A model generated the notes under the pieces. The model did no database searches. It was not told where the DNA came from and saw only the letters and a program-made list of their open reading frames with translations. Made by a program: the position numbers and the translations under genes. From Rhodobacteraceae bacterium HTCC2083 (lineage in GTDB: Bacteria > Pseudomonadota > Alphaproteobacteria > Rhodobacterales > Rhodobacteraceae), in NCBI GenBank assembly GCA_000156115.1, contig DS995276.1, positions 2,810,771 to 2,852,939 of the forward strand: DNA of 42,169 nucleotides. Reading direction: 5' to 3'. Below, one piece after another: positions 1 to 42,169 of the stretch (position 1 is its first letter; each line of letters begins with the position of its first letter).

Positions 1-174
1 TCACATGCGTCACCCGAAAGCTTTTTGCACCTGCCCGCGGTGGCCATCCCTACCGCGGACTTAGCCCCGTCTGCGCTGAGGTGCGATTTATGCAGGACGA
101 TCAGTATGAGTGGAGACTGTTATTCTATAGCCGACATTCATACGTGACGCAGAGAATGGCCGTAGAGAGCCCAC
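1..174. repeat. Dispersed repeat, copy A (window edge)
   Basis: Bases 1-174 match 14162-14335 in the same orientation with scattered substitutions. The copy starts inside the right arm of the GTGACGCAT inverted repeat seen complete at 14058-14176, so the window begins in the middle of a repeat. The similarity fades after about 174. No protein reading frame is conserved between the copies, so the repeat is most likely non-coding. Confidence 0.8.
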
Positions 175-500
175 TTTGACCGATGCTGCGCGACGCAAAG
201 ATGGCTGCATTTCGAGGAAAACAGACATTCGCTGCGCCCACAAACTAAATTGGACAACTTAAAGAAAGCAGACACTCATGACTGCGATCTATTTTTTGCG
301 ATCTGCATCCGCAGCTAACGGAAAGAAAAATCCCAAATTACCAGATGCCGCAAACTGTTCCAATGTCCACAACAGGAGGTGTAGTATCCTTGCAGGTTGT
401 GCCTAGAGCTAGATCGTCGATCAAACCATAGCCATACGTGACGCTCTAAAAATCCTACGTTCTATCGACATGGCTGAGCAACTTCGCATACAAACTTTGA
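175..500. other. Non-coding stretch upstream of the LysR gene
   Basis: I see no convincing gene here. The short open frames are not conserved and lack a ribosome-binding site. The first part looks like further degenerate repeat material. The last part should hold the promoter of the LysR-type gene, but I cannot place a -35/-10 pair with confidence. Confidence 0.5.
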
Positions 501-1508
501 ATGGGCCCACTTGTGATTGCTTTGACGCCGTCGAGCTGGGTTTGCAAAGAGGTGCGACAAATTTTGGGTAAAGGCTTTCAAAAAGGCATAACGCTTCGGC
601 ACTTGCGTGCTTTGGTGGCACTCTCAGACCTGAAGCTGGTCGCACGGGTTTCCGAAGCGCTAGGGGTGACGCAGCCAGCCGTGTCAAAGCAGATTGCTGA
701 GTTGGAAAAGATCGTTGGCGTGCCTGTCGTCACACGGGATCGCAACCGCTTGTATCTGACACCCATCGGTATCCGCCTTGCAGATCATGCGCGCCAAGCA
801 CTTGGCCAACTTGATCGCGCGGCATTTGACATTGAAGCGATGACCAGTGGCGTTTCTGGGTCTGTCTCAATAGGCGTTGTCAGTTCGGTTGCACCGACCT
901 TGCTGCCCGGAACGATTGCACTGTTTAAGCGCAGCACGCCGCAAGCGAACGTATCTGTTTCCGAAGGGCATTTTGTTGAACTCTTGCCGCAGCTCGAGGC
1001 GGGTGCCTTGGATCTAGTGATCGCGAGGATATGGCAGCCGCAGGAATTGGCTGAGATTGACCAAATGGCATTGTTCTCCGAACCTATCGTCGTAGTGGCT
1101 GGGCGAAATCATCCGATTGCGCAATCCAGTGAAGTAGAATGGGCAGATGTCATCAATTATCCATGGATATTGCCACAATCAAACTCAGTTGCGCGACAAG
1201 CCGTAGACGCGCTCTTTGCGTCGAATGGACTGCCTCCACCCAACAATACAATTGCATCCTTGTCGCTTGCTTTGAACCTGGAACTTTTACAGGCGATGCC
1301 CGCGCTTGGCTTGTTGCCGGCGAGGCTTGCTCAGGCGCAGGCAGCGCGAGGTCAGACTGTGATCCTACCGCTTGAAACGCAGGACTTGTTGTCGGAAGCA
1401 CGCTGTTTTTGGCGTAAAGATCAAGTCTCGAAGAACGCGACACTTTCGTTGTTCTTGAAATGCCTTCAACAAGCCACTGAAGACATAAATACCATTCCTT
1501 TTGGTTAA
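501..1508 (+). CDS. LysR-family transcriptional regulator
   Basis: A DNA-binding regulator that probably responds to the substrate of the amidase/TRAP genes just downstream on the same strand. The winged helix-turn-helix lies at about residues 31-90 (TLRHLRALVALSD, then a VTQPAVSKQIAELE recognition region), followed by a LysR substrate-binding domain to the C-terminus. The ATG at 501 gives 335 residues, with about 25 more before the helix-turn-helix than is usual. That ATG has no ribosome-binding site. GTG at 552, or TTG at 564 with GAGG 11 bases upstream, would give a more typical LysR N-terminus. Most LysR genes are divergent from their target, whereas this one is co-directional with a 117-base gap, so it may be autoregulated and read into the operon. 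Family is clear; target is inferred from position. Confidence 0.9.
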   Translation: MGPLVIALTPSSWVCKEVRQILGKGFQKGITLRHLRALVALSDLKLVARVSEALGVTQPAVSKQIAELEKIVGVPVVTRDRNRLYLTPIGIRLADHARQALGQLDRAAFDIEAMTSGVSGSVSIGVVSSVAPTLLPGTIALFKRSTPQANVSVSEGHFVELLPQLEAGALDLVIARIWQPQELAEIDQMALFSEPIVVVAGRNHPIAQSSEVEWADVINYPWILPQSNSVARQAVDALFASNGLPPPNNTIASLSLALNLELLQAMPALGLLPARLAQAQAARGQTVILPLETQDLLSEARCFWRKDQVSKNATLSLFLKCLQQATEDINTIPFG

Positions 1509-1625
1509 CGTTGTTGGTGTATATTTCAATTTTGTTAGCGCTCGGCGTTCTTTATCGTAACCAAGCGCGCAGTTTGGGAGGGCTTGGGTGTCTGTTCGGA
1601 TCACAAACAAAATTGGTAGAGACCT

Positions 1626-3155
1626 TTGAGCCAAGAGGGTTTACTTGCGCGCTCGGCTTGCGACGTTCTCGCAGCTTTTGAAGCCAAAAGCTTGACGCCA
1701 AGTGAGTATCTGGCAGCCTGCCTCGAAGCAATTTCATGTTATAACCCCAAGATAAACGCATTGGCTGCAATGGACGTTGATGCTGCAATTGTTTTGGCAG
1801 CAGCCGCAACGAAGCGTTGGGAGACCGGATGCCCGATGGGGCCGCTCGACGGATTACCGATTGGCGTAAAGGATTTACAGAACACCAAAGGTCTTCTGAC
1901 AACCCACGGCAGCGTCCGAACGCGTGGTTTTGTGCCCGACGAAGATTTGCTGATGGTTGGGCGTCTGCGTGCAGCAGGTGCAATCGTACTTGCCAAAACA
2001 AACGTTCCTGAAATGGGTGCCGGAGGCAACAGCCGTAATCCGGTTTGGGGTGCGACGGGCAATCCTTTTGATGCAAATCTCATTGCGGGCGGCTCGTCTG
2101 GTGGTTCTGCCTCAGCGCTTGCGGCCAACCTCTTGCCGCTCTGTACGGGGTCGGACACAGGCGGCTCGCTCCGAATGCCAGCAGCACTTTGCGGCGTTGT
2201 CGGGTATCGTCCGTCAGTTGATGTGATCGCCCATCCCACGCGGCCTTTGGGGTGGTCTGGCATATCGGTACTTGGTCCAATGGCGCGTACGGTGGATGAC
2301 CTGACGCTGATGCTTGATGTATGTCAGGGCGACGATCCGGACGATCCGCTTTCTGCTCCCTCTGTCAAAGGCCGATTCATAAATCTGATATCGGCTGACT
2401 TGAAAGACTTGCGCGTTGGCTTCAGCGAGGATTTTGGCGGCGCACCTGTAGATCAGAGCATTCGTGAGACCTTTCAAGACCGCCTAGATAATCTGCGACC
2501 ACACGTTAAAGAGTGTCGTGCCGCCGATCTAAACTTAGGGGATATGGACCGTTGCTTCGATATTCTACGCGCCGAGAGTTTTGGTGCCGCATTTGGCAAG
2601 GCCGTTCAAGAAGACCCCGACAGCTTTGGTTCTCATATCAAAGATAACGTTGCACTTGGGCGCTCCATGTCATTGGCCGACCGGGGCTGGGCGCATGCCG
2701 AACAGACGCGTATTCTGCGCAAGTTCAACAAGCTGATGAATGACTTCGATCTGATTGTTCTACCTACGTCACCTGTATCACCGTTTCGTTGGACTCAATC
2801 CTACGCCCATGAAATCGATGGTCAGAACATGGACATATATTATCGCTGGCTGGCGCTATGCTATCGCGGGTCTCTCACGGGTGGGCCATCGATTACACTG
2901 CCTTGTGGACGGGATGCGGATGGCATGCCCTTTGGCCTTCAAATGTTGGGGGCCGTGCGCTGCGATGAGCGCCTGTTGGCTGCCGCAAAAGCGGTTGAAA
3001 CCCATTTCGAAAGCGTGGCGGAGACAGCACGGCCTTTAGCGGATATGGAAAACCTCGCCTATTCGACTGTGGATCTACGCTCTATCGTGACCCATCCACC
3101 TATTTGGACCGCAAAAACAGCTTCCAAAACGCAGCCACTGCGCACGGCGGTGTAA
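1626..3155 (+). CDS. Amidase-signature family hydrolase
   Basis: Hydrolyses a carboxamide (or a related C-N bond) to a carboxylate and ammonia or amine, probably in the cytoplasm since no signal peptide is seen. At 509 residues it has normal family length. The Ser-cisSer-Lys triad is intact: Lys82 in GVKDLQ, the GGSSGGS motif at 155-161, and nucleophile Ser181 in SDTGGSLRMP. The start appears to be TTG at 1626, because the amidase N-terminal helix begins within a few residues and no ATG occurs until residue 49. One base separates its stop from the TRAP permease start, so the two are co-transcribed. The context suggests the amide enters through the TRAP system. Similarity to GatA is family-level only; no GatB or GatC partner is present, so an aminoacyl-tRNA role is unlikely. 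The substrate cannot be read from sequence. Confidence 0.9.
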   Translation: MSQEGLLARSACDVLAAFEAKSLTPSEYLAACLEAISCYNPKINALAAMDVDAAIVLAAAATKRWETGCPMGPLDGLPIGVKDLQNTKGLLTTHGSVRTRGFVPDEDLLMVGRLRAAGAIVLAKTNVPEMGAGGNSRNPVWGATGNPFDANLIAGGSSGGSASALAANLLPLCTGSDTGGSLRMPAALCGVVGYRPSVDVIAHPTRPLGWSGISVLGPMARTVDDLTLMLDVCQGDDPDDPLSAPSVKGRFINLISADLKDLRVGFSEDFGGAPVDQSIRETFQDRLDNLRPHVKECRAADLNLGDMDRCFDILRAESFGAAFGKAVQEDPDSFGSHIKDNVALGRSMSLADRGWAHAEQTRILRKFNKLMNDFDLIVLPTSPVSPFRWTQSYAHEIDGQNMDIYYRWLALCYRGSLTGGPSITLPCGRDADGMPFGLQMLGAVRCDERLLAAAKAVETHFESVAETARPLADMENLAYSTVDLRSIVTHPPIWTAKTASKTQPLRTAV

Positions 3156-3156
3156 T

Positions 3157-4440
3157 ATGTGGCTGGTCCCCTTCATCTTTGTTCTGTTGCTGATCAGTGG
3201 CACGGCATTTGCTTATCTGATGGGGGCGGTATCTGTCCTAACCTTTGTTGCTGTCGACAAAACACAGTTTCTCTCGATCCTGCCACAACGTATTTTCGCC
3301 CAGCTGGACGTCTTCGCCTTTATGGCGATGCCACTGTTTATCCTGACCGCTGAAATCATGAGCCGCGCAGGCGTTACGCGCAGCTTGATCGATTTTGCTA
3401 TGGCCATTGTTGGTCGGTTTCGCGGTGGCTTGGGTCATGTGAATATCCTCACCAGTGTGTTTTTTGCTGGCATCTCGGGCTCAGCCATTGCCGATAGCGC
3501 CGCTTTGTCGCGCACTTTCGTGCCGGAAATGAAGGCACGTGGCTATGATCCCTATTACGCAGGGGCGATCACGGCGGCATCCTCGATGATCGGGCCAATC
3601 ATTCCGCCGTCTATCATCATGATCATCTATGGTGGTCTAACGGGGGCTTCTGTAGCAGCCCTGTTCATTGCTGGTGTGATCCCCGGTTTGATGCTTGCAG
3701 CAGCACTAATGCTTTTGAACGCGATCATCGCGCAGATCAAAGGGCATCCGGGCGGGACATCTGACGATCTGCCGCGTTTCTTGCCCAGCTTGCTGAACGC
3801 AGCACCTGCTTTGTGCCTGCCTGTGGTGATCCTTGGCTCACTTGTCTTCGGGCTGGCAACACCAACGGAAGGATCGGCAATCGCTGTGTTCTTCGCGCTC
3901 TTGGCCGGACAATTCTACAATGGACTCAACTGGCGCATGATCTTTGACGCGGTGGAGGCCACTGCAAAGATGACTGGCACGATCTTTATCATTCTCGCAG
4001 CGATTTCGGTGCTGGGCTATTTAGCGGGGCAATTGGGCTGGTCGCAGGCTTTGGCGAATTGGGTGGAGTCTTTTGGGCTGACGGGCACAAAGTACCTCGT
4101 CTTCCTAATCGGTATTTTCCTGATTGCGGGCATGTTCATGGACACGCCCGTGGCCCTGACCCTGCTGATCCCGTTGTTCGCACCCCAAGCACTGGACCAA
4201 GGCATAAGCCCGATCCACCTTGGCATCGTGTTGTGTTTCAATCTGTGCGTTGGTCTGATTACGCCACCGCTGGGCAAATGCCTTGTGGTCGTATCGGCGC
4301 TCACAAATCTTAGTTACTGGCGGCTGGCTTATGCTGTGTTGCCCTTCATTTTCGTTCAGGTGCTGTTGTTGCTGGCGCTGGTCTATTGGCCCGCGCTCAG
4401 TCTTACGTTGCCACGCCTGTTCGGATTTTCTGTGAACTAA
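3157..4440 (+). CDS. dctM: TRAP transporter large permease subunit (DctM type)
   Basis: The large membrane subunit of a tripartite ATP-independent periplasmic transporter, which drives solute uptake with an ion gradient. The protein has 427 residues, the usual length for unfused DctM, and is hydrophobic throughout with many predicted membrane helices. Family segments include FMAMPLFILTAEIMSRAGVT, the ISGSAIADSAA stretch, and GPIIPPSIIMIIYGG at about 148-162. The ATG at 3157 lies one base after the amidase stop, suggesting translational coupling. The gene precedes dctP and dctQ, whereas the common order is P-Q-M. The permease ends 23 bases before dctP. Confidence 0.95.
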   Translation: MWLVPFIFVLLLISGTAFAYLMGAVSVLTFVAVDKTQFLSILPQRIFAQLDVFAFMAMPLFILTAEIMSRAGVTRSLIDFAMAIVGRFRGGLGHVNILTSVFFAGISGSAIADSAALSRTFVPEMKARGYDPYYAGAITAASSMIGPIIPPSIIMIIYGGLTGASVAALFIAGVIPGLMLAAALMLLNAIIAQIKGHPGGTSDDLPRFLPSLLNAAPALCLPVVILGSLVFGLATPTEGSAIAVFFALLAGQFYNGLNWRMIFDAVEATAKMTGTIFIILAAISVLGYLAGQLGWSQALANWVESFGLTGTKYLVFLIGIFLIAGMFMDTPVALTLLIPLFAPQALDQGISPIHLGIVLCFNLCVGLITPPLGKCLVVVSALTNLSYWRLAYAVLPFIFVQVLLLLALVYWPALSLTLPRLFGFSVN

Positions 4441-4463
4441 CCAAACCTAAGGGAGGACGACCA

Positions 4464-5438
4464 ATGAAACTCAAGGCACTTACACTGGCGGCATTGCTCG
4501 CGATGGCTACATCTGCTTCAGCAGAGGTCAAAATTGCACTGGACAGCAAACCGGATCTGGAAACATCAGGCTCTTACAACTGGGCATTCGCCTTTGGCAA
4601 CGCGCTCAAAGAGGCAGGTATGGACGTGCGCGAAATGCCACGCGGCTCTGTCGGCAACGAAGCCGAAAAATTCGATCAAGTTTCAACTGGCTTGCTCGAA
4701 GTATCACTCTCAGACGTACGCGCCGTCGCACAGGTTGATCCTTTTATCTATGGGGTTCGCTTGCCATATATTTTCAGCGACATTGGACACATGGACCGCG
4801 CCTTGGCTGCCGGAGATGTTTACACGCGCATCAATGAAAACCTTGCCAAACAAGACGCGGTTCTTTTGGCTTTGGCACCGCTTGGGCCAGCCTCTGGGGT
4901 GATTACGACAACGCAAGCTGTGCGCTCACCCGCGGATATGGCCAGCCTGCGGATGCGGGCTTTGGATGATGCGCAAATTGCGATGTATCAGGCGTGGGGG
5001 TCCAGCGGCACAATCGTGCCTTGGGGCGAAGTCCCAGCGGGCCTGCAAACAGGTGTGATCGACGGGTACCTGAATTCGCCTTTCATACCGGTGATGTTCG
5101 GTCAAACGGACTTCATTAAGAATTTCGCCAATGCCGATGTGATCTGGCCGCTGCGGGCCGTAATTGTCTCAAAGGCTTGGCATGACGGATTGTCTGACGC
5201 GGACCGTGCTGCAGTGGATGCGGCGGTTGTCACAGCTGATGCGGCAGCACGCGAATGGCTCGCGGCAGCATCGGTAAACGGGTTGACCGCGCTTGAGGAA
5301 AAAGGCGTAACAGTTCAGCGCCTGACACCTGAGGAACGCGCGGTTTTCCGCGAAGCATCATTGCCAGTCTACGATTCAGACCTGATGTCAGCGGAAGACA
5401 CTGCACTTTGGAAAAAGCTCTCTGACGATAACCGCTAA
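4464..5438 (+). CDS. dctP: TRAP transporter substrate-binding protein (DctP type)
   Basis: The periplasmic solute receptor of the TRAP system. The start at 4464 is chosen because GGGAGG lies 8-9 bases upstream and the protein then opens with a classic Sec signal peptide (MKLKALTLAALLAMATSASA, cleavage near residue 20). The mature part has the DctP fold, including the TPEERAVFREASLPVY segment near the C-terminus. Total length is 324 residues, normal for the family. In most DctP proteins an arginine binds a substrate carboxylate; here the ligand could be an amide-bearing acid, given the amidase upstream, but that is inference. A GC-rich hairpin follows directly (5446-5470), probably raising the level of this subunit over the permease. 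Confidence 0.95.
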   Translation: MKLKALTLAALLAMATSASAEVKIALDSKPDLETSGSYNWAFAFGNALKEAGMDVREMPRGSVGNEAEKFDQVSTGLLEVSLSDVRAVAQVDPFIYGVRLPYIFSDIGHMDRALAAGDVYTRINENLAKQDAVLLALAPLGPASGVITTTQAVRSPADMASLRMRALDDAQIAMYQAWGSSGTIVPWGEVPAGLQTGVIDGYLNSPFIPVMFGQTDFIKNFANADVIWPLRAVIVSKAWHDGLSDADRAAVDAAVVTADAAAREWLAAASVNGLTALEEKGVTVQRLTPEERAVFREASLPVYDSDLMSAEDTALWKKLSDDNR

Positions 5439-5445
5439 ACTAGTA

Positions 5446-5470
5446 GGCGGGCTGCACCCTGCGGCCCGCC
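5446..5470 (+). terminator. Intercistronic hairpin between dctP and dctQ
   Basis: GGCGGGCTGC and GCGGCCCGCC pair over about 10 bp (one T-G pair) around the loop ACCCT. It starts 7 bases after the dctP stop and has no T-run, so it is more likely an mRNA-stabilising or attenuating hairpin than a full terminator. Comparable hairpins follow the two ABC binding-protein genes in this window. Confidence 0.6.
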
Positions 5471-5490
5471 CTCCATTCCCGGAGAGACAC

Positions 5491-6018
5491 ATGCGCAACT
5501 TTATCATTAGCACTAGCGACAGCTTGCATCTGCTCATGCGCCGCGTTGCTGTCATTGCAGTTTGTGTGATGTTCGTGACAGTCGTGGTGCAGATCATCGC
5601 GCGCTATGTTTTCTCTTCGCCCCCCGTCTGGACCGAAGATGTCGCCCGCTACGCGATGGTGTGGACCGGATTGCTGGGCGCGACGCTATCTTTCAAGACT
5701 CAATCAGATGCGGTGTTGATGCAAAGCGTTTTCCCTGAACCACCTCATGTTTTGGCGTCTTTTGCGAAAGCTATCCAAAGCGTCGCTGTGCTGACTTTCA
5801 TCCTGCCCGTGATCTATTTTTGCTTCATCGGCCTGCGGGGAGGATTTGCAAAAGGGTACCTTGCACGGCAATCAGGCCTGACAGCAGATACGTTGGGGAT
5901 TCCAATGGTCTGGATTTCTGTGGCGGTTCCTTTGTCCATGATCATCATACTGATCCACCTCTTTGCTAGATGGGCAGGAGATGATGCGGCAGAAGATAAA
6001 ACCGTACAGCTCGACTGA
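5491..6018 (+). CDS. dctQ: TRAP transporter small permease subunit (DctQ type)
   Basis: The small membrane subunit that pairs with DctM. It has 175 residues, with four hydrophobic segments at about 18-40, 53-70, 94-115 and 134-156, the standard DctQ layout, including the family-typical FSSPPVWTEDVARYAMVWTGLLGA stretch after the first helix. The ATG at 5491 has a GGAGAG ribosome-binding site 6 bases upstream. It is the last gene of the operon; no clear terminator follows and a long gene-free, repeat-bearing stretch begins. Confidence 0.93.
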   Translation: MRNFIISTSDSLHLLMRRVAVIAVCVMFVTVVVQIIARYVFSSPPVWTEDVARYAMVWTGLLGATLSFKTQSDAVLMQSVFPEPPHVLASFAKAIQSVAVLTFILPVIYFCFIGLRGGFAKGYLARQSGLTADTLGIPMVWISVAVPLSMIIILIHLFARWAGDDAAEDKTVQLD

Positions 6019-6377
6019 AATACCTCTGGTCGATCAATCTTCCAAACTGCTGCAACCGGTCAAGCGGACCAAATCTATTTAAGGCGCTGGAAGCGGTGCT
6101 AAGCGCAATTTGCATAGTTTTAGATGCGAATTATCCAGTAGTGGATTCAGGGGAAATCGAAGGCAGCGGCCATTGATTCGAAAGCGCCAAAGGTTTGAAA
6201 AGTCCCGTACTCTGTCAGTTTATGCGCGTAGCAGCGAAAGGGCGCTTTAAGACCCACTTTATTCTACTGGCTTGAATGGCTGCTCTGGTGAAACCTGCTG
6301 CACTTCAAAATCCATCCTGCTAAAACTATGAGGAAGTGCTGCGTCAGAGACATGCCCAAACCTCAATGTAGGGAAGT

Positions 6378-6497
6378 CCGCGTTGTGTGATTTCAGACGA
6401 GCCGCAGCGAACGGCACGTATTCACGAACCAATCGTTGGTGCGTAACGCGGCTGAGGTCGGCTGGGTGCGGAGTGATCAGCTATCGGGTGGGGGTAG
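6378..6497. repeat. Dispersed repeat, copy C
   Basis: About 120 bases match 42045-42163 in the same orientation with few substitutions, from CCGCGTTGTGTGA to GGGGTAG. The last 37 bases (6461-6497) also match 14022-14058. Copy C stops matching exactly where copies B and D continue into the GTGACGCAT inverted repeat, so it lacks that part. Confidence 0.85.
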
Positions 6498-6534
6498 CTT
6501 GCTCGTTTCGCGAGGCCTGCCGCGCCATGACGAT

Positions 6535-6602
6535 GGACACCCATTTAGGGGGGTGTCCTCGTCCGTCTGGATGGGAGGCGGACAAGGGGCGGACGTGTCC
6601 GC
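6535..6602. repeat. Two short palindromes
   Basis: GGACACCC at 6535-6542 and GGGTGTCC at 6551-6558 form a perfect 8-bp inverted repeat with an 8-base loop. GCGGAC-GT-GTCCGC at 6589-6602 is a second one. The 15 bases CGGACGTGTCCGCTA at 6590-6604 recur exactly at 13912-13926. They resemble insertion-sequence ends, but no transposase accompanies them. Confidence 0.6.
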
Positions 6603-6912
6603 TAGGTGTCTTTGCTGCCTTTGATTGAGAACCCAATTTGTGTCAGTCGTCTTGAGCGCTCCTCTAGCCATTTAGGCACATGAGGTCGAGACTGATTAGT
6701 GAGGATACTTCGCGAAGGCAAACGCGGGATTAGCCAAAGTAGAGCGAGGGGAGCGATTTCTACATAACTTACATAACCAATGCTCGCTTCAGCCCCCTTA
6801 ATTCCAATTACCTCTTAATAATTGCATAAAAACAGTGGTTTAGGGGGTATTAATAAGGTTCAGCTTAAAGGCTCAACTTGCTCCACCTCTTCCCCCTAAT
6901 TGGACTGGAAAT

Positions 6913-6956
6913 AGCGCCACGGCGGTTTGCTCCACCGTGGCGCTCTTCTCTTTTTT
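6913..6956 (+). terminator. Strong hairpin with T-run, plus-strand orientation
   Basis: AGCGCCACGGCGG (6913-6925) pairs with CCACCGTGGCGCT (6932-6944) over 13 positions, one a mismatch or wobble, followed by CTTCTCTTTTTT. This is an intrinsic-terminator shape for plus-strand transcription. It lies just past the stop of the minus-strand VapE gene, where it could also protect the 3' end of that transcript. No plus-strand gene is visible directly upstream. Confidence 0.7.
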
Positions 6957-6961
6957 GCGTA

Positions 6962-8296
6962 TTAAAGTGGTAATTTTGGCTCAGGTAAGGGGAGTGCAAA
7001 GATCGTCCTCCCTTTATGATCACCTGAGGTGAACTTTAACCCTGTGCTCTTGAAGCCTGCAGCGTTTAACGCGCCTCTTAGCCGATGTTGGAGCTGTGGA
7101 GACATCTTGACGGCTGAAGTGTCCTCATCATCCGAGGCAACAGCAGCCAGTGCCTCCCGCATACAGGTTTCACTCTTCCCTGATGTTTCAAGCCACTCTG
7201 CGACCTCATCGAACAAAGGGTCCACGGAGGCGCGCTGCAGCTGCTGATTTTTAGCAAGACTTTCTTCAGCGCTGGTTAACCACCAGCGCTCGCCCGCATC
7301 GTAGAGTGCTTTGGCTGCCGTCCAAATTTTATCTCGGTCGCTGCGGATGGCATCGATATCTACAGTGTCGAGTTTGATTGGCCAGAACCGTCGATTGCCT
7401 GTCTCGTCTCGCAAGTAATCCATGCGGTTAGTCGTTCCCACAAATATGCATCTACGTTGGTAGATCACTTCATTGCGCCCATATGCTGGCCTAAACTTCT
7501 CCTCCGTGCGCGTTATGTAAGCTTTTACCTGCTCTACAGCGGACTTGGATACTGAGGATAGCTCTGCCAGTTCGATGATCCATTTGCCTCGGACGTAATC
7601 TGATGCATCTTTGGTATCGAGCCTTGGCACAGTATCACCAAAATATTCATCGCCACAAAGTGTACGAACTGCGGTTGATTTCCCTACGCCTTGGGGACCT
7701 TCAAGTATCAAAGCGTGATCGGCTTTACAGCCTGGCTCGATCGCTCGCGCGACGGCAGAGATCAGCCACTTTTGGAACACTAATTCTGAGTAACGCAGAG
7801 TATCGGGATGCTCGTTCCATTTGTATAACCCGAAGTGTGTCTCAACAACACTGGCGAGATACTTACGGGCGTTTTCTGCCGACTGCTTTTGTAATCCCTG
7901 CAGGTAGTGATGAATGGGTGAGATCTTGTGCTCTCGCGCAGCTAAAGCAATTGCGTCAAAGACATCGCTTTTTATTACTTTTGCCCATTTGAGCCGACGG
8001 TTTAACCAAACCCTCACGTGGCCTACATCCTCATCGCGCAATGGTCTAGGTCGATGTAGTTTTGGATTGCCTCGGCTACCTGGCAGAGGACGTGTCACTA
8101 TGTACTGCTCAGTCAGTTCATTAAAAGCAAAGACGCCACTCCATTCGGAAAGGCCGTCCAAAATTGTGACTATGTTGCTGAGCGACTGCACGATTCTGTG
8201 ATCATTTGTGTCTAGCTTAAGTTGGTCGAGCCTTTGCGCTTTGCGGCCGTCGCCAAATTCGATGGGTTCTGACTGAGTCAATTTCTTGATGTCCAT
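6962..8296 (-). CDS. VapE/VirE-type P-loop ATPase of the integrative element
   Basis: Belongs to the virulence-associated E family, helicase-like ATPases common in phages, P4-type elements and satellites, where they work with a primase in element replication. The start at 8296 gives 444 residues; ATG overlaps the upstream stop as TAATG and has GGGGAG upstream. Walker A is GPQGVGKST at about 200-208. A Walker B-like IIELAEL lies at about 240-246 and a sensor-like FVGTTN follows. A GNRRFWPI segment typical of the family comes after these. The C-terminal part resembles a winged-helix tail. It is the last gene of a minus-strand operon that starts with the integrase. Family is clear; the replication role is known for relatives and inferred here. 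Confidence 0.9.
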   Translation of the reverse strand: MDIKKLTQSEPIEFGDGRKAQRLDQLKLDTNDHRIVQSLSNIVTILDGLSEWSGVFAFNELTEQYIVTRPLPGSRGNPKLHRPRPLRDEDVGHVRVWLNRRLKWAKVIKSDVFDAIALAAREHKISPIHHYLQGLQKQSAENARKYLASVVETHFGLYKWNEHPDTLRYSELVFQKWLISAVARAIEPGCKADHALILEGPQGVGKSTAVRTLCGDEYFGDTVPRLDTKDASDYVRGKWIIELAELSSVSKSAVEQVKAYITRTEEKFRPAYGRNEVIYQRRCIFVGTTNRMDYLRDETGNRRFWPIKLDTVDIDAIRSDRDKIWTAAKALYDAGERWWLTSAEESLAKNQQLQRASVDPLFDEVAEWLETSGKSETCMREALAAVASDDEDTSAVKMSPQLQHRLRGALNAAGFKSTGLKFTSGDHKGRTIFALPLPEPKLPL

Positions 8297-9345
8297 TACT
8301 CTGCTCCCCACCGGCTCAAAAGTGCATGCAGCCGCAATTGATTATACCCCGACCTTTTACAGTAATCCGTTATAGCCGGTCTCTCGTTGCCAGCATGTTC
8401 ACATGCAACGAATACGTCCCATGCGTCGTAAGTGACCCATCCTCTCGCTGTACGCTTCCCAACGCGCCCATCGTCGCTGCTTGTGAAGCTAACGGCGCGT
8501 TGACCATACACATGTACTGCTGGTCCCTTGCTTTTGGAAAAAGGTGAGGCATAAGAAGTTCCGCCACGTGAAAGCCACCCGTATTCAAGAAGGACGGACG
8601 TCAAGTCGTGATCTGCGTTGAACTGCTCAATCGGTGTGGGCATACTGGGCTGCTCTCGCAGCTTAAGTCGCGCCGCTGCCCGTCGTTCGGACACAGCCGC
8701 TGCCTCAGACTGCGCTTTGGCTTCTATCTGCGCATTTAGCATTGCGCGTTCTTGAAGCGCCAAGGGTGGGGCTTGAAGCATATTTTCTTTAACAACTCGG
8801 GTCTGATAAAACAGCGGGCGTCCATCGCTGTCTCGCATCTCCAGCGGCACGTTAGGTAAGAAGGCCATCTGAGCAGGTCCCTGCATCGCGCTGTCACAAG
8901 CGATGCCATGTTCCTGTAGAAGCTCGAACAGTGCGCGTTGCAGCTGCTCATACTGGTTACCGCTTATCGGCGTAAGGCAAGGCACGATGGCGCGCCATTT
9001 GGGAGCCTCTGCTGATGCGCTGCTTGTGGAGTATATAATGCGAGCACAGTAGCCAAAGACGGCTGTAAAGGCCGCATCCACAGCGGTCAGTGTTGGCCCG
9101 CCTTCGTCTACATCTACGACGAATGAGTGGAATTGGCCATGCTGGCGCTGCACTTCATGTGAGCGTGCATCTGAGCTGGTGTAACTGGAGGCTACAAAAG
9201 CTGGCGCGTCAAGCTTAGTCACAGCGAGAGGGCAGTCAGTCATCTCAGCGATGTCCGCAAAGGTCACAGCATTATAGTCTGTTCCATTTGAACTGCGTGT
9301 ATCGCGGTACCCGTTTATGCGGAGAAGTTTAAGTGTGCTGTCCAT
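8296..9345 (-). CDS. Probable primase-polymerase-like protein of the element
   Basis: Likely an archaeo-eukaryotic-type primase (PrimPol fold) that initiates element replication together with VapE. The start at 9345 is preferred, with AAAGG 7 bases upstream and MDSTLKL as N-terminus, giving 349 residues. An acidic pair FVVDVDEGG at about 76-83 could be the metal-binding DxD, followed by a YSTSSAS...PKWRAIVP segment at about 106-123 that matches the usual 'tSh...RyRlilP' pattern of plasmid and phage primases. The middle (residues 200-235) is charged and probably a linker. The C-terminus contains a glycine- and tryptophan-rich region of unknown role. Assignment rests on these motifs and on adjacency to VapE, not on full-length recognition. 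Confidence 0.65.
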   Translation of the reverse strand: MDSTLKLLRINGYRDTRSSNGTDYNAVTFADIAEMTDCPLAVTKLDAPAFVASSYTSSDARSHEVQRQHGQFHSFVVDVDEGGPTLTAVDAAFTAVFGYCARIIYSTSSASAEAPKWRAIVPCLTPISGNQYEQLQRALFELLQEHGIACDSAMQGPAQMAFLPNVPLEMRDSDGRPLFYQTRVVKENMLQAPPLALQERAMLNAQIEAKAQSEAAAVSERRAAARLKLREQPSMPTPIEQFNADHDLTSVLLEYGWLSRGGTSYASPFSKSKGPAVHVYGQRAVSFTSSDDGRVGKRTARGWVTYDAWDVFVACEHAGNERPAITDYCKRSGYNQLRLHALLSRWGAE

Positions 9346-9433
9346 GGGAGAGCCTTTCAATTGAGGCGCACCGAAAAACATGCTACAGATTGACCAGACA
9401 AACGCATCCCAAAGAATTTGTTAGATCGAACTG

Positions 9434-9463
9434 ACCGCGCGCTTTCGAGTGCGCGGTTTTTCT
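9434..9463 (+). terminator. Hairpin with T-run between element genes
   Basis: ACCGCGCGC (9434-9442) pairs with GTGCGCGGT (9449-9457) with one G-T pair around TTTCGA, followed by a short T-run on the plus strand. On the coding (minus) strand it begins 5 bases after the stop of the 116-residue gene. Like the hairpin at 6913, its T-run faces the plus strand, opposite to the genes. Confidence 0.6.
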
Positions 9464-9812
9464 ATGAGCGGGAGTGCTCTTTTGCGTATTCGCGAAAAGA
9501 CGAGGGCAGGGCGTCGAGGAGCTGCTCCTCTGATGGCTCTGAGAGCAGTCCTCGGTCCGAACAGGCAGCTATGAGCGCATCTCGGGTTGTCGAGTAGCTC
9601 TTACCAGCCCACGTGCCTGTGTTCGGGAATGGGACCGAGCGCTTTTGCAAAATCCACTGAAGGCCGTCCTTGCAGATGATCACGCGCCAGCGGGGTGCGA
9701 GCTGGGTGATGACTTTTGCATAATTGTCGTCGCGCTCTCTGTGTGAGGGAGGCTGTGGTAAGCTACCCCCGCTGTTTTGTGATGGGGTGGGGGGTGTTGA
9801 GATGTTACCCAT
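9462..9812 (-). CDS. Small element protein of unknown function
   Basis: I do not recognise this 116-residue protein. The start is placed at ATG 9812 rather than 9818 because GGAGGG sits 6 bases before the former and directly abuts the latter. The N-terminal 30 residues are rich in Pro, Ser and Gln and look disordered. The middle segment (RWRVIICKDGLQWILQKRS, about 41-59) resembles a short beta-rich DNA-related fold, followed by a helical C-terminus. It lies between the HTH gene and the primase-like gene in the element operon. Confidence 0.7.
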   Translation of the reverse strand: MGNISTPPTPSQNSGGSLPQPPSHRERDDNYAKVITQLAPRWRVIICKDGLQWILQKRSVPFPNTGTWAGKSYSTTRDALIAACSDRGLLSEPSEEQLLDALPSSFREYAKEHSRS

Positions 9813-9814
9813 AA

Positions 9815-10051
9815 TCATCCCTCCGCCTGCTTATACGCATATGCGCCAAGCAGCTTGGCTTCTGCATGCTGCATAAGCTCATCTACTTCGTAGATTGTCG
9901 CCTTGTTTGGCCGTCTCACGGTCAATGGCCACCGCTCCAGAGTGCGCGGGCTTATGGGGAAGAAGTGGTGGGTGATGATCGCAGCCGCCGTCGCCTTGTC
10001 TGCATAAGTAGGGAGCGGCTGTTCGGGCTGCCATGCGGGTGTTTTGCGCAT
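9815..10051 (-). CDS. Small HTH protein, possible excisionase/regulator
   Basis: A 78-residue protein with an AlpA/MerR-like helix-turn-helix: residues about 17-50 contain an ISPRTLERWPLTVRRP stretch typical of excisionase-type DNA binders. The start at 10051 has GAGG about 9 bases upstream; an in-frame start at 10096 would add 15 residues without a ribosome-binding site. Its gene overlaps the ribosome-binding region of the next gene. In comparable elements such proteins act as directionality factor or repressor; that role is inferred from size, fold and position two genes after the integrase. Confidence 0.7.
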   Translation of the reverse strand: MRKTPAWQPEQPLPTYADKATAAAIITHHFFPISPRTLERWPLTVRRPNKATIYEVDELMQHAEAKLLGAYAYKQAEG

Positions 10052-10136
10052 CAAAATGTTCCTCTTAGTGTGTCCTCGAGCAACATACGGCGGCACAAGA
10101 CTGTACTCCCTTAATGTGGATTTTTTTCAAGTTTGA

Positions 10137-10580
10137 TTATTTGAGGTTTTTTAAAAAGGCGCGATACTTCTGCAGATGGTTCTTAACTTGCACTTCTGAG
10201 ATGCCGAATGCTTCAGCAACTTCTCTTCGAATGCGTATGCTGCTCCCATGGGACTTATTTATGCGCAATAAGCGAGATGGAGTTCCGTGAGTACCAGCTG
10301 GTTGTCCAAGAGCTGCGACTTCGTCACTGACCGATCTGGTGTGTTCTTTATAATCATTGGAGCCAATAAAGTCTTTGCGCTCATCCAGCGGGATAGCATT
10401 TATGTAATCATAAAATTCTTGAAGGTTCGTTTGCTCTACCAATAGGGCTTGCTTCTGATTGCTGTACTCTTGCTGTTCGAGTTTGATGCAGGCTTGGCCG
10501 ACCTTCATGGCGAGGTCAGAGTCGACCGGCTTTCGCCCAGCACCCTTGCGCTTGCCCCCATGGGTTTTCTTATCATTCAT
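10137..10580 (-). CDS. Small DNA-binding-like protein with GKRKGAGRKP motif
   Basis: A 147-residue protein whose N-terminus carries HGGKRKGAGRKP (residues 7-18), a basic motif common at the start of phage and plasmid DNA-binding proteins. A charged helical middle follows, and the C-terminal 35 residues (IRREVAEAFGISEVQVKNHLQKYRAFLK) read as a helix-turn-helix. The ATG at 10580 overlaps the integrase stop by 8 bases, so it is translationally coupled to the integrase. Probably a regulator or replication accessory protein; the exact role is unknown. Confidence 0.75.
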   Translation of the reverse strand: MNDKKTHGGKRKGAGRKPVDSDLAMKVGQACIKLEQQEYSNQKQALLVEQTNLQEFYDYINAIPLDERKDFIGSNDYKEHTRSVSDEVAALGQPAGTHGTPSRLLRINKSHGSSIRIRREVAEAFGISEVQVKNHLQKYRAFLKNLK

Positions 10581-11835
10581 TTGCTGTTGGTGGTGTCATT
10601 CCCCACTTCTCCAATAGTTTGCCCCACTGGGCCATAACATCGCGACGTTTCTCGAGGTTCTTTGCTTTCTGATAGTGGCGCATCACGCCACCACGCGTCG
10701 CGCTCTGCTTGTGGTTCAGAAGGCTATCAATAATGCTTTCAGACGTATCAGTGTGCTCAGCCATGAGTGTTGAGAAGGTTCGCCTTAAGTCGTGAAGGAT
10801 AAAGTGATCTATCCCAGACGCCTTTCGAACACAGCGGTTGAAGTGGCTCCAAGCAGACATCTGCGCACCATCAAGTGATGAAAGGGGGAAGACAAATCGG
10901 CTCTGCTCTTGAGGGAAGGCCCAGATAACGTTTGCGGCAATCTTGCTGAGAGGCATAACAAAATGCTCTGAGTTCTTTGTATCGTGATGAGTGAAGTGAA
11001 GCTCTGAGCGATCTGCGTCTACCTGATCCCACCTCAATTTAGCGGCTTCTCCAGCCCGTAGGGGAGTCGAAATCATGAACCGAAGATAGCGCTGATAAAT
11101 TGGCTTGAGCCCTTCAGCGTGCCAAAGACTGGCAAGTTGCTCTGGAGAGAAAAAGTTCTCCCTAGGTGGTGGAGGCTTTGGCTTGCGCCTCTTAGAGACG
11201 GCAACGACAGAGTTTGTCGTGACTACTTCTTCATCTAACAAATAATCGAGAAAGCGTGACATAGCACCAAGCCTTTGTCGACCTGTCGCAGGACGTTCTC
11301 GATACATGTCTGCTAAATCGCGCATATGCCGAGGTGTTATCGCATTTGGGTAGGCGTCCAGAAGGAACAACTCCTGAAGCACGAAGAGAACATTGCGTAC
11401 TTCGTCTTGTTTGTATTTTGTCTGCCCTGACTTCATTTGCTCACGCGTGTATCGCTCTAACCACTGCGAACACGTCTTTTTTTGCGCCTCTTCGCTTCTA
11501 CGCATTTGATCGTTAGCTCTGAGGGTTAGGGCAGGGTCCTCACCAGCTCTTATTTGCGATTTGATGGTCTCTGCTGCCAGCCGTGCTTCTGCAGGCGACA
11601 TCGACATTGGGTCACCTATTTTAATAGTCCGCTGTGGATGACGCTTGCCGCCGTCGATGTAGCCGCGTTTGCGATAGGCGTATGTCCAGCTGCAGCTTTT
11701 GTTGTTGATAACAAGTTTGAGGCCAGAGCAGACTTGATCGGAAAGTGTTATCCTCTCACTTAGCAAACGCTGTTCTTTGAGGTACCTATCAATCGAACGT
11801 TGGTCGATTTTACATTTGATGTTTTTTGTTGGCAT
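10573..11835 (-). CDS. Tyrosine-type site-specific integrase
   Basis: Integrates and excises the element at a tRNA gene. At 420 residues it has the P4-like layout: an N-terminal arm-binding DUF4102-like domain (about 20-105), a core-binding SAM-like domain (about 120-215) and a catalytic domain. The catalytic set is complete: Arg260 in STPLRAGE, Lys287 in DTKNSE, His348 and Arg351 in LHDLRRT, His375 in LLNHKQ and Tyr388 in RHYQKA. The gene starts 146 bases from the tRNA-Thr fragment and reads into the element, the usual tRNA-int order. The sequence appears intact, so it could be active. Confidence 0.95.
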   Translation of the reverse strand: MPTKNIKCKIDQRSIDRYLKEQRLLSERITLSDQVCSGLKLVINNKSCSWTYAYRKRGYIDGGKRHPQRTIKIGDPMSMSPAEARLAAETIKSQIRAGEDPALTLRANDQMRRSEEAQKKTCSQWLERYTREQMKSGQTKYKQDEVRNVLFVLQELFLLDAYPNAITPRHMRDLADMYRERPATGRQRLGAMSRFLDYLLDEEVVTTNSVVAVSKRRKPKPPPPRENFFSPEQLASLWHAEGLKPIYQRYLRFMISTPLRAGEAAKLRWDQVDADRSELHFTHHDTKNSEHFVMPLSKIAANVIWAFPQEQSRFVFPLSSLDGAQMSAWSHFNRCVRKASGIDHFILHDLRRTFSTLMAEHTDTSESIIDSLLNHKQSATRGGVMRHYQKAKNLEKRRDVMAQWGKLLEKWGMTPPTANE

Positions 11836-11837
11836 AT

Positions 11838-11859
11838 TCAGCGAGACGCTCAGCGAGAC
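11838..11859. repeat. Tandem 10-base repeat at the integrase start
   Basis: TCAGCGAGAC occurs at 11838-11847 and again at 11850-11859, just upstream of the integrase start codon and between it and the attachment site. This is the expected place for integrase arm-type or repressor binding sites. Confidence 0.5.
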
Positions 11860-11980
11860 AAAGTTGCGGGCTTTAGCGTAGGTTAGTGAGGATGAGCGTT
11901 AGACGCAATGTGTAAAAACAAGTTATAAAAAAGGTAAAATCTGCTCAAAAGCCTTGTTGAGCTGATGTGGTTAGTTTGAT

Positions 11981-12035
11981 GAGCAACTGATTTGTAATCA
12001 ATAGGTCCGCGGTTCGAGTCCGTGTGGGGGCACCA
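11981..12035 (+). other. Attachment-site scar: 3' part of tRNA-Thr (UGU)
   Basis: These 55 bases equal the 3' part of a tRNA-Thr: anticodon arm with loop TTTGTAA (anticodon TGT), variable loop, the T-arm with GGTTCGAGTCC, and the acceptor strand with GGGGGCACCA. The 5' half (acceptor strand and D-arm) is absent, so this is not a working tRNA gene. One anticodon-stem pair is C-A, a sign of decay. Identity starts at the 5' edge of the anticodon stem, fitting crossover near the anticodon loop. It marks one end of the element whose integrase lies next to it. Confidence 0.85.
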
Positions 12036-12157
12036 CTTAATCCTGAAATTATATTTATTTACAATAACATGAGACTTTCATGTATATTTTTATCCACCTA
12101 AATATACACCCTTTGTCTGTCGAGCTTTAGTATGATGTTTGATTTGGGCTAAAGTCT

Positions 12158-12476
12158 ATGCCACGCGCGCCTGCACACGCGCGGCGGTGTGCTGCTGGTG
12201 TGAGCTTGCGCCCTCTAAGTGGTCTGCCTTATGACCTCGTCGATCACTACAATCACCAGCGTTACCACGAGAGCATCAACAACGTCACACCCGCCGACGT
12301 CTACTTCGGGCGTGACAAAGCCATTCTACAGCAAAGGGAAAGGATCAAACGAAAGACGCTCGAAACGCGACGCTTGCATCGCCGCCAGCAAGCCGCATAA
12401 TCAAACAAACCGGATGAGCCAAACTCTCTCTTAGTTTAGGCAGCCATTGACCCCAAAAACCCTTACGACGGACAGT
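12158..12476 (+). pseudogene. IS3-family transposase C-terminal remnant
   Basis: From about 12222 to the stop at 12400 the frame encodes a [20 protein letters not shown] segment followed by a basic tail, typical of the C-terminal end of IS3-type DDE transposases. The rest of the catalytic domain, including its acidic residues, is missing, so it cannot be active. The 35 residues before that do not look like transposase. The sequence after the stop (to about 12476, ending in CGACGGACA) probably includes the right end of the old insertion sequence. It lies just beyond the tRNA scar. Confidence 0.8.
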
Positions 12477-12483
12477 AATCACC

Positions 12484-13179
12484 ATGAAGATATTTCACAG
12501 GTCTTTGGCGGCATCGGCCTTCGGTATCGGTCTTCTGTCGGGTTCAAGCCTCGCGTTAGCGGACGGCAACAATCACCTAACGGGCATCGACTTGTCTCAC
12601 CACAACGACATTGCAGACTGGTCGGAAATCAAGTCCTCTGAGCTTTCCTTCATCATCCTGAAGGCCACGGACGGAATGGACTATCTGGACCCGACGTTCA
12701 CCGACCGATACAACACGTTGGCGGCGACCGGCATGATCCGGGGCGCTTACCATTTCTACGAAACGAACGACGACCCGAACGTCCAAGCCGACTGGTTCAT
12801 CAAAAACGTCCCGCTGCAGGAAGGTGACCTCCCGCCGATCGTCGACATAGAACGCGTAAAGGCTCCAGTTTCAAATAGCCTCCATCGAGACTTCAAAACG
12901 TTCCTTGAAAGGCTTGAAGATCACTACGGATTCAAACCGATCATCTACACCGGCACCAACTTCTGGGACCATGTGATGAAGGAACATCTGCCGAATTACC
13001 GCCTATGGATAGCGCAGTACGGCGCAGACAGTCCTACTATCCCTGATGGCTGGCATACTTGGACGATTTGGCAGCATACCGAAACTCAGATAGTCTCGGG
13101 AATAAACGGAAACACTGATGGCAGCCGCTTCAATGGCGATATCGACGATCTTCGGTCGGTATTGCTAACCGAAGATTAG
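12484..13179 (+). CDS. Exported glycoside hydrolase family 25 lysozyme
   Basis: A peptidoglycan muramidase that cleaves the N-acetylmuramic acid to N-acetylglucosamine bond. Of 231 residues, the first 27 form a Sec signal peptide (hydrophobic 8-24, ending ALA-DG), so it should act in the periplasm or outside. The mature part is a single GH25 barrel: Asp36 in GIDLSHHND, the ATDG segment, and the catalytic-region Asp121-Ile-Glu123. A WTIWQHT stretch near the C-terminus is also typical. No cell-wall-binding repeats are present. It may be imported cargo, since it sits between an IS remnant and repeats; it is not a classical phage endolysin because of the signal peptide. The cell-wall target is unknown. 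Confidence 0.9.
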   Translation: MKIFHRSLAASAFGIGLLSGSSLALADGNNHLTGIDLSHHNDIADWSEIKSSELSFIILKATDGMDYLDPTFTDRYNTLAATGMIRGAYHFYETNDDPNVQADWFIKNVPLQEGDLPPIVDIERVKAPVSNSLHRDFKTFLERLEDHYGFKPIIYTGTNFWDHVMKEHLPNYRLWIAQYGADSPTIPDGWHTWTIWQHTETQIVSGINGNTDGSRFNGDIDDLRSVLLTED

Positions 13180-13322
13180 GATTGTTGCGGCTCGGCGCAG
13201 GTTGGGAGTTTGCAAAGTCCAGCACCTCCGTGCGGATGATTGAGAGCGACCGGCCCTTTGCCGACGCACGCCTTGGTGCCAAAAAAGTGACGACGGACTT
13301 AAGAAGGACAGTATGTAGAGAT

Positions 13323-13880
13323 ATGACGAGTGACCCGAACGATCTGACTGCCTTCCTTGATGAAGCATGGCGTCACCTTCAACGAGGTGTAGCAGACAGC
13401 CGTTCACCAGCGCGCTACCCTACGTTTGCAACAGTAGCTGCAGATGGAACACCCGAGGCGCGTACCGTGGCACTGCGAGGCGCTTCTCGGTCTTTATATA
13501 CGTTAGAGGTTCACACTGACATAGCTACAGCCAAAGTCGCTGCGCTGAAACACTCTCCTAAAGCCGCGTTTCTCGTTTGGTTGCCGCGCGCTAATTTACA
13601 AATTCGGATTACAACAACTGTGGACATCCAGACGGGGTCAGCCGTTGATGAGCAATGGAATCATATTCCGGCAGCATCGCGCGTTTCTTATGGCACTGAA
13701 CCAACGCCGGGCACCGTCATTTCAGACGTATATGCCTATGAAAAACCGAGTAAGCGTGAACGTTTTGCGGTTTTGATGTGCAATATGTTGTCCATAGACC
13801 TTGTGCAGCTTGGGGAACGCCATCGAAGAGCAAGCTTTAGGCGTGAAAAAGACTGGATGGGCGAGTGGCTAGCCCCGTAA
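13323..13880 (+). CDS. Pyridoxamine-phosphate-oxidase-fold FMN-binding protein
   Basis: A 185-residue protein of the PNPOx-like split-barrel group (Alr4036-type), which binds FMN and probably oxidises or reduces a small molecule. Visible features are the ARYPTFATVAADGTPEARTV opening strand pair, a HTDIATAKVAAL segment that usually binds the flavin phosphate, and a terminal REKDWMGEWLAP resembling the PNPOx 'W...RLaP' end. The ATG at 13323 is chosen because homology starts there; the frame is open upstream to a TTG at 13182 but that extension looks non-coding. True pyridoxal-phosphate synthesis is not implied. It has no operon partner, with 143 bases separating it from the lysozyme gene. Confidence 0.8.
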   Translation: MTSDPNDLTAFLDEAWRHLQRGVADSRSPARYPTFATVAADGTPEARTVALRGASRSLYTLEVHTDIATAKVAALKHSPKAAFLVWLPRANLQIRITTTVDIQTGSAVDEQWNHIPAASRVSYGTEPTPGTVISDVYAYEKPSKRERFAVLMCNMLSIDLVQLGERHRRASFRREKDWMGEWLAP

Positions 13881-14021
13881 TTGTGGATGCCTGATGGTGC
13901 GCTGAGGGTGTCGGACGTGTCCGCTAAATGGGGTGGGCGTTTGGATAAAATCCATTGGTCCCGAAGAGCTAGCTCTACGTTAATAGTTATGGGTTTATCT
14001 GCTCCCTGATTAGTCTCTAGG

Positions 14022-14415
14022 GCTGGGTGTGGAGTGATCAGCCATCGCGTGGGGGTAGGGTGACGCATGTGACGCATATTCTTACTGCGCTCTCTATTCA
14101 AAAAAACATATTTTCTAATGAATATATTTTTTCACCATAGACCGTGCATTAGGAAAAAGCGTCACATGCGTCACCCGAAAGCTTTTTGCACCTGCCCGCG
14201 GTGGCCATCCCTACAGCGGATTTGGCCCCGCCTGCGCTGAGGTGCGCTTCATGCAAGACTATCAGTGTGGTGGAGACTATTCTTCTAGAGCGGACATTCA
14301 TACGTGAAGCAGAGAATGGCCGCTTGGAGCCCATTCTGTGAATTCGATTTTCACGCTGCGCGCGCTCGCAGCATGAAAACCCGCTGCACCGCCGCGAAAT
14401 TTCTGCTGCATCGCA
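14022..14415. repeat. Dispersed repeat, copy B (most complete)
   Basis: This copy links the pieces seen elsewhere. Bases 14022-14058 match the ends of copies C and D. Bases 14058-14176 hold the inverted repeat. Bases 14162-14335 match copy A. Bases about 14310-14415 match the copy split by the insertion sequence at 26389-27935. No conserved reading frame runs through it, so it is a multi-part non-coding repeat or a decayed mobile unit. Confidence 0.8.
14058..14176. repeat. 18-bp inverted repeat with GTGACGCAT units and AT-rich core
   Basis: The arms GGGTGACGCATGTGACGC (14058-14075) and its exact reverse complement (14159-14176) enclose 83 mostly AT bases. Each arm contains the 9-mer GTGACGCAT tandemly (second unit partial). 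Inside lies a second near-perfect hairpin, AAAAAACATATT (14101-14112) against AATATATTTTTT (14121-14132). Paired repeats around a melting-prone core resemble a replication origin, but a foldback element or recombination site is equally possible. Confidence 0.75.
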
Positions 14416-14635
14416 TAAGCGATTGTGGTCATTCGCACAGTCTGCAGCACATCTTAAGCCGCGAATTCACAGTGCCGGGGACAAACCGGGCATTCGCGGC
14501 GGCTGCGCCAATGATTGCTTTGCGTCCTTCGCGATCGCTGTATAAAGACATCTTGGGTGAAACGAGTAAGTTCGTTGCACTTGCGAGATGGTCGTCAGCA
14601 ACAAGAACTGAGTTGATGAAGAGGTATTAAGCTAA

Positions 14636-15058
14636 TCAACTGATTTGGGACAAAAGTTGCATCAGTAACGCTCCGTCCTTGGTATCAAATTGTTCCGCCA
14701 ATGCACGGTCTTCTTCTTCGACGTCCTGTCGGACTTGAAGCATCCGTCTGCGTCCCAAGTTTGTCAAAAGCAGGTTGATCTGGCGTTGATCGGCAGTTGC
14801 GATCTGGCGATGGACCAATCCATCAGACACCATTCTGTCTACGAGCTTACTCAACGCGGGCGGATTGAGCAGCGCCTGCTTTGCTAGCTCTCCCATGGAA
14901 AGCTTAGTACCTGCGTCAAGGCATTCCATGACCCGCCATGCCTCAATTTGAATGCCTTGCTTTTTCAGGCGAACAGTCAGCAATTGAGTAACCGCCCTAT
15001 GCGCCGCAGCCAATGCATACGAAAGGTGATTGCCAAGAGGGTTAAGCTCGGTCGTCAT
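14636..15058 (-). CDS. MarR-family transcriptional regulator
   Basis: A 140-residue winged-helix repressor or activator of the MarR family, usually a dimer that releases DNA on binding a small phenolic, amide or acyl ligand. The recognition region is GELAKQALLNPPALSKLVDRMVSDGLV, followed by the wing (TADQRQINLLLT). The start at 15058 (MTTELNPLG) is preferred over 15121, because GAGG lies about 8 bases upstream and the longer frame would run through the divergent promoter. It faces away from the amide-uptake operon, so that operon is its likely target. The ligand is unknown; acyl-CoA or the amide itself would fit the neighbours. Confidence 0.9.
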   Translation of the reverse strand: MTTELNPLGNHLSYALAAAHRAVTQLLTVRLKKQGIQIEAWRVMECLDAGTKLSMGELAKQALLNPPALSKLVDRMVSDGLVHRQIATADQRQINLLLTNLGRRRMLQVRQDVEEEDRALAEQFDTKDGALLMQLLSQIS

Positions 15059-15154
15059 TGTCAGCCTCGGTAAATCGTTCAAAGTGAATTTAGTTGACTT
15101 GGAAAGCAAATTCAATTGCAATGTGCCAATTCGCCGTGCAAACTTGAGAAGGAT
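15059..15154. promoter_or_regulatory. Divergent promoter region, MarR gene / amide operon
   Basis: The space between two divergent genes must hold both promoters. GAATTT (15086-15091) and AAATTC (15108-15113) form a spaced inverted repeat that could be a MarR operator. The motif TGGAAAGCAAA at 15100 has a near copy (TGGAAAGTAAA) at about 16333, upstream of the flotillin gene, suggesting a shared regulator. Both are suggestive only. Confidence 0.35.
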
Positions 15155-16282
15155 GTGGCCCTGGGACGCCTAACAGCAGAGCTGGCTCTTCCAATCGAAC
15201 TCGCGGATCTGCGCGAGAGCGGCCATCTGCACGAGTCGGGCAGCTTCAATGTAGCGCTTCTTATTCCGATGTGTGGGCCAGCTGGCATTTGGGCACCGTC
15301 TTGCATTTCGAGTGCCCAAGTCGCAGCGGCAGAATTGAACCGCACCAATGGAATTCAAGGTCGCCGTGTTCAGTTGATCATGATTGATGCAGCGATCGAG
15401 GCCGGTGAGCCAATCGAAGAAATCATTAATGAACTGATCGAGCTCGGGGCAATTGATGCGATTGTGGGAATGCACCTGAGCGCTGTGCGCCAAAGGTTGT
15501 CCAAAGTGGTGCGTCAACGCATTCCCTACATCTACACGCCGCTGTATGAGGGCGGAGAAACGACGCCGGGCTTATTTGCCATTGGTGAAACTCCTCAAGA
15601 ACAACTCGGCCCTGCGATGGCGATGCTTCAGCAGGCATTCCGGCCACGCAAATGGGCGCTGATTGGGAACGACTATGTCTGGCCGCGCAGCTCGCACAGT
15701 TTTGCTAAAACCTGCCTGAAGCAGATGAATGTGGATTTGGCGATGGAGTGCTATGTGCCATTCGGGCTGCCCAGCATGACTGGTTTGGTCGATAGATTGG
15801 AAGCTTCGGGCGCTGACGCAGTGCTTGTGTCACTGGTTGGGCAAGACGCTGTCAATTTCAACCGCGTGTTCGGTCGGCGTGGCCTACATAAATCGATTCT
15901 TCGTTTGTCCTGCGCGTTGGAGGAAAATGGTTTGATGGCCTGTGGAGAGGGTAATCTGGAGCGGCTGTTTTCTGTCTCCTCTTACTTTGGCTCCATTTCC
16001 ACCGACGCGAATGCATGCTTCAAGGAACGGTATTATGCGATGCATGGGGAAATCGGGCCCGCGTTGAATGCGCTTGGACAATCAACTTATGAAGGCTTGC
16101 ATTACTTGTCAGTGCTCTTGCGCGACTTTGGCGACATTTGGCGAGGACGTTCCACGCAGGACGGTCTGCCTGTGATTCACGAAAGTGGTCGCAGTTTTGA
16201 GCGAAATGGCAAAAAAGAGCGCCCGTCCATCTACTTAGCACGTGCCGATGGCGTACAATTTTGTGACTTTAAGTTACTGTAA
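15116..16282 (+). CDS. AmiC-like cytoplasmic ligand-binding protein
   Basis: A type 1 periplasmic-binding fold protein of the branched-chain amino acid/amide group, up to 388 residues (RVQLIMIDAAIEAGEP, then a VGMHLSAVRQRLSKVV segment). It has no signal peptide, unlike the separate binding protein at 18087. This matches AmiC-type proteins, which stay in the cytoplasm and sense amides to control an amidase operon; I infer that role here. The start is uncertain: TTG at 15116 or GTG at 15155, with homology beginning near residue 43 (FNVALLIPMCGP). It opens the operon, 94 bases before the flotillin gene. No AmiR-type antiterminator is adjacent, so signalling might pass through MarR or the flotillin instead. 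Confidence 0.8.
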   Translation: MQCANSPCKLEKDVALGRLTAELALPIELADLRESGHLHESGSFNVALLIPMCGPAGIWAPSCISSAQVAAAELNRTNGIQGRRVQLIMIDAAIEAGEPIEEIINELIELGAIDAIVGMHLSAVRQRLSKVVRQRIPYIYTPLYEGGETTPGLFAIGETPQEQLGPAMAMLQQAFRPRKWALIGNDYVWPRSSHSFAKTCLKQMNVDLAMECYVPFGLPSMTGLVDRLEASGADAVLVSLVGQDAVNFNRVFGRRGLHKSILRLSCALEENGLMACGEGNLERLFSVSSYFGSISTDANACFKERYYAMHGEIGPALNALGQSTYEGLHYLSVLLRDFGDIWRGRSTQDGLPVIHESGRSFERNGKKERPSIYLARADGVQFCDFKLL

Positions 16283-16356
16283 TACATTAATAACATGGGA
16301 AATATTTTCCTATTCAAATAAAATGCTTGAAATGGAAAGTAAAATCTCACACCGTA

Positions 16357-16375
16357 GCATCAACTGATTTGATGC
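16357..16375. promoter_or_regulatory. Perfect palindrome before the flotillin gene
   Basis: GCATCAA-CTGAT-TTGATGC is a perfect 7-bp inverted repeat with a 5-base spacer, ending one base before the predicted TTG start at 16377. It could be an operator or a hairpin that limits translation. A second weak palindrome (GGAAATATTTTCC) lies about 60 bases upstream. Confidence 0.4.
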
Positions 16376-16376
16376 G

Positions 16377-18041
16377 TTGGTCTTCGTGCCAGACGCGGTG
16401 GGGGAACTTATTTTGTACTGGCTCTTAGCTCTCGTCATTTTGGCAATCGTTCTGCTGATGGGTATATGGTTTCTTCAGCGGTTTTACGCAAAAGCATCTT
16501 TGGAAAGTGCGCTCGTGCGCACCGGAATGGGCGGTCGGCGCGTGATGACGGATGGCGGCTGCGTGGTGCTTCCGATTGTGCATCAATCACAACGCGTGTC
16601 GATGCAGACCAATACCGTAACGGTGTCGCGCTCAGGGCGCGAGGCGGTGCTCACATCCGATCCTTTGCGCGCTGACATCACAATGAAATTCGAGCTCCGC
16701 GTCGCATCAGATACAGACAATATCGCGACGGCTGCGCAGGCGTTTGGCAATCGAATTGCTCGGGGAGGCGAGGTATTTGAGGATGCGCTCGCAGGTCCTT
16801 TGGCCAACGCGATCCAGACGGCTGCTGCATCGCGCGATTTGAACAATATCCACCTAGAGCGTGCTGAATTTACCCAAGAGGTTGCGCGCGTTGCGTCTGA
16901 GCACGCTGGACGCCTTGGGCTAGAGCTGGTGACAGCCGCGCTTGTCTCAATTGACCAAAGTGATTTTTCAGGGCGGGATGAAAACAACACCTTCAATGCA
17001 CGCGGTATGCGGCGTTTGGCGGAGATGGTCGCAGAAGAACGCGAGGCCCGTATACAGGTCGAAACGTCGACAGAAGTTGCCGTGCGCGAGCATCGTTTGG
17101 CCCAGCATCAACGCCAGATGGAGTTGCTACGGGCAGAGCGTGAAACAGAGATTGCTCAGCAAGAACACCTGACCAAACTGGAAGCCGAAGCGGAAAGTCG
17201 AGCGTTGCAAGCGCACTCAGAAGCGCGACATGCCTCCGAGACCAGTCGCATCCAGCAGGAGCAAGAAACCGAAGCTGCGAAGGTCACCAGCGACGAGGCA
17301 CTACGCAAGGTTGAGATGCGTGCTCTGCTAGAACTGGAAGAGGCGAGAATAGCCAACGGTATCAAGCTGTCGCAGTCGCGAACCAAAGAGGCAAAAGCGC
17401 AAGCCGAAGAGGAAGAAGCCCGTGCGCAGGTGATTCTGGCTGCCGAAAACGTTCAGGCGCAAAAGGAACGCGCGGTCACGATGCGCGAAAAGGAAATCGA
17501 AAAGCTCAAGCAAGATCGCGATATTGAGCTTGAAGACGCACGTGTCAAAAGCGACGTCAACACGCTGCTTGCCAAAGCACAGGCTGATGCATCGGCCCGC
17601 ACCGCCAGCGCACATGCTGAGCAATCCGCAATGGAGGCCGAAGCGGCAGGCAGAGTTGCCCTTAATTCGGCTGAGAACACGCTTAGCGATGCGGTGATCC
17701 GCATGCGCCTTGAAGAACGCAAACTCGATAAAATGCCTGAGATCATGACCCAGATGATGAAGCCTGTGGAAAAAATTGACTCAATCCGTATCAACCAGAT
17801 CAGCGGACCCGGCGGCGGCGCTGGATCTCCAGGCAGCGACGGGGTCGACAGCGCCTTTGGGGCAGCGATGGACCAAATACTTGGAATGGCAGTGCGCCTG
17901 CCTGCGATGAAGCAAATGGGCGAAGAGATTGGCATGGATTTTGACGTACCTACCGCAGGGCGCACCGCAGATTATGCCAACCGTATTAAGGCAAAAGACG
18001 AACCAAAACCCAACCCTAAAGCCGAAAAATCCAAAGAGTGA
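16377..18041 (+). CDS. Flotillin-like SPFH/band-7 membrane protein
   Basis: A membrane-anchored scaffold protein of the flotillin/YqiK type, 554 residues. One N-terminal transmembrane helix (about 12-34, LILYWLLALVILAIVLLMGIW) is followed by an SPFH domain to about residue 210. A very long charged coiled coil (about 215-470, rich in Glu, Ala, Arg, Gln) comes next, and a Gly/Pro-rich tail ends with many Lys and Glu. Flotillins organise membrane microdomains and often need no enzyme partner. Here it lies inside an ABC-importer operon, 45 bases before the binding-protein gene, so it may cluster the importer and its amidase at the membrane. The start is TTG or a GTG slightly downstream; no good ribosome-binding site is visible. 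Family is clear, function in transport is inference. Confidence 0.9.
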   Translation: MVFVPDAVGELILYWLLALVILAIVLLMGIWFLQRFYAKASLESALVRTGMGGRRVMTDGGCVVLPIVHQSQRVSMQTNTVTVSRSGREAVLTSDPLRADITMKFELRVASDTDNIATAAQAFGNRIARGGEVFEDALAGPLANAIQTAAASRDLNNIHLERAEFTQEVARVASEHAGRLGLELVTAALVSIDQSDFSGRDENNTFNARGMRRLAEMVAEEREARIQVETSTEVAVREHRLAQHQRQMELLRAERETEIAQQEHLTKLEAEAESRALQAHSEARHASETSRIQQEQETEAAKVTSDEALRKVEMRALLELEEARIANGIKLSQSRTKEAKAQAEEEEARAQVILAAENVQAQKERAVTMREKEIEKLKQDRDIELEDARVKSDVNTLLAKAQADASARTASAHAEQSAMEAEAAGRVALNSAENTLSDAVIRMRLEERKLDKMPEIMTQMMKPVEKIDSIRINQISGPGGGAGSPGSDGVDSAFGAAMDQILGMAVRLPAMKQMGEEIGMDFDVPTAGRTADYANRIKAKDEPKPNPKAEKSKE

Positions 18042-18086
18042 TCATAAGTCACCTCTTACCTTAAACCAATCAACGGAGGACTTTTA

Positions 18087-19307
18087 ATGTCTATGAATAG
18101 GCGAGAATTACTTAGCGGCGCAGCAGCGCTTAGCACCGCGGCAATGTTGCCCCAGGCAGCGATGGCGGCGGATACAATCCAATTGGGATCAATCCTAGAT
18201 ACATCCGGCATCTTTGATGCCTATGGCAAGCCAATGGATCAAGCGATGCGCTTGGCTGTGAAAGAGATAAACGATGCGGGCGGCTTGCTCGGAAAACAGG
18301 TCGAAGTTGCCGCCTATGATACCCAATCTGACATGGCGCTTTATTCGCAATATGCGCAGCAATTGACCCGTCAGGACAAAGTTGACGTCGTACATGGCGG
18401 CATTCTGTCTGCCTCGCGTGAAGCGATACGCCAGACCATGCGCAAGACCAAGACCTTGTACTTCTACAACGTGCAATACGAAGGCGGCGTCTGCGATCGC
18501 AATATTTTTGTAACGGGTGTGACCCCTGCCCAGCAGGTCGAAGTGTTGGTGCCTTATGCGATGAAGAAATCCGGACCCAAGGTGCATATCCTTGCGGCTG
18601 ATTACAACTACGGCCACATCACGGCACGCTGGATTCAGAAGTTTGTAGAAGAGAATGGCGGCGAGGTCGTTGCGACTGATTTCTTCCCGCTCGATGTTGC
18701 TGATTTCGGCTCTACTATCACCAAGATTCAGCAAACCGCGCCGGATCTGGTGTTTGCCCCGCTCGTGGGCGGTGCGCATCTGTCCTTCTTCCGCCAATGG
18801 TCGGCTGCGGGCATGAAAGACAAGATCCCTCTCGCGTCGACGACGATGGGCGTAGGCAACGAACACAAGGTGCTGACGCCTGAAGAGGGCAACGGCATCA
18901 TGGTCGCCTACAACTACAGCCAAGAGCTGGACACACCTGCCAACATTGCGTTCAAAGCAAAGTGGCAGGCGGAATATGGCGATACGACTGCGATCCATGA
19001 ATTGGCCGTGTCGACCTATCAGGGCATCATGCTTTGGGCCGCAGGTGTGCGCAAAGCAGGCAGCATCGAGCGCGACGCGGTCGTGGATGCGCTTGAGACG
19101 GGCATTTCCATCGAGGGTCCAGCAGGCAAGGTCACCATTGATCCGCAAACCCACCATGCCACAGTCGATGTGCACATAATGGAGTTTGAGGGCCAAGGTA
19201 TGACCGTGATTGAAACCCTGCCTCAGCGCGCGCCAATTGACACTCAGGCCGTTTGCGATTTGCAAGCCAACCCTGGCGATAACACCCAATACGAGATCGA
19301 AATCTGA
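18087..19307 (+). CDS. Branched-chain/urea-type ABC substrate-binding protein
   Basis: The periplasmic receptor for the importer encoded downstream, 406 residues. The N-terminus MSMNRRELLSGAAALSTAAML...AMA carries a twin-arginine-like NRRELL, so Tat export is possible, with cleavage near residue 28. The mature part is the type 1 binding fold of the urea/short-chain-amide subgroup: IQLGSILDTSGIFDAYGK, then FYNVQYEGGVCDRNIF and YNYGHITARW. It resembles UrtA and FmdD (urea and formamide receptors), which supports an amide ligand. Start ATG with GGAGG 8 bases upstream. A hairpin at 19327 separates it from the permease genes. Confidence 0.92.
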   Translation: MSMNRRELLSGAAALSTAAMLPQAAMAADTIQLGSILDTSGIFDAYGKPMDQAMRLAVKEINDAGGLLGKQVEVAAYDTQSDMALYSQYAQQLTRQDKVDVVHGGILSASREAIRQTMRKTKTLYFYNVQYEGGVCDRNIFVTGVTPAQQVEVLVPYAMKKSGPKVHILAADYNYGHITARWIQKFVEENGGEVVATDFFPLDVADFGSTITKIQQTAPDLVFAPLVGGAHLSFFRQWSAAGMKDKIPLASTTMGVGNEHKVLTPEEGNGIMVAYNYSQELDTPANIAFKAKWQAEYGDTTAIHELAVSTYQGIMLWAAGVRKAGSIERDAVVDALETGISIEGPAGKVTIDPQTHHATVDVHIMEFEGQGMTVIETLPQRAPIDTQAVCDLQANPGDNTQYEIEI

Positions 19308-19326
19308 TCTTTTTGGGTTCTCCCTG

Positions 19327-19350
19327 TCAGGGCGGTGTGAGCCGCCCTGA
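19327..19350 (+). terminator. Intercistronic hairpin after the binding-protein gene
   Basis: TCAGGGCGG (19327-19335) pairs perfectly with CCGCCCTGA (19342-19350) around TGTGAG, followed by the pyrimidine-rich TCCTCTCCTTTC. It could terminate part of the transcription or protect the upstream message, giving more binding protein than permease. Confidence 0.7.
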
Positions 19351-19376
19351 TCCTCTCCTTTCAGACGTTGGGCACT

Positions 19377-20243
19377 ATGGACCTCAGTTTCGTTATACTT
19401 GTTGAAGTGCTTTATGGCGTTGCGTCGCTGGTGTTGATCAGTGCCGGATTGGCCGTGGTTTTTGGGATGATGAAAGTCATCAACCTCGCGCATGGTGAAT
19501 TTATGATGATGGGCGGCTATGCTACCATTACCGCTGTCGGGCTAGGCGTGAATGTCTTTGTTGCCATGCTCGTCATCGCGCCCCTTGTCGTTGGGTTGAT
19601 CGGATTGATCGTCGAGCGCTTGGTGATACGCCATCTCTACGGGCGCTTGGTCGATACGATGCTGGCCACTTGGGGGTTAAGCTTGGTCTTTATTGGGCTG
19701 GCAACGATGATTTTCGGCAATACAACGACAGGTATCTCGACCCCGATCCCCGGCTTTGCGTTCGGTGGTTACCAGGTCAATGGCTACAATTTTTTTATTA
19801 TTATCGTGTCCATCGTACTGGTCATCGCCATGTATGCTGTGCTGCGCGGGACACGCGCAGGCTTGATCGCGCGTGGCACGATGCAACGCTCTGATATGGC
19901 GGCTGCACTTGGCTATAGTCCGGACCGCATTTACATGATGACATTCTTCTGCGGCTCGGCCTTGTCCGGACTTGCAGGTGCCGTTTTGGCCCCTTTGGTC
20001 GGCCTCGTTCCGACTTCCGGCGGGGCTTACATTGCCAAAGCATTTATCACCGTGATCGCGGGCGGTCCGTCTCTGATCGCAGGTCTTGTGAGTTCTGCGA
20101 CCTCGTTCGGCCTCGTCAGCCAGTTTTTCACTTTCGCCATCTCGCCGGTCATCGGTGAAGTCGCACTGTTGATCGCCGCTGTCGTCTTACTGCGCACCAT
20201 GCCGCAAGGGATCACTGGTCGTTTTTTCCAAGGCAAATTGTGA
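19377..20243 (+). CDS. ABC permease, LivH/UrtB type
   Basis: An inner-membrane permease of the branched-chain amino acid/urea ABC class, 288 residues with about eight hydrophobic helices. MKVINLAHGEFMMMGGYA near the N-terminus is the LivH signature region and AAALGYSPDRIYMMTFFCGSALSGLAGA contains the ATPase-contact loop. The ATG at 19377 is preferred to the TTG at 19368. Its stop overlaps the next start by one base (TGATG). It forms the membrane channel with the LivM-type protein that follows. Confidence 0.93.
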   Translation: MDLSFVILVEVLYGVASLVLISAGLAVVFGMMKVINLAHGEFMMMGGYATITAVGLGVNVFVAMLVIAPLVVGLIGLIVERLVIRHLYGRLVDTMLATWGLSLVFIGLATMIFGNTTTGISTPIPGFAFGGYQVNGYNFFIIIVSIVLVIAMYAVLRGTRAGLIARGTMQRSDMAAALGYSPDRIYMMTFFCGSALSGLAGAVLAPLVGLVPTSGGAYIAKAFITVIAGGPSLIAGLVSSATSFGLVSQFFTFAISPVIGEVALLIAAVVLLRTMPQGITGRFFQGKL

Positions 20244-21268
20244 TGGGTCGCAGCGTGTTGCACGATGTGATAATCACGCTGGTGGTTTCAGCATTGCTGA
20301 TTTGGCTGCTGCCGTTGATGATCAGCACATATACGCTGACTGTACTTGTGATCTACGGCATGCTCGGCCTTAGCCTAGGGTTGATCTGGGGCTTTGGCGG
20401 GATCTTATGCTTTGGTCAAGCCGCTTTCTTCGGTTTGGGCGCTTACACCTACGCCATCGCTGCCATCAATATTGGTGAGAGTACGCTGCCGATGATCCTC
20501 GCGGTTCTGGTGCCAGCGGTGTTCGCGGCTCTGCTCGGAGCAATGATGTTTTACGGGCGACTGGCGGATGTTTATCTAGGTGTCATCACGCTGGTTGTCA
20601 CGCTGATCCTGTTCAAATTTGTGAACTCAACCGCGGGTCCGCAATACGTGATCGGCAACGCGCGATTGGGCGGCTTCAACGGCATCCCCGGCTTTCAGAC
20701 GCTCAACGTGCCGGGTGATCCGACTGCATATATCTGGGGCGATCCCTATTTCTACGTTTGCGCGGTCGCGCTGGTAATCGTTTTCTTATTGGTTACTTGG
20801 CTGCTTCGCTCTTCATTCGGGCGTATTGCGGTCGGCATTCGAGAAAACGAAGTGCGCATGGGCCTGATGGGCTACGACGTAGCCACGCGTAAAACGGTAT
20901 TGTTTGCAATAGGGGCTGCCATCGCCGGACTGGCCGGCGCGCTATTCGCCAATTGGGGCGAGATCGTCACGCCCAACCTATTTTCGCTGGGCCAATCGGC
21001 CGAGATCATTATTTGGTGCATCGTGGGCGGCCTTGGCACGCGATTTGGGCCAATTGTTGGAGCCGCCGGATTGGCATACCTCAAGTTCATGCTGGGCCAG
21101 CAAAGTATGATCGACAATACGCTAGTCTTGGGTCTGATCCTTGTGCTGTTTGTTTTGTTCTTACCGCGCGGCCTCGTGCCAGCAGTTGCGTCGCTTTTGA
21201 ACAGCATTTTTGGCGGCACAAAGCGCAAGCCAAAACCTCGCCGGATGAGGAGAGCGCGGCATGGCTGA
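20243..21268 (+). CDS. ABC permease, LivM/UrtC type
   Basis: The second permease of the importer, 341 residues. Typical features are GMLGLSLGLIWGFGGILCFGQAAFFGLGAYTYAI near the N-terminus, the IRENEVRMGLMGYDVATRKTVLF coupling loop, and an FLPRGLV end before a basic C-terminal tail (PKPRRMRRARHG). The start is the ATG at 20243, sharing one base with the LivH stop. It overlaps the following ATPase gene by 8 bases. Confidence 0.93.
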   Translation: MGRSVLHDVIITLVVSALLIWLLPLMISTYTLTVLVIYGMLGLSLGLIWGFGGILCFGQAAFFGLGAYTYAIAAINIGESTLPMILAVLVPAVFAALLGAMMFYGRLADVYLGVITLVVTLILFKFVNSTAGPQYVIGNARLGGFNGIPGFQTLNVPGDPTAYIWGDPYFYVCAVALVIVFLLVTWLLRSSFGRIAVGIRENEVRMGLMGYDVATRKTVLFAIGAAIAGLAGALFANWGEIVTPNLFSLGQSAEIIIWCIVGGLGTRFGPIVGAAGLAYLKFMLGQQSMIDNTLVLGLILVLFVLFLPRGLVPAVASLLNSIFGGTKRKPKPRRMRRARHG

Positions 21269-21977
21269 AACGGTTTTAGAAACCAGCGGACTGACGATGC
21301 GGTTTGGCGGTGTAACGGCAAGCGATAATGTCAATTTCAAGCTGAAGGCCCGCGAGCTGCGCTGTTTGATCGGACCTAATGGTGCGGGTAAATCGACCTT
21401 CTTCAAATGTGTGACGGGATTGCTGACACCAACTGAAGGCCACGTCTATATGCGCGGTCAAGAGGTTACAGGATGGCAACCGCATCAGATTGCCTCGCTC
21501 GGCGTAGGCATCAAAACCCAGACACCGAACGTCATGGACGCGCTCAGTGTACATGAAAATATCTGGCTGGCGGCTCGGCGATTTTACAACGTTGTTGAGG
21601 CTCGAGAGCGCGCGGATTCGATCATTGATCGACTGGCATTGGGCACAATTGCACGCACGCAACTGGGACAGTTAGCCCACGGCGAACGCCAGCGCGTCGA
21701 ACTGGGGATTGTAGCGGTAGCCGACCCTTGGCTCGTGCTGCTCGATGAACCCGCCGCTGGAATGAGCGCGCAGGACGTTGATCGCATGACTGAGATCATC
21801 CACGAACTCACTCGCTTCGCAGCCGTCGTAATCGTCGAGCACGACATGCAATTTATCCGCTCCATCGCGCAAACCGTGACCGTATTCCATCAAGGTGCTG
21901 TGTTGATGGAGGACAATGTCGAACGAGTCATGTCGGATCCCCAAGTGCGCGCCGTTTATCTAGGAAAGAAAGCGTGA
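21261..21977 (+). CDS. ABC ATPase, LivG/UrtD type
   Basis: One of the two ATPases that power the importer, 238 residues. Walker A is GPNGAGKST at 38-46 and Walker B is VLLDEPAAGMS. The signature segment reads LAHGERQRVELGIV, where the usual LSGGQ is replaced by a histidine-containing form, as in UrtD-type proteins (LSHGQ). The His switch is in VEHDM. Its stop overlaps the start of the next gene (TGATG), so the two ATPases are translationally coupled. The shape of the signature favours a urea/amide importer over a leucine-type one. Confidence 0.93.
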   Translation: MAETVLETSGLTMRFGGVTASDNVNFKLKARELRCLIGPNGAGKSTFFKCVTGLLTPTEGHVYMRGQEVTGWQPHQIASLGVGIKTQTPNVMDALSVHENIWLAARRFYNVVEARERADSIIDRLALGTIARTQLGQLAHGERQRVELGIVAVADPWLVLLDEPAAGMSAQDVDRMTEIIHELTRFAAVVIVEHDMQFIRSIAQTVTVFHQGAVLMEDNVERVMSDPQVRAVYLGKKA

Positions 21978-24349
21978 TGTCTGAAGATCGCGAAATATTG
22001 CTATCTGCCAAGGGACTGTCCGGTGGATATGGCCGCGTGCCGATCTTGCATGGCATTGACCTTGATGTCGCCGAAAACGAAGTCGTTGGCGTGTTGGGTC
22101 ATAACGGCATGGGCAAGACGACGCTTTTGAAAACATTGATGGGCTTTCTTCCTGCGGGCTCGGGACAAGTTCGCTATGACCAAAACGATATCACGCGGCT
22201 TCCGCCCAATGAGCGCAGCCAAATGGGCATCGGTTATGTGCCGCAAGGGCGCGGTATTTTTCCGCAACTTTCTGTGCGCGACAACCTGCGCTTTGCTTGG
22301 CACGATCATGGCAATGGGTCCGAGCATGATGTGATCGAAGCGGTGCTGGCTGATTTTCCACGCCTCTCGCGCCTGCTAGACCGCGAGGGCGGTGCCTTGT
22401 CTGGGGGCGAGCAACAATTGCTCTCACTGGCGCGTTGTCTGATGGGCGATCCGGACTTTTTACTGCTCGATGAGCCGACAGAAGGCATCCAACCCTCCAT
22501 CATCGAGGAAATGTCTGAAACTTTGTTGACGCTGCGCCAAACTCGGGGGCTGTCCATTTTTCTGGTTGAGCAGAACTTTGACTTTATCGCTGACTTGTCT
22601 GACCGCGTTTTGGTGTTGGAACGTGGACGGATCACAGGCGAGCTGACGCGCGAAGAGCTGTCAGATCAATCTAAGGTCGATCAATTTCTGGGCTTTGGCG
22701 CTGCACGCGGCACACGTCAAAACACCGCGCGAGCGCAGACACAGGCCGCTGCGCCACAACGCGTCGAAACATTTGCCCAACAACCAGGCGCTCCTGCGCC
22801 CACCCGATCGCAACCCTCAGTATCAACGGTGACAGCAATGACTATCAAACGCCCTACTCTTGCTCAAATGCGCACCATGGCCGAACGGTTCGGGATGAGC
22901 CTATCGGACCAGGATCTGAGTGAATACACAGAGATCATCGAGCCCTACATGCAGGCTTATGACAGGTTGGACGCGATGCCCGACAACTTGCCCGAAGTGC
23001 GCTATCCACGTAGCCCCGGCCGTTTTCCTGATCCAAGCGAAAACCCGTTGAATGCATGGTACGTCAAAACCGAGGTACGCGGCGCGCCTGATGGCAAATT
23101 GCGTGGCAAGAGGATTGCACTAAAGGACACAATCTGCCTTGCGGGTGTACCGCTGATGAATGGCTCATCCATCATGGAAGGCTACACGCCAGAAATTGAC
23201 GCCACAATCGTCACGCGGATGCTCGACGCGGGCGCTATCATCGCAGGCAAAGCGCATTGCGAGAACTTTTGCCTCTCTGGCGGTTCACACACCAATGCCA
23301 AAGGCCCAATCCATAACCCCTACAAACGCGGCTATATGGCAGGTGGCTCCTCTGCCGGATCTGCTGCGTTGGTTGCAGCAGGCGAGGTGGATATGGCGAT
23401 TGCTGGCGATCAAGGCGGCTCTATCCGCATCCCTGCATCCAATTGCGGCTGTTACGGGATGAAACCTACTCACGGTTTGGTGCCCTATACTGGCGCAATG
23501 CCTATTGAACAAACCATTGACCACCTTGGCCCTATCACAAACACTGTTGCGGATAACGCTTTGTTATTGGAAGTTTTGGCAGGCGAGGACGGTCTTGATC
23601 CACGCCAGTACAAACCTAAGGTCTATAGCTACACCGAGGTGCTGGGTCGCGGTGCTCACGGTATGCGCATAGGAGTTTTAAGTGAGGGCTTCGGCCATCC
23701 CAATTCAGAGGTGGACGTTGATAAAAAGGTGATGCAAGCCATCGAGCGTTTTCGCGAGCTCGGCGCGCACGTGGAGGATGTCTCTGTTCCCGAACATCAC
23801 ACCGCGATGGATGCATGGACTGCGATCACGCTTGAGGGGCTGCAAGACGGCATGATGTGGGGCAATTCCACTGGAACCAATTACCGCGGTCTGTTCCTGC
23901 CTTCAATGACCGATCACATGGCGCAATGGAAAGGCCGCGCAGATGAACTGAGCCATTCTCTGAAGGCTTGCATGTTCGTTGGGGAGCATTTCCAGCAGCA
24001 ATACCGTGGACGTTTTTACGGCAAAGCGCAAAACATTATGCGCCGGTGCAATGAACGATATTTGGCCGCGCTCAAGCAATATGACTTGTTGCTCATGCCA
24101 ACGCTGCCAATCAAACCGCAGGAACATCCGCCTGCTGATTGCTCGCTTGGTCTATACGTGCAGCGTGCCTTTGAAATGGTGCCAAACACGGCACCCTTTA
24201 ACGGTGGCCTGCCTGCGATGAGCATCCCTTGCGGCTTTAGCGAAGGGCTGCCAATCGGATTACAATTGGTCGGGCCACATTACGGCGAGATGAAAATTTA
24301 TCAGGCAGCCCACGCCTTTGAGCAATCTGGTGATTGGCGCGATATGTAA
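21977..24349 (+). CDS. Fusion protein: LivF/UrtE-type ABC ATPase + amidase
   Basis: One 790-residue frame joins the second transporter ATPase to an amidase. Counting from the in-frame GTG one codon earlier, residues 10-241 form a complete ATPase: Walker A GHNGMGKTT at 42-50, signature LSGGEQQ at 142-148, Walker B LLLDEP at 163-168. Residues 242-289 are a Gln/Ala/Pro-rich linker. Residues 290-790 form an amidase-signature enzyme with Lys384 (ALKDT), GGSSAGS at 457-463 and nucleophile Ser483 (DQGGSIRIP). Its SENPLNAWYV, GDQGGSIRIPA and IDHLGPIT segments closely resemble nitrile-pathway amidases of Rhodococcus, as I recall them. The internal ATG at 22838 lacks a good ribosome-binding site, so a separate amidase is unlikely though not excluded. 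The arrangement suggests the amide is hydrolysed at the importer as it enters. Confidence 0.9.
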   Translation: MSEDREILLSAKGLSGGYGRVPILHGIDLDVAENEVVGVLGHNGMGKTTLLKTLMGFLPAGSGQVRYDQNDITRLPPNERSQMGIGYVPQGRGIFPQLSVRDNLRFAWHDHGNGSEHDVIEAVLADFPRLSRLLDREGGALSGGEQQLLSLARCLMGDPDFLLLDEPTEGIQPSIIEEMSETLLTLRQTRGLSIFLVEQNFDFIADLSDRVLVLERGRITGELTREELSDQSKVDQFLGFGAARGTRQNTARAQTQAAAPQRVETFAQQPGAPAPTRSQPSVSTVTAMTIKRPTLAQMRTMAERFGMSLSDQDLSEYTEIIEPYMQAYDRLDAMPDNLPEVRYPRSPGRFPDPSENPLNAWYVKTEVRGAPDGKLRGKRIALKDTICLAGVPLMNGSSIMEGYTPEIDATIVTRMLDAGAIIAGKAHCENFCLSGGSHTNAKGPIHNPYKRGYMAGGSSAGSAALVAAGEVDMAIAGDQGGSIRIPASNCGCYGMKPTHGLVPYTGAMPIEQTIDHLGPITNTVADNALLLEVLAGEDGLDPRQYKPKVYSYTEVLGRGAHGMRIGVLSEGFGHPNSEVDVDKKVMQAIERFRELGAHVEDVSVPEHHTAMDAWTAITLEGLQDGMMWGNSTGTNYRGLFLPSMTDHMAQWKGRADELSHSLKACMFVGEHFQQQYRGRFYGKAQNIMRRCNERYLAALKQYDLLLMPTLPIKPQEHPPADCSLGLYVQRAFEMVPNTAPFNGGLPAMSIPCGFSEGLPIGLQLVGPHYGEMKIYQAAHAFEQSGDWRDM

Positions 24350-24361
24350 GGAGCCCTCACG

Positions 24362-26125
24362 ATGACGATCCTTAACGAAAGTATTGCAAGCCGGATCCAG
24401 AATTTCGGATTGGATCAAGATGCATCTGTGCAAAGTAACCTCGCGAGCCGCGATGGAAAATCATATGTGCAAGGCGCGAAGCATCCTGAACTTGCCTACG
24501 CCACGATCCCGCAGCTTTTGCGCGATGCCGTGTCCAGATATGGTCCACGCGATGCGCTGATCTTTCCAGATGCGCGCCTGAGCTATTATGACCTTGATCG
24601 CGCTGTAGATGCGTTGGCGGCGGGTTTTCTGGCACTTGGGCTGGAAAAAGGGGATCGTCTTGGCATCTGGTCGCCAAACCGGCTTGAGTGGGTTTTGACC
24701 CAGTTTGCCACCGCGCGTATTGGCGTGATCTTGGTGAACATCAACCCGGCGTATCGGTTGTCTGAGTTGGAATATGCGCTGAACAAAGTTGGCTGCAAAG
24801 CCTTGGTTCTGGCGCAATCTTTCAAATCGTCTGATTACCTGGAAATGATCCGCGCTTTAGCGCCAGAGTTGGCAAATGCGGAGCGCGGACGGCTACACGC
24901 AGCCAGATTGCCAAACCTGCGCCACGTGATCTTGATGGACGAAGCGCCAGGTGACAGCGGTGTCTGGACCTTTGCCGAGGTGTCAACGCTTGGTGGGCCA
25001 GCGCAGCAATTACGCCTGCCCGAGATCGATCGCACGCTTCAACCGGATGAAGCGATCAACATTCAGTTCACTTCTGGCACAACGGGCCAACCGAAAGGAG
25101 CGACGCTTTCGCATTACAACATCGTCAACAATGCGCGTTTTGTAACGGATCGGATCAAACTGACAGAGAACGACCGTCTCGCCATTCCGGTGCCGCTCTA
25201 TCACTGCTTCGGTATGGTCATGGGCGTTCTTGGCGGCGTAAGCAAAGGTTCGGCACTGATCTTTCCGGGTGAAGCATTTGATGCGAAGCAAACGCTTGAT
25301 GCACTTGCCACTGAGCGCTGTAGCGCCCTTTACGGTGTGCCGACAATGTTCGTTGCGATGCTGCAGGAGCTGTACGGCACACCACGCGATCTCTCTGCTT
25401 TGCGCACAGGCGTGATGGCCGGCGCACCTTGCCCTGTTGATGTGATGAAACAAGTCAACGACCGGATGCACATGAAGGAGGTCACAATCTGCTACGGCAT
25501 GACCGAAACCGCGCCAGTTTCGTTCCAAAGCTTTGTTGATGACACCACCCAAAGGCGTTGTGAAACCGTCGGGCGTGTGCATCCGCATCTGGAGGTCAAG
25601 ATAGTCGATGAGGCCGGTCAAATCGTGCCGGTAGGCGTCCAAGGCGAACTGTGCACGCGGGGCTATTCGGTGATGAAAGGCTATTGGGAAGATACCGCCC
25701 GCACATCAGACGCCATCCGCGATGGTTGGATGCATACTGGCGATCTAGCGGTGCTTGATGAGGGGGGATTTTGCTCCATTACGGGCAGGGTCAAAGACAT
25801 GATTATCCGAGGCGGCGAAAACATCTATCCACGTGAGATCGAAGAGTTCTTGTTCAGCCACCCCGACGTGAGTGAAGTACAGGTCTTTGGCGTGCCGGAT
25901 ACGCGACTGGGGGAAGAAGTCTGCGCATGGGTTGTTGCCAAAACAAGTGGTGGGGTCACAAGAGAGGCCCTGCGCGTATTCTGCGATGGTCAGATCGCCC
26001 ATTTCAAAGTGCCACGCCATATTCGCATCGTGGATGAATTGCCGATGACGATCACCGGCAAACCACAGAAGTTCGTCATGCGTGACCGGATGATAGAAGA
26101 ATTGGGCGGGGGTTCTGCCGGCTGA
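24362..26125 (+). CDS. AMP-forming acyl-CoA synthetase
   Basis: Activates a carboxylic acid with ATP and CoA through an acyl-adenylate, in the cytoplasm. At 587 residues it has family length. The phosphate loop FTSGTTGQPKGA lies at 236-247, the adenylate motif YGMTETAP further on, the TGDLA hinge region follows, and the catalytic lysine is in ITGKPQK near residue 567. It starts 12 bases after the ATPase-amidase fusion and ends the operon. The carboxylate released by the amidase is the natural substrate candidate (inference). The sequence is of the medium/long-chain or aromatic acyl type; specificity cannot be read. Confidence 0.93.
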   Translation: MTILNESIASRIQNFGLDQDASVQSNLASRDGKSYVQGAKHPELAYATIPQLLRDAVSRYGPRDALIFPDARLSYYDLDRAVDALAAGFLALGLEKGDRLGIWSPNRLEWVLTQFATARIGVILVNINPAYRLSELEYALNKVGCKALVLAQSFKSSDYLEMIRALAPELANAERGRLHAARLPNLRHVILMDEAPGDSGVWTFAEVSTLGGPAQQLRLPEIDRTLQPDEAINIQFTSGTTGQPKGATLSHYNIVNNARFVTDRIKLTENDRLAIPVPLYHCFGMVMGVLGGVSKGSALIFPGEAFDAKQTLDALATERCSALYGVPTMFVAMLQELYGTPRDLSALRTGVMAGAPCPVDVMKQVNDRMHMKEVTICYGMTETAPVSFQSFVDDTTQRRCETVGRVHPHLEVKIVDEAGQIVPVGVQGELCTRGYSVMKGYWEDTARTSDAIRDGWMHTGDLAVLDEGGFCSITGRVKDMIIRGGENIYPREIEEFLFSHPDVSEVQVFGVPDTRLGEEVCAWVVAKTSGGVTREALRVFCDGQIAHFKVPRHIRIVDELPMTITGKPQKFVMRDRMIEELGGGSAG

Positions 26126-26388
26126 CTCTCCGGTGCTATGTAGGCTTACGAAAGGCGCGCGAACTGCTTACAGCAGTCTTTGGTGCAAACGCGGCGAATT
26201 CACGCTTCGTCCGCACAGTGTGGGTTCGATGGGACTTGGAACATGCAGTCGCAGCGAAAGTCCGGTCTGGTGAAGCAGCACCGCAGCGTTTGATGGCATC
26301 GCCAATGGCCTCAATGGGCCGTCCTTGTCGGTGACGGTAAGCCTCTACTGCGAAAATGCTGCGACCGATCTAATGGCGGCTTAGAGCC
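26126..26388. other. Gene-free flank with decayed repeat
   Basis: No gene. The last part (about 26360-26388, ATGGCGGCTTAGAGCC) aligns with the repeat at 14310-14332, showing that the adjacent insertion sequence landed inside a copy of the dispersed repeat. The rest looks like older, diverged repeat material. Confidence 0.6.
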
Positions 26389-27935
26389 GATTGTGTTGAA
26401 AAACTCGTTGGTTTCAGCCTTTCGAAGAGGGTTATCGCATTGATTTTACTTGGACGTCTGTATGTCGACCACGATGTTAGCCTGTGGCGGGCACCAACGG
26501 CTTGAGTTTTGCGAGTTTCCGAAGGTTTTGGGCGATTGCTGCGAGGGTAAATTCATCTTGGACGCCGTATGGGCCGCGCAATCGGAGCCTGGCCAAGCCA
26601 AGGATGCGTTTGAGGTGGGCGAAGAGCATCTCGACTTTCTTTCGGCGGTTCTGTGCGGTTTGATTGAAGTCTGATGCTGTACATTGACGGGCAAATTCTC
26701 GGACGATCTCATATTTCTCGCGGTGGATCGCGCGCGCTTCTGTTTTTGGGCAGCATTTGGCTTTTAATGGGCAATCGGTGCAATCAGATTTAAGGGCCCG
26801 GTATTTGCGCGCTTTCCATTCTGGAGCGTTCCGGGCGGGATCGGAATAGGTGCGCCTCGTATGCTTCATCTCTTTGCCGCCAGGACAGATGTAGCGGTCG
26901 TTCTCATCATCCCAAGTGAAGTCTGATCTGGAGTAGTTCCATCAGTACGCTCGCCCTTATCAAAGACGGGAATGAAGGGCAGGATCTTACGTTTTGTGGT
27001 CAGCCAAACAAGGTTGTCAGAAGACCCATAGGCCGTATCTGCGGCGATCCAATCCGGCTTCAAGCCAAAGCACTCTTCGGTTCGGTCGATCATCTTGCGC
27101 ATGGCACCAACCTCGGCGGTTCTGTTCGAGCGGCTGGCATCCACATCAACGATGATACTGTGATCTGTATCGATCAGATAGTTGGTAGAATAGGCAAAGA
27201 AAGCGGGACCTTTGCGTGCGGCTGTCCATTGGCTGGCCGGATCGGCATGAGCAGTGAACTTGGGCTTGGTTGTCGTAGCCGCACCAAAGGCCTCGTCGTC
27301 CAAGGTGTCGAGATATTCCCGTACAGCACGTGGTGCATCATCGGGGTCGGTCATACGGGCTGCCCAATCATCAGGGTTGCTGGAGTTCTGTTTCTGGACA
27401 TCAGCGCTTATCAAACTGGCATCCACGGCAAATCCCTGACCGCCCACGAGCCCTTCCTCCATGCAACGCGCGACGGTCGTCTCAAATACGTGGCGCAGAA
27501 GATCACTCTCGCGGAAGCGACCGTGACGGTTCTTGGAAAAGCTGGAGTGATCAGGAATCCGGTCCGTCAGATCAAGGCGACAAAACCATCGATATGCCAG
27601 GTTCAGATGCACCTCCTCGCACAGGCGGCGTTCGGACCTGATGCCAGAGCAATACCCAACGAGCAGCATCCGGATCAGTAACTCAGGATCAATTGAAGGA
27701 CGGCCTGTATGGCTATAGAAATCCGAAAGATGCGCGCGGATGCCGCTCAAATCCACAAACCGATCAATCGACCGCAGCAGGTGATCTTGTGGAACGTGAT
27801 CCTCCAGAGAGAACTCATAGAACAGCGCCGCTTGCGCCTCCTGCTTTGGTCCCATCATCGCCAAATCCCCCAATCAATAAAGGAATTGAATCAGCGATTG
27901 ACCATTCGATCAAGCAAGAGTTTTTCAACACAATC
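26389..27935 (-). mobile_element. IS1182-type insertion sequence, complete ends
   Basis: A 1547-base element with perfect 18-bp terminal inverted repeats: GATTGTGTTGAAAAACTC at 26389-26406 and its reverse complement at 27918-27935. The 4-base direct repeat AGCC flanks it (26385-26388 and 27936-27939), matching the 4-base duplications known for this family. Removing the element and one AGCC restores a continuous dispersed-repeat copy, so the ends are well supported. The transposase is frameshifted, so the copy is probably immobile on its own. Confidence 0.9.
26477..27873 (-). pseudogene. IS1182-family transposase, frameshifted
   Basis: A DDE transposase split into two frames. The first part (27873 to about 26940) carries the N-terminal domain and two catalytic-type aspartates, in GFAVDASLIS and AADTAYGSSD. 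The second part, in another frame, resumes with YSRSDFTWDDENDRYICPGG and contains the zinc-like CTDCPLKAKCC segment and the VEMLFAHLKRILG glutamate. The break is near 26935-26942, consistent with loss of one base. No slippery heptamer is obvious there, so decay is more likely than programmed frameshifting. The joined protein would be about 465 residues, normal for the family. Confidence 0.88.
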
Positions 27936-28168
27936 AGCCCAAACTGTGAGTTCGGTTTTCCTGCTGCGTGCGCTCGCAGCGTGGAAAATGCTGCGTCAGC
28001 GTAAAATTCGGTGCTGCCGAGTAGGAGTGTAAGCCGTATAACTTCAGGGCTCGTTTTAAAGTAGCGAAATGGAGAGTGTTTTGTCATCGAAAGGACGCTA
28101 TAAAGTCTCCCTGCCCGCTTCAAGCAAGTTCAATCTGACAAAGCCTAGAACAGTTGCATGTAGCACTA
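27936..28168. repeat. Right flank of the IS: dispersed repeat copy, then no gene
   Basis: Bases 27936 to about 28017 match 14329-14410, for example around GCGCTCGCAGC, and continue the repeat copy interrupted by the insertion sequence. From 28018 to 28168 I see neither gene nor terminator, although the minus-strand operon ends at 28169. Confidence 0.65.
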
Positions 28169-29371
28169 TCATTCCATTTTAACGGTTGCAGCGCTCCCAA
28201 GCGAGGGACGCAGACGCTCCAACGCCTCATCCGAGTACCCCAACTCGCGCGCGACAGCATCGTTGTGCTCGCCGATTTGCGGTAGGTCACGATAGAGGCT
28301 GGGCCGGGTGCCACCGTACTCAAATGGGAGTGTTGGAACCTGCGTTCGCACGCCGTTGCTTAGGGTTACTTCGACCGTTGCACCGGTGTGGTTTACATGA
28401 GGGTCGTCGAAAAGCTGGTCCGGCCGTAGGATCGGCGCGAAGGGCAGTCCGACGCGGCCACAGTTCGTGGCGGCTTGCGACAGGCCTTGCCCTCCAAACA
28501 AGTCGCGCAGGCGCGGCATGAACGCATCTCGGCGCGCCACCCGCTGCGCATTGGTCTGAAGTTCTGCGTCCTGAAGCAGATCGTCCAGGCCGAATACCTT
28601 GCAAAATTGAGACCACTGCTTGTCGCTGACCACGCCAACAAAAATCTTCTCACCATCGGCCGTCTCGAATACGTCGTAGACCGCCCAGGCAGATACACGC
28701 TCGGGCATAGGTGCCGCGGGGACTCCAGTTTGGCGGTATTGCACCATGTGTTGAGCGACGAGGAACATGTTGTTCTCGAACAAACCCGCACGGACGAAGG
28801 TGCCTTTGCCCGTGCGCTGGCGTTCCCACAGCGCGGCCTGAATTGCAATTACCCCAAATAGTCCACCCATCACATCATTAACCGAAGCACCAGCACGCAA
28901 CGGGCACCCTTCAGGTCCCGTCATGTAAGCGAGCCCACCCATCATTTGCACCACTTCATCAAGAGCAGCGCGCTGCTCGTAAGGTCCACTGAGAAAGCCT
29001 TTCAGCGCGCAGTAGACTAAGCTAGGGTTAATCTCTTGCATTGCATCATAACCAAGGCCGAGACGATCCAGCACCCCTACACCAAAGTTCTCTATAAGAA
29101 CGTCAGATTCTCGCACGAGGTGAGTGGCAAACTTGAGACCCTCAACGGACTTTAAATTCACTGAGATGCTCCGCTTGTTGCGGTTGTAGGTTCCAAAATA
29201 GCCCGCGCCCGATCCAGGTAGGCGGCGGGTCTTGTCGCCCCCTGGAGCAGGTTCAACTTTGACCACATCAGCACCGAGGTCGGCTAGAATTAGGCCGCAA
29301 GTTGGACCCATCACCATGTGGCTGAATTCGACGACCCTGACACCCTCGAGGGGGCGTGGCGCACTAGTCAT
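28169..29371 (-). CDS. Family III CoA transferase (CaiB/BaiF type), last operon gene
   Basis: Moves CoA from a donor acyl-CoA to a carboxylic acid. The protein has 400 residues with the family N-terminus LEGVRVVEFSHMVMGPTCGLILADLGADVVKVE, the NRNKRSISVNL segment, and the likely catalytic aspartate in ALDEVVQMMGG. The ATG at 29371 overlaps the stop of the lyase gene (ATGA), so longer upstream starts are excluded. With the lyase it may form an acid-activation and cleavage pair, as succinyl-CoA:citramalate CoA transferases do with citramalyl-CoA lyase; that pairing is inference. Confidence 0.9.
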   Translation of the reverse strand: MTSAPRPLEGVRVVEFSHMVMGPTCGLILADLGADVVKVEPAPGGDKTRRLPGSGAGYFGTYNRNKRSISVNLKSVEGLKFATHLVRESDVLIENFGVGVLDRLGLGYDAMQEINPSLVYCALKGFLSGPYEQRAALDEVVQMMGGLAYMTGPEGCPLRAGASVNDVMGGLFGVIAIQAALWERQRTGKGTFVRAGLFENNMFLVAQHMVQYRQTGVPAAPMPERVSAWAVYDVFETADGEKIFVGVVSDKQWSQFCKVFGLDDLLQDAELQTNAQRVARRDAFMPRLRDLFGGQGLSQAATNCGRVGLPFAPILRPDQLFDDPHVNHTGATVEVTLSNGVRTQVPTLPFEYGGTRPSLYRDLPQIGEHNDAVARELGYSDEALERLRPSLGSAATVKME

Positions 29372-30318
29372 GTTGCGCTCTTGTTGCCAGCATAGGTAAA
29401 GCCCTTGGGCAAGCCGACCTCCGGGACGTTGCCATAAATGGCCTCGTTCGGCAGCCCGCATAGCAGTACCTCGCGTGCGATGATCAACGCATCTACATCG
29501 ATTCCTGTGCGCAGGCCCATCGCTTCCAGCATAAAGACTAGGTCCTCGGTCACAATGTTGCCGGTGGCGCCCGGCGCATAGGGGCAACCGCCAAGTCCGC
29601 CAAGCGAGGAATCGAATGTGGTCACGTCAACTTCAAGGGCGGCCACAACGTTGGCAAGGCCTTGTCCACGCGTGTTGTGCAGATGCGCACCTGCCATTTT
29701 CTCCGCACCAATCTCGCCACGCAGGCGGGCGAACATCCGTTTAATCTGGGCTGGATTGGCATAGCCAGTCGTGTCCGAAAGACCAATGCTGTCCGCGCCC
29801 GCCTTTGACAGTAGGCCCGCCATCTCGATCACCCAATCCTCAGACACCTTACCCTCGAAAGTGCAGCCAAACGCGGTCGAAATGCCGACCTCAACATCTG
29901 GACGCTGCTCGACAGGCAGTGCATCGCGAAACGCACAAACACGGCGAACCTCTTCGATCGCCTCTTCGGGAGTCTTGCCAATATTATTGAGGCTATGCGC
30001 CCGCGAGGCTGAAATCGGCATGGTCAACTTGCGCGTACCCGCTGCAATGGCGTTTTCTGCACCCTTGAGGTTGGGAACCAGCGCCAGAACCGTGAGCCCC
30101 TCAATCTTGTTCGCTTCTTTAACGAGTGCTGCGCAATCGGCCATCTGCGGCAGCAGGCGGGAGGACACGAAAGATCCTACTTCGATCTCCCGAAGCCCCG
30201 AGGCTGCCAGCGCTTTGATCCATTTGAGTTTGGCCTCTGTCGGCATCGTGCGCTTGATGCTCTGTAGCCCGTCTCGTGGGCCGACCTCACTCACCAATAT
30301 GTCAATATCCTGAGGCAC
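29368..30318 (-). CDS. HMG-CoA-lyase-like enzyme
   Basis: A TIM-barrel lyase of the HMGL-like family, 316 residues, cleaving a 3-hydroxy-3-methylacyl-CoA type substrate to acetyl-CoA and an oxo acid. The catalytic arginine region is EVGPRDGLQ at about 11-19, the metal ligands are in AGAHLHNTRGQG, and the signature GLGGCPYAPGATGN carries the active-site cysteine. The start is GTG at 30318 with a GGTGG-type ribosome-binding site. The 39-base gap before it is the only real gap in the operon. The substrate could be HMG-CoA or citramalyl-CoA; the flanking CoA transferases favour an acid activated in situ. Confidence 0.92.
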   Translation of the reverse strand: MPQDIDILVSEVGPRDGLQSIKRTMPTEAKLKWIKALAASGLREIEVGSFVSSRLLPQMADCAALVKEANKIEGLTVLALVPNLKGAENAIAAGTRKLTMPISASRAHSLNNIGKTPEEAIEEVRRVCAFRDALPVEQRPDVEVGISTAFGCTFEGKVSEDWVIEMAGLLSKAGADSIGLSDTTGYANPAQIKRMFARLRGEIGAEKMAGAHLHNTRGQGLANVVAALEVDVTTFDSSLGGLGGCPYAPGATGNIVTEDLVFMLEAMGLRTGIDVDALIIAREVLLCGLPNEAIYGNVPEVGLPKGFTYAGNKSAT

Positions 30319-30357
30319 GGCGCTTCCACCCTTTGCAAATTCTATACTGATAGGACG

Positions 30358-31551
30358 TCATATCGCACCTTCCTCTTTCAAGGCTGATATCTGAGTATAG
30401 TCATAACCAAGCTCGCCGAGGATATCGTTTGTATGCTCGCCCAAGGTTGGGGGCGGCGCATTGACACTTGGGGCTATGCCATCAAGCTTGGCACCGATGC
30501 CGACAAGCTGCAGATCCTCCGGGCCAACACGGTGGGTTTGCAGCAGACCACGATCCGCAATTTGCGGATGTGCGAGCGCCTCGGGCACCGACCAGACAGG
30601 CCCCGCTGGAACCCCCCGTGATGTTAGTTTTTCGACCCACTCATGGGTGGGGGCAGTGGCAAATGCCGCCTCCAATTCGGCGGTCAGCGCGGGCCGGTTG
30701 GCCAGCCGGTTCTTGCGGTCAACAAAACGTGGGTCCTGCGCAAGGGCGGGTTTGCCGACGATCTGGCACAATGCCTCGAACTGTTCTTGCTTGTTGGCGG
30801 CAATGTTCATCACACCATCGGCGGTTCTGAATGTGCCGGACGGGCTGGCAGTGAAATTATCATTGCCGTTCGGCGCTGGGGTCTGACCGGCGATCAGATG
30901 GTTCGACACCACCCATCCCATTGTCGCGATGACAGCCTCAAGCATCGAGACGTCAATAAAGGTTCCACGGTTCTCCGCCTTGTTGGCGAGGGCGGCGGTT
31001 ACGGCGAAGGCAGCAGTCATGCCACCAATCGTATCCCCCATCGGATACCCCACTCGGTAAGGTGCGGTTTTTGCGTCACCTGTGATCGACATCACGCCAC
31101 TCATCCCCTGAACGATCTGATCATAGGCAGGCAGTTTCGCCAGCGGGCCATCCTGGCCGAAACCTGAGATGGCACAATAAACAAGGCGAGGGTTTGCCTC
31201 GCGAAGCGTTTCATAATCAAGGTCCAGACGTGCCATCACGCCGGGGCGAAAATTCTCGACCAAGGCATCGGCCTTTTGTACCAATTCTTTCAGGATGCGT
31301 TTTCCAGATGCCGATTTTAGGTTCAAGGTGATAGACCGTTTGCCCGGGTTTTGCGCCAGAAAGGATATGCCCATAAGGTTGGCGTTACGTGCGGGATCAG
31401 CCCCAAGCTGGCGCGCAAGATCACCTGCACCCGGAGTTTCGACTTTGATCACGTCAGCCCCCATATGAGCCAGTTGGTGACAGCAGAACGGACCGGCCAG
31501 CACATTGGTCAGATCAAGAATACGAAAGCCTTTTAGTGGTGCCTGCGTCAT
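30358..31551 (-). CDS. Family III CoA transferase (CaiB/BaiF type)
   Basis: A second CoA transferase, 397 residues, clearly different from the one at 28169. It has the N-terminus LKGFRILDLTNVLAGPFCCHQLAHMGADVIKVE, the FLAQNPGKRSITLNLK segment and the likely catalytic aspartate in AYDQIVQGMSG. The ATG at 31551 overlaps the aldehyde-dehydrogenase stop by 4 bases. It probably activates the acid formed by that dehydrogenase (inference). Confidence 0.92.
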   Translation of the reverse strand: MTQAPLKGFRILDLTNVLAGPFCCHQLAHMGADVIKVETPGAGDLARQLGADPARNANLMGISFLAQNPGKRSITLNLKSASGKRILKELVQKADALVENFRPGVMARLDLDYETLREANPRLVYCAISGFGQDGPLAKLPAYDQIVQGMSGVMSITGDAKTAPYRVGYPMGDTIGGMTAAFAVTAALANKAENRGTFIDVSMLEAVIATMGWVVSNHLIAGQTPAPNGNDNFTASPSGTFRTADGVMNIAANKQEQFEALCQIVGKPALAQDPRFVDRKNRLANRPALTAELEAAFATAPTHEWVEKLTSRGVPAGPVWSVPEALAHPQIADRGLLQTHRVGPEDLQLVGIGAKLDGIAPSVNAPPPTLGEHTNDILGELGYDYTQISALKEEGAI

Positions 31552-32996
31552 TGTCTGCGCCCCTCGTGCACGACCTTGGCTGCCGTAAAGAATTCGCGGC
31601 AGTAGCTGCCTTTTTCTGGCGCGCCATAAGATGATCCTTTTCGGCCGGTAAATGGCGCGTGAAAATCCATGCCTGCGGTGGGCAGATTGACCTGTATCAT
31701 ACCTGCCTCAGCGTTTTGCGTGAAGTGATCGATCTTGGCCGAATCCCGCGAGACGATGCCAGCTGACAACCCGAATTCGCAGTCGTTGGCGGTGGCAAGG
31801 GCAGCATCATAATCGGTGACGCGCAATACAGCGGCGATTGGGCCAAAGATTTCGTTCCGCGCCACGGCTGCCTGCGGCGACACATCCGTAAACAAGGCCG
31901 GAGCAAAATAATGTCCGGAGTTTTTGGATTTGACTGCGCCGCCACCGGCGGCAAGCGTTGCGCCTTCATCCACGGCTTGAGAAACGTATCGTTTGTCGAT
32001 AGCGAGCTGCGGCGCACTGGCCACCGGGCCAATTTGGGTTTCCGCTGCACGCGCATCACCGACCCTAAGATCTTTCATTGCCACGGTCATCGCGGTGACA
32101 AATTGATCGTGTATTCCTTCGGTGACGATCAGGCGAGAAGAGGCCGTACAGCGTTGCCCGGTTGAGAAAAAACTGCCCTGAATAGCGCAGTGTACCGCCA
32201 GGTCCAGATCCGCATCATCCAGCACAATCAATGGGTTTTTGCCCCCCATTTCAAGCTGCATCTTGGCCCCGCGAGCGAACAGCGCAGCACCAATATTGCG
32301 CCCAACTGGTGTGGAGCCGGTGAACGTGACACCTGAGACCTTGGGATGGGCAACAATCGCTTCGCCTACGTCTCTGCCCGTGCCCATTACCAGATTAAAA
32401 ACGCCCTCGGGCAGGCCTGCGCGAGCTATGATGTCAGACATCATCCATGCCGACCCCGGCACCAGTTCTGCAGGTTTGAACACGACTGTATTGCCATAGG
32501 CCAGCGCTGGTGCGATTTTCCATGCCGGGATCGCCAGCGGGAAATTCCAAGGCGTGATCACGCCCACGACGCCAATTGGTTCGCGCAGAACCTTAAGCGA
32601 CACGCCGCTCCGCAGAGATTGGTAAATATCGCCGGTTGTGCGATAGGCCTCGGCGGCGAAGTATTTGAACAAATGCCCCGCGCGATGCGCTTCGGCCGTG
32701 GCCTCGGGCAGGGTTTTGCCCTCTTCGCGGGCCAGCATGTCGCCCAACTCGTCCACACGTGCGAGGATTTCCGATCCGATGCGATCCAGCGCTTCGAACC
32801 GGACCAGAGGCGATGTGGTACGCCATTTGGGGAAGGCGGTGGCTGCGGCCTCAATCGCCTCAGCGGTCTGGCAGGCGCTGGCCCGAGCATAGTCGCCAAT
32901 TGTGTCGCTCAGATCAGATGGGTTGATATTGGGGGCTGCATCGCGGCCAGCGGTCCATGTGCCGGCGATATAGTTGGGAAAGGGGTCGACAGTCAT
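31548..32996 (-). CDS. NAD(P)-dependent aldehyde dehydrogenase
   Basis: Oxidises an aldehyde to a carboxylate, 482 residues. Catalytic residues are present: Asn151 in TPWNFPLA, Glu249 in LEMGGKNP, Cys283 in GQRCTASSR, plus the cofactor loop FTGSTPVG and a NEIFGPI segment. The sequence resembles the 2-oxoglutarate-semialdehyde and succinate-semialdehyde group, which fits an omega-amino or omega-guanidino acid route. No aminotransferase or amine oxidase that would make an aldehyde from an amine is encoded in the operon, so that step is missing or elsewhere. It overlaps its neighbours by 4 bases on both sides. Confidence 0.92.
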   Translation of the reverse strand: MTVDPFPNYIAGTWTAGRDAAPNINPSDLSDTIGDYARASACQTAEAIEAAATAFPKWRTTSPLVRFEALDRIGSEILARVDELGDMLAREEGKTLPEATAEAHRAGHLFKYFAAEAYRTTGDIYQSLRSGVSLKVLREPIGVVGVITPWNFPLAIPAWKIAPALAYGNTVVFKPAELVPGSAWMMSDIIARAGLPEGVFNLVMGTGRDVGEAIVAHPKVSGVTFTGSTPVGRNIGAALFARGAKMQLEMGGKNPLIVLDDADLDLAVHCAIQGSFFSTGQRCTASSRLIVTEGIHDQFVTAMTVAMKDLRVGDARAAETQIGPVASAPQLAIDKRYVSQAVDEGATLAAGGGAVKSKNSGHYFAPALFTDVSPQAAVARNEIFGPIAAVLRVTDYDAALATANDCEFGLSAGIVSRDSAKIDHFTQNAEAGMIQVNLPTAGMDFHAPFTGRKGSSYGAPEKGSYCREFFTAAKVVHEGRRQ

Positions 32997-33688
32997 AGTA
33001 TCTCCTCAAGAACGGGTCGCCACCCGATATCCTCATGCCGGTGGTCCACGGTGTTGACGTAGAAATAGATCGGGCCATGATAGCCCCGGCAAACGCGCCC
33101 GTCCGCACGGCTGGCGACAGGTTCAGCCGTCCAGCTGACCGCACCGAACCAGTTCCACAATCTGTTATGGCTGGAGTTCAGATGATCCGTGCTGAGCGGT
33201 GTTGCATCATTGCTCGGGTCCGGCTGAGGCGCGTTTGATGCACCACTGCCCCCCACCAAGGCATCCCATTCATTGGGGCTAGTCGCCCCGCGGTAAGGGT
33301 CATCGCATGGCGTATCACCGCCGGTCATCAATCGGCAGCGAAACTGCCTGCCATCAATCGACACTTGAGCGCCAAAGACATACCCGGTTTCATCCAGATC
33401 TTGCCAACTGATGCGGCTCATTAGCATCCGGTCAGCCACCAGAAGCTGAGTGCCACCCTGATTGAACACATGCCAATTCAGGCGCGCGCGCGGGTCCTTG
33501 GGGCTGTCTGTGAGGGACCAATTGTCCCAATTCGGGTCACGTTCGAATTCTGGGAGGTTACCGGGTTGCAGGCCTTCATAAGGGCAAAGTGCTGCAAGAT
33601 CCGTGATCCAAGGCCGCGTTGCCGGAGCAAGAATTTGCCCCGCATGAGATAGCCCACCCAAGCGGCGGGTGCCGATGTACTCTGTCAT
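32993..33688 (-). CDS. Unassigned protein, possible C-type-lectin/FGE-like fold
   Basis: A 231-residue protein without signal peptide or membrane segment. I cannot assign a function. The C-terminal WNWFGAVSWTAEP, RVCRGYHG and DIGWRPVLEE pieces recall the closing strands of the formylglycine-generating-enzyme/C-type-lectin fold (typically 'RGGSW...iGFRpv'). The middle, ISWQDLDETGYVFGAQVSID then RLMTGG, recalls hypothetical phage- and clostridial-type proteins of the same group. Such a fold usually binds ligands or proteins. The start at 33688 overlaps the ureohydrolase stop (ATGA), and its own stop overlaps the dehydrogenase start, so it is a core operon member. It could be a substrate-binding or assembly subunit for the ureohydrolases (speculation). 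Confidence 0.7.
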   Translation of the reverse strand: MTEYIGTRRLGGLSHAGQILAPATRPWITDLAALCPYEGLQPGNLPEFERDPNWDNWSLTDSPKDPRARLNWHVFNQGGTQLLVADRMLMSRISWQDLDETGYVFGAQVSIDGRQFRCRLMTGGDTPCDDPYRGATSPNEWDALVGGSGASNAPQPDPSNDATPLSTDHLNSSHNRLWNWFGAVSWTAEPVASRADGRVCRGYHGPIYFYVNTVDHRHEDIGWRPVLEEIL

Positions 33689-34683
33689 TGCGCTGTCACC
33701 GAACACGTACGGAAGCGGCGCAGTATCTGGAACAGCATTTCCGCTGCCAGAAATTCTGTGCGCTCCGAGGGATCAAGCGGCGGTGAGACCTCGACAATGT
33801 CCAACCCGCCCAAGGGTGCATCAGTCAATCCGTCCAGCAAATCGTAGTATTGACGAGGAGTAATACCGCTATGCACGATGGAACCCGTACCGGGAAGATA
33901 CCCTGCATCCATCGCATCAATGTCAATCGACAGATAAAGCTCGTCGCACCCCTGCATGGCATGGGCAAGCGCTTGGCGCATGACCTCTACCGGGCCCAGC
34001 TTATGCACATCAGAAGCCGAAAACACTTTCCCGCCTTGTTCTTCGATCAAGACCAAGTCACCGCCATCGACCCAGCCAGCGATGCCGACCCAGACCATGT
34101 TGGACACATCTATGTTGGGTAGTTCAGAAATCCGGCGGGCATTGGTTGCGTGGTTGAGGCTGCCCCATGCCCCCAATCTGTCAGAGAAATCCAGATGACC
34201 GTCGATCTGGATATACCCAAAGCGCGCGTTAGGGGCGCGTTTGGCCAGACCACGAGAATACCCCAGACAAGCCGGAAAACTGTTATAGTGATCGCCTCCC
34301 AATGCCAGGGGGATCGCACCAGCCGCGCTCAACCCTTCGGTCATAGCGGCGATGGCCTGCGTCGTTGCATCAACGTCTTGCGCTGTGATCTCTGCATCCC
34401 CGCAATCCACCAACCAATCGATTGCTGGCACGGTACGGCGGCTTGTGTCTGGATCAACACTTGCCCCTTGCGGACGTATGGATTGCAGCAGCGTTGTCGC
34501 GCGGCGCAGTGCATCTGGCCCGAACCTCGTGCCTAGGCGGCTTGAATGCGTCCAATCGCTCGGCATGCCCACCACGCCAATCTGACCTACACTGACGTCA
34601 CCCACGCAGCGCAAAGGCCCATCAAACAGGCGATATCCTGGTTGAGACAGGGGCGGGTGAGATGTCGATATCGCAGCAGTCAT
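33685..34683 (-). CDS. Ureohydrolase (arginase/agmatinase family), catalytically complete
   Basis: A dinuclear-metal hydrolase that should release urea from a guanidino compound, or act on a similar C-N bond. Of 332 residues, all six metal ligands of the family are present: His132 (GGDHYN), Asp161-His163-Asp165 (DGHLD) and Asp254-Asp256 (SIDIDAMDAG), with an EVSPPLDPSE segment near the C-terminus. Variations from typical agmatinase (DGH for DAH, DAGYLPGTG for DPAFAPGTG, a LGAWGSLNHATN loop) suggest an unusual substrate. It is the fourth and only complete member of a tandem array. Overlaps of 4 bases on both sides imply coupled translation. The substrate is unknown; the Pot-type importer nearby favours a cationic compound. 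Confidence 0.92.
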   Translation of the reverse strand: MTAAISTSHPPLSQPGYRLFDGPLRCVGDVSVGQIGVVGMPSDWTHSSRLGTRFGPDALRRATTLLQSIRPQGASVDPDTSRRTVPAIDWLVDCGDAEITAQDVDATTQAIAAMTEGLSAAGAIPLALGGDHYNSFPACLGYSRGLAKRAPNARFGYIQIDGHLDFSDRLGAWGSLNHATNARRISELPNIDVSNMVWVGIAGWVDGGDLVLIEEQGGKVFSASDVHKLGPVEVMRQALAHAMQGCDELYLSIDIDAMDAGYLPGTGSIVHSGITPRQYYDLLDGLTDAPLGGLDIVEVSPPLDPSERTEFLAAEMLFQILRRFRTCSVTAQ

Positions 34684-35558
34684 GTGGTTACGCTTTCCTT
34701 GGAAATTTGACGCGTCGGAGGGGCAATTCCAAATCCGAGGCGCGCATAGATAAATGCCAAAAGGGCCGTGACCATTAGTCGTTGGCCGACCTTCACCACC
34801 CCCATGCCGGGCCTGTTCGGGTTCAGGCCGGTTAGCATGATGGCGCTGACGTCAAGCTGCCCTAGGGCGCTAAGCCAATGCGACACGGTATCAAGATCGC
34901 ACCCCCCCAACCGGGGTTGATCACAAAGGGCGCTGAGCGATGTTTCAAACACGGATAAATCAAACCGGACAAACAACGGTCTTGATGCATCTCGCCAATG
35001 GGTTAGCTCAATCAGCTGCATGGCCGTGTTTGATGTCTGTGTCGGTATAGTACCGTCCGACAAGGGCGCTATGTGAAAGTCGCCTGCATCACGCGGCTTA
35101 CCGCCAAGTTGCGCTGTCTGACACATAGGGAGCGCGCTCTGCACGGTCTCAGATAAGTGATCTGAACCGCCCAAAATAACGGCACAAGCACCAGTGTTGT
35201 TGATCTGACTTGCGGCCGCCCTCAAGGCTGCATGAACTGCGTCTTCCGACCCCAGAGAGATATCGCCAAGATCACATAACCGCTCATGCAACCCGTCGGT
35301 CGATATGTCTTGGCGTGCATCAATATCAACCGGATGGCTAAATTGCGGGTTTGCATGCCAGCCAAAATATACTGAGGTTTCGCGCAATGCGCGCGGCGCC
35401 AGGGATTGCCCGGCATGCGGCGCGCCGGTGTCTTCAAACGGGACGCCCAGCACCGCCAGATCGTCGGGCCTGACATCGCAGATTGCTTTGGTCTGAGCGC
35501 GCATGAAAGACAAATGTCCTGCCATGCGCGGCAATGGGGCCGACCGTAAAGGCATCAA
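34680..35558 (-). CDS. Arginase-fold paralogue with partly lost metal site
   Basis: A 292-residue relative of the ureohydrolase. The N-terminal LGVPFEDTGAPHAGQSLAPRALRE pattern is that of agmatinase and is well kept. The metal motifs are altered: GGDH appears as GGSDH (130-134), the DxHxD site as DFHIA (160-164) and the SxDxD site as RFDLS (199-202). At least two ligands are therefore lost and the protein is probably not a normal hydrolase. The frame is intact and the gene is tightly coupled to both neighbours, so it is maintained rather than decaying. It may be a structural or regulatory subunit of a mixed oligomer (inference). Confidence 0.8.
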   Translation of the reverse strand: MMPLRSAPLPRMAGHLSFMRAQTKAICDVRPDDLAVLGVPFEDTGAPHAGQSLAPRALRETSVYFGWHANPQFSHPVDIDARQDISTDGLHERLCDLGDISLGSEDAVHAALRAAASQINNTGACAVILGGSDHLSETVQSALPMCQTAQLGGKPRDAGDFHIAPLSDGTIPTQTSNTAMQLIELTHWRDASRPLFVRFDLSVFETSLSALCDQPRLGGCDLDTVSHWLSALGQLDVSAIMLTGLNPNRPGMGVVKVGQRLMVTALLAFIYARLGFGIAPPTRQISKESVTT

Positions 35559-36229
35559 GGCGCTCCTTTCTCAAGGCGCTCAGTCACCGCCTGCAAGATC
35601 GCCAGTGCCGCGCGGGTTTCCGTGCTGCCACGATTATCTAGTGCCGGGGCGAGTCCGAAAACCGCCGCAGCAATTACACAGCCCGGAGTGGCGTGGATTT
35701 GCGCAATCATCTGTGTGGGAGATTGACCGCTCAGGCGACGCGGTTGCGACATCCATTTGCCAGCAAGCTCTTTTAAATCCACACGCAGAATGGTCGGTTG
35801 ATCATCGGATAGATTGCTTGCGATGCCCTCCGCGACCGAAACGACAGGAACATTCGCCCCCGTGATCTTTTGTCCCGCGAATCCAAGCGCTTTGAGGCCG
35901 CTGGAATCGCCGCCAACCAGCACCATGCGCGCTCCGGTTTCCAGAACCGCACCGCATTGCGCGATAACTGCGGAAAAATGCTTGTCCGGCTCTAGCGGAA
36001 ATACATTCACATCCCCCAGATCGATGGCGTTCGCGGGTGCCTTTCCGGACTGGGAAGCGTATCGTAACTGTCTTGCGAGGTAGCGTTGCCCTGCCGCTGG
36101 CCGGTCAAGATTGTCACAAAAATAACCAACCATCGCGATCTGATCGGGCACGAGATCTTCCAGATCGCCAACAGGCACGCCCAGAAAACTCGGGATCGTA
36201 TCAAATTGTATGTGCGCCGCATCACCCAT
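35555..36229 (-). CDS. Arginase-fold paralogue, predicted pseudoenzyme (short)
   Basis: A 224-residue member of the array and the shortest. VLVGGDSSG (about 103-111) corresponds to the GGDHS motif with His replaced by Ser. The DxHxD motif is not found, and ILRVDLKEL (about 147-155) replaces SxDxD with the second Asp as Lys. The fold-level features IDLGDVNVFP and ALDNRGSTETRAALAILQAV still match the family. The start at 36229 lies 8 bases inside the preceding gene. Without the metal ligands, catalysis by the usual mechanism is not expected. Recognition is weaker than for the other three, but position and motif order support it. Confidence 0.7.
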   Translation of the reverse strand: MGDAAHIQFDTIPSFLGVPVGDLEDLVPDQIAMVGYFCDNLDRPAAGQRYLARQLRYASQSGKAPANAIDLGDVNVFPLEPDKHFSAVIAQCGAVLETGARMVLVGGDSSGLKALGFAGQKITGANVPVVSVAEGIASNLSDDQPTILRVDLKELAGKWMSQPRRLSGQSPTQMIAQIHATPGCVIAAAVFGLAPALDNRGSTETRAALAILQAVTERLEKGAP

Positions 36230-36992
36230 CGCGCAGTGCCGCGTTCAGGGTTTCAATGGCTGCCAATTCCGACATACCTCGCGTATCACGCGCAGGCGCA
36301 AGGCCAGTGATCACAATCGCCTGCCAGCTACAGAGCATTGCACCGATTACGGCCACCAGCGTTTCGGGTTTCATCCCAGCAGGATTGAGACCGACAACAC
36401 CTGCCGCGTGTCCCAGATCAATGACCGACATGTCGATCCAGAGGACAGCGCGCTCGGGGCTTTCAGAAAACTCGCCGTGCCCTTCGTCCAAATGGCGGGC
36501 AGTACGCCAACCCATCTTGCGCTGGCTGATCTGATCCCAGACATCGGCAGGTTGCGCGCCGTTCAAGCCCACCCAGATCGTGTTTGCTTGTCGGGCTGCG
36601 ACATCACCTCGGGCCATTGGCATGGCCGCAACAACCGGCAAATCAGGGATGGCGTGTAGCACCGCCAAGGCAACATCTGACGCACCACCCAGAACAACTG
36701 GCACAACGTCGTTATCCACCAATTGCGTCACAAGCTGCATCAAAGCATCGGACCAATCACCCGACAGATCCAAATTTCCCAGATCCCGACCATTTACAGG
36801 CAGATCAGCGCCAAGCTGCCCGGTCATCCTGCGCAACGCATCCGGTGCTAAAGAGGCTCCCATACGCGGTCCGTTGCTGACTTCGCTTGGGACACCCAGA
36901 ACCCCGACATTGCCCGCTTCACATTGCGACACCTCGCCAAAGGGCAAGCCGCCATACCCGGCTATCATCAATCGTTTCTGCGCGTTACTCAT
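36222..36992 (-). CDS. Arginase-fold paralogue, predicted pseudoenzyme (first gene)
   Basis: The first gene of the nine-gene operon, 256 residues. GVLGVPSEVSNGPRMGASLAPDALRRMTG matches the N-terminal family pattern. VVLGGASDVALA (about 99-110) stands where GGDH should be, the DxHxD motif is missing, and VLWIDMSVIDLGHAAG replaces SxDxD with Asp187 followed by Ser189. So three metal-binding motifs are degraded. The C-terminus (AIVITGLAPARDTRGMSELAAIETL) retains the family ending. AAAGG lies about 9 bases before ATG 36992. The promoter region is shared with the divergent IclR regulator. Confidence 0.78.
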   Translation of the reverse strand: MSNAQKRLMIAGYGGLPFGEVSQCEAGNVGVLGVPSEVSNGPRMGASLAPDALRRMTGQLGADLPVNGRDLGNLDLSGDWSDALMQLVTQLVDNDVVPVVLGGASDVALAVLHAIPDLPVVAAMPMARGDVAARQANTIWVGLNGAQPADVWDQISQRKMGWRTARHLDEGHGEFSESPERAVLWIDMSVIDLGHAAGVVGLNPAGMKPETLVAVIGAMLCSWQAIVITGLAPARDTRGMSELAAIETLNAALRDG

Positions 36993-37077
36993 GACCTGTT
37001 GCCTTTATTGATTGCGATTTCCAATTGCGTGCGAAGTGGCTACAAACAGGCACACAATTGCGTCGAAAGGTCTGCCC
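36993..37077. promoter_or_regulatory. Divergent promoter with repeated ATTGCG sites
   Basis: The 85 bases between the divergent operon and the IclR gene contain ATTGCG three times in the same orientation, at 37011, 37024 and 37057. The last two lie in the longer repeat CAATTGCGT (37022-37030 and 37055-37063), each followed by a GCGAA or CGAAA. These are good candidates for IclR operators controlling both directions. Confidence 0.5.
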
Positions 37078-37785
37078 ATGTCCGACAAACCCCAAGCCCC
37101 GGACACAACAGGTGGTGTCGAAGCGGTTGAACGTGCATTGCGTGTGCTGGATTGCTTTGAGCCCGGCGATGCAGGTCTGTCCCTGAAAGAAGTTGCGGAC
37201 CGCAGCGGGGTCAACAAAGCGACGATCCTGCGTCTGAGCGTCTCGCTTGAGAAGTTTGGCCACATCACACGAGACGCCGAAGGCCTGTTTCACCTCGGCC
37301 CATCTTTGTGGCGTCTTGGATCCGTATTTCGCCAGAACCTGCGCATGGGGCCTGTTGTGCGCCCGGTGTTGGCGGAGCTGGTAAAATCTACGGGGGAAAG
37401 TGCGTCGTTTTACGTGCAGCGCAGCAATTCCGGCGTCTGCCTTTATCGTGTCAATTCGCACAGGCTTGCGCGGGATCATGTCGAAGAAGGCGAGATTATA
37501 CCGCTGAGCATGGGCTCGTCTGGTCAGGTGCTGGATGCTTTTTCCTTGTGCAAAGGCAAACAGGCCGCCGACATTCGCAAGGCTGGGTATTATCTGAGCC
37601 TTGGCGAGCGTGATCCCGACGTCGCTGGATTGTCTGTTCCTGTGCTTGGGCTCGAAGGTGAGTTGCTGGGCGCGGTCAGCCTGTCGGGTCTGCGCGCCCG
37701 CTTCAGCAAAACTGCTGTCGAAGGCTACCGCGCTGCGGTTCTGGATGCTGCCCGCCAGATCCGGGTTGAGTTTGGCGAAAGATAA
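37078..37785 (+). CDS. IclR-family transcriptional regulator
   Basis: A 235-residue regulator with an N-terminal winged helix-turn-helix (LSLKEVADRSGVNKATILRLSVSLEKFGHI, about 37-66) and a C-terminal GAF-like ligand domain (LGERDPDVAGLSVPVLGLEGELLGAVSLSG near its end). The start at 37078 has AAAGG about 8 bases upstream; an open frame extends to 37012 but would run through the putative operators. IclR proteins usually control neighbouring catabolic genes in response to a pathway acid, so the divergent ureohydrolase operon is the likely target and the Pot-type importer a possible second one. It converges with the permease gene with 8 bases between stops. Confidence 0.92.
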   Translation: MSDKPQAPDTTGGVEAVERALRVLDCFEPGDAGLSLKEVADRSGVNKATILRLSVSLEKFGHITRDAEGLFHLGPSLWRLGSVFRQNLRMGPVVRPVLAELVKSTGESASFYVQRSNSGVCLYRVNSHRLARDHVEEGEIIPLSMGSSGQVLDAFSLCKGKQAADIRKAGYYLSLGERDPDVAGLSVPVLGLEGELLGAVSLSGLRARFSKTAVEGYRAAVLDAARQIRVEFGER

Positions 37786-37793
37786 TCGGCGCA

Positions 37794-38597
37794 TCATTTC
37801 GTCTTGTCCTTTCCCCGACCGATCAACTGAACGCCGATGAGCATCCCGACCGACACAACAATCAGGCAGGTCGAAATCGCAGCAATGGTCGGATCAAGCT
37901 GATCGCGCAGGGAATTGAACATGCGGCGCGTAATCGTGGCATTGTCTCCACCCGAGATCAGCATCGAAATCACCACCTCATCCAGCGACGTGATAAAAGC
38001 CAAAAAGGCCCCTGTCTGGATCGAGAATTTGACCTGCGGCACTGTCACCGTCCACAACGCATAAGCCCGTGATGCCCCAAGGCTGCGCGCCGCCAGTTCC
38101 TGATCGAAATCATAGTTTTGCAAGCCCGACATGACAGTCACGATCACGAAAGGTAGCGCCAGCGCCGTATGGGCGATCACAATTCCGGTAAGCGTGTAAT
38201 TGAGCCCCAGCTTGGCATACAGGCTGAACACGCCGACGGCGATCAGGATCACCGGTACAACAATGGGCATGATCACGAGGATCTGGGCAGTGTTCCGGAT
38301 CCGAGGGGTCGAACAATGCAGGCCGTAGGCACAAAGTGAGCCCAAAGGTGTTGCGATTGCGGTGGTGAGTACAGCTGCGATCAAGGATGTTTTGGTGGCG
38401 CTCATCCATTCCGAGGACGTGAAATAGGCCGTGTACCAGCGAAATGAGAATGACGTTGGCGGGAATTCCAGAAATGAGGCTCCAGAAAACGACATCGGGA
38501 TCACGATCAGTGTGGGCAGGATCAGAAAGAACAGCACCGCGATGCCGACGACCGTCAGCCACAGACCGTCAATTTTACGTTGTCCGACTTGTTCCAT
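37794..38597 (-). CDS. ABC permease, PotC type
   Basis: An inner-membrane permease of the polyamine/opine-type ABC class, 267 residues with six predicted helices. The cytoplasmic EAA-type loop reads ELAARSLGASRAYALWTVTVPQV, which contacts the ATPase. It is the last gene of the importer operon, 10 bases after the PotB-type gene. It belongs to the class that imports spermidine, putrescine and related cations, but also mannopine and phosphonates, so the solute is not fixed by family. Confidence 0.93.
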   Translation of the reverse strand: MEQVGQRKIDGLWLTVVGIAVLFFLILPTLIVIPMSFSGASFLEFPPTSFSFRWYTAYFTSSEWMSATKTSLIAAVLTTAIATPLGSLCAYGLHCSTPRIRNTAQILVIMPIVVPVILIAVGVFSLYAKLGLNYTLTGIVIAHTALALPFVIVTVMSGLQNYDFDQELAARSLGASRAYALWTVTVPQVKFSIQTGAFLAFITSLDEVVISMLISGGDNATITRRMFNSLRDQLDPTIAAISTCLIVVSVGMLIGVQLIGRGKDKTK

Positions 38598-38607
38598 ATC
38601 AGGGTCC

Positions 38608-39489
38608 TCAGCGCATAAATAGTTTGTCGAGACCGAAGACTCGGTTCATCAGCCAGATCATCACCAGTGCCAGCAGCAACAGGACAACACCCAAGGCTGA
38701 TGCAGCCCCCCAATTGGAATAGACTGTGATGGTGCTTTCGATCCGCTGCGCGAGCATCTGCACGCGTCCTCCACCCAGCAAAGCAGGCGTGACGTAAAAC
38801 CCAAGCGACAGGATGAAGACCAGCACGATACCGGCAAAAAGACCCGGCAACGACATTGGGAAAAACACTCGCCAGAACGCTCCGCGCGGGCTGGAGCCGA
38901 GCCCAACAGCGGCGCGAACCAGATCGGTGTCAATGCTACGCATCGTGGCATAAAGCGGCAAAATCAGAAACGGCAGCATGATATGCACCATGCCAATGAT
39001 TGATCCTGTCAGGTTATGCGCCAGTTGCAGCGGCTCTTCGATAATGCCCATCGACATCAGCGACGAATTGATGACGCCATTGCGCTGCAACAAAACCAGC
39101 CAAGCGTAGGTCCGCACCAGAACCGACGTCCAAAACGGGACCAATACGAACACCATCAAAATGGCAGCCGTTCTATCCGGCACCTTGGTCAGCCAGTAAC
39201 ACAGCGGATACCCCAGAAGGACACAGATCACCGTCACGGCAATACTGATCTGAAAGGTGACCACAAAGGTTCGCCTGTACAAAGCGCTCTCAAAAATGCG
39301 CGCGTAGTTTTCTAAGCTGGGTTCGCCCGCCGCATTGTAAAACGACAGCGACGATAGCCAGAAAATCGGTAGAAACACGACAATCAGAATGGCGAGAACG
39401 GCGGGCATCGACAGCCCCAAAAACGTCAGGCGTTCACGGCGTTCTTCGGATTTCAGCGTGCTCGCGTTCTGAAGTTCTATGACGCTCAT
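38608..39489 (-). CDS. ABC permease, PotB type
   Basis: The partner permease, 293 residues. An N-terminal cytoplasmic extension of about 22 residues precedes the first helix. Six helices follow, with the coupling loop VRAAVGLGSSPRGAFWRVFFPMSLPG. The start at 39489 overlaps the stop of the ATPase gene by 4 bases. Together with the PotC-type protein it forms the channel of the importer. Confidence 0.93.
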   Translation of the reverse strand: MSVIELQNASTLKSEERRERLTFLGLSMPAVLAILIVVFLPIFWLSSLSFYNAAGEPSLENYARIFESALYRRTFVVTFQISIAVTVICVLLGYPLCYWLTKVPDRTAAILMVFVLVPFWTSVLVRTYAWLVLLQRNGVINSSLMSMGIIEEPLQLAHNLTGSIIGMVHIMLPFLILPLYATMRSIDTDLVRAAVGLGSSPRGAFWRVFFPMSLPGLFAGIVLVFILSLGFYVTPALLGGGRVQMLAQRIESTITVYSNWGAASALGVVLLLLALVMIWLMNRVFGLDKLFMR

Positions 39490-40574
39490 GCCACATGCTC
39501 CGGCACGATGATTGTGTCTTCGGGATGCAAGGCAAGGCCGATGCGTTCACCCTTTGAGGGCAGACCCGTCTGGCCCGCGCGATTGGCGGGGACGCGTACG
39601 TTGATCTGGCCTGCGCTGTCGTGCTGAACAATCACCAGTACGCTATCGCCTTGATAGATGATGTCGTGGACATGGCCGGATAAATCATTGGCAGTTTCAG
39701 GCACAGCGCCTGCGGTGACCTCCAGCAACTCTGGTCGGATCACCAGACGATGACCACCGCGACCGATGGCAATGGGCAAGTCAGATTTAAGCAAGCGCCC
39801 ACCCAGTTGCGCCTTATCGTTGGTCACCTCCACCGGTAAGGAAACCGACTCCCCGATAAAGTCCGCTACAAAGAAACTGTGAGGCTGACGGTAAAGACGC
39901 TCTGGCGTTTCGACCTGCTCAATCCGCCCGTGATTAACCACTGCAATCCGGTCCGACATTGTCAGAGCTTCGCGTTGGTCATGGGTTACATAGACGACGG
40001 TCGCATCCAGCTTTTGGTGCAGCGCCTTCAATTCGATCTGCATATCTTCGCGTAGTTTTTTGTCGAGCGCGGACAGGGGTTCATCCATCAGGATGATCTG
40101 CGGCTCGAATACCATGGCGCGGGCAAGGGCAACGCGCTGTCTTTGGCCGCCGGACAATTGGGTGATGCGCCGATCCCCGTAACCGCCAAGCTGTACGGTA
40201 TCCAACGCCCGCTCGGCGCGGGTCTTTTGATCGCTTTTGGAAACGCCGCGCACTTTTAATGGATAGGCCACGTTTTCAGCTACGGTCATGAAGGGAAACA
40301 GCGCATAGCTTTGAAAAACCATGCCAAGGCCGCGCTTGTGCGGTGGTGTTGCAATCATTTCTTGATCGCCAAATCGGATTGACCCGCCATCGGGGCGCAC
40401 AAATCCAGCGAGCGCCATCAATAGTGTCGTTTTGCCAGAGCCGGATGGCCCAAGCAGTGTCAGGAATTCACCCGCAGCAATATTCAGCGATACATCAAGG
40501 AGCGCTTTGACCGATCCATAAGCTTTGCTCAGGTTGGCGATGTCGATGGGAAGGGATTGGGCTGCAGTGGTCAT
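39486..40574 (-). CDS. ABC ATPase, PotA type
   Basis: The ATPase of the importer, 362 residues. Walker A is GPSGSGKTT at 42-50, the signature is LSGGQRQRVALARA, Walker B is IILMDEPLSALD and the switch histidine is in YVTHDQ. A C-terminal TOBE-type regulatory domain occupies about residues 285-362, as in PotA and other polyamine/iron-class ATPases. The gene starts 58 bases after the binding-protein stop, with a strong hairpin in between. Confidence 0.95.
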   Translation of the reverse strand: MTTAAQSLPIDIANLSKAYGSVKALLDVSLNIAAGEFLTLLGPSGSGKTTLLMALAGFVRPDGGSIRFGDQEMIATPPHKRGLGMVFQSYALFPFMTVAENVAYPLKVRGVSKSDQKTRAERALDTVQLGGYGDRRITQLSGGQRQRVALARAMVFEPQIILMDEPLSALDKKLREDMQIELKALHQKLDATVVYVTHDQREALTMSDRIAVVNHGRIEQVETPERLYRQPHSFFVADFIGESVSLPVEVTNDKAQLGGRLLKSDLPIAIGRGGHRLVIRPELLEVTAGAVPETANDLSGHVHDIIYQGDSVLVIVQHDSAGQINVRVPANRAGQTGLPSKGERIGLALHPEDTIIVPEHVA

Positions 40575-40589
40575 TCGGTTTCCTGACTT

Positions 40590-40629
40590 GAGAAAATTGG
40601 GCGCAGCGTAAAACGCACTGCGCCCAATT
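40590..40629 (-). terminator. Strong hairpin between binding-protein and ATPase genes
   Basis: On the minus strand AATTGGGCGCAG pairs perfectly with CTGCGCCCAATT (40618-40629 and 40595-40606) around an 11-base loop, followed by TTCT. It begins 3 bases after the binding-protein stop. It should partly terminate transcription or protect the upstream message, so that binding protein exceeds permease. Confidence 0.75.
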
Positions 40630-40632
40630 GGA

Positions 40633-41691
40633 TTATTGCTGGATCAGCGTGTCGAACTCTTCGGTCAACTCACCCAATTGGCCGATGTAAAAGGCCGGGT
40701 CGACAAGAAGCTGCTTATCGTAGTTGCTCGGATGTGTGTTAACCAACAGAGCCTGCTCGTCCGAGATAATGCCAGTGTCAAACGCGCCCGTATTCACTGG
40801 ACCCAGCGGCATCGTGACCGCCAGCCGCGCCTGCGCTTCGGCACTGAGCAGCTCATTAATCAGACGCATTGCATTCTCGACATTAGGCGCGCCTTTGGGC
40901 ACCAGCAGGCAATCGACATCCATCGTGCCACCATCAAATGCGTAAGCCACCTCAATGCCGGATCCGATCACGCTTTCCACACGGTTATGGCCCATGTGGA
41001 TTACGTCTACCTCACCGTCGCGCAGCAATTGTGCGGATTGTGATCCGCCACGATACCAAACGGTGACTTCGGGTGCGATTTCTCCCAGTTTGGCCCAAGC
41101 ACGCGCGATGCCTTCGTCCGTGGCCAGCATGTCATAGACTTCTGCCATAGGTACACCATCGGCCATAAGGGCAGCCTCAAGGTTATAGTTCACCTTGCCG
41201 TGCATGCCGCGCTTGCCGGGGAAGTTTTCCAGATCCCAGAACTCTGCCCAATTGGATGGTCCGGCACCGTCAAATGCGTCGGTGCGGTAGGCAATCACTT
41301 TAGTGAAGTTGATAAAGCCAATGTAGTTCTCATGGATCAGTTCTTCGGGGATACCCGTTGTGTCGACGATTGAATAATCAATCGGCTCAAGGCTGCCTTC
41401 GCGGCTGAGTGTTTCGCAGGAGGGTAAATCTTGCTCGGTCACATCCCATGCGACGGCACCCGCTGTGATTTGTGCGCGTACGTCCTGAATACCGTTTGTC
41501 GTATCTTCCTTGACGGTGACATTCAGCGCACTGGCTGCAGGTTCCAGCATCGCTGAGCGCAAGGCATCCTGAAATGAGCCTCCCCAGGATGCAAACACCA
41601 CATCACCTTCGGCAAATGCAGGCGCGGCCATGACCATGCTGCTGGCCACGAGGCTGGCGGCAAGCGACAGTCTTCTCTCTACTTTTTTCAT
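40633..41691 (-). CDS. Polyamine-type ABC substrate-binding protein (PotD type)
   Basis: The periplasmic receptor of the importer, 352 residues. A Sec signal peptide (MKKVERRLSLAASLVASSMVMAAPAFA, cleavage near residue 27) is followed by VVFASWGGSFQDALRSAM, typical of the spermidine/putrescine-like receptor group. ATG at 41691 has GGAG 9 bases upstream. It is the first gene of the operon. Because the next locus codes for ureohydrolases, a guanidino or polyamine-like cation is the plausible cargo, but the binding-site residues do not let me name it. Confidence 0.93.
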   Translation of the reverse strand: MKKVERRLSLAASLVASSMVMAAPAFAEGDVVFASWGGSFQDALRSAMLEPAASALNVTVKEDTTNGIQDVRAQITAGAVAWDVTEQDLPSCETLSREGSLEPIDYSIVDTTGIPEELIHENYIGFINFTKVIAYRTDAFDGAGPSNWAEFWDLENFPGKRGMHGKVNYNLEAALMADGVPMAEVYDMLATDEGIARAWAKLGEIAPEVTVWYRGGSQSAQLLRDGEVDVIHMGHNRVESVIGSGIEVAYAFDGGTMDVDCLLVPKGAPNVENAMRLINELLSAEAQARLAVTMPLGPVNTGAFDTGIISDEQALLVNTHPSNYDKQLLVDPAFYIGQLGELTEEFDTLIQQ

Positions 41692-42169
41692 GTCAATTTC
41701 TCCCTAGATTGTTGTTTAGTTGGTGGCCGCCTACGTCTGCGACAAATTAGCTGACTCTCAATGTTGCGTTTCGTTGGTCAAAACGTCGTTTCATTTAAGC
41801 TATGGGTGATGATCCATTTGGTCAACACCTTTCTTGACTGGTGCGAAGGTTCATATCCAAGCCGCCGTCAGCGAAAAGATATGATCAGCCCACATTGTGT
41901 GGTTGGTTCGCTGTTCATCAAGATTAGTTCCGTCGAGTGGCTGCTTTGACGGCGCGTGCGATCCGCGCCGCGGCGTTGGCTTTGCCACGAATGCGAAAGG
42001 ATGCTGCGTGAGCGAAAGCCGCAGATGCATAAGGCCGGTTTGTCCCGCGTTGTGTGAGTTCAGACCAGCCGCAGCGAACGGCGCGTATTCCCGAACCAGT
42101 CGTTGGTGCATAACTCGGCTAAGGTCGGCTGGGTGCGGGGTGATCAGCCATCGGGTGGGGTAGGGTGAC
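41692..42169. other. Gene-free right end
   Basis: No supported gene. The first 100 bases should carry the promoter of the importer operon on the minus strand; I cannot place it firmly. From 42045 to the end the sequence is dispersed repeat. The open frames here are short, lack ribosome-binding sites and run into the repeat. Confidence 0.6.
42045..42169. repeat. Dispersed repeat, copy D (window edge)
   Basis: Bases 42045-42163 match copy C (6378-6497) in the same orientation, and the final bases GTAGGGTGAC continue as copy B does at 14055-14064 into the left arm of the GTGACGCAT inverted repeat. The window therefore ends inside the same structure in which it begins. Confidence 0.85.

Follow-up and report, generated by a model that had tools for sequence, protein, structure and literature searches.

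Metformin hydrolase (MefH / MetCaCb / MfmAB), reported in 2024, is an alpha2beta4 hexamer with one inactive subunit type, and dimethylguanidine hydrolase (DmgH) combines the same pair of subunit types (PMC11399263, PMC11271267). The inactive subunit is required in both enzymes and supplies the active-site lid, and the beta subunit of metformin hydrolase has lost four or five of the six metal ligands, the count differing between PMC11399263 and PMC11271267; for tandem partners of the metformin hydrolase type, three to five of six substituted ligands are given (PMC11271267). The first 23 residues of the inactive subunit of metformin hydrolase cap the active site of the partner, Y22 and F82 line the pocket that holds the docked substrate, and the C-terminal loop, which is extended, is located at the interface between subunits (PMC11271267). 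In plant arginases, loop L2* of the neighbouring subunit aids ligand binding, as suggested for some agmatinases, and 3-guanidinopropionase, guanidinobutyrase and agmatinase might use the neighbouring subunit in the same process (PMC7370999). Guanidine hydrolase (GdmH) is described as the product of one gene, and the N-terminal extension in its hexamer partly projects over the neighbouring subunit (PMC11410670).

Here we analyse a 42,169-nucleotide stretch of the genome of Rhodobacteraceae bacterium HTCC2083 (the window), in which, as in metformin hydrolase and DmgH, a ureohydrolase gene with six metal ligands lies in tandem with ligand-poor relatives. The locus comprises four paralogues in place of the two gene types (alpha and beta) of metformin hydrolase or the one gene of GdmH, and three rather than one of the encoded proteins are partners with such extensive ligand substitution. 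HypA/HypB-like nickel chaperone genes, which adjoin metformin hydrolase, were not recognised among the examined window genes, and the transporter and downstream genes also differ. The sequence-only reading had regarded a ureohydrolase hetero-oligomer with three dedicated pseudoenzyme subunits as new; as far as pseudoenzyme subunits in a ureohydrolase are concerned, metformin hydrolase has made this claim outdated (PMC11399263, PMC11271267). The novelty that remains lies in having three types of inactive paralogue that are consistently linked; neither three such types nor the four-gene set turned up among the titles and abstract openings of open-licence PubMed Central articles.

Four arginase-family genes and their metal sites

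The four genes, A to D, and the adjoining gene E are arranged as follows:

36222..36992, minus strand: gene A, pseudo-ureohydrolase of 256 aa with one of six metal ligands kept
35555..36229, minus strand: gene B, pseudo-ureohydrolase of 224 aa with one of six ligands kept and a ureohydrolase-like predicted fold
34680..35555 (ATG start), minus strand: gene C, pseudo-ureohydrolase of 291 aa with one of six ligands kept, the proposed lid subunit
33685..34683, minus strand: gene D, ureohydrolase of 332 aa with all six metal ligands, the proposed catalytic subunit
32993..33688, minus strand: gene E, 231-aa protein, start inferred (ORF opens at 33706), used as probe for 31 loci

Neighbouring frames overlap by 8 bases (A/B), by 1 or 4 bases depending on the start codon (B/C) and by 4 bases (C/D). 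A TTG start would extend gene C to 34680-35558, and its homologues use the ATG (34680-35555). Some homologues of A and B are longer than the window proteins (295-321 aa in 7 of 17 aligned A homologues, 285-312 aa in 7 of 19 aligned B homologues), and in several homologues the length of A, B and C is close to that of D.

Sequence comparison confirmed that A, B, C and D are all arginase/ureohydrolase homologues. Every one of them passes the Pfam cut-off of 22 bits for PF00491 (Arginase), with scores of 51.4 (A), 25.7 (B), 46.3 (C) and 208.1 (D), and profile-profile comparison against D gave probabilities of 99.8, 99.3 and 99.1 for A, B and C, respectively, with alignments that span most of the length. 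An AlphaFold2 model of B, the weakest PF00491 match, had a mean pLDDT of 82.4 and a pTM of 0.84, and when it was compared with the PDB (Foldseek) the 50 matches listed were ureohydrolases (best E 6.1e-10; query TM 0.61-0.77). The three-layer alpha-beta-alpha ureohydrolase fold is thus assigned to B from the predicted structure and to A, C and D from profile homology. The earlier recognition of an arginase fold pattern in four neighbouring genes is borne out by these scores and comparisons and, for its weakest member, B, by structure prediction as well.

Among PDB entries, D scores highest with guanidine hydrolase, guanidinopropionase, guanidinobutyrase and agmatinase. GdmH (7esr/7oi1, 9fek) is the best match of both D (9fek, 119.9 bits) and profile C (7esr, 59.8 bits), whereas D reaches 111 bits with guanidinopropionase and only 56.4 bits with MetCa. 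Membership of the metformin hydrolase clade is not supported by these scores, as other ureohydrolases match D and each of the profiles A, B and C better than MetCa or MetCb do. For the 3-guanidinopropionase, guanidinobutyrase and agmatinase homologous to D (3nip, 3nio, 4dz4), the literature consulted mentions no pseudoenzyme partner.

As the sequence-only reading had stated, only the last gene keeps all six ligands (H132, D161, H163, D165, D254 and D256 of D). The sole ligand remaining in each of the window's A, B and C is the Asp equivalent to D254, the other five being substituted or missing, and the motif details given earlier (GGAS, GGDS or GGSDH for GGDH, and Asp-x-Ser or Asp-x-Lys for DxD) were correct; the His of GGSDH in C sits one position off the ligand column. 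This division recurs in the homologues: all six ligands are present in 17 of 20 D rows, the window included, and five in the other three (L030, L035 and L036), where Cys replaces Asp254. At most two of six ligands are kept in A (18 rows), three in B (20 rows) and two in C (20 rows), so that none of these 58 aligned sequences, the window's three included, has more than three; lone homologues with restored ligands, which would have spoken against dedicated pseudoenzymes, were accordingly not seen among them. Searching genome samples with profile C, the only profile searched independently of E and with the best five to six candidates scored per genome, returned C proteins at 433-438 bits and otherwise proteins at 59-66 bits that resemble ordinary agmatinases.

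Conserved linkage, descent and selection

We collected 31 loci with gene E as probe, a sampling in which E is present by construction and A, B or C without E would fall outside the sample. The four genes occur in the order A-B-C-D at 22 of the 31, in alpha-, beta- and gammaproteobacteria; seven of the others stop at a contig edge and two carry only E fragments. Carriers include isolates of Shimia or Pelagimonas (L016, L021 and L022), and among the gammaproteobacterial sets those of L030 and L036 are longer than the window's. Because all four recur in order at so many gene-E loci, their co-occurrence exceeds chance, which provides the conservation looked for by the earlier reading. Where the contig reached far enough, D accompanied A, B and C at every E-found locus that had any of them. 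Of 22 measured sets, with starts chosen by rule, adjacent frames overlap in 20 (A/B), 22 (B/C) and 18 (C/D); the sets comprise 20 of the 31 database loci, L017 and L034 being excluded, and two loci (L011 and L012) from the genome search, of which L012 is apparently the same contig as L023. At L030, L035 and L036 the transporter genes lead straight into A-B-C-D-E. We also considered plasmid-borne copies and rejected them: in 72,556 plasmid records A and C had no match at E 1e-5, and D matched 438 records, none of them at 60% identity or more, with the name agmatinase on the 15 that were listed.

The loci contributed 25 (E), 19 (B), 19 (C), 19 (D) and 17 (A) rows to the alignments. Before counting we dropped L015 and L020, which nearly duplicate L013 and L019, L023, which by length and scores is the contig of L012, the E fragments L040-L042 and truncated loci. 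L017 was kept for E only (its B and D frames are split), and the alignments also omit four detected genes, D of L014 and the A genes of L028, L034 and L037.

In a tree computed without GdmH, MetCa and MetCb, A, B, C and D each formed one clade (bootstrap 99-100) and, together with the single-gene relative L041, were separated by a supported branch (99/97) from 12 other ureohydrolase rows (11 distinct). As each gene is a clade and the set is split from other ureohydrolases, the quadruplication predates its spread. The L041 ureohydrolase (Ruegeria sp. HKCCD8929) is the closest single-gene relative of D in this tree and has six ligands by eye, but its neighbours are a protein of the ADI family (PF02274) and a transporter that by eye is of the oligopeptide type, and A, B and C are absent from the available stretch; it is followed by a 3' fragment of E and then the start of an aldehyde dehydrogenase.

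In the tree, evolution is faster in A, B and C than in D, and all three are under purifying selection, with median pN/pS values of 0.29 (A), 0.30 (B) and 0.23 (C; 21 pairs each) compared to 0.13 for D. It could be argued from the lost ligands, the shorter lengths in some hosts and the B series, in which 7 of 20 rows retain three ligands and 285-312 aa, that A, B and C are functionless duplicates in decay. The pN/pS values, frames that are intact in 21 of the 22 complete loci (the exception, L017, is a bin in which several genes are split) and the persistence of A, B and C across classes already contradict this explanation, which we reject as scarcely credible; the earlier argument for selection rather than decay is thereby strengthened.

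A putative hetero-oligomer with C as lid

We consider it probable that A, B, C and D form one hetero-oligomeric ureohydrolase in which D is catalytic, C serves as lid and A and B complete the oligomer. In such an enzyme, A, B and C would share with D a common stock from which they arose by duplication, and would have become dedicated structural subunits after loss of the metal site. C would act like the beta subunit of metformin hydrolase, with the N-terminal segment and loop 2 of C covering the active site of D and forming the entrance for the substrate, and A and B would occupy the remaining positions in the usual dimer-of-trimers. The family relationship, the loss of ligands, the linkage, the selection on A, B and C, the fold predicted for B and the pattern of conservation are results of the analysis; we infer the physical complex, its stoichiometry, the role of C, the substrate and the metal identity.

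The case for C as lid provider follows from its N-terminus and loop 2 being among its best conserved parts and below average in D; these are the regions through which the inactive subunit of metformin hydrolase covers its partner. Across 13 representatives, conservation in C was 0.68 for both the N-terminus and the alpha1-loop2 segment versus 0.54 for the whole chain, while the same segments of D (13 representatives) had 0.39 and 0.49 versus 0.68; the segment limits are our own, the contrast is drawn without a single-gene ureohydrolase control, and N-termini are often variable. PRMAGxLxFMR and RETSxYFG are invariant in the 13 C representatives, and a third conserved stretch lies near the C-terminus. 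The C loop was matched to F82 of the metformin hydrolase subunit by positional arithmetic rather than by alignment. A and B have no obvious lid motif, and their role is the weakest part of the model.

Several points count against a heteromer: co-linearity might mean co-regulation alone, much of the D chain is missing from the window's A and B and may be needed for trimer contacts, and in 3 of 20 rows D itself has lost one ligand (Cys for Asp254). D could instead be a self-sufficient homo-oligomer that A, B and C help in trans, through metal delivery, assembly or substrate sensing, and not as stable subunits. PF01155 (HypA) matched nothing in the entire genome, as against matches in 7 of 14 control genomes, so that another helper than a HypA-type nickel chaperone could be needed. 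Yet helpers of this kind are unlikely in our view, given the opposite conservation of the N-terminus and loop 2 in C and D and the fact that A, B and C align with most of D and approach its length in several homologues, which fits oligomer partners better than chaperones. Alternatively, A, B and C might constitute a metal-free assembly of their own, for ligand sensing or another reaction, with D as a separate enzyme of the same pathway. Their faster evolution and own conserved stretches are compatible with this arrangement, but we judge it decidedly unlikely because the genes are linked to and overlap with D, occur nowhere without it among the E-found loci with sufficient contig, and encode in C conserved segments that match elements with a known action on the active site of a partner.

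If the hetero-oligomer of A, B, C and D is real, it would be a widely transferred natural system, and pseudoenzyme subunits would be a recurrent route in the ureohydrolase family. B would then provide a natural series of intermediates, from three ligands and 285-312 residues (7 of 20 rows) to the one ligand and 224 residues of the window protein.

Neighbouring genes and candidate substrates

The remaining genes of the locus are:

28169..29371, minus strand: second type III CoA-transferase, start set by eye from the domain match (ORF opens at 29587)
29368..30318, minus strand: HMG-CoA-lyase-like protein
30358..31551, minus strand: type III CoA-transferase (PF02515)
31548..32996, minus strand: aldehyde dehydrogenase (PF00171), in most of the loci
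37078..37785, plus strand: IclR-family regulator, divergent from gene A, start inferred (ORF opens at 37012)
37794..38597, minus strand: ABC transporter permease, PotC-type by eye, position conserved
38608..39489, minus strand: ABC transporter permease, PotB-type by eye, position conserved
39486..40574, minus strand: ABC transporter ATPase, PotA-type
40633..41691, minus strand: substrate-binding protein

This gene content suggests that the operon is used to catabolise a substituted guanidino or amidino compound. D would bind two metal ions and hydrolyse a C-N bond of such a compound imported via the linked ABC transporter, and the product would be handled by the aldehyde dehydrogenase, the CoA-transferase and the C-C lyase. 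The nearest solved relatives of the substrate-binding protein are opine-type (MotA, agropine), GABA-sensor and polyamine-type binding proteins. Against the catabolic model, a gene for converting an amine to an aldehyde was not recognised. As the operon encodes uptake and downstream steps, the model, if correct, would point to an undescribed catabolic pathway. The complete proposal, an obligate asymmetric hetero-hexamer of four paralogues (D with the metals, C as lid, A and B inactive) in an undescribed guanidino catabolism that includes E, is put forward tentatively, as somewhat more apt to fail than to hold.

Free guanidine is an unlikely substrate of D because the Trp reported to govern guanidine specificity in GdmH is replaced: of the GdmH specificity residues Thr97 and Trp305 (Synechocystis numbering), Trp305 aligns with Ser268 of D and Thr97 approximately with His46, and both D residues are invariant in 20 rows. 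The heteromer might be real and yet cleave an amidine or formimino-type C-N bond that releases no urea. The best PDB match of profile A is formimidoylglutamase, a member of the family, metformin hydrolase yields guanylurea and dimethylamine instead of urea (PMC11399263), and the sole urease alpha match in the genome lies ~373 kb from the window. With guanidine-type hydrolases and agmatinase as the top-scoring PDB relatives of D, we regard a reaction without urea release as unlikely. A literature search on a homarine-type pathway as explanation gave nothing bearing on it in the titles and abstract openings retrieved, and we set this candidate aside.

Gene E is similar to a phage protein encoded beside a reverse transcriptase. 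The window protein had no Pfam match, and 3 of 26 family members had weak matches (best E 0.011) to each of two families of unknown function; PDB comparisons likewise gave nothing significant, the best sequence match having E 0.038 and no fold match reaching E 0.001. On these grounds we reject a known relative for E. At L027 and L038, a citrate-synthase-family gene comes after the CoA-transferase.

Four arginase-family genes and their metal site

The sequence-only reading had described four adjacent arginase-family genes, and this was upheld; A, B, C and D all passed the Pfam arginase cut-off. Profile comparisons gave alignments to D that span most of A, B and C (probability 99.8, 99.3 and 99.1, respectively), and A aligned with B (99.4). 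The proposed structure prediction was run on B and yielded a good AlphaFold2 model (pLDDT 82.4, pTM 0.84) that matched solved ureohydrolases. Three more members of the arginase family are encoded elsewhere in the HTCC2083 genome.

Genes A to D and the neighbouring gene E in the window
36222-36992, minus strand: gene A, ORF overlapping B
35555-36229, minus strand: gene B, ORF overlapping A
34680-35555 (to 35558 if the start is TTG), minus strand: gene C, ORF overlapping its neighbours
33685-34683, minus strand: gene D, ORF overlapping C
32993-33688: gene E, next to D

Each family was aligned separately, with 18 rows for A and 20 each for B, C and D (the window's included; columns are uncertain where sequences are shortened), and this confirmed that the six metal ligands (His132, Asp161, His163, Asp165, Asp254 and Asp256 of D) are complete in D alone. 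All six were present in 17/20 D rows and five in the three others, which are gammaproteobacterial. An Asp equivalent to Asp254 occurred in all A, B and C rows, and His132, Asp161 and His163 were absent from all of these rows except C of locus L039, where a His falls in the column for position 163. Asp165 was kept in 5/18 A rows and 7/20 B rows, and the same seven B rows kept Asp256. The B proteins with three of the six ligands (loci L027, L029, L030, L035, L036, L038 and L039) are long, at 285-312 aa versus 224 aa in window B.

In the gammaproteobacterial D proteins (L030:7003-7989, L035:5267-6253 and L036:7003-7989), Cys stands in for Asp254 (SLCIDAMD) and the five other ligands are kept.

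Linkage, distribution and selection

Probing the GTDB genome collection with gene E, which is thus present by construction, returned 31 loci, several of them near copies (L019/L020 and L013/L015). A, B, C, D and E occurred together in 22/31, in the gene order A-B-C-D, which bears out the expected co-occurrence of the four genes; seven loci stop at the edge of a contig (L014, L026, L028, L033, L037, L039 and L042) and two (L040 and L041) held merely a fragment of E. Judged by their titles, the complete loci include records of Ruegeria, Shimia, Pelagimonas, other Rhodobacteraceae-type bacteria, Hyphomicrobiales, Methylobacterium and Rhodospirillales as well as Comamonadaceae, Rubrivivax, Pseudomonadales, Thioglobus and another gammaproteobacterium, many loci being from metagenome bins whose taxon labels may be wrong. 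L039, a bin labelled Desulfuromonadales, carries B-C-D-E at a contig edge. The four-gene system is rare: E was found in 3/295 genomes of the family sample and profile C in 2/385 of the class sample (HTCC2083 counted in both; the second profile C genome is the contig of L018). With the best 5-6 candidates scored per genome, as in the class sample, 8/398 genomes of the phylum sample had any match to profile C at E 1e-15, the C protein itself (438 bits) only in HTCC2083, the remaining matches being agmatinase-like (59-66 bits).

Reading frames overlapped in 20/22 (A/B), 22/22 (B/C) and 18/22 (C/D) of the sets measured (20 database loci plus L011 and L012), and frames were intact in 21/22 complete database loci, the exception being L017. 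Median pN/pS over 21 pairs per gene, drawn from the window plus six close relatives, was 0.29 for A, 0.30 for B, 0.23 for C, 0.13 for D and 0.21 for E. Decay of A, B and C is contradicted by their intact and overlapping frames, by selection (pN/pS 0.23-0.30) and by co-inheritance, in line with the earlier argument for selection. A 59-row tree resolved A, B, C and D as one clade each (support 99/98 to 100/100), with longer branches for A, B and C than for D, and a supported branch (99/97) parted these clades and the ureohydrolase of L041 (Ruegeria sp. HKCCD8929) from 12 other rows, two of which are the same gene. In the L017 bin (L017:2192-12377) several genes, B and D included, are split into overlapping frames, probably by assembly errors.

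Proposed inactive subunits and a possible lid

Pseudoenzyme subunits in a ureohydrolase are not in themselves new, as metformin hydrolase (alpha2beta4) already has one inactive subunit type. The earlier interpretation is partly supported: family, ligand loss, linkage and selection stand, and the newness narrows to three inactive types. A ureohydrolase set with three inactive members did not turn up in the sections consulted of PMC11399263 and PMC11271267 or in title and abstract searches of open-licence PubMed Central papers. The closest solved relative of D is a guanidinase (9fek, 119.9 bits), and the metformin hydrolase subunits score lower against D (inactive MetCb 68.1, active MetCa at most 56.4 bits). 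Formimidoylglutamase, agmatinase and the guanidine hydrolase GdmH score best for profiles A, B and C, respectively, each above MetCb. The four-gene set may work as metformin hydrolase does; given these higher scores elsewhere, membership of that clade is not implied.

Arginase-family enzymes are usually monomers or homomultimers (PMC11271267). In alpha2beta4 metformin hydrolase the alpha active site is capped by the first 23 residues of the inactive subunit; beta also contributes Y22 and F82 to the pocket wall round a docked substrate, and its extended C-terminal loop sits at the interface (PMC11271267). The neighbour's loop L2* contributes to ligand binding in plant arginases and may do so in some agmatinases (PMC7370999). 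The best-conserved 15-residue stretches of C are ALRETSVYFGWHANP in helix1-loop2, APLPRMAGHLSFMRA at the N-terminus and GVVKVGQRLMVTALL in the C-terminal part; the top three of D are metal-site segments. When C and D were compared with each other (13 representatives, segment limits drawn by us), conservation of the N-terminus and loop 2 was 0.68 and 0.68 in C versus 0.54 for the rest, and 0.39 and 0.49 in D versus 0.68 for the rest. Counting from the first strand, which is positional arithmetic and not alignment, places Y63-F64-G65 of C near MetCb F82. As the simplest reading we infer that the lid passed from D to C: C would supply the lid over the active site of D, and A and B would make up the rest of the oligomer.

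Gene E, neighbours and candidate substrate

Window E had no Pfam match and no significant relative among solved structures, and its model was middling (pLDDT 72.2); HRHEDIGWRP at its C-terminus is invariant in an alignment of 26. Its matches are to phage families whose function is not known and, at weaker scores, to structural proteins of virions; by tblastn, 9/50,697 phage records matched. Over 99% of its length it is 35.5% identical to a stretch of Faecalibacterium phage Mushu (MG711460 34243-34920) annotated 'Hoc-like head decoration' and reverse transcriptase, an arrangement that may be reminiscent of diversity-generating retroelements and their target proteins. The likeness of E to a phage protein whose gene adjoins a reverse transcriptase suggests a domain common to phages and a catabolic operon.

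Upstream of A-D lie a divergent gene for an IclR regulator and transporter genes, whose binding protein has MotA, agropine and GABA-sensor proteins as its nearest relatives; downstream follow E and then genes for an aldehyde dehydrogenase, a CoA-transferase and an HMG-CoA-lyase-like protein. In L030, L035 and L036 the transporter genes, A-D and E succeed each other directly, without the regulator. An HMG-CoA-lyase-like gene follows the CoA-transferase in several other loci, and because a citrate-synthase-family gene takes this place in L027:11382-12161 and L038:11410-12261, the chemistry shared by the loci may be a retro-Claisen reaction of a 3-hydroxyacyl-CoA. Urease was found in the HTCC2083 genome and HypA was not. 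Where GdmH has the Trp that is reported to set guanidine specificity (PMC11410670), D has an invariant Ser, which makes a larger guanidino compound a more likely substrate than guanidine.

At L041:5368-8636, a second locus in its genome, the order is an oligopeptide-type transporter (by eye), an ADI-family protein (PF02274, amidinotransferase-like by eye) and a D-like ureohydrolase, after which come the 3' end of E, as a fragment, and the beginning of the aldehyde dehydrogenase. Elsewhere in the window, a UrtE-like ABC ATPase and an amidase share a single 791-aa frame (21974-24349), which comes after genes that look by eye like permease and ATPase genes and after a binding protein of urea type (18087-19307), and a flotillin-family protein (16377-18041) is flanked by two urea-type substrate-binding proteins. 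Integrase and primase/helicase-like genes (6962-11835) and a transposase-like frame (26866-27873), all recognized by eye, suggest mobile elements near the catabolic genes.
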